Shown here: one piece after another, positions 1-64,000 of the stretch
Position numbering within the stretch: the stretch's first letter is position 1
How the letters are laid out: each line of letters begins with the position of its first letter
DNA from: Mesodorylaimus sp. YZB2_4
Taxonomy: Eukaryota > Nematoda > Enoplea > Dorylaimida > Dorylaimidae
DNA length: 64,000 nt
Direction: 5' to 3'
Assembly (NCBI GenBank): GCA_030248295.1
Contig: JASANH010000499.1
Location: 124,001-188,000, forward strand
Notes under the pieces: generated by a model
What the model was told of the DNA's origin: nothing
Seen by the model: only the letters and a program-made list of their open reading frames with translations
The model's database searches: none
Translations under genes and position numbers: made by a program

Positions 1-1034
1 ACATTGGAAGCTGCTGTGATTACATCTTTTCCTCGTGCTGATCGTGTGCACTTAGACCCGCTCTACAGTATTTCCTAACTAGCGTAATTTTCTAGATCAA
101 AGTGGTCCCATTCCAAAGGCTAGTAGCCGTCAGAAAGATTATGCGTCACTTGTGCAAGCGCAACTTACAAAAGTTGTTTGAAAAAGAGTTCTGAAGAGAA
201 TATAGAGAAAAAAGAGTATTTTAGTTTGTACTAAAGCAGTCCCTCCTGATATTGTCACATTTTCTTTCCATCCAATGCTGGTGATATTAACCGGATCGAC
301 TGTATATTTAAAAAGAATATAAGAGCCAAGTTTAAATCCAGACGCGCTTTGTCTATTTTCCATTTACAGTCGAACAAGAGACAAAGAACCCTATCAAAAG
401 TAGGTCTTTTTTCAGTGCTGATCACAACTGAATTGTGTACACTTAGGAAATGCCATCTGGTGGTATCTGGGGAAGAAACTCGTTATCTTCTACTCTTGAT
501 AAGTACTGACCGTAGCTCACAGTGCATCATCCTCCTACCTTGAAAGTGCTGTCACATATGACATTGACTCTCCAAGTTTGACAATAGAGCGGTAATTCAA
601 ATTGATATCCTTGTATCCGTGTTCATGGCTCACCATAGCATGTAAAAAGTATGTGCGCGTGCGCAAGTGACAATTGACTGAGATCACGAGAACGATAAAT
701 ACAACCCCGTCAGACGCGCAACTTGGTTACAAAACGTGTAACCAATTTTTTCACGTCTATTTTCGTATAATGAAAACATGCGAGAGATATGGAGATGTAG
801 AATCATTTTGAAAACTTTTTAAAATATTCATTTGGTGACAATGACAGCGACGCGCAAAAACCAAAGATCCTGACAGATTTGCGCCTCACCTATGTACAGT
901 AGTCGCTCCCCGGCGAGTGTTCTCTGATTGGGCTTGATTTTAAAAATCAACTTGCTCTTATTCCGACATACAGTAGGTGTATTGTATGTGCAACTCAAAA
1001 GTGCCTTTAATCATTGTGATAAACATCCACTATT
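1..1034. other. Intergenic stretch, no gene identified
   Basis: I see no gene I can support here. One 74-residue open frame on the minus strand (139-363) has a fairly natural composition but no recognisable motif and no clear splice sites. The sequence is AT-rich with scattered TACAGTA/TACTGTA heptamers (about 64-70, 895 and 970). Confidence 0.4.
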
Positions 1035-1816
1035 GTCACGGCCGGATCGGTTCTAGATGTTTCGATCCGGTTTCAGTTCTAGGCCTTTCGGTTTGGTTCA
1101 ATTTTTCGGTTCGAGGGCACTGGTTTTTCCTGAGCAATTCAGCCGCAACTTAGACGATTATTTCTGATATTTTACCTCCACAAAGCATGTTGCATAGAAA
1201 ATCGCCATCATATAAAATGAAAGCAAGCCATATTTTAAGCTGAACATGAATTCAGATCAAAATGCTCAGTACGCCATCATTGCCACTAGGCTGGGGTGTG
1301 ACTCAAGCGAGCCAAGTGTTACCAGGTCTGCAACCAATAATGCCCCAGATGCAGGTGCAGATTGCCCTAAAACACAACTTCCCATAAAACTGCAAAGAAG
1401 GCCCTTTAAAAAAACTGCTTCCCAGACACCTAACAACAATTCTAAGCAAGCCATGACGGCGCATTTGAATGTCATATCAGTATTCAAAGGCGCCAAAAAC
1501 TTCCGTTGCTTCAGCGAGATCTCCACCCAGCTTCTCATCATCGAAAACACCATTTGGACCAAAGACATTGTCGAGAGAGCTAACAATAAGACAAAGTGCC
1601 AATATCTGAAGATGCCCTAAAAATGCCCTGAAAATCTCAGATTGCCCTAGAAATGTCACTGCCCTAAAACCTGCCCTTACAGCTCACAATTGCTCTAGAT
1701 TTAGGGCAATTACCCTGCACCTGGCAACACTGACCGCAGTGTTTCCAGGTGAAGGTTCGATTCCAGGAACTGAACCGAAAACCGAACCGATTGAACCAGA
1801 CTGATCCGCCCGTGAC
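1035..1816. mobile_element. Nonautonomous DNA transposon with GTCACGG terminal inverted repeats, copy 1
   Basis: The left end reads GTCACGGCCGGATCGGTTC. The reverse complement of the right end reads GTCACGGGCGGATCAGT, giving terminal inverted repeats. The subterminal regions are full of CGGTTCGGTT-type motifs on the left and their complement (AACCGAACCG) on the right. The interior carries many GCCCT words spaced irregularly at about 8-15 bp (1605-1720). A clearly related copy lies at 40888-41861. No transposase is encoded and the open frames inside are not conserved between copies, so this is a MITE-like element. No target-site duplication is obvious to me, so the exact ends are uncertain by a few bases. 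Confidence 0.75.
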
Positions 1817-2099
1817 ACTTCATATTGCAACCTCGACTACTGTATGAACAGTCTCATCTCCCCCACTGGTTCTTGCTGTAAGAAAACTGAATCGACAAAA
1901 CATTTATTCATTCAGGAATTTTGGTCGTCGATGTTGCAGCATCACCATTTTTGGAATGCCAATATCTGGTGATTATGAGACACTTGCCCACGGCCCTATT
2001 TCTTGTGTACTCACGGTTACAATACGAATATGATACTCCAAGAAATCATTGACGAAACTCTGCAGTTAGCACGAACAATTCCAGCAAAAATCGCAGAAA

Positions 2100-2327
2100 A
2101 AGCGCACGAAAAGCAAAAAAAAGAGGGAAAAGAACACAAAAACAAAAAAACAAGACAAAAAAAAAAAAAAAACCAAAAAAAACCCCACAAAACAAAAAAA
2201 AAGAAAGGGGAAAAAAAAAAGAAAAAGGAACCAAAAAAAGAGAGCCCCAAAAAAAAAAAACACAAACCAAAAACAAAAAAAAAAAAAAAAAAAAACCCAA
2301 AAAAAAAAAAAAAAAAAAAAAAAAACC
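2100..2327. repeat. A-rich low-complexity tract
   Basis: About 230 bp consist almost only of A with short C or G interruptions, including long uninterrupted A runs near 2276-2325. The open frames through it code for poly-lysine or poly-phenylalanine on the two strands and are artefacts of composition. Confidence 0.9.
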
Positions 2328-3323
2328 CGATTAGCATGGAGCGACAATTTGGAAAGCTGTTACTGAAGAATGTGTGAGCCATTCTCAACCAGGTTGCTCG
2401 GGAGCAGGGCGTGGCCTTCAATTTCCCAAACCAAGTTCTGCAAGGGTGTTCCTCTCGTTGTTTTTGCTGCTGCTTCCCCTAAAACTTCTTCAAACCGACT
2501 TTTTCGCCAAAATGATTGTTACATAGAATTCTGATATTCGGCAAATTTGACCCTCTTGCTTGCGCAGCAGCTTACAACTAATGCACGCCAAACGTTTTTT
2601 TAGAATTCCATGAACTTGATAAGGACACTTTGTCCGTCCTCTTTTGGAGATCTCCTTAAAAAATTGCTACATGCTTGTGTATTTTTGAAGCAAGATATAG
2701 GACCGTGGACAAGTGAAACATCGCCATCAATTTGGTTTGTGCGCCTTATTCATGAGGTAACATTGCTGGTCGCACGATACTTTTGATTAGGCTCAGTAGT
2801 GTTGCGAACGAAACCATTCATAAAAGATATTTTCCCAACAGGCATAAGCGGAGAAAAATTTCAATGGAATCAATTCAAAAAATATCTCCGCTTGTAATGG
2901 GCCTACTTTGGATCCCGCGTGATATCTTGAAAGCATATGGACTCTGTCGACCTAGGCTCCCACAGAGCTGTCGTTAGCAGCATTTGAATCGTTTCCCAAG
3001 ATTTTCTGAAACGCGCATTTTTTTATCCGCCTGGACAATAACTGCACCTCTCCGCACTATTTTCTGAACATTCCCAAGCTGTTATGCGAAGGTCAAACGG
3101 TTCGAAATTTGAATTCTAAATCATAGCTCAAAAATGTGCAAATCGGGATTCAATGTACTGAAATTATGTAAATTTTTATTTCACATGTTGATATTGACGA
3201 AATATTCACGAGGATTTTTAGGTATGCTGTGCATGAGAAGTAAGAATGAGCTCTTATTTAAGGAGTTCTGCGCAGCCTGCAGTATTGTACAAAAGTATCA
3301 GAGAAATACTATTCTCCAACAAG

Positions 3324-3581
3324 ATGAGTGCAGTTAGTCTTTATTTTTTACTTTCTGCCTGCGTTTTAACCAGCGCTCTTAGCTTGAATAAAAAGCGTGA
3401 CATCTCCTCACGCTCCATCCCAAACGTCTCCGTATACGTGCCCTCTGTTGGAGTCAATGTGCGAGGCCGAAGTGTTCCCTCCGATTCGTCGAGTGATGGC
3501 AAGGACAGCAACAGCAAGGCTGGAAAGAGCAATGAAAGTGAAGGTGACAAAAGTGATGCGGGTGATTCTAAGGAAAAATGA
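3324..3581 (+). CDS. Small secreted peptide precursor (putative)
   Basis: This 85-residue single-exon protein begins with a clean signal peptide: Met, a short hydrophobic core of Leu/Val/Phe/Cys/Ala, and a small-residue cleavage site after about residue 20 (SALS). A dibasic KKR follows at once. Next comes a segment of about 21 residues rich in Ser, Val and Pro ending in RGR, then a hydrophilic Ser/Asp/Lys/Glu tail. That layout fits a processed neuropeptide or other secreted peptide precursor. I chose the ATG at 3324 rather than the upstream in-frame ATG at 3246 because only the later one puts the hydrophobic core at the N-terminus. A TATA-like TATTTAAG lies at 3255-3262, about 65 bp upstream. 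I recognise no family, and the peptide-hormone role is inference. Confidence 0.5.
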   Translation: MSAVSLYFLLSACVLTSALSLNKKRDISSRSIPNVSVYVPSVGVNVRGRSVPSDSSSDGKDSNSKAGKSNESEGDKSDAGDSKEK

Positions 3582-5696
3582 GTGAGTAGAATTTGAGAAG
3601 TTACTCGCAGTTCGAGACTGTTTAGTAATAATTGTGCTGCGGATTTTAAAAGTTTTCTTTCGGAAACTTGTGAACTTGTGCTACACTTGCAGTTCCTGCT
3701 ACGAACAGAAAATGTAGCACAAGTGAGTTCCTACGCTATCAGAGCTGGCTGAGCGATTGTCACAGAAAGGAGGCACCAACTCGAGCTGCCTGCCAGTGTG
3801 ACGAAGCTCGATCTGCCAGCGAGATGCTTGCATATGCCTGCTGGTGGAGACAATGAGCAGAAGGGTAACGCGACGGTCGCGAGAAATTTAAAAGCGCAAG
3901 CTGCCAGAAACTGTGAATTGGTAATGGGAGTATATTGGAGAAGACACGGCGGAAGCAGACTCTAAAAAGCATTTCAGCCCCAGTCGTCGATTCCTGAAGA
4001 GTGCCCAAAGATTATGTTTTTCACCCTGGCTTGGTTCATGAACCCTGACTGCAGTTCATCCGTCTTCCTCCACTATGAAGGATTGGTGAAGGGACTCAAA
4101 CCAGCTTCCCAAATGAACCAACCCATCCTCTTGGGTGTCAGTCAGCAAGCGGAAGACCCTATGGCGGCATTTGAGGTAACAAGTGGGGATATACGTGCAG
4201 TGCTCTCAGTAAATCAGGAATCACATAATCACTGCCAGATATATGCTGCACGTACTCGCGAGATGCGGTTACAGCATACCGGGTGCATACCGGGTTACAG
4301 CATACCGGGTACATAGTTTTCGTGCATGAATGCTAAACTATTAGAAGAACTTGCCAGACTGTCATAATCTCTTAATGGGCTCAGAATAAACTGGTTCCTT
4401 TCTTTAGTTAGTTCAGCTGACAAGCTGACTGACTGCCTGACATTCGTGAGCCAAGTATTTATTATTAGTGCGTGAAACTGGCTTTTATATGAGATTCTCG
4501 ACTAATTATCAATCACTCTAAGGTGTTGCGTAAATCAAGAATTGTGACAAAGAAGCACTGCCGCGCCGTCACATTTATCCCTTCATCCCTTCGCAAGTGT
4601 AACCCTCGTGCCTGGTAGGCCATGGCGAGTGAGCTAGAGTAATCAATATCTTCTGGTTGGAAAACGTCAATCCCTCGGGATAATGTTTCAGCATTATCTG
4701 CAGTCGTACAGGTTTTGTTACACGTGTTGACTAAAGCAGACTTCGCAAACCATTTTACAAAACTATGGCCAGTTGAAAAGTCTTTCACTCGAATGACCCC
4801 GAATGGCCCTTGCTCGAATGCCATGGTCTTCTATGAGCATCTACTGCATTATTGTCAGCCCCTGTTTGGTATCCCCATAAAAGATATCGACCTCCTCCTC
4901 ATGTTTGGGTGTCCATGTAGACTTTAAGCGACCACTGCTGGCATGCTGGGTTGGTCTTGCAGCTCCTTTGTCAATACCAAACAAAATCCAGTGGGTGACT
5001 GCAATAATTGTTGCTTCTTTCTCGTACTTTGTCCCGTCCTCCTCACCTACGCCCTACTGTTCAACGTCTGTTCAACTATATGTACTTTGCGCAAGTACAA
5101 ACCACAGAGTTTCTGACAGGTTGCCCAGCTGCCTATAGAAATTAATCGGCTAACTCATCTATACTTACAATTAGAGCACAGTACACTAACGTGGGTGGTG
5201 TGTGAATAGCACCCAAATATAGGCCCACGGCGCAATGTGGTGAAAACCTATGTCATAGTTATTCTTTTTTTTGCCTCATCAACTGCCACTGACACTCATG
5301 AGGTGCGCCTGCGTGAATAATGCTTTCCTAACATCCGGACTGGAAAGTGTGACAAGTGAGTCACATGCACCGCACGCTCAATACATGACGCAGTGTGATA
5401 AACGTCATCATCCATCACACGCGCGTTGCTGCATGCTGTTTTCGCCAAAGTAAAGATAGCGTTTGAAAGAGGATTGACTCATTGCGTGAAGTGACGATTA
5501 CAACCGCATTTCACCAAAATACACAGACCTGTTTTAAAAGTACACAGATAAGACTTTTTCCAAAGTGCCGACGCCTGTCTAGAGGTGGCATACACTTCAG
5601 AGTTCAAAGCGAGACACTAAACAGCAAAGTAGCTCTAGTCAGCGCCTGCTGGTAGCATCTGTTCCTCCTCCATTTTCTATCCCCCTCTCGTAGAGA
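3582..5696. other. Intergenic stretch with one doubtful minus-strand ORF and a small tandem repeat
   Basis: About 2.1 kb lack a firm gene. A minus-strand frame of 103 residues (4513-4824) begins ATGGCATTC after an ACC context and has a natural amino-acid composition, but no motif I know. It could be an exon or chance. A short direct repeat of a GTTACAGCATACCGGGT unit lies at about 4271-4315. The last bases upstream of 5697 presumably hold the helicase gene promoter, but no TATA element is evident. Confidence 0.35.
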
Positions 5697-8242
5697 ATGA
5701 CCAGCTCAAACTCGATTACCTCCAATAATGGCAATCGTCAAGAGAAAATCCAATTCACTGGGCCAGCTCAAACGTCTTTCGACACACTCGCCCAACTATC
5801 GATATATTCTTTGGATACACACTGCCCGAAATGGAAAGACGGTGATAAACCTAATAATTACATGATTCCCCCAATATTCCTCTTCAAAAATGCTGATAAA
5901 AGCGATGAGGATGTAGAATGTCTAAAAGTAGAATATGAAAAACAAAAGTCCAAAGGAAAGAAACGTGAAATTCAGTCACAGCTTCAACGACCAATTATTG
6001 TTCGATTTTCGGACACAGCCGAACACATCGTGTATGATGCAATACACCAATTAGTTCAGGAGAATTTCCAAGCCCCATTTTTGGTTGTTCAAAATTTAAA
6101 TCTCGACAAAATCAGACATCAACTAGGACACATTTTTCCACAAATTAAACCTGAAATACTGGCGGCCTATGATCCATTTATTCGAGAATATGATTTCATC
6201 CTGCTTGGGCCCCACATCGGAATTGTGGTGGTCGAAGTAAAAGGATCGCATTTTACGCAATCGAAAGATTTTTCTCCTAAAAATCGAAGCTTGCCAGAAC
6301 ATATTGCCAATGGAATAAAACAGTTGGAATCATTTGATAAATTTCTAGATTTTTTGAAAGAATGTACTGATACTGTAGAAGAGTCGACTCCAGTGCGCAA
6401 AATCCTTTTTTTGGCCAATTTGGATAAAAAGAGAGTGGCTGATTGGATAAAGAATTTCGAAGAATCTGTGCAATCGACAATAAAAAACAGATTCAAAAAT
6501 GGAATTACATATTGGTTAAAAGATGACACGTTAAATTCGGAGTTCCACAAAGGAAAACCACCTCTGTATGACAAACTTAGAGAAATACTGGAATCGTCAT
6601 GCGAAATTTCCAACCAACTTTTCGAAACCTATGCCCCAATTATTGCTGGCCTAAGCTCTCTGACCATTTTGAAAAATCAGAATGCCCATTTTGGATTAGA
6701 CGCGATGAAAATGTCTGAATTCGAGGCTGCCATGGAAGAAAACAGCCGACTTTGGGGCCAGGACCCGCTTGGTGCGCTTAATCGATGCAATTCCGCTTCA
6801 GGAGTCCAAAAACTTGAAAATAAAACGGTAGTCGAACATTTCTCAAAGCTTATTATCCTCACGCCCGAACAACAGAAAGCCTTGAATGGACCAGACCAAC
6901 AATTTATTGTTGGTGCGGCGGGGACTGGAAAAACAATTGTTCTTCAAGAAAAGGCCTTGCAATTGCTCAGAAACGGGGAGTCAGTCATGGTTTTAGCGTC
7001 TCTCGGTCATATGGAACGATATTATCAACTGTTTCGTGGATATGGCATGAAAGACTTCAAAATTCAATGCTGGGTAGAATTTGAAAAAGATAATTTTTTT
7101 CATTAAGGAATTCTGTGAAGCTTTTTAAACGTGCATTTGGTGGTCATAATTTTGAACCTAACGAAGCGAGTCTAGATGCAATATTCGAAGGAGATGAACT
7201 GAATGAATTCAATGAATCATTGCAGTCGCTCTCTTCCTATCATTTGATCATCGACGACGCAGTTGACACAGCGACTATTTCTTCCCCACACAGGGATTTT
7301 GTCGACCGTATTTCAGCTTTGTGCATGTGTCTGGCAATATTTCAATTCAGAAAAAGAATGCAGTTAGGAAAAATATTTTGGGCCGCCCTCGATCCTTTTT
7401 TATTGAATTTCAGCATTTCAGAAACTGTTTATAGCTTGGTTCTAAAAAATGTGATTCGATTTGGTGTCGACAGTGAAAACAAGGATTTGTATTTCTGCTC
7501 AGTTTTGGAGCGAGTAATGCGGTGTTCAGAAGAAATTTTCAAAACGACTTACGAGAACATTTTAAGCGATTTTGCTGCCAAGTGCACACTTGGTCACAAA
7601 GTACAAGGTCCCCGAGTTACTACGATACACATCAATTCGAGGAATCCATCGATTCTTTCATTGATACGCAATAAGCCTGACAATCCGTTGATGAATACTG
7701 TCAAGGGAGTACTCGATTTGTTGCTAGCACAGGGCTTTAAAATGGATGATATTGCCGTTGTGATTGATGACAGATATTTTGGAGAATTCTTTGGAGGAAG
7801 GTATAATTTCAAACATTTATTCTTAAAATGGTCAAATGTACTTTCTGTTCCTACTTCCCTAATTGGAATACTTGGAGATTTTGATTTTGAACTCCCTGAA
7901 AACCTGAATTTCAGTTCAATGACGCAGAGTAAAGTGGCACTGAAGTCACCGATGGTACCAAAGTTACCAGAGATTCCAAGGAAACCAAGATCCCCAGGTA
8001 CGAAAGAGAGCAAATATGTCAGGGCCAATACCAAGGATTCTAGCCGTGGAATAGAGCAGACGCTTCAAATGAACCATTGCCTCCAAGTGTCCTCGTTGGA
8101 ATGGCCAGTAGTGATTTACATTGGACCTCTTCCGAGTCAAGAGCTTGGGGTTAATCCATCTGACAGCGAAAAATATTATACTTATCGCGCTTATTCAAGA
8201 TGTACAGTCAAGTTGATCAAAATTTTTCTAGACCGTGATTAA
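5697..8242 (+). CDS. NERD-domain nuclease / superfamily 1 (UvrD-like) helicase protein
   Basis: The product is about 832 residues in two exons (5697-7073 and 7121-8242), with an inferred 47-nt GT-AG intron that keeps the frame (phase 0). The N-terminal half carries a NERD nuclease-like core: EYD at 164-166, then VVVEVKG around 177-183, which supplies the acidic-ExK signature. A Q-motif-like LTPEQQKAL (388-396 region) and a Walker A GAAGTGKT (406-413) follow. Exon 2 gives a Walker B-like LIIDDAVD (about 502-508), an SLEWPVV motif V-like stretch and YRAYSRC as motif VI. In the family, NERD is a predicted nuclease and the SF1 core unwinds nucleic acid with ATP. The usual Walker B DE is DD here, so activity may be altered. 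Without the intron the gene would be frameshifted by one change at 7074-7120. NERD-UvrD fusions are mainly bacterial, so transfer is possible. Confidence 0.75.
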
Positions 8243-10091
8243 AAGCTTGATTATTTCTGATGCTTTGAATATAATGTACTTTACTGCCGTAGGGTACAAA
8301 TTTTAAACTTTGACGCTCCTGCTTCAGCGCCATGTTTTTTGCGATTTCAGGAAAATAGCATTCAAAGTTTTTTCTGACTCTAACGAGATTTTTTTTGTAT
8401 GACTTCTCCTAATTTTGTTGGCGTTCAGTCTCCCTTCTCTAGATGGTTTCTCCAAACTCTCGAGGGTGGTTCACATCTGCAAATGTTTCCCAATACTGTG
8501 TTTAAAATTTCTGATGTTAAAGTCCCGATTAAGAGATTAGAGTGCTCAGGAAACTGACTCAGAGATGATTTGTTTGCCAGGGTCGAACTGCAAATAAATT
8601 GCAGGTGTCGCTCGTATCGTTAGATCAGCCAGAATAGAAGTAGTCTCAGTCGTGTTGCTGGGTCGAACACTACGTTTCATGGTTGAGAGAACGTACGGAC
8701 GGTAGGTTTGTGCTCGTCCTGTTGGCTCGTACTGTAGGTTTGTGCAGTATGAAGATAAAAAAGGATTTGGTCTTTCTACGAGATAAACCTCTGACCTCAT
8801 GGCCGCATCCGATGGGGGTTTTTCGGATCGGATCGCATCGCATCGGATCATATGAAATATATCTGTAATTTTCTTGACCAATCTTAAACGCGTCACCTTT
8901 TTTTAAAAATCTGCTCTTATGGGTGTTATATGGCAAACAGCGGCTCTTTTAAAACTGTGCCTTACTGCTCATCATGGATCTACTTTACAAGCTGGTTAAG
9001 TACTGTAAGATGGATACATGCTGCTTATGAATGATCCCACTCCCATAGCGTAATTTCAAACTTTTGTCACAAAATCGGGCGTTGCCTCGGTTTTTGTGAA
9101 CGAACTACAGGATTTAGCTGCTGCTGCTGTTCTGACGGCCAGGTAAAATAAACTAGGATATTTTAGTCAAGTCTGAAAGGTCGAAGACTACGAAGTAATA
9201 GAAGGCATATGTACAGTACACAGATTGCGATCCTAATTACAGACGGACAGAGAGAAAGGGTTCCTGCTATTAAAAGTGTTGGGTTGCCTGAGAGGCCGTT
9301 CAGTGCGCCCATCGAAAGGTTCTACGTGATTATAAAACGATGTTCAGAAAAAAACCTGTGCACTTTCTATTTTAAAGGCTAACATGAAAACTTGCATTAA
9401 AAAATTACAAATGAATGCTAAATTTAAAGTGCTAAATCGAGAGAACCTAAGAGATTTTCAATGCTTGTTTTAATTAGTAGACTTTACAAAAATAGGTTGA
9501 ATCCATTTCTCTCACTTTCTTTCGTTAAACCCAAAAGTCGATTCAGTCGCAAGGTTACTTGGTTGACTGTGCCTCTATATTGCCCGTGCCAAAAGTACAG
9601 CTCTCCTTTTTTGAAAACTTGCATATAACATAGTCCTATGCATTCTACACCGCTATATACGTGTTACTGAACTTATGTACGTAGATATTTTAAAAATCCT
9701 AACCCAAACTGTCTACATTTTTATAATACGTACTGTATGAGAGAAGCAACTGTTATTTTTTAAAGCATCTTATTTGACATTGCGGCTAATTTCCCTGAGG
9801 TTCAACATTTTTGGTACAAAAATATTCACCTATGTGCACAGATGCACAAATAGTCTAGATGTGCACGTTTAATGGAGGCATGGCTAACCAAGCCTTTTTT
9901 GGAGCTTCTTGAAGTGAGTACTGATTTACAATAACAACTAGAAAGTTCAAGAAATGAAATCACTACCCTCTTTCGTTTTTTATTTTTGTCATGCGTAAGT
10001 GCACTACATCTATCGATCGCTGCAGGCATTTTCTCGTACTTTTCATTTTCTGTCTGTCTGTTTACTCGGTAGCCAAGCACTTGAAAGCGCA
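8243..10091. other. Intergenic stretch, no gene identified
   Basis: I find no supported gene. A GATCGG/GCATCG-rich micro-repeat lies at about 8824-8852. Two TACAGTA/TACTGTA heptamers occur near 9217 and 9732. The last few hundred bases may include the 3' untranslated part of the LINE fossil that follows on the minus strand. Confidence 0.4.
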
Positions 10092-11165
10092 CTAAAACGG
10101 CACCGCACATGTAGGATTATAAGCAAGAAAGAACACAACTATAGGAAAATTAAATTTGTCATTTACATAAAACCCAGACTTGCTTTTTAAAATTATCCAA
10201 TGAGTCCATTGCTTTGTCACCAGCCTTTGGTTCCAGGCTGTAATAGTCGAGTAAAGAAAGCTCTGTTTGAATGATTCAGTTCGAGGAGCTGGCGTGACTA
10301 GCTGATGAGGCTGAATGAAACGGCTGCTAAAACGCCGGCCACAGTCATCAAGGTGAATAAATGTTCGATTTCGAAAGAATGCCCAGCCGTGATAAAATTT
10401 ATAAAATTGCATGAGCTTCAGTTATAGTCTCGCCTTTTCTTAAGCGATAAAAGATTCAGAGCACTCAACCCCGCATCGCACTGAATGGCCCAAATAGTCA
10501 GAATGGAACGTACCGCAAACTTTTGAGATCTCTCGAGGTCATCGATCAATGCCTTCTGCATAGGTGACCAAGAAGAGCAGCCGTAATCAAGTTTGGGTAG
10601 AAGACACTGCATATATACCGTTTTTAATACTCCTCTTGCATATTTACCGAATTGCCGTTTGAAGGCCCCAATCGTCTTCCGGGCATGCGAGGCCACATAA
10701 TGACAGTGTTCATAGAATTGCAAATTTGGCGAAAGAATCACGCCGAGATAAGTTACTGTTGCACTGAAAGAGATTTCTTGACCACGAAACACCTAATTTG
10801 GTTTAGTAGGTTCCGCTCGACCAAGCCAAAATAAAATCGATTGAGTCTTCTGAACATTGAAATCGAGTCCTAATTTGTCGACAAAATCGCTAACAAAGTC
10901 CAAAGCGGGCTGAACACGCGATAATTCAGACGAGGTTCTTGCAGGAACCAGGGGCGCAAGGTCATCTGCAAATGCCTGTAATAGGTAGTCGGGGAATGTT
11001 CTCCTGAATTCTGATAGCAGCGGGTCAATCAGCGATATGAACAAAGACGGCCCTAGTACTGTGCCTTGGGGCACTCCAGAGGTAACGGCTGACGTAGCTG
11101 AGGCACAGTTTCCCACTAAAATGAACTGGCTTCGATATACATTGATAGCCGCGACCACAGCAAAT
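10092..11165 (-). pseudogene. Degenerate LINE (non-LTR retrotransposon) reverse transcriptase
   Basis: The minus strand encodes the palm part of a LINE reverse transcriptase. SGVPQGTVLGP is the classic motif 4, FADD (for the catalytic F/YADD) follows, and then TYLGVIL and a C-terminal thumb ending in a typical RTESFKQSF...AWN region. The frame is broken twice. An in-frame TAG at about 10793-10795 follows EPTKPN, and a one-base frameshift near 10414 separates the last part (10092-10412). The protein starts abruptly in the middle of the RT domain at about 11165, so the copy is 5'-truncated, as is usual for LINEs. No endonuclease is left. The clade (CR1/Jockey-like) is a guess. Confidence 0.85.
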
Positions 11166-11180
11166 TTTCTTTCAAGCTCT

Positions 11181-11262
11181 TAATTAAAGTGTACCGATTC
11201 CTCCATAATTACAGCCAGAAATTAATTAAAGTGTACAGATTCCTACAGAAACAACCAGAAAT
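11181..11262. repeat. Two-copy tandem repeat of about 40 bp
   Basis: The motif TTAATTAAAGTGTAC followed by a CGATTCCT/AGATTCCT core and a CCAGAAA end occurs twice in a row, just beyond the 5' truncation point of the LINE fossil. It may belong to the element or to the target site. Confidence 0.7.
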
Positions 11263-11383
11263 TAAAAATAAAATCTTTTAGTCTCTTGAATTTTTTATTT
11301 TTGTCACTCGTAAGTACCATTGTACTTTTGTGTAATTTTTATTTTTCGTAACCAGCTCGTTTTTGTTTCAAGCACCTCCTTTT

Positions 11384-11669
11384 CTAGGTTTTGATCACGC
11401 AATGCCCTAAGTGCCACTCTGCCCCTGGCCCGAATAACAAGGTTCACGCAAACAATGGGGAAAGAACTGGCAATGACGGGAACCCAGTTGATGCGAAACT
11501 TGCTGTGATTCAACCAGAGGACAAGCTTTTTGAGAAGTCCTTTAAAGATCTTGTCTGGTTATCAAATTTTGAGAGATACTACTACCTTACACAGCTTCGT
11601 AGTTTGAACATCGCGTATGCGGATGCAGAAATGATATTCACGCAAAATAGTCAGCGCAAGCTAAATTAA
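11384..11669 (+). CDS. Possible terminal exon of an unrecognised gene
   Basis: An open frame of about 90 residues follows a plausible splice acceptor (TTTTCTAG ending near 11386) and ends at TAA 11667-11669. The peptide has a CPKC pair at the start, a hydrophilic middle and an amphipathic, aromatic-rich end (NFERYYYLTQL). I recognise no domain. No upstream exon was found, so it could also be a chance open frame. Confidence 0.25.
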
Positions 11670-12584
11670 CAGCATTTCAACATGCTTTAAAAGTAGGATC
11701 ATTGGGAGCCTGTCTGATTTCGCAATCATCGGGGGCATCCTGCCACATCACGGTGGGTCGACCTACTCGTATGTCTTATTGTTGCACATTATTTATTACG
11801 GAACTGGCCCCCCCTCCCCAATATTGCTGATACCTGGAAGCATTTTCACAGGTGCATGTGGCCTTATTCACATAGACCTACAGTACACATAATTTCTTCC
11901 CATGTCTGCGCTCTTCTTTGCCCTCCGCATGCAATAATACCTGATAGCAGTGTTCGCGTCTGAAAAGAGCTTTTGTTGGAACGAATACAAAATGTGTAAT
12001 TCATATTAAAATATTAGCAGTTCACTTTTTTATAGCGGTGTCCATGCGCTAAAAATACGGCAAAAACCATGGCTGTACGATTCAGAACTAGAATTAAAAT
12101 CAGACACGATAGGCATAGGCATCGTAAGGGCGTTAAAAAAGCTGCTAGGATTTTAGTTACGACCTTTTTAAAAGTTGTGTTTTCTTCCTTCGGAGCAGCA
12201 AGAACGGCAGAAGCAAACTTTATTATTTTTGCCCTTTCTTCTCGCATAAACGCAACTTTTCATGCCGTTTCTCTCGCCGGTTGAAAAGCCCAGAAATCCT
12301 GCCTGAAAATTATAACTAAAGTGGTTTTGGAGTCATGATGACTGGTGCATTAGCTTATCAAAACTGAAAAATTTACCGATGCACTGAATTTCAGCATAGC
12401 ACAAACGTAATTTCGAAATTGGGCCCGACCATTCTCTGCCTATTACTCGGTAGACAATAACTAAAGCGTGAGAACAACACCGCACGTTCAGGATTGCAAT
12501 GCCATGTCAACTTGCAAAATGCCTCTCACAAGATTCCATCATGTACCGCGAATCATGGTTTTGAGATTATCGGAGCAGTGCAGC

Positions 12585-12830
12585 AGGTGCAGCGGTTCGG
12601 CATTCGTCTCTCCGTATTGCTTGGGAGCGAGTGGCAGAACTCGTCCCGGGTTCGATCCCTGGTGATGGAGGTCGGTTTGCGAACCATAAACCCTCGCTGA
12701 CCTTGCACGCCAGGCCATCGTCCGAGGAAGGCGGTGTCGTGTCCAGGGTGTCCTCGCGTGGAGGTACTTCTTATTGAGACACGCAGAGGGCCGTTGCTGT
12801 GCGTGTGTTGGTCCCCGCACAGCCTTTCTT
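12585..12830 (+). repeat. tRNA-derived SINE-like repeat, family B
   Basis: A tRNA-like head carries a good Pol III B box (GGGTTCGATCCC, around 12648-12660). A conserved body with GGTCGGTTTGCGAACC and CTTGCACGCCAGG follows. A reverse-oriented copy with the same head and body lies at about 47360-47595, and a partial one with the same tail as that copy is at about 55835-55935. The shared order of blocks in independent locations marks a dispersed repeat family. Confidence 0.75.
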
Positions 12831-13371
12831 ATGGTTTCGACTACTAACCCGCTACAAGCAGCCGCAAAATTTTTTTAAACTTTCTTTCTGACTCTATTTT
12901 ATTAATCGACACCACAAAAACATTTGCAACACTTAATTGATCATTTTTAAATCTGGCGAAAGCTATAACATCATAGCCTCGCGCTTGGTAGTTGTCTGCT
13001 AAGCGCGGTAATTTCCTAGCGACGGATCTTCAGGCGATCCCTGTCAGGGCGGGATAAAGAAGATCAGTTACAGAATCGGCTAGCAGAGAAAAAATTCAGT
13101 CATGTTTTATCAAAGTAAATTGTAGCCCTACAAATTTTTCATCAGGTCTAATGCATAATATCGCTGCGCTATTTCAAAAGCCTGCGTCAACGATGACTCG
13201 TGGCTGCATTCTCAGACTATATTTTACCCGGTACAGTATGCTTGTTACAGGATCCTCGTCGGATCCCCTTTACTTTCCCTCCCATATTTTAATGCTCTCC
13301 TGCTCGATCGATATTTCTGTATTTAGTAGTTTCTTAAATTCGTATGATTCGAACTTAGGTTATAGAACTAA

Positions 13372-14186
13372 ATGTCCGTTAAAAATCCGTGGCCACTTTC
13401 CGTGCAACTGAATTTGATAGAATTAATTCGTGTTCGACCAGACACATGGAAAGAACAGAGAGATTTGGTGCAAGCCGAAAAATCGTGGAGAGAAATTTCA
13501 AAAACTCTTGGAAAAGACATTGGTAAAGAGTGTTCGCTTTTTCCTGTGTTTTGGAATGTTTGAGACGTGCGCACTCTTCTTTTATGAGCTAAGAAAGGGG
13601 AGTCGTCTTCACCTCACAAAAAATGTTGCCAATGTGCAATTTAGAGAAGGCTGCGGCTTCGCAAAAAATTACAGAGGGTAATAGAAAACAGGAAAGTCGG
13701 TTCTGCAGTCTTCAAACAGAAAGTCAAATATTTCTATCCTTTTTTATCGTAAATTTAAAAATGGATGTCGTAACTGTGGCCGTAATTGTTCTATAGAATA
13801 CCCTGAAGGTTGCTTTTCCATGTTTAGATTCGTGCAAACGCCAATTCCGTACGATTCGAAGTAGTTATCATCGATCGAAAAGAAACCTTGTGAATGGCTT
13901 TACAACCACCAAATATAAGTTTTTCGACGAGCTGCAATTTTTGGAGGAACGAAAAGCCTTTGAAAATTCGGATCATGGAGGCCACAGCAGGCAATCGTCC
14001 GCATCTTTCGATGCACCTAATTTGGAAGCATGGAATGCGGATGGCGAATCTATCGAATTCAACGACGAGGAAGAAATGGCTGCACCCGCGATCTCTGTGG
14101 TCACAGACGACGATGCTGACGTGTTGGAAACTAGTGCTACTTCCACGCCAGCTGAGAAACCCCTCTGTTGCGCCGAAGGTTGGTAA
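13372..14186 (+). CDS. MADF-domain (Myb/SANT-like) DNA-binding protein
   Basis: Two exons join in frame: 13372-13522 (ends phase 1 before GGTAAAGAG) and 13828-14186 (after CATGTTTAG). They give 169 residues. Residues about 14-89 form a MADF domain: LIELIRVRPDTW, then EKSWREISKTLG, then the join at GKDI-D leading to CKRQFRTIRSSYHR, and KYKFFDELQFLE at the end. This order (LI..V..RP..W, W..I...L, CK..W..LR..Y, FF..L.FL) is diagnostic. MADF proteins bind DNA and act as transcription factors or chromatin adaptors. The rest is acidic and Ser-rich with no BESS domain visible. A GTAATT donor overlaps the stop region (about 14184), so a further 3' exon is possible. Confidence 0.75.
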
Positions 14187-14294
14187 TTCATGCATTTCAG
14201 CTTAAAAAATGACTGATAAGCACAAATCGTTGTGTGAGAATCAAATCGCCGACAGTAGGTATGGTATCAAATAACTAACAAAGGACCATCGCCA

Positions 14295-15910
14295 ACCCTT
14301 GAAAAAGGGTTTCTAAAAGACTCGACACGGGGTTGGCCAATCAAATTTTTTAACCCCCCCCCCCCCCCCATTTTTATGGGCTCAATCGCAAGTATCCACA
14401 AAACTGATTGTCTTGGCGAGAGTAAAATTTTTTTAAAATGCCTTTATATGGAAATAAATCACATTATAGGTGATATGTGGCGTCATTTTTGGTCAAAAAG
14501 TCAACTTGCTCTTTTATGTCTGAAACGATTTTAAAAATACAGAAATAATTGCTGCATTCCTCAGAATCTAAAACTGCGTTTAAAATTATACTTTAGTTGA
14601 AATCGTTCATGAGATATTCAACAAAAACCGTCCGTGATCAGCCGTGATCAGTCACAAAATCGATTATGGGCAAATTATTAAAACCGTCTAACCTTGTTTT
14701 TTAACTGAAATAGTAGCCTAGGGCCACTACATCACAAAACAGCTCGAAATTTTGCCTCACAACCGTACATTATTGTGCACATGTGACATAACTGAACCCC
14801 ATTTACGCAATTTTAGCCAAAACTTATGAGTAATTCTAGCTCTTGATCAGGTGCGCTGATCAATGATAGCCTATCTTTTAGCCACTGGAAAGAGCTTTCA
14901 AAATACTTTTTCCCGCGTCAGAACTCGTTGATTTTCACCCGAGATATTGAAGAAAACTCAAATTCGAAAGGATTGCCTGCCGAAGGGACCTTTTGGATTT
15001 ACCACCCGCGTGCCGCTTATGACATAACAGTAGAGTGGGTTCGGCTGCTTACTCTGGGAATCGCCGATTGATTCATAACTTTTTCAGTACATGTCGGTCT
15101 TATTCTGCGCATCTGTCTGATGAAAAAAAGAGAAGTTATAAATTTACTGGCGATTCCCATAGTAAGCAGCCAAAGCCGCTCTTATGTCATAAGCGGCACG
15201 CGGGCGGGAAATTCAAAAGGTGTGTGCTGCAGGCCTCCTTCCGAATTCGAGTTTTCTTTAATATCTCGAGTAAAATTTAATGAATTTTGGCGTAGAAAAA
15301 ATTATTTGGAAGTTTTTTTAAAGGCTACAAGATAGGCTATTACTGATCAGGCAGCCGATCAACAGCTAAAATCATTGATCAGTATTGGCTAAAATTGCTT
15401 AAATGGGGTTCACTTATCTTACCTGTGCACAAAAATCTATGGTCGTACGGTGAAAGTTCGGGCTGTTTCGTGATGTAGTGGCCCTAGGCAACCATTTCAG
15501 TTAAAAAGCAGGACTCGACGGTTTTAATAATTAGCCCATAATCGATTATGTGACTTATCACGGCTGATCATGGACGGTTTTTCTTTAATATTTCAAAAAC
15601 GGTTTTAGCTAGAGTAATTTTAAAAGCAGTTAGAGATTCCTTGAAATGTAGCGGTCATTTCTACTTTTTTTAAAATTGTTTTAGACATAAAAGTAAGCAA
15701 GTTATGATTTTTCGAACAAAAGTGACCATTTTTTACCTATAATGTGCTATATTCCCATATTTAGACGTTTTAAAAAACTTCACCTCCGCCAGACAATCAG
15801 TTGTGTGAGTATATTTTCGATTGAGCCCATTAAAATAGGGGTCAAAAAATTCGACTCGCCAAGCATATTCCGTGTGGGTCGAGTCTTTCAGAAACCCTCT
15901 CTTAAGTCGA
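14295..15910. mobile_element. Giant imperfect palindrome / foldback element
   Basis: Two arms of about 780 bp face each other with a loop of only about 50 bp (around 15081-15132). Matching blocks run the whole length. TTTCTAAAAGACTCGACAC at about 14310 matches GTCGAGTCTTTCAGAAA at about 15878. GCCTAGGGCCACTACATCAC at about 14717 matches GTGATGTAGTGGCCCTAGGC at about 15470. The inner TGCCGCTTATGACATAA at about 15011 matches TTATGTCATAAGCGGCA near 15183. Such foldback structures are typical of Foldback-like or long-TIR MITE elements. A transcript would form a long hairpin. No transposase frame is present. Confidence 0.9.
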
Positions 15911-18025
15911 CCTGCAGAAAAGTGAAGGTTGCAATACATCCCTATGTGCAAAAGAAAGCTTCCTGCAAAATATTAAAGGCGTCTGGCCAACTGGTCAGCA
16001 GTGGTCAGCGTCTAAAGTGCTGTATTTTTGTGATGTAGGGAAGCCGAGAGTTGAGAAAAACACGTTTAGTTCTTTCCAAACCCGGTTTTTGGGTTCAGAG
16101 TTTCGACTTTAAGCTTCTCGTGCTTGTGGCTTTTTCCTTAAAAACCCACAAAAAATCCAGCATTTAAAATTTTCACAGGACTCTCTGCGCTGACCCTTTT
16201 GGTCGGACGCCTGTGATGTTTTGCACCTAGGAACATATTACAATTTTTGGTTTTCCGAAGCTCGTCGCGTTTGGCGATGCTCTTTTGTAAGTCACCAAAA
16301 CAATCTCATGTTTTCGATCCGGTGCTTTATTATTGTCTCTTTTGGAATAGCACAAGCACAATCTGAAATAGAGGACTAACTTTAGTTATGATCTAGAAAG
16401 CTTTTCTTCTTAAGCTTTACTCGTCGACCAAACTATGAAACGTTTGGATCCAACTTCAAAGAAGAAATTTCGATTAAAATTGTACAAACTTCTTATAGAA
16501 ATCGAAGCAGAAGATAACAGTGCCAGCTGAATTTATTTTTTTACTGCTATTCAATATTTTGGACATTGAAGTAGTTGTGATCCTCAAACCTGTTTCTATA
16601 TAATAACGTCGAAGATTCAGGGAGACTTCACTGTATGATGATTTACATGAAACCCTGCTTCTTCTCTCGTCGTTTGTGTCAGAGGTGCGTGCCCTTTCAA
16701 AAGGCTGGACCAAAGCAATTGTTTGAGTAACTTGGCGGTTTCCCCACCCTGTCGTCTGTCTTCTCCTTGAAGTCGTGTTCAGTTGAATAATTCTCTGGGT
16801 AGAAACGGCACAAAAAGTTGAGATCATCTGTCACTCAGAGAGCAGAGATGCTGCGACGTCTGCTGTTGCATTTATGAGCATATGGGCGTGTAATATTACT
16901 GGCTTCCCTGGGGGACCCATGACAGCTAGAGAGTTCGATGCTTGCACAAGATAACCTATCGACAAGGATCCAAATTAATCCTGGCGTTCTGTTGGCTGCA
17001 TAGATTTTGTGAAGAAAACAATGAGGGTGATGGCTATGACTAAGGGATGCCATAAAGTCAGTTTTCATAATCCATATATCAGTGAACCAATCTCGAAGTA
17101 ACGACTGTTATTGAGCCTGATCATTTGAGTCTTCTCGATCGCACTCTGGTTTTAGGTAATCCAGAGCGTGACTGCTGATTGTGTCGCGATAATTCCGAAA
17201 CTAACTGTCCGCCTGTATTGTGACTTTTGCCGCTTGAGGGCTTTAATTCTTAGGATGGGCTGATCGTGAGACAGCTGGATCGGCACGGAGGAGGAGCCAC
17301 GGCAGGGCAAGAATAGTCCTCAGTGCTTTACCAAGGGGGTTGAGGGTCCGTATTTGCCCAATCCATTTGGAGAAGCTGTGGTGTGGACCAAGTGCATGCC
17401 AGTGACTTCGACTAAAACATTCCCGTGGGGTCTCTGCGCCTGTCGTTCCCTTTGTTTTTGCTGGAAGAGTCCAGGAGTTGACTCCAGGGCAGGTACTGTA
17501 CTTGGTTTGTCCGGATTTATGTGTGGGCAAGATCTAATATTGTTGAGACATGGTCGTGCATTGCTGTGATCGTGAAAGATCCTCAGGTGTTGACTTTGGT
17601 CTTTACGGCGCCATCGACATTGGAGCTGTTCGTCAGCGTGGACAAGTCAGGACTGGGAGTATTCGACCATCAGCCACGTTTGTGCGTCATCTCACGGAGC
17701 AGTTGCAGGGAGGCAGGGCATACCAGCCCGAGGGGCGTTTTCAGGAATCGGGGTCCTAGTGGTCAATACTTTGCAGGATAAGCAGTTATGTCAGGGATTG
17801 GGCTAAGTTACACCTTTGACCTCTCACTTATAAAATCAACCTGCACCCGCTGTCGCGTGAGAGAAGGATATCGCACGGTTACAACACCTGGTGCTTATGC
17901 AGTACATGAGGCTGTAGCATCCGCAGTATGGAATACGTCTCGCCAAACCAATGTGGATTCGTGCAAGGTACAGGAACCACAGATGATATATGCACAGATA
18001 GCGTGCTAACAGAGAAAACTCAAAA
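15911..18025. other. Intergenic stretch, no gene identified
   Basis: Several medium open frames on both strands (for example 16474-16827 and 17243-17530, minus) overlap one another and show no motif I can name. I do not annotate them as genes. Decayed transposon sequence is likely but not demonstrated. Confidence 0.3.
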
Positions 18026-18827
18026 GAGAAACAGTCGCAGAAAACACAAAACTCTGTTTGTAGGACTCAAAATTATGACTTGGAAAAACAAGGATTCTCA
18101 AATAATAAAACCATGGCAATGCTTATAAAATAAACCCCAATTTGGCACGTTTACAGAGCTTATATAATGTGGACCAGCCTTCCTTAGCCAAGGCATCCTC
18201 TTGGCGTAGTGAACTTATTCAGATACAATCGCACAGCAAACTTCGAGCAGTAATGGGTGCCCAGCTTACACGTGAAGTGTGTATTTCCGGCGTTAAATTT
18301 TGTGGTCTGCTAAAATGTCTCAAGTCATCCTTTTTTAATTGTGAAACAAGAGAAGACCTGTCTTAGGACGTGCTTAAATCTACGGATAAGACATCTCTGG
18401 GACAGCCATTGTGACACGGTTTAAATTGGTGTCTCAGCGTTGTCCCGAGCTGCTGTCCTAAATAGTGTCCTGAATTCGCACCCGTTCTGAAATTAGGATC
18501 GCACTGTGATTGTGAGTTTTGTGCTGTTTAATCGTCCAGTATTATCTTACTCGTACAATAGCCAGCCCAGCTGCATAGACTACTGAGTGCCAGCGTAGTG
18601 TGCGCTTGCGTACGCCATCTATCTGAGGCCTAGCCATCCCTATCTCTTCCCGTTCGTTCATATCCAATCTCGGCCTCATTGGCGCAAGATATTCTGGCTG
18701 TACCAGCCACTTCCAGCCTGCTAGAGCGCCTTTTCTCGGATTACTGAGGAAAATAAATGGATTATGGGGCAGGCAGTTGGATCAGGAATTGATGTTATAG
18801 CGAACGGGATCCATTTTTGACTTGAGA

Positions 18828-18985
18828 TCCTGTTGGTGCCTTGTAGCCCGCAGTATATCATCGGTGGTGCCTTGTAGCCTACGATTTTATAAGCTGTTGG
18901 TGCCTCGTAGCCCACAGCTAGCCACGTTGGTGCCCTGTAGCCCACGTTCTGGCTGGCAAGCAGGTGCCGTGTAGCCCACTGCTTC
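18828..18985 (+). repeat. Tandem TGGTGCC-N-GTAGCCCA repeats
   Basis: The core TGGTGCC(T/C)(T/C)GTAGCC(C/T)A recurs five times with irregular 20-40 bp spacing, the last as GGTGCCGTGTAGCCCA. It lies between the left inverted arm and the gag remnant, where an LTR retroelement keeps its primer-binding site. A TGG-starting tRNA-complementary motif is usual there, but repetition is not. Confidence 0.75.
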
Positions 18986-19067
18986 AACTTCCGTTTCTTA
19001 ACACGAAATTTTGTGTTTTAAATTCTCCAGTGATAGCTAACCAAGCTTTTATAGATGCCCTATTGAG

Positions 19068-19226
19068 ATGAATGATCCTTTTTATCGTATGTGGCAAACT
19101 AGTCCGTTGTCAGATCAAGAACAGGACGTGTCAAAATGGTTTGATCAATTTGAGTTCATGGCTAGTTTAGTAGATAAAATCGATGAAGCTCGTAAGCTGA
19201 AAGTTGACAGAGGCAGTGCAGGGTAA
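19068..19226 (+). pseudogene. Gag-like remnant of an LTR retroelement
   Basis: A 52-residue frame begins at ATG 19068 and contains KWFDQFEFMASL followed by a DEARKL helix. This matches the start of retrotransposon Gag capsid regions (W..F..FE......). It ends at an early TAA, and no Gag-Pol continuation is seen downstream. The position after the PBS-like repeats supports the reading. Confidence 0.5.
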
Positions 19227-20659
19227 AGCGCAAAGAATAATTCAGGATGCACCAGCTTCGAAGATTTGAAATGGTCCGTTAGAGGTTCTCTTATTCGTAC
19301 TGTATGTTTTTCTTACTTGACAACTAACTCCTTTCTCCTTTTTTATATCGTGTATTGTAGCTTTGCCACTTACTTTATCGTAACTGCAGTATATCGCAGT
19401 CGTTCTGCCAAAAATTATCTAAGTTTATAGCTAGCACATTGCACGGCTAACAAATGACATCGTAGGGAGGCGCCAGACCAGGTCTTTTATGATTGCTACA
19501 GTATCTGTTTTCTATTTGCTGCAAAAGTCACCAAGTAAAAAGTGCACGATTGACTGTATTTCCTGCGCACGTTAGCGCACAGTCGATAAGGGAGTTTTCT
19601 AAGCTCTTTCACCTTCAGTAAAAATTGTCTTCTTGCCTCTAGATAGTGCCAAGATCCGCCCCAAAATTGCGTTGAGAAGTGACTGGCAAACTGTGGGAAA
19701 GTCCCTTATAGCGACCTTATACAGATAGTTAGAAGTCGCCTCGCCCAGATTCCTTTTGGCTTGTACCCTTAGCTCTAAATTGAGGGACTTACGTCGATCG
19801 AATTATATTTTATCGGGCTTTTGATTCATTTACACTCGGTTAAAAGCGTTGGTTTCTTGATAGAAGCTGTATGAAAAGTACACAGATACTTACTCGCTTC
19901 GAACCCGAATAAACGTGCTTCAGTGGAGTGATTATAGATTGTCTGACATTTCACTTACAAAACGGTAGTGCGGCAGAACCAGGCGAGAGAATGTCACAAG
20001 GTTGCCTTATTGCCATAATATCGCGAACAGATTATAAGTCGTTCAGTCCATACTGATCAGACCAGCACTCATACACACGTACAGTATGTCTTCATGCCCG
20101 GCTTGATTATTTTAATCAAGTTCGACTCCGCGCATGCTGACTCATGCAAATGCTCTATTGCAAGAAGGCTGCAGACATCGTTTGATCAGTGATAGGACGC
20201 GTGAAGCTGATATCACATGAACAAATGCTGTGGAGGATATAAAAACATTGAGGTCATCGACATGTTCGGTCATCAGAGGAAAGACATAGAAACTATCTGA
20301 GGGGTGGCTAAATTATTTCGGTTGTGCCCCTTCACCCTCGAGTGCGCATACAGCATCTGCATCCTGGCGATGATCGGCTTCTTAAGGAAGCTTCAAAAAC
20401 TTATCGACGGCTCACATAACATGCCGATAAGAGAGACTATGTTTTGGGAATTCTGTGGACGCCGCTGGACTGCGGTGCCCCTGCCCAAAAGTGCAGGAGA
20501 CTAGATCTGGTTTGGATCGAATCAGGATGTGATCATGCCTTGCACCCATATTTTTCTCGTAGCTCCTGTAAAATAACTTATTACAGCAACTCGATTTTTA
20601 TCTAGGTATTTCAAGGGGAAGGTTGCCGAAGTGGCATCAGGAGTATTCTAACTACAGAT

Positions 20660-20960
20660 TTATGCATGTGCCGCCTGGGTGGTGTGGCGCTGCGTGTGTC
20701 GCAGTTTGCTTAGCAGCGCTGGAAGCCAGTCGGCCCTGAGTTCAACTCTGGCTGTCGGAGAACGTGGTGAAGTCCTCTCTGCGCTGCAGGTGGCGGTGGG
20801 TGACGCGCCCTCCCTCAAGGATCGATAAACGAGGGGAGGCTCTCTCGAATCCTGGTACCCACTTGGGGCATGGGCAGGTATGGCTACCCGCCGGGGAGTT
20901 GCGAATAACTCGCGCTTCTGCTCGGCATGCATCCTAGATCGACCCTAGTCGATGGCAAGA
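20660..20960 (+). repeat. tRNA-derived SINE-like repeat, family C
   Basis: A tRNA-like head has an A-box-like GCCTGGGTGGTGTGG and a B-box-like GAGTTCAACTC (about 20735-20746). A GC-rich body much unlike the flanking AT-rich DNA follows. It sits inside the composite inverted-repeat element, so it inserted there or was captured. Confidence 0.55.
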
Positions 20961-22489
20961 TAGAGTTGACTGAGAAGCCCCCTAGCCCGCGGGTAAAGGG
21001 CCACCGCCATCGACCATCGCTGGACCGAGCAGGATGGGTGAAAAAGAAACGGGAAAAAAGAGATTTATGAAGGGTAGTGTTTCAATGACCTGGGTTTCCC
21101 CCTGTCTGACCTGACCTTGACCTTGACCAAACCAGAAAAAACCTGTCTGACTTGACAATTGACCTGCGAGGAATTGCAAATTTTCTGGCTCTGACTTTGA
21201 CATTGATCGGACAAAAAATTCTGCGTATAATCGTCACCAAAAACAAAGCTTCTCTGTGTTTGCAATTTTACCAAGAAATTTTACTACAGCCGACAATTTC
21301 CTAGGATTACGTGAAATTTAACGTGAAGCCCAAGAAACTGAATTTTTGTCAAGCTCAAAAAGATATGTAAAGCTGTTTTTTTGATGAATTTGAGAAAACT
21401 AGAAAAGCTGACACCCATCGAAAACCAAAGATAAATCTCATTCGTTATACCATCAATTCCTGTCCCAACTGCCTGCCCCGGTCGATCTATTTTGCTCAGT
21501 AATCCGAGAAAAGGCGCTCTACCAGACTGGAAGTGGCTGGTACAGCCAGAATATCTTGCGCCAAGGAAGCCAAGTTTGGATATGAACAACTGCACAAATG
21601 GGAAGAGAGAGTGGCTGCCACGGATGGATGGCATATGCAAGCAAGCTCTACTACGGCTCGAAGTAGTCTATGCAGCTAGGCTGGTAGGTTGCCGCATGGG
21701 TAAGATAACTGCAAAAGCACAAAACTCGCAATCAGCAGGGGCCAGTCTCACGGTGCGATCCTAATTTTAAGACGGGTACGAATTCAGGGCACTGTTGAGA
21801 ACAGCAACTTGGGGGCAGTGCTGAGACGCCAATTTAGGGCGTGTCACAATATCTGTCCCGGAGGTGACTTATCCGTAGATTTAAGCGCGTCATAAGGCAT
21901 GTGACACCTTGTTACACAGTTAAAACAAGAAGGACTCGAGACATTTTAGCTGACCACGAAATTTAACGCCGGAAATACATACTGCACGTGTAACCAAGAC
22001 ACCCATTACTGATCGAAGTTTGCTGTGCCATTGTATCTAAATAATCTTACTAGGTCACGAGCATGCCTTGGCTAAGGTAGGCTGGTCCACATTACATGAG
22101 CTCTGTAAACGTGCCAAATCGGGTTTATTTTACAAGGTTTACCATGCGTTTAACGATTTGGGAATCCTCGTTTTATGCACAAAATCTGACCGTCATGTTG
22201 GTAGGCGGCTTTGTGAACCACATCATTTGGATTTTCCAAGTTATAATTTTGAGTCCTACAAACAGAGTTTTTTTCCCCGACTGTTTTACGGGATTCTGTA
22301 CCATGGGATCACGCTTATAAGTTTTAGTTAATATTATGTGTCTCCCTCCCCTGTCAAGTGCATGTATTTGCTTGGGTAAGGAATAAAATGATGATGATGG
22401 CATGCTATTGTCCCTTTTTGGCCTCAACGGCTAAGTAAAGACGACAGAAATTGAGTTCAGCTGAGAAAGAATCGCTTTTTTGGTTGATA

Positions 22490-22745
22490 GAGCTAAGGCA
22501 AAATGCCAAAATCTCAAGATATCCTAAGATTGCAAAAAATTGCTCTATGAAGGTCCGATAAAATAAACCCAATTTGGCACGCTTACAGAGCTCATATAAT
22601 GTGGACCAGCCTGCCTTAGCCAAGGCATGCTCTTCGCGTAGTAAAATTATTTAGATACAATGGCACAGCAAACTTCGACCAGCAATGGGTGTCTAGGTTA
22701 CACGACAAGGGCAACTGCCCTGCGCCTGGCAGCACTGCTGGGAAA
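22490..22745. mobile_element. Nested transposon fragments
   Basis: The flanks (22490-22550 and 22705-22745) resemble the interior of the GTCACGG element: AAGGCAAAATGCCAAAATCT on the left, and GGGCAACTGCCCTGCGCCTGG with GGCAGCACTG on the right. A piece of the inverted-arm sequence (about 22555-22705, same orientation as the left arm at 18140) lies between them, suggesting insertion of one element into the other. Confidence 0.5.
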
Positions 22746-25021
22746 TAAAGACACCAGAAAGTGTCTCGGGACATGGTCGAGGTCGCCCTAAACTTAAGAC
22801 AGCTTGGTGTCCTGGGTTGGAACACCAAACTGATTGTGAAATGACTTAGGACTGTCTAAGAATTTAGGACATGCCTTGGGATATAGATCTGTGAAACTGC
22901 CCCAGAAAACATTACGAGCTCCCGTCTTACTCAGGAAGGCGGGAGCTTGAAATGTTTTTTACTAACATTTCGCTAAATTTACTTTTTTTCTCAATCAGAA
23001 TATTCTCACCCTTTGCGAGAAATTCGGACCTGACCCTGATCTTAGCCAGACTCCGGAAAAAATTTTGTGATCTTGACCTTGACTTTGACCAAGGGTCGAT
23101 CAGTCATGGTTCTGACAGAATTATGACCTCGACCTTGAGGTCATTTCTAACACTAATTTAGGGCATTTAAACATATTTCACGTGTAATCACTGTTGGCAC
23201 GTAAACCAATGATCTCAAGAGAGAAGTAGAGCACTTTAACTCCCCAAATACACTACATCATCAGCAGGCACCGCGGGAAAGGGTAAAATCATATCAGAGC
23301 GAGAGAAAAGCGTCCAGCAAGCCAAGACAACGAGATGGTAAGGCCCTGCTTGTCCGCAGGGTTATTCCGAAGACAGATTTTATCGTCGCTTTTCTCAAGC
23401 AGTTTTTTTCCGCAAAATTCATGAATCCACATTTGAAACACCGGACGCGTTTTCAGATGACTCAGGACTAAAAACGTTAATTTTCCAAATAAGACCAAAA
23501 GAAGAAATGCTTTTTATAAGAGGAACACATGTGAAGGCACGAAATCACTGTAAAATAGGATGAATCAAGCGCCTGCAACAAAGTAAGAAAAAAAAATAGT
23601 GTTTTATAATAAAGAATGCACAAAAACTAACGTCGCAACAGGCAGGAATAGCATTAATAAGAGTCCTGCTTTTTGCTGGCGAATATCGATATTTTGTGTT
23701 TTATGGGTGCACATGAGCAGCGCAAAGTAAGGAAGTTCAAAGACGCTCTAAATAGCAGATTTTTCATTTTGTTAACATGCTCAAAATCATAAAACCGCAG
23801 AAGTTCAATTGTTTGATTACTTTTGTTTTGTCAACGCGAAATTTTAAATTATTTTTTCCCGGCTGCGAGTGTTATAGGCGTCCTGACCTACGAATCATCT
23901 GTGCGCACTACTGTCCGATCTACTCACTGTCGCAGAAAAGGTTATCGATTCATTCAGTAGGAGAGGGCGTTCTCCCCTCCCCCCCCCTTCCGCCACAACG
24001 CCGTTCATCATCGAAGCTAGCAAAAGAGATTACATATTTTGATTACTCAAAAAGTTATCAGTCTTCTTCACTCAAAAAAGAACTTCTAATACATTAATGC
24101 CCGCTAAACATTAAGACACCGGGAAGTCTCTCTGAGCGATTGAAGAGCCTGCTGTACTCTCAGCATTCATTTTCAAGCCCTGATCTGTATTTGTACCAGT
24201 TACATACGAATATAGTTCACACTCACCACATCCTCTTGCTCCTCCTATACTTTAGAGGCAGATAAAAGCGCCGGCTGGTGGTTTCGAGAGAAGCGGAAAA
24301 CAAACTGAGAGAAACCTCTGTCGAGAAGATAGCCTAACAATGCTGTCTGCGGCGTCTGGAGAAAATAGAACTGCGTTATGTTGAGGCGTTTCAATTGAGT
24401 ATCTGTCATGTGGCTTTTCCACAGATGGCCTTGCCACTAATTCTGTATACTGTAGCCATAAACTTGTGCCGCGTCATTTCGCAAATATAAGGGTGTACCA
24501 CGCTCTTTAGACCCATGAGATTAGATTGTGCATGGAACCTGCCAGTATCAAGTACAAGCAAAACTGATTTGTCGTATTCCCGCTCAGAGCAGACTTTATC
24601 TAGTCTGTACTTGCAGATCAGTTTAGCGGGACCATTTGAATAGTATTAGAAGTGTGCCCTTTTTTGGAGTAAAGAAGATCGTGCGCATAACTTTTTGAGC
24701 TCAATCTAAATATGTAATCATTTTTTTGCTAGCTTCAATAATGCCCAATCCCGCGACCGATTGTGTGGTCGGGCTACAAGAGGCTGGTTGGCACGAGCGG
24801 CCAACGCCCCCTTCGCCACCTACATTCACTAACCTTTTTTCAGACGCACCAGCCTGCTTAGTCTATAGGCCGACTGTCCGATGGCATTTCAGCAGAATTC
24901 TCTTTTTCTCCTTCCCCTTATATCTATTTTGACATAAAATCAGCGAAATTGTTGTTTAGTTCGAACTGTATCCTTTTAAAAACTTCACAAATCTTTTAAA
25001 ATCTACAAGCTCATATTCTTG
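22746..25021. other. Intergenic stretch, no gene identified
   Basis: No supported gene. A run of GACCTTGAC-type motifs at about 23025-23150 echoes a similar block at about 21100-21220, so both probably derive from one repeat family. A C-rich run occurs near 23975-23990. Confidence 0.4.
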
Positions 25022-26028
25022 ATGGCAACGCGACGCTTGACATATACATTTGACGATTCGTGGTTGTCGCCAGCTGATGAAGGCCAACAAGAAGCCAGGT
25101 GGCCTTTGTGGAAAGAATGGCTAAGGCCCTCGGAAAACAAATGGAAAGCGGCGTGTTTATTTTGCAAAAGAGAAATAAGTATCTACGGGATGGGAAAATG
25201 CGCAATTTCGGCTCATGCGAAAGGCGTAAGGCATGTTCAGGTTGTTTCTTCAAGAATCAGTTCCCGTACCCGAATTGAACCAACATCGTCAATTGGCTCT
25301 TTGATAGAAAATGACACTTCCACGCCAACGCGTCTGCCATCGAAAAATAGTATCGTATCCAAGCGATGGCCTTCGACCAAGAATAAAATCAAAAAGCTGA
25401 AATCGGCAAGTAAAAGTGCAAAATTCAATCCCAGGCATATCAAGCACCAGAAATCTGCGCCCGAATTGGACGGAAATCGTGTGAACGAAACAAATTCAAT
25501 GGCTCAGTCGTCTCAGCAGGAATCCTTTGCTGAATCTGCTTCACGCGCAAATACTGTTCCTAACGAATTTCATAGCGAAGCACCAGAGAGGAAACGTCTA
25601 CATTTACAGGCGCCGGAACCCGTGGTGGCAAATGCACCTACAACTCCTGCTTTTCCAGAGTCGAATGACCAAAAAGTCGACGAATGGAAAGACAAGTATT
25701 ACTCGGCAGTGGACGAAATACGCGCTTTGAAAGACAAATACATCAGCGCTTTAGAGATGAATGGGCAATTATTTCAGCAAAACCAAGCGCTGGCAACTGA
25801 AAATGGCGAAATGCGGACGGTGAGTACGCCAAGGATTTTAAATATTAAGAAACTTGCCTGCTCAGAATTGCACCAAATTAGTAACCATTATCGGCAAACC
25901 ATCGAATAAAAGAGTGAGAGCAGATATTGTTTTAGGAAATTACATATTTGGCCAGCGAAGTTGAACGGTTAAAAAATCGATGCGAAAGAGAAGGTACTTT
26001 CATGAACGCTGGGTCAGAGGTACAGTAA
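25022..26028 (+). CDS. CxxC...H zinc-finger (BED-like) and coiled-coil protein
   Basis: Exon 1 (25022-25819) and exon 2 (25936-26028) join in phase 0 across a 116-bp GTGAGT-TTTTAG intron, giving 296 residues. An N-terminal finger has CLFC at 45-48, further on C60, H65 and H71 (SAHAKGVRH). This is the Cys2-His2 layout of BED-type fingers with a tryptophan-rich lead (WPLWKEW). BED fingers bind DNA and occur in transposases and chromatin proteins. The middle is Ser/Pro-rich and basic. From about residue 215 a charged heptad-like coiled coil runs through the splice join (ENGEMRT-EITYLASEVERL). A GTAAGT at 26025, overlapping the stop, is a strong donor, so a longer isoform with another exon is possible. 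I start at the ATG at 25022. Confidence 0.6.
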
Positions 26029-27790
26029 GTTCAAATTTTATAACTTTGTTGTCTTGACTCACACTGTTGGGGTTTAGAGATGAGACAGGAGGGTCTGGGT
26101 TGGGTATCTCTAAATAGGCTACTCGACGTGAAACCGTCCATGTCATATTTTTTTAAAATCTTTTTTAAAAACGTTTTGTTGACATAATTCTAAAAAATTG
26201 ATTACTTTTTCAAAATTTGTAAAATGCGGTTTTGGACTTATGTAAATTTTTAAGATATGTGTTGCGCAATGAAAAAACTCTAAAAATTTTTTAACAGTTG
26301 TGACTTTTTTAAGCATCGGAAGCTGTAGAACAAAAATGACCCTATTAAGCGGTTTGGATTTTGAGGGGTAAGGAAGCAATGTCGCCAGGCGGCACGCAAT
26401 ATGAAACGATGACTTTGCTTAGCGACATCTCAGAAACCCCTGAACATAAAAATAGGAGTTATGTTTTGCGAATTCGTCTATGTTTTGGAAAATAAACCAC
26501 CAAAATTTTATTTTAATTTTGGTTTTAAATACCTCAATTCGCGAGAGCTTTTTCTCGTAAAAATTCCCTCATCCTAGTAGTTCCACTATGCCTCACGATC
26601 CATCAATATGATGGAACAGAAGTAAGAGAAATGATAAAGAATTACAAATTTCAAAAATTGGGTTTATTGTTATTATAGAAATTAATGTCATACAAAAACG
26701 CATCCTACTAGTTGTGCGTCTTTGCACAGAATGGCTGACTGGGATGGCTGGTCCACTCGACAACTAAAAATTTTTGCTTGTGTCTGATTCCGTCCGACTG
26801 TTCCCAGTGCAGAATTATTTACCACACGATTGAGGCTGCCCGCAGATTGTTAGCATCACCTGCTAACAGCTTCGACTCGATAATTCAAATTTCTTAGTAC
26901 AGTAAAACAGAGAGTTTTTGGGGAGCTCAAGATTCAGGAGGCACCTACAGTAGATTTAAGAGGCATGCCATACTTGGGCAGTGCCTAAGGAAAAGTGCCT
27001 GAGAAATATGTAGCACAGAGCGTAGAACTTCTTTGAAAAATATTTTTCGCGATGTGCAAAAAAGCGCCATAACATTCTCAATATAATGGTTACTCAAATA
27101 CTGGTAGTATGGGCTGACATGAAACGAAAAAATGAAAACAGCAAACTCCTGAAACCTGAGTTATTAAGGCTTTTGTATTTTTCAAGTCATAAAATTGGTA
27201 TTCCGCAATTTTTTCGCATCTTTGGCTTGCTCCCTATATAAATATGACAATCAGTGTGTCTCTGACGATGAGTGAATCATAGACTCATTGCTGACTATTG
27301 GCCAGCAGGGTTGACTATTTTAGGGAAACTATTGACCAAAAATATCCAAAGCAAGAAACTGATGAACTACATTAGTGCGTGTTTCTTTGTTTGCAGTGAT
27401 GAAAAACCACCCAGAACCACTCATGAACGATCTCTTCGCAATGAAAATTAATGACTTTGTACAGTGGCATATTCTGGAATGTGTTTTGCTGCAAGCTGAT
27501 TTAATTCTGAATCTTTCACTGATTTCTGTTCTCAATTCAATGACGTTTATGGCTTTGATGTTTTTTTGCTATTCCCTGTTTCTTACAGAGTTTCCTGTTT
27601 TAAGAGAGCTGGAAGCTGTAAATACGTGTTTACAGTTTTACATGTTTGTATAAAATGAGTATACTGTACTTCTCTCATGCTGCTCATACTTGATGCAATC
27701 AAAAATATTTTTAGACATGCTCCTTAAATTCGGTTAATTCATTTATTTCAACTATAAGAGGACGTTTTTATCGTGCATCAATACTAGTCA
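26029..27790. other. Intergenic stretch, no gene identified
   Basis: No gene I can support. The right end contains the likely 3' untranslated region of the minus-strand GPCR, with AATAAA on the minus strand at 27742-27747. Confidence 0.4.
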
Positions 27791-28936
27791 TTACTTTATG
27801 GCACGCAGAAACTGTTTCCTAGTGGAAGTACTAAAACAATAATAAAGGTAGAAATTGAGACTCCTCGACACGCACTCAGCAGTGTTGCAGACAATCATGG
27901 TCGATGCAAAGAATAGGTTACACTGCAAAAACCACATCAGTTCATCGACGTCAAAATCATAAGAAATAGTTTTTGTGTTGACAAATGCAAAAGCTATTGC
28001 GTAAAGAATGTAACCAATCTGACTTAAAACGAATAAGAGGACCAGCACGGTCAATAATCTCAACATTGCACCAGTTCTTTCTTGACCTTTCTGTTTTTGT
28101 TCATTCTCGAAATCCGCTGCATCTTGAATTTTGCTTCGCTGCCGCCTTTTAATCATGACCAATGCGATTCTTGCCGACAAGTAGACCATGGGTATGAGAA
28201 AGAGGATTGGTAATAGGAAATCTGTGAATTGGGACAAAGCAGTGAAGAATACTGTTTCGCCTAATTCAGTGTCCATATATGCGTATGTCGATGGTGCCAT
28301 ATTATCGGGGGCTGCCTCGTTTTGGAATGCGTATCTGATGAATCGGGCCACATTGCACACCGCGGCTATTCCAACTGCCACGTACACCACCAGACGCTTC
28401 TTCCATGACGGCATATTCACTGTTACAGTCGGCTTGCATATGCCTAGAAAACGCTCTATAGTCAATCCGATAGTGCACAAGTCGCTGTTTAATGAAAAGC
28501 AGAAAAGAATGCCGTACAAAATTTGCATAGCTTGCATAGCGTGGTAGCTGTGCCTGTACACATTGCCTCGCGTGTATCCTGTCCAATAGCCGGTGAAGAC
28601 TGGGATAATAAAGATGGTGAAAAGAAGATCAAAAAATGCAATGAATATCATCCACACATAAAAACTTTCTCTTTTAGTTACACCATTTCGCCAGAATGCG
28701 AGCACACTGCAGAATGAACCAATAATGCCAAAGGGGCATATTAAAAGTGGGGCAAGCTTTGAATATTTTTCTGCTTCATTAACAAGTTGCAATTTGGACA
28801 GTGGTATCAAGAATTCTTCAGCAGTTATATGTAACCAGGGCCAATTTTTAGTTGAATTTGATATTTCAGTTATAACTGAATCACAAATCCAGTGAACAGG
28901 TTGCCAAATCCATTCTTCCGCTGATAAATTTTTCAT
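27791..28936 (-). CDS. FMRFamide-receptor-like rhodopsin-class GPCR
   Basis: This is a complete intronless 381-residue receptor. Seven hydrophobic segments are visible, starting with LLICPFGIIGSFCSVLAFW (TM1). TM3 ends in IERFLGICKP, the family form of the DRY box (ERY to ERF). Long basic intracellular loop 3 (KRRQRSKIQDAADFENEQKQ) precedes TM6, and TM7 ends NFYLYYCFSTSTRKQFLR, the N-x3-LY form followed by a short helix 8 and tail. These features match insect and nematode FMRFamide/neuropeptide receptors that couple to G proteins at the plasma membrane. A minus-strand AATAAA follows the stop by about 45 nt. The ligand cannot be told from sequence. Confidence 0.8.
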   Translation of the reverse strand: MKNLSAEEWIWQPVHWICDSVITEISNSTKNWPWLHITAEEFLIPLSKLQLVNEAEKYSKLAPLLICPFGIIGSFCSVLAFWRNGVTKRESFYVWMIFIAFFDLLFTIFIIPVFTGYWTGYTRGNVYRHSYHAMQAMQILYGILFCFSLNSDLCTIGLTIERFLGICKPTVTVNMPSWKKRLVVYVAVGIAAVCNVARFIRYAFQNEAAPDNMAPSTYAYMDTELGETVFFTALSQFTDFLLPILFLIPMVYLSARIALVMIKRRQRSKIQDAADFENEQKQKGQERTGAMLRLLTVLVLLFVLSQIGYILYAIAFAFVNTKTISYDFDVDELMWFLQCNLFFASTMIVCNTAECVSRSLNFYLYYCFSTSTRKQFLRAIK

Positions 28937-31386
28937 GTCAATAGATAAAGCGAAAATCAGGAGTGTCGCACCTAAAATGACTGCCCTCGATAAGTAACTG
29001 TCGCCTAAAATGCATTAGCTTTCGACAAGCCGGGCGTGGGAGGACGACTGAAAAATGACTCCGTTCTGTGTCTGATGGAACCTTTATTTAGCAAATGCGC
29101 CGACAAACTCTAGGCGTTTATGGACAATACGTGAAAACCTTAAATTGATTTCCTGTTCTGTGAAATGTAATCTTTTTTGAGGGGGGGGGGGGGAAGTGAG
29201 ACCACTACTTGTTTAATTTAGCATATACACACCACTGCATGGCTTGATGCTTTGCTTGTGCCAATGCAGATTCTAGAAAGAAAACTTACGATTAGATGGA
29301 AAACAGCCTTTTCGCCTTTTTGAATTTTGACCTTTGCCAGGTAGAAATAGTAGAAGGTTAAAGTACTGACTGCTGTACAGTTTACACAGAGAGAAAATTT
29401 AAAGAAATGCTTTTTCTGGCTGAATTGGAAAATCATTCTTGATGGACTCACGATTAGCAAAAAATTGAATGAATCACCACATGAATGAAATGGTTTTTTT
29501 TAATGAATATCAAACAGTAGTTGTGTAAATGCTTACTTCTGTCAGTTTTACCTGTCTGCTTGCACTTTATGAAGGTTCACACTCATCACAGAGTTGGTGC
29601 ATCGGAACTGGCCTCTCTGACCTGTCCGCGAGTCGAACACTCTCCAGTGGAGCGCACTGGAGAGACAGACGCCTATTCCGCAACAGGCGCGTTCAAACAC
29701 GCAATTTCATTTCCTCTGCGGGTGATAAAAGTACTTGTATTTTTGCAGGACAGAGTGTGCGAGTGAAATTGCCATTACATTCTAAGCAGTACCGCATTAA
29801 TGCAGTTTCTGCAAAGATACAGGTGCAGTATAGGAGTGCCATTTTCTTCCTAGTTTTGATAAAATGCCCATGTAGGGTCTGCTGTAGGCAGACAGGCTTT
29901 TCCTGGTCCCGATGCAAACCTGAAGGAACACGCATTCCAATTTCAATGCGCAACAGGCGCACTTAATAAGCGATCAACTGTGATCCGGTCCGATCGTGAG
30001 GGAGCTCCACTTGCAATCGCGCTGACAGTGAAGGGACCTGCTTTACGATTTCACAGGGTATCGGTCTGGAACTTATAAAACGAGGAGAAGCGCGGTTGGA
30101 AGACTCAGCTACGGAAATACTGACCCTTCTGGCCTAAAAACTGGCCGTTCTTTTAGCAAATGAAAATTACTTGTCAATATTTAAGGGCATACATGTACAT
30201 ACATACCAAGTACCAAGTAAAACTATCGCCGTGGGAAAAGAGTTGTATGTTTCCATGAAGCATGTCAAGTTGGTCCTTCTCGGTGGCCATCAGAATTTTT
30301 CACCTGCTCCAAAAGACCGCGTAGAACTAGAGAGAGAGGGGAGTGAATGATATTTCATTTGAGGTACTACCGGCTTCATCGGAAATTCCCTCATTAGTAC
30401 CATATTCTAGCTACACTAGGCTTCTGCGAAGTACGCAATGTTGTCCCTTTGCTCTTTTAGAAACACAATTAATAAGGTGTCGTTTTGTGAGCATAGGCTT
30501 CTAGCCTTCAAGAAATCTAGCAAATAATCTGTTATGAACAGGTGACTTTAGGAAAACATTGAGACCAGCCGATGGATGGCGTGCCTAGGCCGCAGTGTTC
30601 ATCGACATTGCTGCACCTCGAGGGCTAAGCACGGACAAGTCGCACTAATGAACTCATGGGTATTATGAAGGCAAAAATGAGATGTGTTATTGACGAGTGG
30701 GGAATAGGAACTGAATATACTTAAGCTCTTTCCATGTCCATTCTGCCCTTGTCTAAAGAAGTCTCTCGATAGCCTCGGTTTTCCGCTATGTTTTCGTCCT
30801 GCGTTTTAATTTTTAAATCACTGTAGTGATCGCGTGTCGCTGTTGCTTGCAGTCTATAGTTTTATGGGGCTGTAATTCTGACCACGATTTATGAGCAGGT
30901 CAGGCAGGAAGTAAAAGCTGGTTTTCCAGCAATGTGGGCAATAAACAAGAATAAATAGCCTTTGATGATAAAAGTAGCCAGTGCGCGCCCAGTTCTTTCT
31001 TCATCGTGATCCCAAAGCCTGGAAAAAATAAGGGACAAGACTAATTGCATTGCCTTATGATGTCATGATAACTGCATACACGGACTCCGTGGGACCTCTT
31101 TCAGCGAGGTACATAGGTAGTAGGTGATGTTTTCTTTATAGAATCTCAGCGCCACTCTCTTGATATTGTCTGCAGCAGGAACCTAGAAGCTTTTCAGCTA
31201 ACGTTAGCAGTTGACACCGATTACGGGGAGCTCATAGAAAAACTAATTCCGCCAGTCTTTTTCCTCCTACCAACCTTTTTCCTGCCTAAAAAGTCATTCT
31301 TCACGTGATTCCCACTCTAAACATCCTTTTTTAGCTTTTCAGATTTACGGTTAGTTGCTAATGCTCACATTTTTTTAGATAAAAAT
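28937..31386. other. Intergenic stretch with a SINE head
   Basis: Apart from the SINE-like block at 29596-29700, about 2.4 kb show nothing I can annotate. A G homopolymer run lies near 29182-29193. Confidence 0.4.
29596..29700 (-). repeat. tRNA-derived SINE-like repeat, family A (partial)
   Basis: The minus strand reads AGGCGTCTGTCTCTCC then GAGTGTTCGACTCGCGGACAGG, closely matching the copy at 56880-56945 (GGGCGTCTGCCTCTCACG, GAGTGTTCGACTCGCGGGCTGG). It includes the Pol III B box (GTTCGACTC). Confidence 0.65.
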
Positions 31387-32388
31387 ATGAAGAACACTAC
31401 TTTGATGAATTTTTCAATGCCCATCAGCATCGGTATAACCAAAGGTGAACTTTGGGTGCAACTTGTATTTTTCTACTTGACAATCGGAGGGTGGGCATCA
31501 ATCGTTGGTAATGGACTTATTCTAACTGCTATAATTCGTCATAGAAATGACTTGCATTCACGATTTTTCGTCGTCGTAGCCGCTTTATCTCTGACGAAAG
31601 GTCTACTAGCTTTTCAAAACGTGATCATGACTTTGTACAGAATTTTTCGAACATTTGGTTACGTATCCATAAATCAAAGCAGATTGAACTGTTTATTATT
31701 GCATTTCTTTATGCCCCCCTTATTCACAGTGGAAGTGCTCATACTGATTGTGATGGTCATCGACAGAGGACTCGCCATCTTGGCCAGTACTTTCTACAGG
31801 AACCTCACATCCAAGCAAATGGCTGTTGCTTGTGCTGGCACAATGGTGATTGGTTCATTATTGAAACTAGGCATGGCCTTCGGCATGGGAGATGTCCCTT
31901 TGCTTATGGTGATTGCTTGTGTAAACGTGGCCAGTCCTGTGAGTTCTACTTATCAACTGATCAATGCTAATTTGGATTTGGTCCTGGTACTTATTTTACT
32001 CACATCCTACATTAGCCTTATTCTATTTTTTCGACTGTGCTCGACCACAGTTAGTAATGAGACGGCTGTTGCGAGTGTTAAACGACAGAAAAAAGTTTTG
32101 ATTACTTTACGAAATGTGGTTTTTATTCATTGCGCATTCACGTTGACAGCCAAAATAATCTTGACCATAGGAAGCTCGGTGCCTGGCGACGGTGGTATAC
32201 GACTGATGGCCTATGGTGGCATAATTACACAATGCGACGAGTTCACAAATTTGATTGCCTTGATGGTTAGCAGACCAAAATTGAAAGAAGCTTGCCTCGG
32301 TGGATTGATGAAATTGGCAAGCGCGATGGTTCCATCTTTTTTTACGCAGACTAAAGTGCATCCATCCGGTGGGGTGTGGAAGATATGA
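31387..32388 (+). CDS. Chemoreceptor-like seven-transmembrane GPCR (srsx/srx-type)
   Basis: This intronless 333-residue seven-TM protein starts at ATG 31387, right after a T-rich TTTTTTAG. TM1 has IVGNGLILTAIIRHR and TM3 ends VMVIDRGLAIL (DRY as DRG). TM2 reads ALSLTKGLLAF, without the usual aspartate, and TM7 (TNLIALMVSRPKLKEA) lacks NPxxY. Such loosened motifs are typical of nematode chemosensory families such as srsx and srx, whose members sense small molecules in neurons. The family assignment is by overall pattern only. A 5' untranslated exon is possible because of the acceptor-like sequence. The C-terminus is short and ends after a VWKI tail. Confidence 0.65.
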   Translation: MKNTTLMNFSMPISIGITKGELWVQLVFFYLTIGGWASIVGNGLILTAIIRHRNDLHSRFFVVVAALSLTKGLLAFQNVIMTLYRIFRTFGYVSINQSRLNCLLLHFFMPPLFTVEVLILIVMVIDRGLAILASTFYRNLTSKQMAVACAGTMVIGSLLKLGMAFGMGDVPLLMVIACVNVASPVSSTYQLINANLDLVLVLILLTSYISLILFFRLCSTTVSNETAVASVKRQKKVLITLRNVVFIHCAFTLTAKIILTIGSSVPGDGGIRLMAYGGIITQCDEFTNLIALMVSRPKLKEACLGGLMKLASAMVPSFFTQTKVHPSGGVWKI

Positions 32389-32639
32389 AATTCTGGACAA
32401 TGCGGTTCTGCGTCAGTTTTCTTGGTGCATAGATTTGTTAGAAAAGCCCACAATGCACATTAGGGTCGACCGTACTGTACCTTGGTACAGAGGTAGTACA
32501 ATACAGCATGGGTGCGGTGCTGAAAGTAGGCCCATACAGCCGTACCAGGTTTTATTATACTTTGAGTGCTGATTTGATGTTGATGCTTCATATTGGACAG
32601 TTTGTCCAAGGAACCTAAAGAATGAATGACTGTCGCCAT

Positions 32640-32812
32640 ACTCATGTCATTTCATACGTATTCATAGCCGAGCGCTACAGCGCATACGAGGGCTAAGACA
32701 ATAAATAAATTGAAGGTCACTTTACCCGGGCGGGAGTCGAACCCACCCCTTTAAGTGCGCATCCAGTGTGAGAGACAGATGCCTCACGCCGCCTAGGCCA
32801 CGACCCTGATTA
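32640..32812 (-). repeat. tRNA-derived SINE-like repeat, family A
   Basis: Read on the minus strand, it begins GTCGTGGCCTAGGCGGCGTG (A box), continues GGCATCTGTCTCTCACAC and reaches the B box GGGTTCGACTCCCGCC. The tail GCCCTCGTATGCGCTGTAGC resembles the CCCTCGAGTGCGCATAAGCG tail of the copies at 56957 and 60955. Confidence 0.7.
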
Positions 32813-35800
32813 AGACGACGCTTCATATGTAGTCATGCATATATTCCTAAATAGTTATCAGTATAATTTTTACTTAATGCTCCAAAAAATACCGCGTCTT
32901 TGAAATGAGGGTGAATTCCTTGAGTTGATATCCGTGCGTAAGTATGGTGCACCTGCGATAGGTTGTAGTTTCTGATGTACTATAAGTCTTCTTCAGAATA
33001 ACCGAATGCCTTGCCTCTAATTTTCAGAGCATTGCTGTCGTTAGGGAACACATATTATGATAGAATTTTTAAAAAAGGGGTCCTCCCATTTATTCCTCTC
33101 TTTCTCTGAATTTAAAAATTTATCAATATTCCGCGAAAGGCCTCAAAATTTGAGCGATCTGCAGTAAAGTCTGCAGTAAAAGTATTGATTGCCGTCTTTG
33201 CCTCACAGATTCATATCCAAAGTCAACTTTTCGGTGTCTCATATTCAGACACCTGTCTGTATATAGCACGTCGGAATAATAGGATTTCGGGCAGTGTGCC
33301 AAATCGAATGAGGAATAGAGGCTGGTTTGAAGACAAGCACTTTGGTTTTGTGATGTTCTATTGATTATGCACAAGTGACGATAAACACATTATTCACTGC
33401 AAAAAAGTCCAAAAGATAGACTGATACAATGGGGATGGATAGTCAGAAAGCCTTCTTCTATTATCGATAGGAGTTTTCCAAAAAAATTTCGAGTTTTGAA
33501 AGCTGACAACATGGATTTTTAGATAGCACGGTACAGTAGATACGGTACGGGCCGCACCAGGCCTAAGGTAAGGCACCGTACAGGCCTGGTAAAAAAACAG
33601 GTCAGGTCGACCCTGGAATGGGCAGCACTAAATACTCTACATTTGTGACATCTAATATTAGCAATCTTTTGTATAAAACTCTGCCAGCATCAGATTTTAA
33701 AGCTGGGGTAGCTGCAATTGTGTTTCTGTGATTGGGTTTGTTGTATAGCTCTTGTGAATTAACTTTTTTGTGCATGTTATGTGGTCGAAAAAAGCAAGCG
33801 TAAAAGTATTATGTATGTTCTTATTGTTAGTTCCGACCCCATCGGACCATCTTTATCAAAAAGACTTTCGAAAGAGCTCCTATTCCACACCCCCCAAATT
33901 CACTTTTTCGAAACTGTGAGCGTTCGGGGCAATATTTGGCATTTCTTGCAGGACAGTCATCCATTTCGCAGCCTTTTTACAAAGCCACACGTGCCTAAAC
34001 AAAGCCAATCAAAGAAGAAAACCTTGGATCTTTTAAAACTGCCGTGCGTGCACTTGGTATTTCAAGAATAAAACTAGAGTAAACCAGATCCGATATTACC
34101 CGCTTGAGACACTTTCTTCGAAACCAGGTGATTTTTCACAGTTTTTTCAATTTCAAAAATTTTTTAAACCAGCACTCTGCAAATTGACGTAAAGTGAAAG
34201 ACATCAGTATTTGATAGATTCGATTAAATATTCACTAGCACATGGGATGCTTTCGAAGCTTTACATACTTTATATTCGTAGGTTTTCCGCTGGTTATAAA
34301 AACTCTTTTTTTACCCCTTTCGTAGTAATTATGCAAATCAAGTAAACTGACGAATCAGAAAAAAATTTTTTAAAGATGAAACATGCCCCCCTCGCTTTTT
34401 TTCTTGTGGTGCGAATACATGCTTGTATAGTATTTCGATTCTCTTGTTTACAGCCGAAATCCTAGAATGATTCAGCTCGTCGCGATCAGATGCAATGCCA
34501 AGCTAAGGAATCTAAAACGAATAAGCAGAGCCACAGCTAGCTTTTATGAAAATACTGGACTGCTTTGGATTGCATCTTGGCCGGTTTCGCAGGCCAATCA
34601 ATCTTTGAGCGACGATTACAGCAAAACAGTACAGGTTGAAAATGTTTTTAACTATAAATTGTCACATTCTTGCCTTGTTTGATAATTGCAGGCAAAATTA
34701 ATTGAAACCCTGTTACACAAACCAGTTACACCATACATACTTATGTTCTGCATATTTATAATTCGCACTAAATATCTGCAAATCAAAGACATTGATAGAA
34801 TGTTTGTTTCTGTTGTAAGTTTTTAAATTCATTTTATACAAAGCAAACTATACAGAACTTCAAATTTGTTGATAGAAACACTGTCAGCGACATGTGTTGG
34901 AAAGAGCGGACTATCAGCAGATCTGTCTGGTGGTGAACTCTGGAAACATACTTTTGTGCTGTGCGATCCTGTGTTATGCGTGAGCCGAAAAAACCATTAA
35001 CTCGTCAAGGATGTGACCTGAACACTCACCCTGTTGCCTTTTATCACAGTGAATTTTACAGCGACGCCCTATAAACATCGCTAATATAATTAATCTCCCA
35101 ATGGACGGTCAGAGGGCAAATACCCTCGTGCAATTGTAAGTACTTATAATTCCGAGCTCGAGGAAGCAAACAATAACGCGCTGCGGTGATTGCTAATGAG
35201 CCTTCGCACCCTAATTTGTGATTCTATATACAGAAGAAATATTTTCCGTGTCAGGTGCGACTATAATTTTAACAGGCAGGTTTTAATGCCTGATTTGCAC
35301 TCTATAAAAGTCCACATCATGCTTTTAAAATCACACACACAACAGTCAATACATTATCTGTCGAACTGTCCCGAAAGATGACAGACTCCGCTAAACATGG
35401 ATGTTTAGTTTTAGATACCCCCGCGGCCATCGTTATCGCCATTCCTTGGGCGTGCGATTTTGCAACTCCTCCTCGGTGTGTCTTATTTTGCAGCAGGTGC
35501 CACAGCTGTGTGTGGGTTCCCAAGCAATGACGCTATTTTGTGCGAAAGTGACGCATTTTGCGGGCAACCTCACACAAACGACTATTTTTGCTAACGATTA
35601 GGTCATTTACCAGTGGCAGACTAGTGACGCTTAGTTGCTTAAGCGTCACTAGGATTTTATTGCTCGTCTTTTTGTATTATTTTGTTAGCATACAGTTTTA
35701 ACAAAGGCCAGCTTTGGCGACCCAGCGGGGCTTAGATAGCTTCGTTATCTCCCTCCAATCGATTGCGCCGGTCTCATCTCTTAGAGCTCTTTACCATTTA

Positions 35801-36038
35801 AAAAAAAAGAAAAAAACACTTTCGCTCAAGCCCAATATCGTACTTGATCGAAGCAAGTCTGACAGGGAAAATAATGAGTGCCTTGTAAAGAATAGCTAAG
35901 AGGGCAGATGGGCAGCAGACACGGGCCTGCTTGATTGGCACTCGGTCCCCGCCCTGACGCCTTGGCGCATTTCGACTAGTCGTCCTCGCCTGCTCACTTC
36001 GCTGCTTGTTTTTCAGTGCATCCGTCCCTAGAGTCAAC
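32813..36038. other. Intergenic stretch and probable 5' untranslated region
   Basis: No supported gene. A plus-strand frame at 33781-34071 lacks a good ATG context, and another at 34467-34682 follows an acceptor-like TTGTTTACAG; both are unrecognised and doubtful. The end of the stretch (CTTGTTTTTCAG, ending 36016) is a strong splice acceptor upstream of the GPCR start, so an untranslated first exon probably lies within it. Confidence 0.35.
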
Positions 36039-37514
36039 ATGGATGACGACTCCTCACCAATGGCTCATTCGAATGGTCTAGACCCTAGCAAATCAGTGGG
36101 CAGACAGGACTGGCCGACAAATCAAACATTATTATCCCATTTGGATATGGAAAATGATACCCAATTTTTCTCCATCAGTGCACCACCAGAATTTCAAGCA
36201 TCCGACTATGCCGAAATTCTTTTGTTGGCTACTTTGATCATGATTGGCGCGCCGTTAAATTTAATCTCCATACTTCGAACATTACGCTCTGCTGGTTATT
36301 TTGAGTGGATACTGGCTAAACGAGATCACTTCGGGCCACAGTCAGGTCGCAGACGGTCCACAATGCCATCAAGCAAGCCCAGAGATAGTCAGAGTGGTAG
36401 CGTAAATCGAAGCCAAACTGAAGCCTTGTTGCAACAACAACGGCGAAATAACAACGCATCGAATCCTCGACTTTTAACTTTCAAACTTCACTTGACCAGT
36501 GCAAATCTTCTGATCGTCTTCGGCTACGGATTCAGTCAATTGATTTGGCTATGCACATATAGTTGGCGCGGCGGTGATGCTTTGTGTAAATTCACCAAAT
36601 TCTTACACACATTCTGTTTCTACGCCACTTCCAATCTAGTCGCATCGATCGCTATCGATCGATTACGTGTGACAATTCACGTCGATCGACCAGCGAATAA
36701 CAAGGTCACACGTCGTCAGTCCAAGGCATCTGCCGTGGCAGCCGCCAACTCGCACGCCGTTTGGTTACACCGTTTGGTTTGGTGCGCTTGGCTGTTGGCC
36801 ATGCTTAGCAGTGTCCCCCAATTTTTTTTATGGCGTACCTTCGCCCCATTCCAACCGATCGCACCCGACTGGCATCAGTGCGTGACCATTTGGATGGCCA
36901 TGTTCTACAGCGACCCATCCATGGCCCACGACGAGGTCAGGCTAGCCAATGCTGTCAACTACGAACGTATCTACGGAGCCATCCATTTAGCCTTGGTCTT
37001 CTGGATACCAATTCTTGTTATTATTTTGAGCTACGCACTAATTTTAAGTCAATTAAGAAGGAGAATCAGAAAAAGTAATAAGGATCAGAATCACATGTCA
37101 AAACATCGAAGAGAAAGCGAAGCTGTGGTCTTTCGTCAACGATGTGAGACCATGCACAGAGTGAGCATATGCTCAGGTGCATCCCTGAGTGGCACGCATT
37201 CAGGCGAGCATGAATTCCACCCATCTCCCGGATTCCTCATGGAAGTGCCCATTGTTATCAGCAGTGTGCAACCATTTATGTGTCAGAAATCACGCGAAAG
37301 CTTTGCAGTTGTCACATTGACCAAAGCTAGACGAAAAACTGTCAAGACTACAGTTTGGATTTTATTAGCTTACGTTGCTTGCTGGTCACCATATAATATT
37401 TTGGAATTGTATCGATACTGTTTCGATCCTGAGTTTGAAAATGTTTATTTACAATTTTTATCCAATTTAATAGTTCTAAATGCTGTAGTTAATCCAATAA
37501 TTTATGGATTTTGA
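36039..37514 (+). CDS. GnRH/AKH-receptor-like GPCR, paralogue A (tail-less)
   Basis: 491 residues are encoded in one exon, starting at ATG 36039 after a TTTTTCAG acceptor in the 5' leader. TM1 is ILLLATLIMIGAPLNLI. Intracellular loop 1 is unusually long and basic. TM2 reads HLTSANLLIVFGYG, with Asn in place of the normal Asp2.50, as in GnRH receptors. TM3 has GDALCKF...FCFYATSNLVASIAIDR. Loop 3 is long and Ser-rich, TM6 carries ACWSPYN, and TM7 ends LNAVVNPIIYGF followed at once by TGA. Receptors of this family bind GnRH, AKH or corazonin-like peptides and signal through G proteins. The lack of helix 8 and C-tail is shared with the paralogue at 52780-54038. A hidden 3' exon cannot be excluded, but no GT donor occurs in frame at the end. 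Confidence 0.75.
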   Translation: MDDDSSPMAHSNGLDPSKSVGRQDWPTNQTLLSHLDMENDTQFFSISAPPEFQASDYAEILLLATLIMIGAPLNLISILRTLRSAGYFEWILAKRDHFGPQSGRRRSTMPSSKPRDSQSGSVNRSQTEALLQQQRRNNNASNPRLLTFKLHLTSANLLIVFGYGFSQLIWLCTYSWRGGDALCKFTKFLHTFCFYATSNLVASIAIDRLRVTIHVDRPANNKVTRRQSKASAVAAANSHAVWLHRLVWCAWLLAMLSSVPQFFLWRTFAPFQPIAPDWHQCVTIWMAMFYSDPSMAHDEVRLANAVNYERIYGAIHLALVFWIPILVIILSYALILSQLRRRIRKSNKDQNHMSKHRRESEAVVFRQRCETMHRVSICSGASLSGTHSGEHEFHPSPGFLMEVPIVISSVQPFMCQKSRESFAVVTLTKARRKTVKTTVWILLAYVACWSPYNILELYRYCFDPEFENVYLQFLSNLIVLNAVVNPIIYGF

Positions 37515-40236
37515 TGTTACTTTAAAACTTTGCTTATGACAGGCCAGAGTTTTTTACCTTGCTTGGATTTTTCTGTGATAACTTGATTTTCTCCAAAATA
37601 TGATGAGGATAGATGTTTAGAAAGCTTCTAGTTTACGGAAAAATTTTTTGCTATTCACACAGCGCAGCTATGAAATAGATTTTGCGCCTTTGGCTAAACT
37701 AAACCTTTATTTCGTCAGTCACCGCGCCTACCCAATACGCTTTCCATTTTCGTAATGCTGGTGACTGGACGAGCCTGGTTCGACTCAATCATTTCAAACT
37801 TCGAACCCGTAAGGGCGTAAATGGTCATGCCCGTCCCTTTTCCTCCCATCCTCCTAGCAGACCTAATCAGGCACTCAAATTCTGACACCTTTCTTCAAAG
37901 TGAACTAGGACTGGAAGAGAAGGTTTTCCTCTTTTTATCGATGTTGTTATTCTGGCTGCCTAGAGAAGTCTAGTAATCCACTAGGACCCGTCAAATTGAG
38001 CTCCAATCCGAAAAGCCACAAAGTCTGGGGCAGCTAGGATGCCATGCTAACTTGGGGATTGAAGGGTCCTCCTTTGTCTGCTACAGACAGATAGTGGACA
38101 TAGATAGGATGGATTTGGAAGTCTCCTTGCAATTCTTGCTGCTATGAATTTCGAAAGATGCACCAGCGATGGGAGAAAAACATGGAAATGTTATTATGCT
38201 CAGACAAATATTATTGCCTTTAGTGTGCCTTCTTTGGGCTCTTGCCAAAGTTGCGTTCCTGCCAGATCATTGCTGATGTCTCATTTACTGTAGAGTGCCA
38301 CATTTCTTGTGCCATCACAGACTGCTCCTGCAGGACGTAGGTCTTCTCTACTGCAAGCTTGGAGATCATAACTGAATTTTATTCGCGTCAATAGCCAAGA
38401 CTATCTTCTCGAAGCATTATGTCTAAAAATGGGCCAGTTATTACAAAACATACGCCGATCCGGTTTCCTCATTATAGCTTCATTTTCATTCTTAATGAGG
38501 GCATCTAAATTCTGCACACAAACATTCGTGCTCATTGGCCGCTCTCCAAACTTTCCATAGCTCTATTGACAAGTCTACGCTCGAGAGGGTTGTTTATTCA
38601 AATCGCCTAAAGCATTTTCACTCTGGCAAAAATACATATATGCGTTAAAAATGACCCCATTTTCCAAGAAGCACATTTTAGTTCCCGTCTGACGCATCTA
38701 TAAGGCGTTCGATCCCACCACGTGCGTCATGTTCATGAAAGATACAATGCCCGCATTTTCGAGTTATGTTCGACATTTTTCACAAAAATGCGCATACTTA
38801 TTTCTACGGCCGCGAGCTAGGGAAACCATAAAATAATAAAACCCCTAATTACCTCCTTTTTATTGACCTAATTTTTTGTGTCGATAGGCGCTTCTAAAAT
38901 CTACTTATATCTTCATCACTCCATTTCGTCACCCTCTGGAGGCATGGACATTGATCTTCTTGTTTTGCGTGCCATCCCAGAAATGCACTCACCAGGATGG
39001 TCAGATAAAAAAGACATTTTAAGTCGTTGTTGTCAAGAGCGCCACGGATTGTTAGCTTAGGGTCGTTGATTTCTCTTGAGGCAGTCTTAAATGGTATTTT
39101 TCGTGCTCGTATCTTTTACGAGTTTATCGAATTTTTAAATTTAGTTTCTGCACTAAGGTCATTGCGCAGAATGATCGCGTGTCCTTTTTGCAATTCTTTT
39201 CTGCGATAGTCATGTTAGTTTTTTCTGCATGTCCTAAGTTGACATTAAGCCTAACGATGCTCTTTCTTTCTAGCTTGCTTCGAAGAATTAGTTCTGTTAA
39301 TAGCACGTTTGCAGCCATCGCGCACTCATGTGTGCCAAAAGACATGATGACAGATAGGGGAGATCATGCCTTAATCGTGTAGAATGAGCGAACTCATTTT
39401 CATGGCCATGTGCAGAATAGAATGATCAGATCTCAAGTAGAGATTGCGTGAAATATCATGCTGTATAACCATCAAAAAGTGGAGCACTTTCTCTAAAATT
39501 TGTAAGTACTTTACGTGAAATGCCCAGAAATGCAGTAAAATGTTCTGGCTCACACAATAAATAGGTGTAACCTTCTGTGCCGCGCTGTGCCTTCTACTTT
39601 TCATCTTTTTATTTACTAGTATACTAAGTAGTCAGGCTTACCTTGCAGAATTAGAATCGACGGAAAAGCCGAGTTATAACTGCAGCTGCCGCTGAAGAGC
39701 TGTGCACATTCGGCTGCCCTCCATAATTTGCACATCAAAAGGAAAGGCTAGAGGTCCGAAGTTTATGTTGGCACCGTTGCGCCTTGGCTGATTCCGTTTA
39801 AAAAATACATAACAGGTATATGCAAATTTTTATGAACTGTCTATTTGTACTGTATGAAACAATGTACACAACGGACATGATGGTTGGCTGTGGTCACGAG
39901 AGAATATATTTATCTTGTTGCATTCCTAAAAGATATACCTATACCAGCAATTTGCACATCACATAGCTGCTTGGACTGTCACATCACTATGTTTCTAAAG
40001 TCCGTCTAAAGTTTGCATGATTAATGCATTTTAGTGCAGTGTCTAAAAACCCTGTTCATCTACTCAAGGCACCTTGAAAATGTTTTTCTTTTTTTAGCTC
40101 TTATTGGTTAGCTGTATTTGTTGCAAATCCGGAGGATGCAACTTTCTTGAATTGTTGCTTTCGCGCTGTTTAGACGGAACTTTTATAACTACAGACCGCG
40201 TTATCTAAACATTATTTGTCCTCCATAATGCGGGAC
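37515..40236. other. Intergenic stretch, no gene identified
   Basis: Several short open frames on both strands lack motifs. I see no convincing gene or repeat apart from low-complexity AT-rich DNA. Confidence 0.35.
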
Positions 40237-40790
40237 TCCGTAGGTATGCGTACATGTGTATGTATATATTTATTTATCTATCAATATATATACATGCATA
40301 TATGTGTATAATGTGCATAATAAAGCACATATATATGTGTGTTTATATATATATATATATACTGTTTACACACATGTGTCACACATTTGCGCTAAACTTT
40401 GTAAAGCGGTATATATATATATATATAGTATATACGTGGATTAAGCTTTGTAGCTAGATTTATACCCATGCTACACATATTTATACCAATGTTTTGCATA
40501 TATATGTACCGCCCATACACATATATGTATGCCGTTTACATACATATCGTGTATATATACTGCTTATGAACATATACGTACTGCTTACTCACATATATAT
40601 ATACTGCTTACATACATAGATATACTTCTAAAAAAACATATACATACTCCTTATATGGATATATATTTACTGACTACATACAAATATATATTGTTCACCT
40701 ATTTATTTATATAGCTTATATAAATATATATATACTGTTTTTATACATAGTTATACTGCTTATTTACATACAAATATATATATGCTGCTT
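40237..40790. repeat. TA-rich satellite
   Basis: About 550 bp are made of TATATA runs interleaved with a loosely conserved unit of about 20-35 bp, CATACATATATATACTGCTTA, seen repeatedly between 40520 and 40785 with variants such as ACTGCTTACTCACATATATA. It degrades outwards. The open frames through it are Tyr/Ile-rich artefacts. Confidence 0.9.
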
Positions 40791-40887
40791 CCGAAAGTTT
40801 AGCATTGCTATGATTAGGCTTAGTGATCTTTAGACCGGCTTTGAAACGGTTTTTAGGGCGACTTTTTGAGCCTCTCTTCCACTGTTA

Positions 40888-41861
40888 GTCACGGCCGGAT
40901 CAGTTCTATATCTTTCGGTTCGGTTTCGGTTTCGTTCTAGCTAATCGGTTCGGTGTGGTTCTCGGCTCTTTCGGTTTCGGTCCTAAACCTTTCGGTTCGG
41001 TTCAATTTTTCGGTTCGAGAGCACTTGGTTTTTCCAGTGCAATCTAGCCTCAGCTTAGACCATTATCTGTAATATTTTACCTCCTCAAAACATGCTGCAT
41101 AGCGAATCGAAATCATAGAAAATTTAAGCAAGCCACATTTTACGCTGAATAATTATATGAATTCTGAGCAATCAGTTCGCGCGCAAGCACACCTTCATTG
41201 CCACTAGGCTGGGGTTTGAATCGAGCGAGCTAAGTGTTACCAGGCCTGCAACGCGACAATGCCCCAAATGAAGGTTCAAATTGCCCTGAAAATCAACGTC
41301 CCAAAAATGCAAAGAAGGCCCTTTGGAAAAAAAACCGCTTCCCAGACACCGAACAATATTCTAGCGAGCCATTATGGCGCATTTGAATGCCATATCAGTA
41401 TTCAAACGCGCCAAAAACTTCCAATGCTTCGGCGAGATCCACCCAGCTTCTTATCATTGAAAACACCATTTGGAACAGCGGCATTGTTGAGAGAGCTAAG
41501 ACAAAGTGCCAATATCTAAAGATGCCCTAAAAATGCCCTTGAAATCTCAGACTGCCCTAGAAGTGTCCTGCCCGAAAAAGTGCCCTGACAGTATACAATA
41601 CAATTTCCCCAGATTTAGGCGATTGCCCTGCACCTGGCGGCAATATTGCGGCCAGTGATCTGCCAGTGTGCTGCTAGCGTGGGGGGTAAGGCTCGTGTGT
41701 CCTTTGCTGCAGGGTTGCGCGACACCAGCTGCTTGGTGCGCCATGAAGCCAAAACAATTTCGATTTGGTGCACCGAACCGATGTTTCGGTTCGACCTCTT
41801 TCGGTTCGGTTCTCGGTTCGGTTCTGTTCCAAATCGAGAACCGAACCGATCCGCTTGTGAG
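40888..41861. mobile_element. Nonautonomous DNA transposon with GTCACGG ends, copy 2
   Basis: This is the second copy of the element at 1035-1816, in the same orientation. It starts GTCACGGCCGGATCAGTTCT, has an extra run of CGGTTCGG-type motifs at the left, the same interior (for example CTTCCCAGACACC, TGCCAATATCT and GCCCT words) and an AACCGAACCGATCCGC end. It is longer by about 190 bp, mainly in the subterminal CGGTTC arrays. Confidence 0.75.
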
Positions 41862-43804
41862 CCGTGAGGTATCTTTATCAGATTACTAAGATCGGCTACC
41901 ATTTCACCTTGCTTTTAGCCATATTTTGCAATTTCTGAAGCCACATAGCTACTTTAATCGGATTAAAAGATTATTGATCAAAAACGTTTTGGTTTTCTCA
42001 TAGGAATTTTCGCCGTTTGCTTCTGCGCTTCGAAAAACTTCCAAAGCTCTGCTTTTTATTTACTTTTCCAATCCCAAAAACCTTTTGGCAAGGTTAAGGC
42101 CTCACTAATTCTGCCTGATACTTGAAATCCTTAAACCATCCCAGAAAATCTCCCTCTGTGTTTCCTGTCAATGGGTTAGTGTACCAAATGCGATAGAAAA
42201 GTTTGATTTACTATGGCTAATTAAACTTCAGCCACGACTGATGATTATCAGATTGGAAAATCGACAGATAGGTTATGATGAGTACACGGGCTGTGACTCA
42301 AAACGGTTTGCTGATCTCAGGACAGTTGTGCTGCCCACCTGAGTGAACAACCACAGTGTCCTTGGGACTGCCTGGGCTTATTGTCTGATTGCAGACTGCC
42401 TGAGAATATTCAGTAACCGATTGCGGTTTGCCTGAGTTGATTGCCAATCTCTCCCCTGGTAAGACCTGAGCGGCCCCCAAATGGATGGCGATGCGAAATC
42501 AGCTTCGACTGTGTCGGGTGGATAAAAAATATACACATTTTTTATCCACCCGACTCCTCACATCCTCTGACGAAGTGCATGCTGCTTCGAGCCTTTGAGC
42601 CTTCGAGCCCTTATGAGAAATATCGAACACAACTACAGCAGATATGCACATACTGTACAAGCAATGACACAACACGCACCGCATGTACAGTTGTTAAAGT
42701 TGCTTGCTGTTAGACCTCAGCAAAATAGAACGCTGCTGAAATAATGACAATCCACACAGTCATGTAACAGACCATTATAAAAATCATGGCACCACGTTAT
42801 AATTGGTTCTCCTTGCGTCGATTTCTTCGTTTCAGGCTCAACAGAGAATGTGTTTTGCTTTACCTCACGATTAGCGCTGTTGTCATCAGTGACCGTTTGC
42901 TGGCTTGTGAAATTTCTGTTAAATGAGGTAGCATTGTCATAGTCTGAAATACAATTGCTTGTATCTCCCTATCACTCCAGCCAAGCTACATTCGGAAAGT
43001 TACCCAAGGGCGATGACGGCGAAGTTTCAGGTCAGGTTTCAGGGTTTTGTCTGCTGAGAAACAGTTCATATGAGTTACCTCGTGATCATGAGGAGAAGGG
43101 CTCCACGGTGGACTAGGCGTCGTCTGGAAATACCCGCCGTCGCCATCTGTAATCCATCCAATAAAACTTGGCCAAAGTGATGAAGAAGTCGGCCTCTCAT
43201 CTCGTTCTCCGTCGTCGATGCCAACGTGACGTTAAACAGGAGTTGAAGTGGATGATCTCTAAGGAGGGAAAAGTGTGGGTTGGCTTCTCCGACTACTTGC
43301 GCCAGCCTCAGATATTCCAGCATTTGTTGCAGATACCAATAAATACTTCAGTGAAGTCAGCTATACCTTATCATAAATGTTTTCCATCTTCAGCAGACGA
43401 CGTTGGTTCTTATCTGTAGCTTTGCCTTGTAGTATTGCCAACGTGGCACAAATTAAAGCCCACGTAAATATATTTTGCCCCATTCTCTAACAAACTGAAA
43501 ACAACGTTTTTCTTGACCTAGGCACCTTCCTGCAGCACAGGACAGGGAGACAACAGACTACACTGTACCCTGGATAACAGGTATGCGGACTGTTGATGTC
43601 TAATCTCTACAGCTGTTATCTGGATGACATTTTATGCAGCAGCTATTTTATTCACCATTGTCACTTGTGAGTCAGCTACTTTAGCATTTTTATTATGAAA
43701 CAACAATTGAAGGGAGCTAATGATGCGTAATAAGAACACAGAGCTGTTGTATTTCCTTGATTATTCATTGACACTCGCTTGATATAGGCAATTTCGCAAA
43801 CTAA
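41862..43804. other. Intergenic stretch with a doubtful minus-strand exon
   Basis: A minus-strand frame at 43075-43323 (about 82 residues, LQLLFNVTLAS...HHFGQVLLDG) has natural composition and ends at a GTAACT donor-like site, so it may be an internal exon. No partner exon was found. The hairpin at 42514-42553 is listed separately. The rest shows nothing I can annotate. Confidence 0.3.
42514..42553. repeat. Perfect 17-bp inverted repeat with 6-nt loop
   Basis: The arm TCGGGTGGATAAAAAAT (42514-42530) has its exact reverse complement at 42537-42553, with ATACAC between. It is not part of any recognised gene. Confidence 0.9.
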
Positions 43805-46800
43805 TCAGTGATTAACATGCCAGAAATCAAGTACGTACGGTACGTACGGTATGCCTGTGAGTGATAAACAGAAATGCGAGGTGATTACGAATGCCAAGGT
43901 GAAGAACATATTTCCAACTTCCGGTGCGCTGCCTTGAACGTGGCTTTTATCAATAAAATTCTTCACGCAACTGGGAATTTTCAGCTCAACTTTTCGTTTA
44001 GCGGCGGTGTCATTTAGAAAGGTGATAAGGGCTAATTTAGCTTCTACTTCTTTTTCCCAATACGAGTCGAAATCAACGTTTTTGCAGCTGCTTTTGAGAG
44101 CATTATTTACGCACTCGTAATAGCAATACTCTTTCCTAAAATTCGAAGCTGCGATATTAACAGCCGACCGTAACAAATGAACATCCGGCCTTTCAGCCAG
44201 GTGCAACATTCGGTCCCATAACCCAACTCAGCCCATTTTTTTGGGTTTTGGGGGGTTTTGGGTCAGGTTTTTAGACAGGGAGGTTTTTGGTTGCGGAGGT
44301 TGACCTTTATTCGAACCCAACCAAAAAAACACTTTTCCGCTTGGGGTCAGCCTTATTCGTCAGCCTGACTACGTGGTTGATCGCAACAGAGCATTGAAGC
44401 CGCTGCCATCTGATGTCCGTTGGTTTCGAATCGACAGATGCTGCTGCTGGTGTTTCAAAGTTGTACCCAGTGCCCCCAGTTTATCTAATTCGACATGTCC
44501 GTCTGATTGTGATAGAACTGAGAAAGCGTTTGTCAGCAGATGATATCGAGCTCTGACCACACCTCTCGTCGATTCGCAGTCAGAGATCAGGTCTTAATTT
44601 TGAGAGTTTCAAGACTTTGTCGGTCAGAATCCTCGAAGGCCTCTTGCTTTTAGGCAGGGGATGGGCTGTTTTTGAGAGTGTGATTTCTTGCCTTGAAACA
44701 TGTATTTCCTGCAAATTTGTGTATAGACTAGTGAGAAATTATATCCACGAGAGACCAATTTTGCAAAAAGTTTGCCTTTGGCGGGGGGCGGTGGGTGCGC
44801 CTCCGCCCCTTTCGAACGCTGCGCCGTCGGTGCTTATCCTTGAGCTCTAAATTATAGAATTTGTGCAACTTTTTGTTTGGCCCCCAAGACCCCGAAACCC
44901 TGCACGCAAGCGAGCTGACGTGCCACCGCGGCTCTATTGGTGGGTGAATAAATATGATATATGTAAAATATATGTCAGTGTCCTGGTGAAAATGGACCCT
45001 CAGCTGGGGTCATGTTTTTTGAAACTTGCAGCTTGAATGGTCGCTAAGATATGCGCAGGTATTTCTCAGGTCTTTGGTTGTGTTTGAAGGAGTTAAAAAA
45101 TCGAATTTGGAGATGCAGTCAGATTAGCTCATGCCAGTTCATTACCTCCCTGATAAGTTGCTTCTGGTATCCATGGAGAACTTTTCTGAATGTAGATGAA
45201 GATGCGACTAAGACCACTGCTCAAAAAAAGTGAATCGTAAGGTCGTCTTTCAGAGTTATGAGCACTGTCAATATGCGCTACACGTCACCCCTTGGGAGGC
45301 CAGGGGAGACTCTTCCGCTATCCTCCAAACTTCTCTCTCAGGGAAGACAGTCGAGTAAAACCATTATGCTAAGATTACTTTCCCTCACGATCAGGTCGCT
45401 TAGTGATAGCATTTCTACAAAAATTATAGCATCTGAAGAATGATAGCATTTCTACAAAAATGTGCTTTACACTGACCTGATGTACAAAAGTTGTTTTTAA
45501 AGGTTTCAGTCAATTTTTTCAAATAAAATATGGGTTTTTATGGGTGGGTTGACGTATTTATCGTTACAGGAAATCGATATCCTTATCGTTATCGTTAATC
45601 GTCAACGCTATGTACGCTAGGTTGGGTTTGTCTTCACTAGCGAATGGGTTGGGTTTGACTTTATAATAATGGGCTTGGGTTGGGTTCGACTAAAAAATTT
45701 TCGGGTTAGGTTTGGGTCGAACTGTGAACCCATTGTCAGACCTGGAAAGCAATGATCGAAGGAAAACTTACAGCACTTCCCGCACAACCCTCTAGCACTT
45801 CGAACAAAGCGATAGCGGGTTGTGCACCGCCGCAAAGTCAACGGACAAAAGTGGGTCTGCTTACTCTTCCCTAGCCCTTCAATGTTTCCGAGAATGAGTT
45901 GGGTACCCATTCTTTCTTGCAGTGCTCTAATGCAAAAGGGTCAACGTGTCCAAGTTTCAGTAGGTTACACGCACAGCCTTCACTCAAACCAGCGTTCAGG
46001 AAACTGTACTTACTGACAAGAAATTTCGAGATAACTTTGGACATCAGCCAGTTGAGAATTGTCGCCCATAACCCATTGCCTCAGTTGGGCCTCGGTGTCT
46101 TTGCTGTCGGGTAGCATGGTATTGCACTTTACTTCGTCGCAATCAACCTCTATTTGGGTGCAATGAGTTATCGCGCAGTCTACGTCTTCATCAGGTAGTG
46201 CTAAACGAGCGCAAGTCATATCCTTTCATTGTTCTTACAGGAACGTTACCACCCAAAAAAGTATTGGTGACCCCTAATGACCCCACACTCAAAATTAGAG
46301 TTGGACGATCACAGCTTCACTTTTAGGTTTTACGAAAACAATTTCTGTGGCTTAGGGTTTTCTGTAGTGGGAATTCTTATTTTTCGAATTGGTAGGTATA
46401 GTTCGGTATGCTAGGTGGAAACCATGACTTGCTGCTTCAGAGCGAGGAATCAAATGTTTTTTGTGGGCCTGTTTTGTGATTGGTAGTAAGTACCCCATGA
46501 CTGTATTGTGTCGCAAAAGTAAAAATTTTGTTTCACTCCAGCTCCATGGAGAGGCGCATAAAAAGGTCTCACTTGGGCGATACTGGCCATACCTAACTAC
46601 CTGACCGCTGGTCCTGGAACGATGTAAAAAATGTCAAAATGACCACTAGATAATAAGCTATCGAGTTCTTTTTTAAATTTTTTCCTCTCCCACTATTTGT
46701 GAGATATTCCCGCCTAAAGTCAAAATTCAAAATTTTTCACTTATACTTCAGCGAATAACTCGAAACAGAAAATCGAACACCCCTCTAAAAATTTCATCAT

Positions 46801-48432
46801 AAATTTTGTGCCCCTTGGTAGCCGCTTCCAAAAATATAGGTATTTTATATACTTTGCCTTTACATCTTTGGGTCAAAATCGCAAAAAACGCCCATACAGT
46901 AGTGTTTGCTATGGTTTCATTTCACGATTTTTCGGGATTTTCAGTTCACGACCAAAGTTTGGGGATACTGTACATACTGTATGTAGGCGATATCGCCCAA
47001 GCAACACGTTTCTCGTGTATTTCCATATGGAAGGGGTGAAAAACATCTTTGACTTTTACGGCACCATACACTCATGGGGTACACTAATAACAAAAAGCAA
47101 AAAATATCTAGGGGTCAAAATTTTTACTTGGCAAGGCTTTATTTGAACTTTGCAGAAACCCTGTCTTGACTGGGAACACCTCAATGCGAGAGTATCCTGG
47201 ACTAACGATAAGTCCCGACTTCCTACGAAACTGGTCGCGGGGCGGGCTTTGTGCTCGCAACTCGAATTACCCGCAGTTTGCAGTAAGTATGCAACGCTGC
47301 CTGCGACCATTAGAAAAATTGTGCGTGTCACATTGCAGGATTAGACGCATGTTTGAGCCCTGACGGTGCTGGACAGCCGAGACTGTCTTCTCGTTGTCTC
47401 CCGTCTCCGCACTCGGGGCACCACGATGGTACTAGGTGACTCACCCACGTCCTGGCGTGCAAGGTCTGCGAGGGTTTGTGGCTCGCAGACCGACCTCTAT
47501 CACCAGGGATCGAACATGGCAGGAGTCCAGCCACTCGCTCTCAAGAAATACGGAGAGACGAATGCTGAGTCGCTGCACCGCCGCGGGCGTTAGGGATCCA
47601 ATGTGATTGGCCTACTTCCAAAAACTTTGTAGGAAACTATTTCTAATCATGCATATATTCCGATTTTGCTATGCCGACCACTCTTCAAATATGCTAAGAA
47701 TGTATGGTGCCTTAACTAGAAGGAAATGCTTGCACAGGAATAAGTGAGAAAATTATTCCGCGCTCAGGTCTTGGGTTTACAAAAATACGGGCGGGTACAT
47801 AAGAAAAATGCTTGTCTTACCGGAAATATATCTCTCTTGGTTGCATTGTGACAACTCACGTATGTCATGAAGAATGCGCTCAAACCTATTAAGCGCAGAT
47901 GAATTTGAACAGCTCGCCGAACATTTGATGAAATTCGAATAAGCAGCGCATAGTTCCTTCAGTTGCGCTTTACTGTGGTATTTACAAGCCGTGTCGTACA
48001 TGCCAGTAGGAGGCAGTGTGTTGCTGACTGAACAGTTCGATACGCATGCGCCATCGTCCTCGTAAATGATATCTGCTAACTGCAGCGAGTTCTTGCATCC
48101 TAGAAAATCAATCCACTTGTCATTCTTTGGTGGACAATGAGTACAGTGGAATAAAGTGTGCTCAGACCAGTCCTGCTTGTGCCAGTGAACGGGAAACACT
48201 TTGAGCATTTGAACAAAACTATATAGCTAGCTCAAATGCCGGTCAGCGAAGTTTCTATTGTAACGTCAGCTGCGTTCGAATTTGGTCACGCGGGAAAAAA
48301 ATTGAGCTTGTACCTACATATGGTTATCCCTTTTCCCCATATCCCTTTCGCCCTATTTTTATTGGTGAATTGGCTAGTTTACTTACCTCGAAATTGAATT
48401 ATTAGGAGCACACAAAAGAAGACCAGGTACAT
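43805..48432 (-). CDS. Cysteine-rich secreted or surface protein, four exons
   Basis: The exons are 48387-48432, 47821-48198, 46014-46200 and 43805-44135. They join with matching phases (1, 1, 2) to an uninterrupted 313-residue protein. The first exon is a signal peptide (MYLVFFCVLLIIQF) ending at a GTAAGT donor. The mature part has 19 cysteines, many in pairs (FHCTHC, GACVSNC, IKCSASC), and N-glycosylation sequons such as NSS and NDT. A C-terminal hydrophobic segment (MFFTLAFVITSHFCLSL) suggests a membrane or GPI anchor. The cysteine spacing recalls nematode CPG4/DUF19-like secreted proteins, but I cannot assign a family. The last intron (44136-46013) is 1.9 kb long and filled with repeat sequence. 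Alternative acceptors upstream of exons 2 and 3 exist, but only these keep frame and phase. Confidence 0.65.
44210..45740. repeat. GGGTTGGG-type dispersed repeat inside an intron
   Basis: Both ends of this block carry GGGTTGGGTT/AACCCAAC-like motifs: CATAACCCAACTCAGCCCA and GGGTTTTGGGGGGTTTTGGG on the left, and GGGTTGGGTTTGACT, GGGTTGGGTTCGAC and GGTTTGGGTCGAAC on the right (45620-45725). By analogy with the CGGTTCGG-ended elements it is probably an inserted transposon, but the ends are not defined. Confidence 0.4.
47360..47595 (-). repeat. tRNA-derived SINE-like repeat, family B
   Basis: This is a reverse-oriented copy of the repeat at 12585-12830. It shares AGACCGACCTCTATCACCAG, GGGATCGAAC (B box complement), CTCGCTCTCAAGAAATACGG and CGTCCTGGCGTGCAAGGTC. 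Confidence 0.75.
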
Positions 48433-50382
48433 TGTGCCTGTGAAGCAATACTTTAGTGACCAGTTATAATCTAACGGCACAGCCACAGTATACCATCCGA
48501 TATCTATAAAACAAACCTGCGAGAAATTTCTCTATTGATGTGGGTCAAACGCTAGGAGAGAGCGGATACAGAGTAACCCATCATCGGAATATCAGGTCTA
48601 AAGTAGATCTTATCGAGTCACTTTCCGCCCACTCCCCTCCAACTCACTGCAAGGCGGGCTCATAACGAGGCTGTTGCTGCTAAGAAACAGGATTTCCGTG
48701 CGCCCAAACCCTATTCCCATTGCAGGGCAGCATATTCTGGAAGAAGGGCACAATGAGTTCAAGTCAATCTTGATTCCTGGCTGATTATTTGTTAGAAGAG
48801 CGAATGATAGTTAAACATATAGCGCAGCTACCATGAAACTGGAATTAGCAGGCTTGGCCTAGCATGATCGAGAAAAACACTAATACGATGGGTATTCGGA
48901 TTTAGAGCAGGGTATCAATATTAAATACTTCCATTTATACAGTACAAGGAGACATCGACCTGGAAACATTGAGCCTATAAAAAGTTTGTGGGCGCACATA
49001 GCCGGCGCGCAGTAGGCAGCTACAGCTAGGTCTAAAACCGATCTACTAGTAGGTATATGAGAAACCATGGCCTCTTACCGATGCAGAATACTATGCGCAT
49101 AAGCCATCTGTGCACAAAACTATTTTGTAGCTCCTAAAAATTATATTGCCAGCCTAGACGGCCGTCCAGATACCAGTGTTCAAAAATTACATCAGGAGTT
49201 AGTAATCTGAACACGTACGAGAAAGGGAGATTCCAAGAGATACATGCATAAAAAATAAGCATAAGACAGCAGGTGCAAAAAAATTAAAACAGAGAACAGT
49301 GAAAAAATAGGTCTATTATCTTTTTACCAGATTCTACTAAGCTGGCTTTTGCAGCTGAACTGGACTGACGATGAGTGAGCCTGGACAGAAGCCAGCGGCT
49401 GTCGGGAGTAATCGATACTCTCCCCTTGCTAAGAAATGTCAACCTCTTCGGTTGATGTTTCTGGCAGGTATAGTCGCGAGACTTGCTCACCTCCAGTCGA
49501 AGTTTTTGCAAAATGACTTCGGTCTCGACTATTTCCCGCCCCTGGGTACGCTGTTTACACCGCTAGTCAGTCTACACCCGACCTGTTTTAGTATAGCTCA
49601 GTAGCTTGTTTGACTGCGATGAAGATAGTCGTTGACGCAGTTGAACAGTTTCACGAAATTGGCAGAATTGTAGCCGAGGCAGAATCAGAATTGTAGCCGT
49701 GGATGGACAGCCGCTGAGGCAGAATCAGAATTGTAGCCGTGGATGGACAGCCGCTGAGGCAGAATCAGAATTGTAGCCGTGGATGGACAGCCGCTAATGT
49801 GGTGCTTGGTACAAAAGGGATACAACTTTTTCCTCCACACACCACGAGCGAACCAGGAGCAAACAAAGGGCACAGCCGTCCCGGACCAAACCCACGCATA
49901 GGCCATCCTATACAGTAATAGGAACCAGGCTATCCTGTCTTGTCTTGGCGTATGCGGATGGGCACTAGAATAACTGGAAATGCAGACCAGCATAATCGCG
50001 TGTTCATCTTCGCGACAAAGATCAAGAGACAGTCATAAGAAGGATATGCTTACTTGAAGCAAAACGTTTGTCCTGGTTGGTTCGGTCGGTTTGATGGTTT
50101 GGTTGAAGCAGGGTGGGTCACTAAGTTCCAACAATTTGTGGCCAGCTCCTCTACGAACTTCTAGGACGTTCCACCTCCCCGTAAACTGTTTTACAGTAGT
50201 TTCTTCCCTAGATATTTGGGTTTCTCAACTCAACGTATACAGTACAATAAGCCACCAACTTTTATTGTGAACAGGATTCCTCTTTGCTATACTCCTGGGC
50301 CGCCCCCATGCCGCGTGGGCCACCTGGAGCCAGCTGTCGAAGGCCTGCCTGAAACTCTATTTTACAATCCCTGTGCAAAAAT
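48433..50382. other. Intergenic stretch, no gene identified
   Basis: This presumably holds the promoter of the minus-strand cysteine-rich gene near 48450-48700. Apart from the 40-bp tandem repeat at 49676-49795, I see nothing to annotate. Confidence 0.4.
49676..49795. repeat. 40-bp tandem repeat, three copies
   Basis: The unit begins GAGGCAGAATCAGAATTG and ends GGATGGACAGCCGCT. Copies start at 49676, 49716 and 49756. The second and third are identical; the first matches them, and a partial copy precedes it. Confidence 0.95.
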
Positions 50383-51094
50383 TTAGCATTCGGAACGTTC
50401 AACGACCCTGGGCTCACTTGATTGACGTGACTGCTTGTTTGCAACCAATCCGAAAACGGAAAATTCGTGATCCAGTTTCGAGTGCAAGCCTTCTGCATGA
50501 TTCGTCGTCCTAGGTCCAGGTAGACCACGCCAGCGATCAACTGTCCGCCAAACATTATCAAAATGGTTCCAGGCTGGAGCATTGAAGCTGCCAAAAAGCC
50601 AAGTGTTCTGAACAAAAGGAAGCTGCAGCATCTGCGTAAATTTCAAATAATTGATTTTCCCTTACTTGAAAATATCAAATGAATTCGAGTAGTCGATCAC
50701 GTAAGTGTGGCTCATTCAACCGCGGCATCGATTGCACCAAATGATTTCAAGCGACATGTACCAAATCAGACGGAAGCAAAGCCGTAGCTTTAACTGTGTG
50801 CACCCATCGTTTTAAACAAGTGTTTTCGTTGTCGTGAGGTACCTTCAAGCCGTGGGTCTGCATCCATCGAGTCAGAGATTGCCCGAAATGAAATGAGCAG
50901 CCTAGAGATTGCGTATTGTACAGTACACGTTTCGAACGGCCTAAAAATTTTTCACTTATGCGTAGCACCTCTTTAACCCAAGGGGCTGGGCTGTAATGGG
51001 CATACCTCCATCGCAGCTTTTGTGACCATTTGACATTGCTCGCGATGACCGATAATCGGATCAGTATCGATTCGCAGGAATACGGCGCTCCCAT
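50383..51094 (-). pseudogene. MULE-type (Mutator-like) transposase remnant
   Basis: Two minus-strand frames (50747-51094 and 50383-50646) carry the C-terminal half of a MULE transposase: LGCSFHFGQSLTRW, then GLKVPHDNE, ALLPSDLVHVA, and after a gap NTWLFGSF..PAWNHFDNVWRT, PRTTNHAEGLHSKL. This order (GC.FH..Q, then WN, then RTNN..EG.H) is characteristic. The join contains in-frame TGA codons, one where the family has Trp (HVA-stop-NHL) and one before YFQ. It also has a 34-nt GTAAGG...ACGCAG segment that looks like a tiny intron. I read it as a pseudogene. No zinc-binding or DDE N-terminal half is left. Confidence 0.7.
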
Positions 51095-52234
51095 TTTGGG
51101 CGCTCAGCTGGGCCATCTGCGCACCACTTTATCGCCGCGCGGATGGGGCGGCTGCGCGGTCATTTTAGTGACCAGAGCTGGGCCAGCCCGGAATGGCATG
51201 TGGCGTATGGGGCTGCAGCCTGTAGGGATGGAGGGACTTTTCTTTCCCAGTGGCAAAGAGCGCCTAGCGGGTAGAATGTAATTTTTCAAGCAAAGGCCCT
51301 GTACTCTATACCTTTTTTGAGTTTTGATGAAGCGCCATAGAAGGCGCGCTGAAAATTAAAGTGTGCTATGTGAACTCCCGCAAAAATTATGGAGAACTAC
51401 CGTCGTCGGAGAAATTTAATACCGTGACCAGCCTTTTTAAGGGGAACTTCTGAGAAATCAAATGGATTTTCGTCCGTTATATAACAGACTTTGAACTAAA
51501 GGGTGGATGGGACTGAACGCATTTTCTCTATTTCTTGCGGAACCTTCTGGTAGTAAAAGTTATTGTTTGTCAATCCGAAAACTTCGACGTCGTGGAAAAA
51601 TAAAACTCTCTTAATCTGGCACTTTCACCCATGGCTATATGTGCTCACATACTATAGCAACGGTTTTACCACAGGACAAACAACCCAGTTCTGCGTCCTA
51701 AAATATGGGCTTCGATGGGCCAGCTGCGCGGCGCAAAATGGAAGCAACGCTGGCCCAGCTGTGCGTCGAAATTCGGAGCAAAATATACCTCCGATTCGAC
51801 CGTTTTGTACAGTAACCCAAGCTTTTCATTCTCGATTATGGTCACTATTGTTGACTAATAGTAAGTCGCATTCCCGGCAATCACAGTATGTGCTCTCGCC
51901 ACAATTCGACTTTTTTTTAAAAAAATAATAGTTGCCCAGATTCGCAGGATGCTCGTAAACAAGCATTCTGCGATTTCATATACTTCGTCAAGACGAATCG
52001 CGCCTGGCCAAAATTTTCAGCCATGGTCACGTTAAAACGCTACTTGCAAGTGGAGAAGAAAGAGAAACGGCATGACTATTGCCAGGAAAAACGACCGACT
52101 ATAGCCAAGGCAGGATCCTGCATTTAGTTCAATCTACATAGACACTAATCATCACTAACTGGTCGCCATCCTGATGATGCAGGTATGCCTGGATATTCAA
52201 ACGCTGCGCACCTTTCAGCCTGGTCTTAATAAAG

Positions 52235-52388
52235 GGACGCTGGCCCTATCGGGACTGGCTGTAAAGGGAAACTGGCTGAATCGGCACTGGCCGTAAAAGG
52301 AAACCGGCCGAAACGAGACACTGGCCAAAAAGGGACGCTGGCCATAAGAGGATTCTGGCCACAACGGGTCGCTGGCTGAACGGAGACG
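52235..52388. repeat. 17-bp minisatellite, nine units
   Basis: The motif ACTGGCCGAAAAGGGA and variants recurs with CTGG at about 52240, 52255, 52272, 52287, 52304, 52321, 52338, 52355 and 52372, a spacing of 15-17 bp. GC content is well above the surroundings. Confidence 0.9.
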
Positions 52389-52779
52389 GAGCCTGTACGA
52401 CCCGCGGGGTTCGAATTTAGCTGTGCGGATTTTCATGAAACACCCATGATCACTTTAATGACATAAACGAGCCACTCCACTGTACCTGATTCAGACCTGT
52501 TTCAGGCTCGGTCGATTCTTACTAGCAACGCCGATTGGCATAGAACGTTTGAAGTTCCCTCTTTGGTGTTGACAGTATAACCTGGTTTCTTTGAGAATAT
52601 AAGCGCCCTCCACGCTCCGCATAGTGCCGCGTGTATATTCTTGAAAAAAACCAGATAATAACTAGACTGATCTGCGCTTGATGCAGCTCAACTTTTGGTT
52701 GAGAAATGCCCCATTGGAAACCGCTTTGCAGATGCAACGACTTTTATAGATCCCACATGTTGCACTGGAGGAACAGAAT

Positions 52780-54038
52780 TCAGTCATAACCATAAATAAA
52801 TGGATTCAAAACAGCATTGAGCACGATCAAATTAGCTAGCAACTCCAAGTACTTATTGTCTAGTTCAGGATACATAAAGAAGCATAAGGATGATATGTTA
52901 TATGGTGACCAGCAGAGAAAATAAGCTAGCATTATCCAAGCTGATGTTTTCAAAGCTCGTTTCTTGGCTCTGGTCAATGTAGCCACAGCTATACTGGACC
53001 TGGCAGAAGCCGGTTTGTGGTCTCCTTGTTCAAATGTGAATATTTCCGAAGCATTCGATCCTTTGGGTGTGACGAGAGAATGTGGTGACAAAGAATACTG
53101 AGCTGATGGTGATGATAAGCTAGTAGTGTCCACTCGAGGGCGTGGTGTCCGTAAATAATCAGAGTCGCTCAATTTGCTGAACGCACTGTCCGACGGCGGC
53201 ATTGATGAAGCCCCTTGATGACCATCCGATCGTAGCTCATTGTTCGTATTCCTTCTCGAACCCAGCTCAACAGTGACTAGTGTTATCGATTTTTGAAACC
53301 TACATACAATTAAGGCGTAGGATCCGGCTATGATGACGGCTGGAATCCAAAAGACAAGCGCCAAATGAAACCCTTCATAGAGACGCTCATAGAAGACGAC
53401 ATGCGTGAAGGATGGATTAGATTGGTCGAGCATATATTTCTCAACTTTCCAAATAGTCATGCATTGCCTCCATTCCGACCACTGCTCGGGGTCTGGTTGA
53501 AATGTCCTCCAGATGACCACTTGAGGAATGGCACCGACTGCAGCGATCATCCAAGCCAGACAAGGGGATATCCGGATACACGTAGCCCAGTGTCCATGAC
53601 TAAATATCGATCCAGGACGATCGATATTTTTCGCTACATATGATCGATCGAGAGCAATAGCAGCTACCAGATTCGAGGTGGCGTAAAAACAAAAAGCATT
53701 TAAATAAGCCATCGCTCGACACAGCCAATCGCCCCCAAGGTACTGATAAGTACTCAACCAAGCCACCTCTCCAACCCCGTAAACGCATAGAATTAGAAGA
53801 TTAGCCGCCACTAAATGGACTCGAAGAACGCTCAATCGTGAAACATGTTTTTGCGAGTGACCACCATTTGACGAAGATCCAAAGAATAAAAAAGTGCAAC
53901 AACTCGTCTTCTTATTTCTCTTACGACGGGCTTTTTGCAATTGCTTTTTTATCAGTCGTAAAAAACAAAATAAATTAATAGGTATTCCAAATAGCATCAT
54001 ACAAGCAAGAATGCCGATTTCAGCAAAATTTAAAGTAT
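52780..54038 (-). CDS. GnRH/AKH-receptor-like GPCR, paralogue B (tail-less), main exon
   Basis: The frame is open from a likely splice acceptor (GGTCCAG, exon starting 54038) to TGA at 52780. The first residues TLNFAEIGILACMM continue TM1 upstream of the internal ATG at 54000, so the true start lies in a missing upstream exon; a candidate ends at a GTAATC donor near 54254. TM2 has HLVAANLLILCVYG with Asn at 2.50. TM3 is GGDWLCRAMAYLNAFCFYAT and ends ALDRSYV, very like vertebrate GnRH receptor LDRS. Loop 3 is long and Ser/Pro-rich. TM6 has LCWSPYN and TM7 ends LNAVLNPFIYGYD, then stop. The peptide-hormone receptor role is inferred from the family. It is a clear paralogue of the receptor at 36039-37514, in opposite orientation 15 kb away. 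Confidence 0.75.
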
Positions 54039-54956
54039 CTGGACCGCAAATAAAATTTATTCATATCTCTCTTTCCCCCTCCCTTCCGAGAGGGAGGGCC
54101 GCACGCCTCCTCCAAGGAGAAAAAGGGAAGCCTTTCTCCTCCCCCTCTTCTCCCCCCCTCCTTTAACCCTTCATAACATCATACTGAACTTAACGGTGGT
54201 ACGTGCGAGAACGCTTTAGAACAAGCGTGTGGGACACAATTATGTTTTGATTACCTCCCTTCAAGTGACGTGTTTGCACCAGTGTACGTAAGAGAAGCAA
54301 ACGTGCGCATTTAATCTCGCCGGCAGTATTCTGTGCAAAAATGTTAAATGTAGTCGTTAAGAGGCTGTAACTTGACCAGGTCAGGGTGTAACAAGACCAA
54401 CTAATAACAAGGTTCCTACTGCGCGACAAATGGGTGCTTTGCAACAACAAACTGACCTTTCAAAAGACAAGCATTCAGTGCGGGTGTCTTGCTTACGACA
54501 AACATCCTATCTTTGGTTAAACTACTTTGACGCGGAAAACGAAGCGTAATAGCATTTGATGGCGCCTTAGAAGCCTTGAAGACAACTTTACAAATCCTCT
54601 TAGGAACAGTTCTCTCATTGCTAGTCGCGCGACAATGCAAGCACTCTGCCGCGAAATTTGTGATATTGTCAAGTCAGCCGTAGACGCCTGACCTGAACTG
54701 CTGGTATTTTACAAAAGAAAAGTCTTGTCGCTGAACTTCACGGCAAGCAGAAAAACTCAACCAACAGGGTATACGTACATCTCGAAAAACCATGGCCCCG
54801 CGCAATAAAACGATAAAACATTTCGAAAAAACGTGCGTGCTTAAGAAAATCCTATCAAATGTCAATCACAAAAACTAATTCTCATTTGACTATCGATTTA
54901 TCACTCCAAACAATACAATTATAAAGGTTGAAGAAAAACTAGGTCAGTGCACCGTT

Positions 54957-57900
54957 TTACGTTAGCGACCACGGCGAGTACTGTTTCTCGACCACAAATG
55001 CTCGAAAATAATCACGTTGATTCCAAGCCACAGGCACCAAAGCCACTTTGACTTGATCCCCAGGTCTGAGAATAGTCAATAGAACCCTGCCATCCTCGTC
55101 GTCTATGATCGGCATCACATCCTCTGGCATTGCGTGTACGATACCAAAACGTTGATTACGTAATTTCCAGAAACAAGGAGGCAACGTGGAAGTAGCGTAC
55201 CATTTTCGAGGTATCATACAAACTTCGTCCACAATGGCGTGCATATTGGAAATAATTGATGGCGACGGTACGTTGGGCAAAATCTTTGCTGAAATTGGTG
55301 CTTCTCTTACCTCGTAAACAGTCCAAGCGTCGCCTTCAGTGTTGAACTGTCGCTCGTCATTGCCGTTGTAGAATGCACGGACCATAATACGTTGAAACGG
55401 ACGAAATGCAACGTTTTTCAAGCACCATCTCCAAACAGTCATTCGACCAAGTTTCTCACTCCAAACTGTGCCGAAGCGGTTGCTAAGAACGCCTATAAAA
55501 CAACATTGTCGATATTGTGTTCTCGTTGGATCAAACAAAATATGCCACCTTATGCACATATGTTACTCCCAACGCTGTGTCGAGAATTGAATGCTCACAC
55601 AGTTTTTCTGGCGGCTTCCGCTACCTGTATATGCATTATGTTCACGCACTGTTGTTGTATGTGTGCAGATTTTTACTTTTGGTTTTTAGACTTTTTAGAC
55701 TTGGAGCACTTGAGCAAAGTTCAGTTTTTCCTACAGGCCACGTACTACAGCAGTCAAACCAGGGGCAGACGCACGGCAGCTTCAGGCACACGAGCGCATC
55801 TTGGATAGGACAACGTCTTACTCGGACGATGGCGACTGGGTTCTGCACCATGGCGGTGTTGTATAGCTGAGTCTGCCGGCTCGCTTGGCTTTCGTCCCCG
55901 CATTTGGAGCACCCCGACGGTACAGGTGAGCAGGCTTACGATGCGACCTCCTGTCTTCCAAGCCCAGTCGCTAGCTGCCACGATACTGGTAGCTAGCAGC
56001 ACTGTTCCAACATCGCGTCTGCTTCCTACATGTTTGCTAAAGAGACCGAGATGGACATTGAAAATTAGAGCTCGTTCCATCTGTGACGTGGCTTCAAACA
56101 AGATCGATATTTCAGATCAGCATAAAGATCACAAAAGTGCCGCGATAATGCTGGTTCTAAAAAAACAGTCAGAAATCCTGACTGTGCGATCACGACCCAG
56201 AAACTTTTGAGGAGAATCACCCGTGTGACGGAAATAACAAAGGAAAAATTACCAGAAATACTCAACTAATACGCGACGGAAATTTGTGTTTAGGTAGGAT
56301 TATTTGGAAATAAAAATTTGCAACCTACTCTTTAATGCAAATGTTTTAAAAATAACATTTCATTTCATTTGAAAATCTGCGCATACACCCCTTGGTTTAC
56401 GAAATATAATCAATTAGCTAATGCAAAGCTGTTTCTTCCCGTATTTACCCTCTTATACATTCACCTATGAAATATCATGAGAGTTCATGGGCATACCACA
56501 TTGTCGCGCGACATGCAGTTAGAGCCATGCTGGCATGCTGCAGCAGGGACCATTTTTTGAGGAGGGGAGAATCATAAGCCAAGCCAGCCCTATAAGGAAA
56601 ACTAAAAGAGTACTAGTAACCACAGAAAATACCTTTTAAGAAAGTGATGTTTTTAGAATTTTTCACTTGCTTTTTTACTTCTAATCTTAAAAATATGCCT
56701 GCAGGTTTTAGTTGTGCTTCCATTGCGTAACTAAAGCTACGTCCATTTCTATGCAGCCGGATATTGGCAGTCAGACAAAACTGCTGTATGTCGGTACATG
56801 TGTACCTACTGATATCTTTGCCCTGGAATCAGATTGATATGGAGTAGTCCCACCAGGCCACGAGGCCGTGGCCTGGTGGGTTGGGCGTCTGCCTCTCACG
56901 CCAGGTGCGCAGTTACGGGCGAGTGTTCGACTCGCGGGCTGGTAAATCATTTCGTGTAAAATGTGTCCCTTCACCATCGAGTGCGCATAAGCGTTTGATA
57001 ATGTGGTAAAACATGAACAAACGTGAACATAAACATTAGTCACTTGCAGTATCAGCAGGATCACACTAGAGATTTATGATAGATCTTTTTGTTCTGACGA
57101 GGAGGTGACTGAATAGTGCACGTGCGTGTAACAAGAATGCAAGCGATCCGTTGAAAATTAGGGGCTTGCAGAACCATGGGGGGGGGGGACAGGTAAGGTC
57201 GAAAGCAACAAGCACCCCGTGATTCACGCTACGATGCTCTCCTATAGATATAATCTGTTCAAAAACATTTACAGGGAGTCCTCCAAAACACAACATCATC
57301 CCGTCGTCTTGACGTTATCAAAACATCTACAAAATACATCTGACACGTGTGGCCGCTCGAATTACTAACAAGTTTATCCGCGCATAAAAAGAAAATGTTT
57401 TTAGTGACCTTTAGAATTTGTTGAATCACGTGAGAGAAAAAACACATTTTTCAATAATCAACAAAACGTGACATTTGAATTTTATGATAAATTATATACC
57501 TATGTATTTCTAGTCAGAAGCAGAAAAAGGCAGAATGACTGACCCTGCAGAAAGGTTGGACTATACGCTAGGAAAATGATGATTACGAAGATATCCTATT
57601 GCTTGTCAGCACGGTCTAGATTGTCGCGCGACATGCAGTTGGAGCCATGCTGGCATGCTGCACCCACTAAAAGAACTGATATGAGCTACTACGCCAAGTC
57701 TTTTTTACATGATCGTCAGGAGCAGAGTAATGTACATGAAAACTGAAAAAGTGAGCTAATTTATATGGCGACTGGTCTTTGCCGTAGTCCATGTGTTGTG
57801 CATCTTGTAACCGAATTTCCCTTCTTGTAACTCGTGCACTCGATCGGGCGCGACCGACTTCGACACTCGTTTTGCAAAGGCATGCTTAGGCGCTTTTTCC

Positions 57901-59097
57901 TCGTTGGGGAATATGTACTGTAAAGCAGCCGAACAACGTCAGATTCTAAACATTTTTGCGCGTCATTTGCGACAAGGTGCTTTTTTCGTAATATGACTAT
58001 TGCAATGGAAATACGTCTGGATCGGTTAAAGGAAGAGTGAACCATGTCAAAACCCCAGGGCAGCCAACCAAGCCTTCTGACCCAGTCGATGGCTGAAACA
58101 TTGTTTTGGTGGTACGCTACTAGCTGCGGGCCCTGTGCAAATGATCGATTGCCAGTCGATTCTCAACAAGGCTAATGCTGAGCCGAAGAGATGAATGCTA
58201 CTTTATGCATTGAAAATACATGTATTTACTCACCAGCCACGACGACGGCTGCCACACGAACATATCGCCCCACCTTGACCGACACGTCCACGGGTGTTGC
58301 CGTGCAAGTGATATCGATGGCCTTACAATAATCATTTTGGCCCATTTGATGACTTATCCTAAACCTAACCCAGTCACCGACTTTTATAGCGGATTCCGAG
58401 TCGACTTCTCCAATAGATAAGCCGACTTCCATGCACCAAATATGCACAGTTTCTTTTATTCTCTAAAAGCAAACATTCTTTTAAAAGCAAGCAGCATTTT
58501 TGAAATTTTTACCTTCACTACTAGTCCTAATAGCAAGGGTATGTCCGCTTCGACTGCCACCGCAGTGCAGCCACCTTTGGCAGCCTGCTCAGGTTTTTCC
58601 AAAGCCATGAATCGTAGCCACTCCCCCTCCACTAATTGCTGAAATTCTTTGTATCCGCTCGCTCGAAAAGCCCTTTTCGAAATCAATATGTCCCCTCCCC
58701 CGAATGTAGCCCTGCATTGAGGTCTAATAGTCGCAATATTCACTGCAGAGCAGAACAGTCCATCCTGGGCGTGCACAGACTTCCTAAACTGTCCAAACCC
58801 TTGCATGATACCAGAGCGAGGTCTAACATCGATGGCCGTCCAATGACCACCTTCCGTTTTGACAGCCACGAAACCAACCCAGTCGCCAACTGTGAACACT
58901 TGGCACAAGGTACGAATTCTTCGTAGGCAGTAAGAATTGAGAAAAAATAAACATTCTTCAAATCGACCATTTTCATCATCGGCTTTGAATCGTATGGCGC
59001 CCATAAAATTTGTAACTCTTGTAATTTTACCTGCATCAACTAAATAATGTTTTGTGATGAGGCTGATCGAACGTGGAATATTTGCCATGGCGGCCAT
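54957..59097 (-). CDS. Tandem OB-fold/cold-shock-like repeat protein, four exons
   Basis: The exons are 58513-59097, 58234-58462, 58069-58119 and 54957-55492. They join in phases 0, 1, 1 into 466 continuous residues, starting at ATG 59097. A structural unit repeats about six times. Its end has the form V-G-D-W-V-x-F followed by an AIDV-like strand (VGDWVGF..WTAIDV, EGEWLRF..CTAVAV, VGDWVRF..CKAIDI, VGRYVRV..VSAIDW, and FQRIMVRA and PGDQVKVA more loosely). Its beginning is GKITRV..GAIRF, GIMQGFG or GVLSNRFGTVW. This resembles cold-shock/S1-type OB folds, as in multi-CSD RNA-binding proteins, so RNA or single-strand binding is inferred. No known name fits. Exon 3 is only 51 nt and uses a weak GTTGGC donor, but the join restores a unit exactly. 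The last intron (2.6 kb) carries SINEs and a duplicated 42-bp element. Confidence 0.65.
55835..55935 (-). repeat. Partial SINE-like repeat, family B tail
   Basis: The block (plus strand) CGGTGTTGTATAGCTGAG...CGTCCCCGCATTTGGAGCAC...GACGGTACAGGTGAG parallels CGGTGCTGGACAGCCGAG...CCGTCTCCGCACTCGGGGCAC...GATGGTACTAGGTGAC at 47370-47440. Confidence 0.55.
56501..56542. repeat. 42-bp duplicated palindromic element, copy 1
   Basis: TTGTCGCGCGACATGCAGTT continues to CATGCTGGCATGCTGCA. The copy at 57621-57662 differs at a single base. It contains the palindrome TGTCGCGCGACA and lies in the last intron of the OB-fold-repeat gene. Confidence 0.9.
56849..57030 (+). repeat. tRNA-derived SINE-like repeat, family A
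   Basis: A box GTGGCCTGGTGGG and B box GTTCGACTCGC are present, with tail CCCTTCACCATCGAGTGCGC and GTGGTAAAACATGAA. The head is overlapped by a perfect 13-bp inverted repeat (56849-56861 with 56868-56880). The tail block recurs at about 60955-61010 (minus) and 20318-20345 (plus). Confidence 0.7.
57621..57662. repeat. 42-bp duplicated palindromic element, copy 2
   Basis: It matches 56501-56542 except for G in place of A after CAGTT. The flanks are unrelated, so the conserved unit ends sharply. Confidence 0.9.
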
Positions 59098-61334
59098 GCT
59101 TAATTCGGAAAAATCTGAAAATCTACGACTTTATAGATTTACTCACGAGATTTGAAAAAAGACTAGGCGGAATTTCAGTGATTGATGGTACTTTCTTGCT
59201 CAATTTATTTTCTGCCAGTAGACCACTCAGCCACCCGCTCATATTTTGTTCCTCGGCCCATTACCCGCAGGAGGACTTTTCAAGCGAAAATCCATGCTAA
59301 ATTCTAGATGCGGCTTCATTCTAGCTTAAAGGCTGAGAAAGGACTTTGGTCGGTGCTGGACCCAGTCAAATTATCGGAAAAGAGGCCTCTGCATGTCCGA
59401 GAGATATCAGCACACTCACACTTTACTTACCACTGATATGAATGATAAGAGCATTCACCCATTGGCAACAGGCTTTCACTTACCATTCGGCCTCTTGCAT
59501 CCTGGACGACCGCCTGTGTTAACGATTACTCGGCACGCACTCCATCCCCTTCAATTTCCGATTAGCTCTTCGTCAACCGGTAGTTCTCCTTCTACTTCCC
59601 ATATCACCCCCTCGTTACAAAGAAGAGGAGCATCAGTTTTTGCTCAGCTGATCTTTGCCGGGTGTCGCGTGTCCAGCTCGATGCGTCCAGGATAGACAAT
59701 ATCATTAGTCATGCATGGAAGGGTTTTGAATTTTGACCACGCTACTCGTAGACGATGAAAATTACAGCGTCCATAGCCCTGCTTATATAAAGTTTTTCTA
59801 CATTTATCGATGCGGAAAAAGGCGCTCTTAACGCGTGAACGCTTTCAAGCTCCGCGGACTGAATCGCTCTAATACGATCGGCCGAGTAAATGGCTTTCGT
59901 GCCTTTTAGGCGAAGCTCACGAGAAAAAGTAATTTCTACTGACAGAAAATGCATAAAGCGCACAAAGCAAATGTCATTTTGTCAACGCTAACGAAGACAT
60001 AGCGCATCTTTTAGCCTCAGCTTTACGATGTTCGATAAGTTCATAATGCCCGAAAGAGACTTTACGACGCCTTCAAGAATTTATTGTGTGTTTGTGTAGG
60101 TGGCTATTTGTGAAAGTAGCCTTATTGCACGGTCCTGGTTGACTTGCATTTACTCGTGTCGTATGATTACAACTGCTAGTTTTTCCGTTGAAAGTAAAAA
60201 ATGCTGCTGTTCTTTCCGAGGTCCCGCGGGGTTTTGTAGCGGCTTTCCTAATGAGTATTTATCCATGTGGCAGCGGATCTGGCCTGAGAAAAATGCCCAT
60301 TGTTGCCAATTATCTAATCGTTAGCTTAGCGTGCCTGCAGTGAATTTCAATCAGCCATCAGGAAACAATTAGGGCGATTGTTATTTTATAGGATTCGGAT
60401 TCAGGAAGAACATGCTATTGTGAATGTGCGTCACACTTAAGGCCTCTCAGTGGCACCTGTAGATGTTGCCGGAGTTGTAACTGAAATGTCACAGTTGCTA
60501 TAGCATGCGGTACCTGAGAGCACGATATGATTTTTGACTCCTGTTATATTGTCCTTTAGAGAGGTGGTGTTCTACAAAAATGCAGCTGTATGTACAGCAC
60601 ATGCCAAAGCAAGATAAGGTCTCAATGTGCCAAACAATTTTGTTTTTTTTCGCGAGTGTAGCAATTTCTAAAGCATCCATTAAAAACGACATTTTCGTTT
60701 CATGCCCGGATTACCTTATTTGTTAATTACACGGAAATCTGCCATCCGTGTCAGCTGATCTACGCCGTGTAGCTGTTTTGGAGGACATCCCGCTGAACGT
60801 GTTTCAAAAGATTATCATCATAAGCAAGCATCGTGGCGTGAACATTGTGTTAACTAGCCGACTCACCATTAGCGTGCAATATCTTTAGGGAAGCAACCGA
60901 AAGATCATGGTGGCGAGTAGCATGGACCAGCTGGTCTCATGTTAATCGTCATATTCATGTTTTACCACAACACCGAACGCTTATGCGCACTCGAGGGTGA
61001 CGGGACCCGCATTTCCCATTTAGGTCAGATTAAAAATTAGTAAGGTCAGATTAAAAAACCTTGTAAGGTCTTGTAAGACTCTTGCAAAGACTTAGCAAGA
61101 TTTTTCTAAGACTTCAACCTTCTTGGTAAGATTTATTTCCTCATTTCTTAGTAAGATAATCTTAAGCCACACGAAGGCACCCCATAAAATGACTTACTCT
61201 TCATTATCCATCAGTCTTCACACCCATCACTGCAAGCGAGTAGGGCCTTACACGAAAAAGCAAATTCAAACATCTTCAGGCACCCCATGCACGGGTATTG
61301 TAGGGGCTCAAAAACAACTGCCTGGAGCCATTTA
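59098..61334. other. Intergenic stretch with one SINE tail
   Basis: It begins with the probable promoter of the minus-strand OB-fold-repeat gene. A family A SINE tail lies at about 60955-61010 on the minus strand. I see no other gene; open frames near 59393-59695 and 60100-60324 have no motif. Confidence 0.4.
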
Positions 61335-61817
61335 CATGGGATTCCTAAATCTATCGTACAGCGATTTGAAAGTTTCCAATCCTCTATTCGCCTTTGCCTC
61401 ATCCCTTTTCTTCTGCAAATGAAAAAACTTGCTGAAAGCGGAAGCTGAAAAACTTCAGCTTCCGCTTTGGCATCGCTATCATTATCCACGCACTCGTTCC
61501 AAATCGACCAGCTCGGTTGCGGCCGTTTGCCACTGGAATTAAGCTCGTAATACCACGACTCCACATTGTTCTTGCTCAAAAAATCTAATTACAGCCCAAC
61601 GTTGGAACTGCAATTCTTCGAGCTTACCTCTGCGTAAGGTACAAACCAGACTGATTCGTCAGTCTAAAGATATCGAACAAATATGTTGCATCTGCACCAT
61701 CGATCTTCATGGCCCTGATCACGTCGCTTTTCTTCGCATCCTGGCTTGCGTTCTGACCATCGACCAATTCACGTTCTGCTCCACCTGCGACAGTTTTGCA
61801 AAATTTCAGGGAAACAT
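61332..61817 (-). CDS. 3' part of an unrecognised gene, three exons
   Basis: The exons are 61628-61817 (after TTTTCTCCCAG), 61454-61574 (after TTTTTTGAG) and 61332-61412 (after CATTTGCAG). They join in frame with phases 2 and 0 and give about 131 residues to a stop at 61332-61334. The middle intron (61413-61453) is only 41 nt. The protein reads DGADATYLFDIFRLTNQSG, then WYYELNSSGKRPQPSWSIW, then a charged coiled-coil-like AEAEKKRDEAKANRG and FKSLYDRFRNPM. I recognise no family. Exon 1 here starts in phase 1, so at least one upstream exon is missing. A GTAAAT overlapping the ATG-TAA end could be a donor, in which case the gene continues further. Confidence 0.55.
61438..61465. repeat. Perfect 12-bp hairpin across a splice donor
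   Basis: GCGGAAGCTGAA (61438-61449) is complementary to 61454-61465, with a 4-nt loop. On the minus strand the exon ends at the end of the first stem strand, and the GTTT loop starts the intron. Confidence 0.85.
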
Positions 61818-62536
61818 CTGGGAGAAAAAAACGCAGTTTTCACTATTCTACATATATAACAAATACAAAGTCCAACAAACAGTATAAGAAGTCACAGAAA
61901 ATGCATAGTCCCCTTCAGACTAGCATCGCCAAACCAGGGGGTGGATCGGCCAGATCAGACAAGGACGCAGTGTCACAGACGCCAACTCCACCAATCTCGT
62001 ATTTTCTTCAGCGGATCGGGACCTGAATCTAGATCCTGGATCCGATCGGGATATAGGCCTTCAGCTTAGAGGACCGATTGAAAAGTTTTTTCAAATATTT
62101 TTTCATGGTTGTGGGGGGACCCATCGACTAAATTCACCCAATGTATCGTACTTCAAGGCTTCAGAGATGAATGCTGTTTTATGGACTCATACCAGCAGTG
62201 AAAAATCAGTATAAATGGTTTTCTAGCGGTGCTAGTGATTTAAGAGTTCTGATCTGATTATCTTGGTGGGACAGTGGTGTGACTTAGGGAAAGTATATGA
62301 AGGGCAATTTCAGCTGTTTGATAGAAAATTTTTAAAAAGGTTTGAGCGTAATAAAAATATTTTCCAGATCATATAGTTCCATCTACATCGGCTATACAAG
62401 AAGCGAGCGATTTTTTCCATTGGCTCATATTTACAATGAAATTGCGCTCTAACTCAACTCCGACTGTATTCTGATCGAAGCGTTGAGTGCAGTTGGTCGT
62501 CTGGTGTCTGATTGGCAGTAGCTACTACCATCTTTT
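61818..62536. other. No gene identified
   Basis: The missing 5' exons of the minus-strand gene may lie here, but I could not find a donor with the right phase and an open frame. Nothing else is evident. Confidence 0.35.
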
Positions 62537-62728
62537 TTGGGCGCTGATGGGCGAACGTACAATGCCCACGCAACTCGGCACCTTTCTCGGTTTGTGAGAT
62601 TCATTGGACTGCTCCACAATTATTCAGCTTTCGCGTTTGAGGGGTTCAACTGTATGATTACACGAATGGTTACGAGCTCCCACGGCACGAGTATCAAGGC
62701 GATTTGGAGAAGAAAAATTTATCGCTGA
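62537..62728 (+). pseudogene. CACTA/En-Spm-type transposase-associated fragment (DUF4218-like)
   Basis: The frame NAHATRHLSRFVRFIGLLHNY followed by SAFAFEGFNCMITRM resembles the DUF4218 region of CACTA elements (N.H...HL...V...G.L...S.F.FE..N..L). Only about 60 residues survive before a stop, with no flanking transposase, so it is a fossil. The identification rests on motif shape. Confidence 0.5.
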
Positions 62729-63649
62729 TTGGGTGAGAAATATTGGAGATGGACCTGGTAAGAAGGGAAACCCCTCGATTTCTGCAAGGGCGTAATTTCT
62801 TTGCTTTTTTTTATTTGATGCTTCTTTTATTGACCTTGTAAAAACTATCTGCAAGGAAAAAAATGGAATGGCTTTTGGAAAAGTTGGTGCAATCAAGCTA
62901 CTTTAAAAGCCAATACCAGGAAATTTCTCAGCTGCAGAAAAGGCACAAATTTCTGCAATGTTCCTCGATGTCAATATATCTGAAGTTTCCTGCTGTTCCA
63001 AAATCGAAATTAGGTACACCTTGATCCGGCCTCAGTCGGATGAAATAACCTCGAAATGGTGCACGTCGTAGGCGAAGTTTATTGTTTATGGAAGTTTATG
63101 TTTATTTTATGATTTGAAAAATTTTATTGTTTGATTAGAATTTGGCCACGGGCCTTCTCGAATCGAATGGAGAGCAATCGTTACCAAACTTCGTGTTCTC
63201 TATAAAACTTTGAGGATATCTTCAAAGTTTGAAGCGGTGTTACTTTGAAGTCAAATAGTCAAGTAGGACAGACCTTGAAGTTTGTAATACTTTAAAGTCT
63301 TTCCTGGAGATTACCGAAGATAGGAAACCTAGCTAATCTTCCCCCCCCCCCCCATTCTATCGTGATATGACCCCTGCTCAGGCTGGTTGCATCGTTGCTT
63401 CAAGGATTGATGCTTTCTCGAGACAGGAAGTACTTAAAAGAGCTCAATACAATAATTTTGTCGGCTCTTTCCAGAACTAAAGAATGATTGGCTATCACCT
63501 GTAGTTGGAGCAGAGATGGCAAAAACACTTTCAATGCACTAGAGGCTGGAAAACGTCGCTTCAGAAAAAAGTACCTATTGTACAGTATCACCAGTGCATT
63601 ATTTCTGCACCTCGAACTTAACCGCTCGTCATAACTGTGCCATTTACAT
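62729..63649. other. No gene identified
   Basis: AT-rich DNA with a C homopolymer run at about 63341-63353. Nothing to annotate. Confidence 0.4.
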
Positions 63650-63722
63650 GATCCTTGTGGTCGAGTCGGAATGATTTTCGTTTGCGCGCTGAAAGTTCCG
63701 GGTTCGAATCCCGGTGGTCCCA
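63650..63722 (+). pseudogene. tRNA-like relic
   Basis: An A box TGGTCGAGTCGG (63658-63669), a foldable D arm, a perfect T arm (CCGGGTTCGAATCCCGG) and a 3' end TGGTCCCA are present. The acceptor stem does not pair (5' GATCCTT), and the anticodon stem leaves a 9-nt loop, so it is not a normal tRNA. It is a tRNA pseudogene or SINE head. Confidence 0.55.
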
Positions 63723-64000
63723 TTTCTTTATCAAGAAAAAGCACGCGAATAAACACTGAAACTGAAACATGGAGTTGGTTGGTTTGGACTATTCTAAATG
63801 CACGAGTCTCGGTAAGACGGGTTCCTGGGCAAGGTTTCACCAAGTTACAAGCAATACAAGTCACACGTTCACAACTTACAAGCTCACAAGTTACCAGTCC
63901 ACAAACGACTCGCGTTTCACAAAAGTGAATGATCCATTGACAGCTCCTAGAGTTACAAAACTTGTTACGGGAGCACTAACAGGACTATTAGCAGTTCGCT

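Follow-up and report, generated by a model that had tools for sequence, protein, structure and literature searches.

A tail-to-tail pair of GnRH-receptor-like GPCRs in a dorylaimid nematode with open reading frames that end directly after TM7

Tailless type I GnRH receptors are described from mammals and back to chimaera and coelacanth (PMC4232701). The missing tail and an Asn at position 2.50 are given as major differences between the type I receptor and the other subtypes (PMC3912137). The human GnRH receptor combines its Asn2.50 with Asp7.49 and Glu2.53, a possible source of charge for a cation (PMC5662886). The lack of arrestin-dependent desensitisation in mammals has been attributed to the missing tail (PMC5662886, PMC8741216).

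The receptor ap-GnRHR of Aplysia resembles the pair described below in belonging to the GnRH superfamily, in coming from a protostome and in the length of its third intracellular loop. Unlike the pair it has a C-terminal tail, and its authors describe other invertebrate receptors of the superfamily as tailed too (PMC4964986). The GNRR family of C. elegans comprises eight members (PMC7303124), of which GNRR-1 is encoded by 6 coding exons and has a long tail that lies partly in the last exon (PMC1762030); in the pair the TM core is in one exon and a tail is unseen. Because the GNRR-1 tail spans an exon junction, a tail exon is normal for the GNRR family, which counts against taking the pair as tailless. 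Ciona GnRHR-4, a paralogue among the GnRH receptors of an invertebrate, is described as short-tailed (PMC5592718, PMC7697785), and given this receptor, tail reduction in invertebrates is not quite unprecedented. It differs from the pair in being a chordate orphan and a heterodimer partner (PMC5592718), and its tail is 'short' and not 'absent'. Among the literature matches listed, none described a protostome receptor of the GnRH type that lacks its tail, which is a weak negative.

Here, we describe two receptors that look, at the sequence level, as if they were built like a tailless GnRH receptor. They lie in a window of 64,000 nucleotides from the nematode Mesodorylaimus sp. YZB2_4 (contig JASANH010000499.1, positions 124,001 to 188,000), and all coordinates below are positions in this window.

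The two receptors and their family

Gene 1 (36039..37514, plus strand) is a single ORF of 491 codons that runs from the ATG at 36039 through TM7 to a TGA at 37512-37514, with a Pfam 7tm_1 match of 1.2e-26 and the GnRH receptor as its best PDB sequence match (6.4e-14). Its ATG lies 22 bases beyond the end of an acceptor-like TTTTCAG (36010..36016, plus strand, read directly), a candidate cis- or trans-splice acceptor that we take to be like the nematode consensus. Gene 2 (52780..54038, minus strand) is a paralogous receptor exon covering TM1 to TM7, with a 7tm_1 match of 4.1e-24 and again the GnRH receptor as best PDB sequence match (8.4e-19); its frame is open from 54060 to the TGA at 52782-52780 (418 codons). 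The original prediction had placed a receptor gene at 52780-54038 on the minus strand. The ORF, strand and stop hold, but the interval is not a complete gene and represents an exon that lacks a start codon, because 54038 directly follows an acceptor-like AG (54040-54039), the end of TTTGCGGTCCAG (54039..54050, minus strand, read directly). The exon opens just upstream of TM1, its first whole in-frame codon being at 54036, and a search for an N-terminal exon of gene 2 returned several weak candidates, none of them convincing.

The genes are arranged tail to tail, with their 3' ends facing each other across about 15 kb, and they are indeed the two paralogues on opposite strands that had been predicted (BLASTP 1e-76, 41% identity). 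Both carry the marks of class A (rhodopsin) GPCRs, namely the 7tm_1 profile and the DRx, CWxPY and NPxxY motifs. The predicted GnRH-receptor-like identity is upheld for both, the GnRH receptor being the best solved-structure match. Among PDB chains only, gene 1 scores 54.7 bits against the GnRH receptor and 49.2 against V2R, which is a small margin; gene 2 scores 70.7 against 51.9, likewise among PDB chains; and a profile of the pair has the GnRH receptor as top PDB match (76.0 bits versus 62.7 for vasopressin V2). Judged from these PDB chains, the pair is placed in the GnRH/AKH/corazonin receptor superfamily, nearer to GnRH than to vasopressin/oxytocin receptors. Given this superfamily and the nematode source, nematode GNRR (in C. 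elegans, GNRR-1 to -7 and DAF-38/GNRR-8) is the expected family. No relatives of the pair were found in one scan each of viral_contigs and genome_contigs, and tblastn within the window found neither a third copy nor a tail-bearing fragment (one extra match for gene 1, at E 0.93; zero for gene 2). AlphaFold models from two-row alignments were unusable, with a mean pLDDT of 41.3 and 39.3 and a pTM of 0.27 each.

Gene ends, splice sites and the sodium pocket

Both genomic ORFs stop right after TM7, as had been claimed, and within these exons neither encodes a helix 8 or a cytoplasmic tail. Gene 1 ends in N-A-V-V-N-P-I-I-Y-G-F-stop, with the NPIIYGF codons at 37491..37511 (plus strand, by sequence and motif reading), and gene 2 ends in N-A-V-L-N-P-F-I-Y-G-Y-D-stop. 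Tyr7.53-Gly7.54 is identical in the two paralogues and stands one or two codons ahead of the stops. Two other GPCR ORFs found in the window continue, as read by eye, beyond TM7 in the same exon. Each gene has just one in-frame TGA, which is its last codon, and Trp is encoded by TGG (13 codons in gene 1, 11 in gene 2); TGA is a true stop in both, because Trp is read from TGG and the cores are free of in-frame TGA. An alternative genetic code was considered and ruled out by the same facts.

At the DNA level, the observation is confirmed: it is robust for gene 1, whereas for gene 2 one alternative by splicing is left. No GT or GC starts between 37489 and 37515 in gene 1, and a canonical intron therefore cannot add a tail without removing NPxxY. 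Gene 2 does have a donor-like site, GTTATG (52785..52790, minus strand), which lies in phase 1 inside the last Gly codon and was scored with an approximate donor matrix. Read as ATG|GTTATG at 52790, it falls at the 83rd percentile of the 6909 GTs that the two strands of the window contain. It is a possible splice donor but an unremarkable one, and by way of this site a spliced tail is possible for gene 2.

Tail exons were sought in several ways. In 37515-52779, protein matches between the plus and minus strands were listed down to the 25th best, and no tail exon common to both genes was among them; the strongest, viewed singly, fell in palindromes, inverted repeats or the TA-rich repeat. The filters for single genes passed only frames that had a phase-1 junction and a helix-8 motif of the form F-[RK], and they would miss a tail of unusual form. 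For gene 2, the helix-8 pattern started none of 28 acceptor-preceded phase-1 frames in a strict search and none of 47 in a relaxed search confined to 52779-48228, for which controls shuffled in two-base blocks gave hits in 1 of 10. On the plus strand, one of the 28 acceptor-preceded phase-1 frames considered for gene 1 had a helix-8-like start, at 44002; this frame is out of the gene's reach because gene 1 is without a GT donor in that phase.

Positions 2.50 and 7.49 were placed by alignment to human Asn87 and Asp319, with the human numbering taken from PMC5662886. Alignment and motif reading agree with the predicted Asn at both positions in both receptors: Asn2.50 is residue 156 of gene 1 and residue 79 of the gene 2 exon, and Asn7.49 is residue 485 and residue 411, respectively (gene 2 numbered from 54036). 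Position 2.53 is Ile in both, and neither sodium pocket has an acid at 2.50, 2.53 or 7.49. Of the marks of a type I GnRH receptor, Asn2.50 is present, and NPIIY and NPFIY stand in place of the DPxxY that holds Asp7.49; the pair is not of type I, because Asp7.49 is absent. The same Asn/Asn pair as in genes 1 and 2 arises in the mouse GnRH receptor when Asp7.49 is changed to Asn, and coupling efficiency then goes down (PMC5662886).

The likeness to tailless type I GnRH receptors that the original prediction had drawn is nevertheless supported by the absence of a tail from the genomic ORFs and by Asn2.50 (PMC5662886, PMC3912137, PMC4232701), and it extends to CWxPY, to DRS in gene 2 and to the best PDB match. 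The vertebrate type I receptor has Asp7.49 and Glu2.53, where the pair has Asn7.49 and Ile2.53 (PMC5662886). Also unlike vertebrate type I receptors, the pair has a very long ICL1 and ICL3, and its ORFs stop one or two residues past Gly7.54. The human GnRH receptor ends a few residues further beyond Gly7.54 than the pair.

Tail loss and competing readings

We regard independent tail loss in GNRR-like receptors as the best reading, and as one that is somewhat probable. The locus would then hold tail-to-tail duplicated GnRH/AKH-receptor-like (nematode gnrr-like) neuropeptide GPCRs from which helix 8 and the C-terminal tail are absent. The stop would be the real protein end in both genes, and the tail would have been lost ahead of the duplication, or lost twice. 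Binding of a peptide ligand would open the TM bundle, and coupling to a G protein would proceed as usual via the DRL/DRS, CWSPY and NPxxY switches. With helix 8 and the tail gone, arrestin would find no tail phosphorylation sites, and shut-off would be slow or reliant on the long Ser/Thr-containing loops. If transcripts confirm the ends, the pair would add a separate case of a receptor architecture that is rare and still debated as to its purpose: a mouse GnRH receptor with an added tail left the LH surge blunted and not blocked, and the adaptive meaning was left open (PMC8741216).

More tentatively, and with considerable doubt, we propose that a branch of invertebrate, probably nematode, GnRH receptors lost helix 8 and the tail before the duplication, independently of vertebrates, again with Asn2.50 and with no acid at 2.50, 2.53 or 7.49. 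If this is true, tail loss together with Asn2.50 would be a repeated, linked route to slow-desensitising GnRH-type receptors, and loop-based control would replace tail-based control. A second independent tailless lineage with Asn2.50, in an animal without a pituitary, would provide a comparative test of the functional link between the two changes.

Gene 2 might instead be normally tailed, with the tail encoded in another exon that is joined through the G|GT site at 52790, so that only gene 1 is tailless through loss of its splice donor; its homologous site is GA and not GT, and translation would enter the former intron. We consider this rather unlikely. It draws strength from the alignment, in which gene 1 reads ATG|GATTTT at the position of the gene 2 donor-like site, and from that site being the best-scoring GT scanned from 52900 to the stop. 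However, the site deviates from the donor consensus at positions +3, +5 and +6, and the strict and relaxed searches for a helix-8-like exon start in gene 2, whose filter would pass over an unusual tail, came back empty. It would also need two close stops by chance: at the stop density between the genes (0.0466 per codon), the chance of meeting a stop within 3 codons in each of two unrelated read-through exons is 0.018 (about 2%).

Less likely again is a recent truncation or decay of gene 1 or of both genes, in which a contiguous tail was lost by a nonsense change and the ORFs represent pseudogenes, null alleles or misassemblies and not an evolved tailless receptor. What speaks for it is the frame after the stop of gene 1, where 23 codons are open (37515..37583, plus strand, in-frame reading) and begin like a helix 8, C-Y-F-K-T-L-L, with Phe-Lys at stop+3/+4 and Leu at +6 and +7. 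Some helix 8 starts have a Y-x5-F spacing, which this Phe fits. Since the frame reads like the start of helix 8, the tail loss of gene 1 may be recent, or its stop may be polymorphic or a mark of decay. The likeness weighs against a tailless state of long standing and counts against the best reading above as well. The pattern (F at +3, K/R at +4, hydrophobic at +6 or +7) follows 7 of 1421 intergenic stops (0.49%) and Phe alone at +3 follows 76 of them (5.3%), both counts being back-calculated from printed fractions. Gene 2 likewise has Phe at stop+3, followed by no basic residue. On the other hand, the likeness in gene 1 was noticed post hoc, a run of 23 open codons is found after 33% of stops, and codon scoring of this stretch is indecisive (scores as high are reached by 30% of 553 intergenic fragments, and scores as low by 26% of 104 coding blocks). 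Both TM cores, moreover, are free of internal stops throughout their 491 and 418 codons and keep their switch motifs, and if both genes were decaying, two independent losses would have struck at nearly the same codon. Stop-codon readthrough or recoding could in principle make use of the 23 codons beyond the TGA of gene 1 to add a tail, but this is very improbable. No Rfam family, SECIS included, reaches its gathering score in the window, and at E up to 5 the 18 Rfam matches in 37300-40500 include no SECIS and are all under gathering scores. The stop contexts are TGA-T and TGA-A, and not the readthrough-prone TGA-C.

Intracellular loops and neighbouring sequence

With bounds set by hand from motifs, ICL1 and ICL3 measure 67 and 96 residues in gene 1 and 43 and 115 in gene 2, and the loops of both receptors are 19-28% Ser/Thr. 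Both first loops are unusually long for class A. With an ICL1 and an ICL3 of such great length, tail loss does not imply 'no desensitisation'; the long third loops of both receptors could be doing the tail's job. Arrestin phosphocodes in ICL1 and ICL3 were not above 2000 shuffles, which makes loop-based arrestin control a possibility and not evidence. Both receptors may thus desensitise slowly or by way of their loops.

Several other features were seen in the window, where Pfam was run on chosen ORFs. A rhodopsin-type GPCR ORF at 27791-29014 (minus strand; 7tm_1 7.5e-11) has its stop directly behind a short stretch that resembles helix 8 (FSTSTRKQFLRAIK-stop), and a further GPCR ORF at 31321-32388 (plus strand) matches 7tm_1 with 32.4 bits and the nematode chemoreceptor model Srsx with 31.3 (cut-off 24.1), the latter in line with a nematode source. 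Between the paired receptors, the minus-strand stretches 43805-44227 and 47777-48226 are open, contain Cys and may, by eye, be exons of one secreted protein (no Pfam match); 40240-40430 is a TA-rich simple repeat with Rfam miRNA matches under gathering scores. Two ORFs of 201 and 224 aa (54957-55562 and 58456-59130) lie on the minus strand, that of gene 2, and have no Pfam match. Two large ORFs occupy 5694-8242 (plus strand), the first with a P-loop and a weak UvrD/AAA similarity just below the Pfam cut-off. Finally, a reverse transcriptase fragment, LINE-like by eye, lies at 10418-11179 (minus strand), with RVT_1 at 1.6e-12 in 10796-11179; the ORF 10418-10792 has no Pfam match and reads like a continuation of the adjoining RVT_1 fragment.
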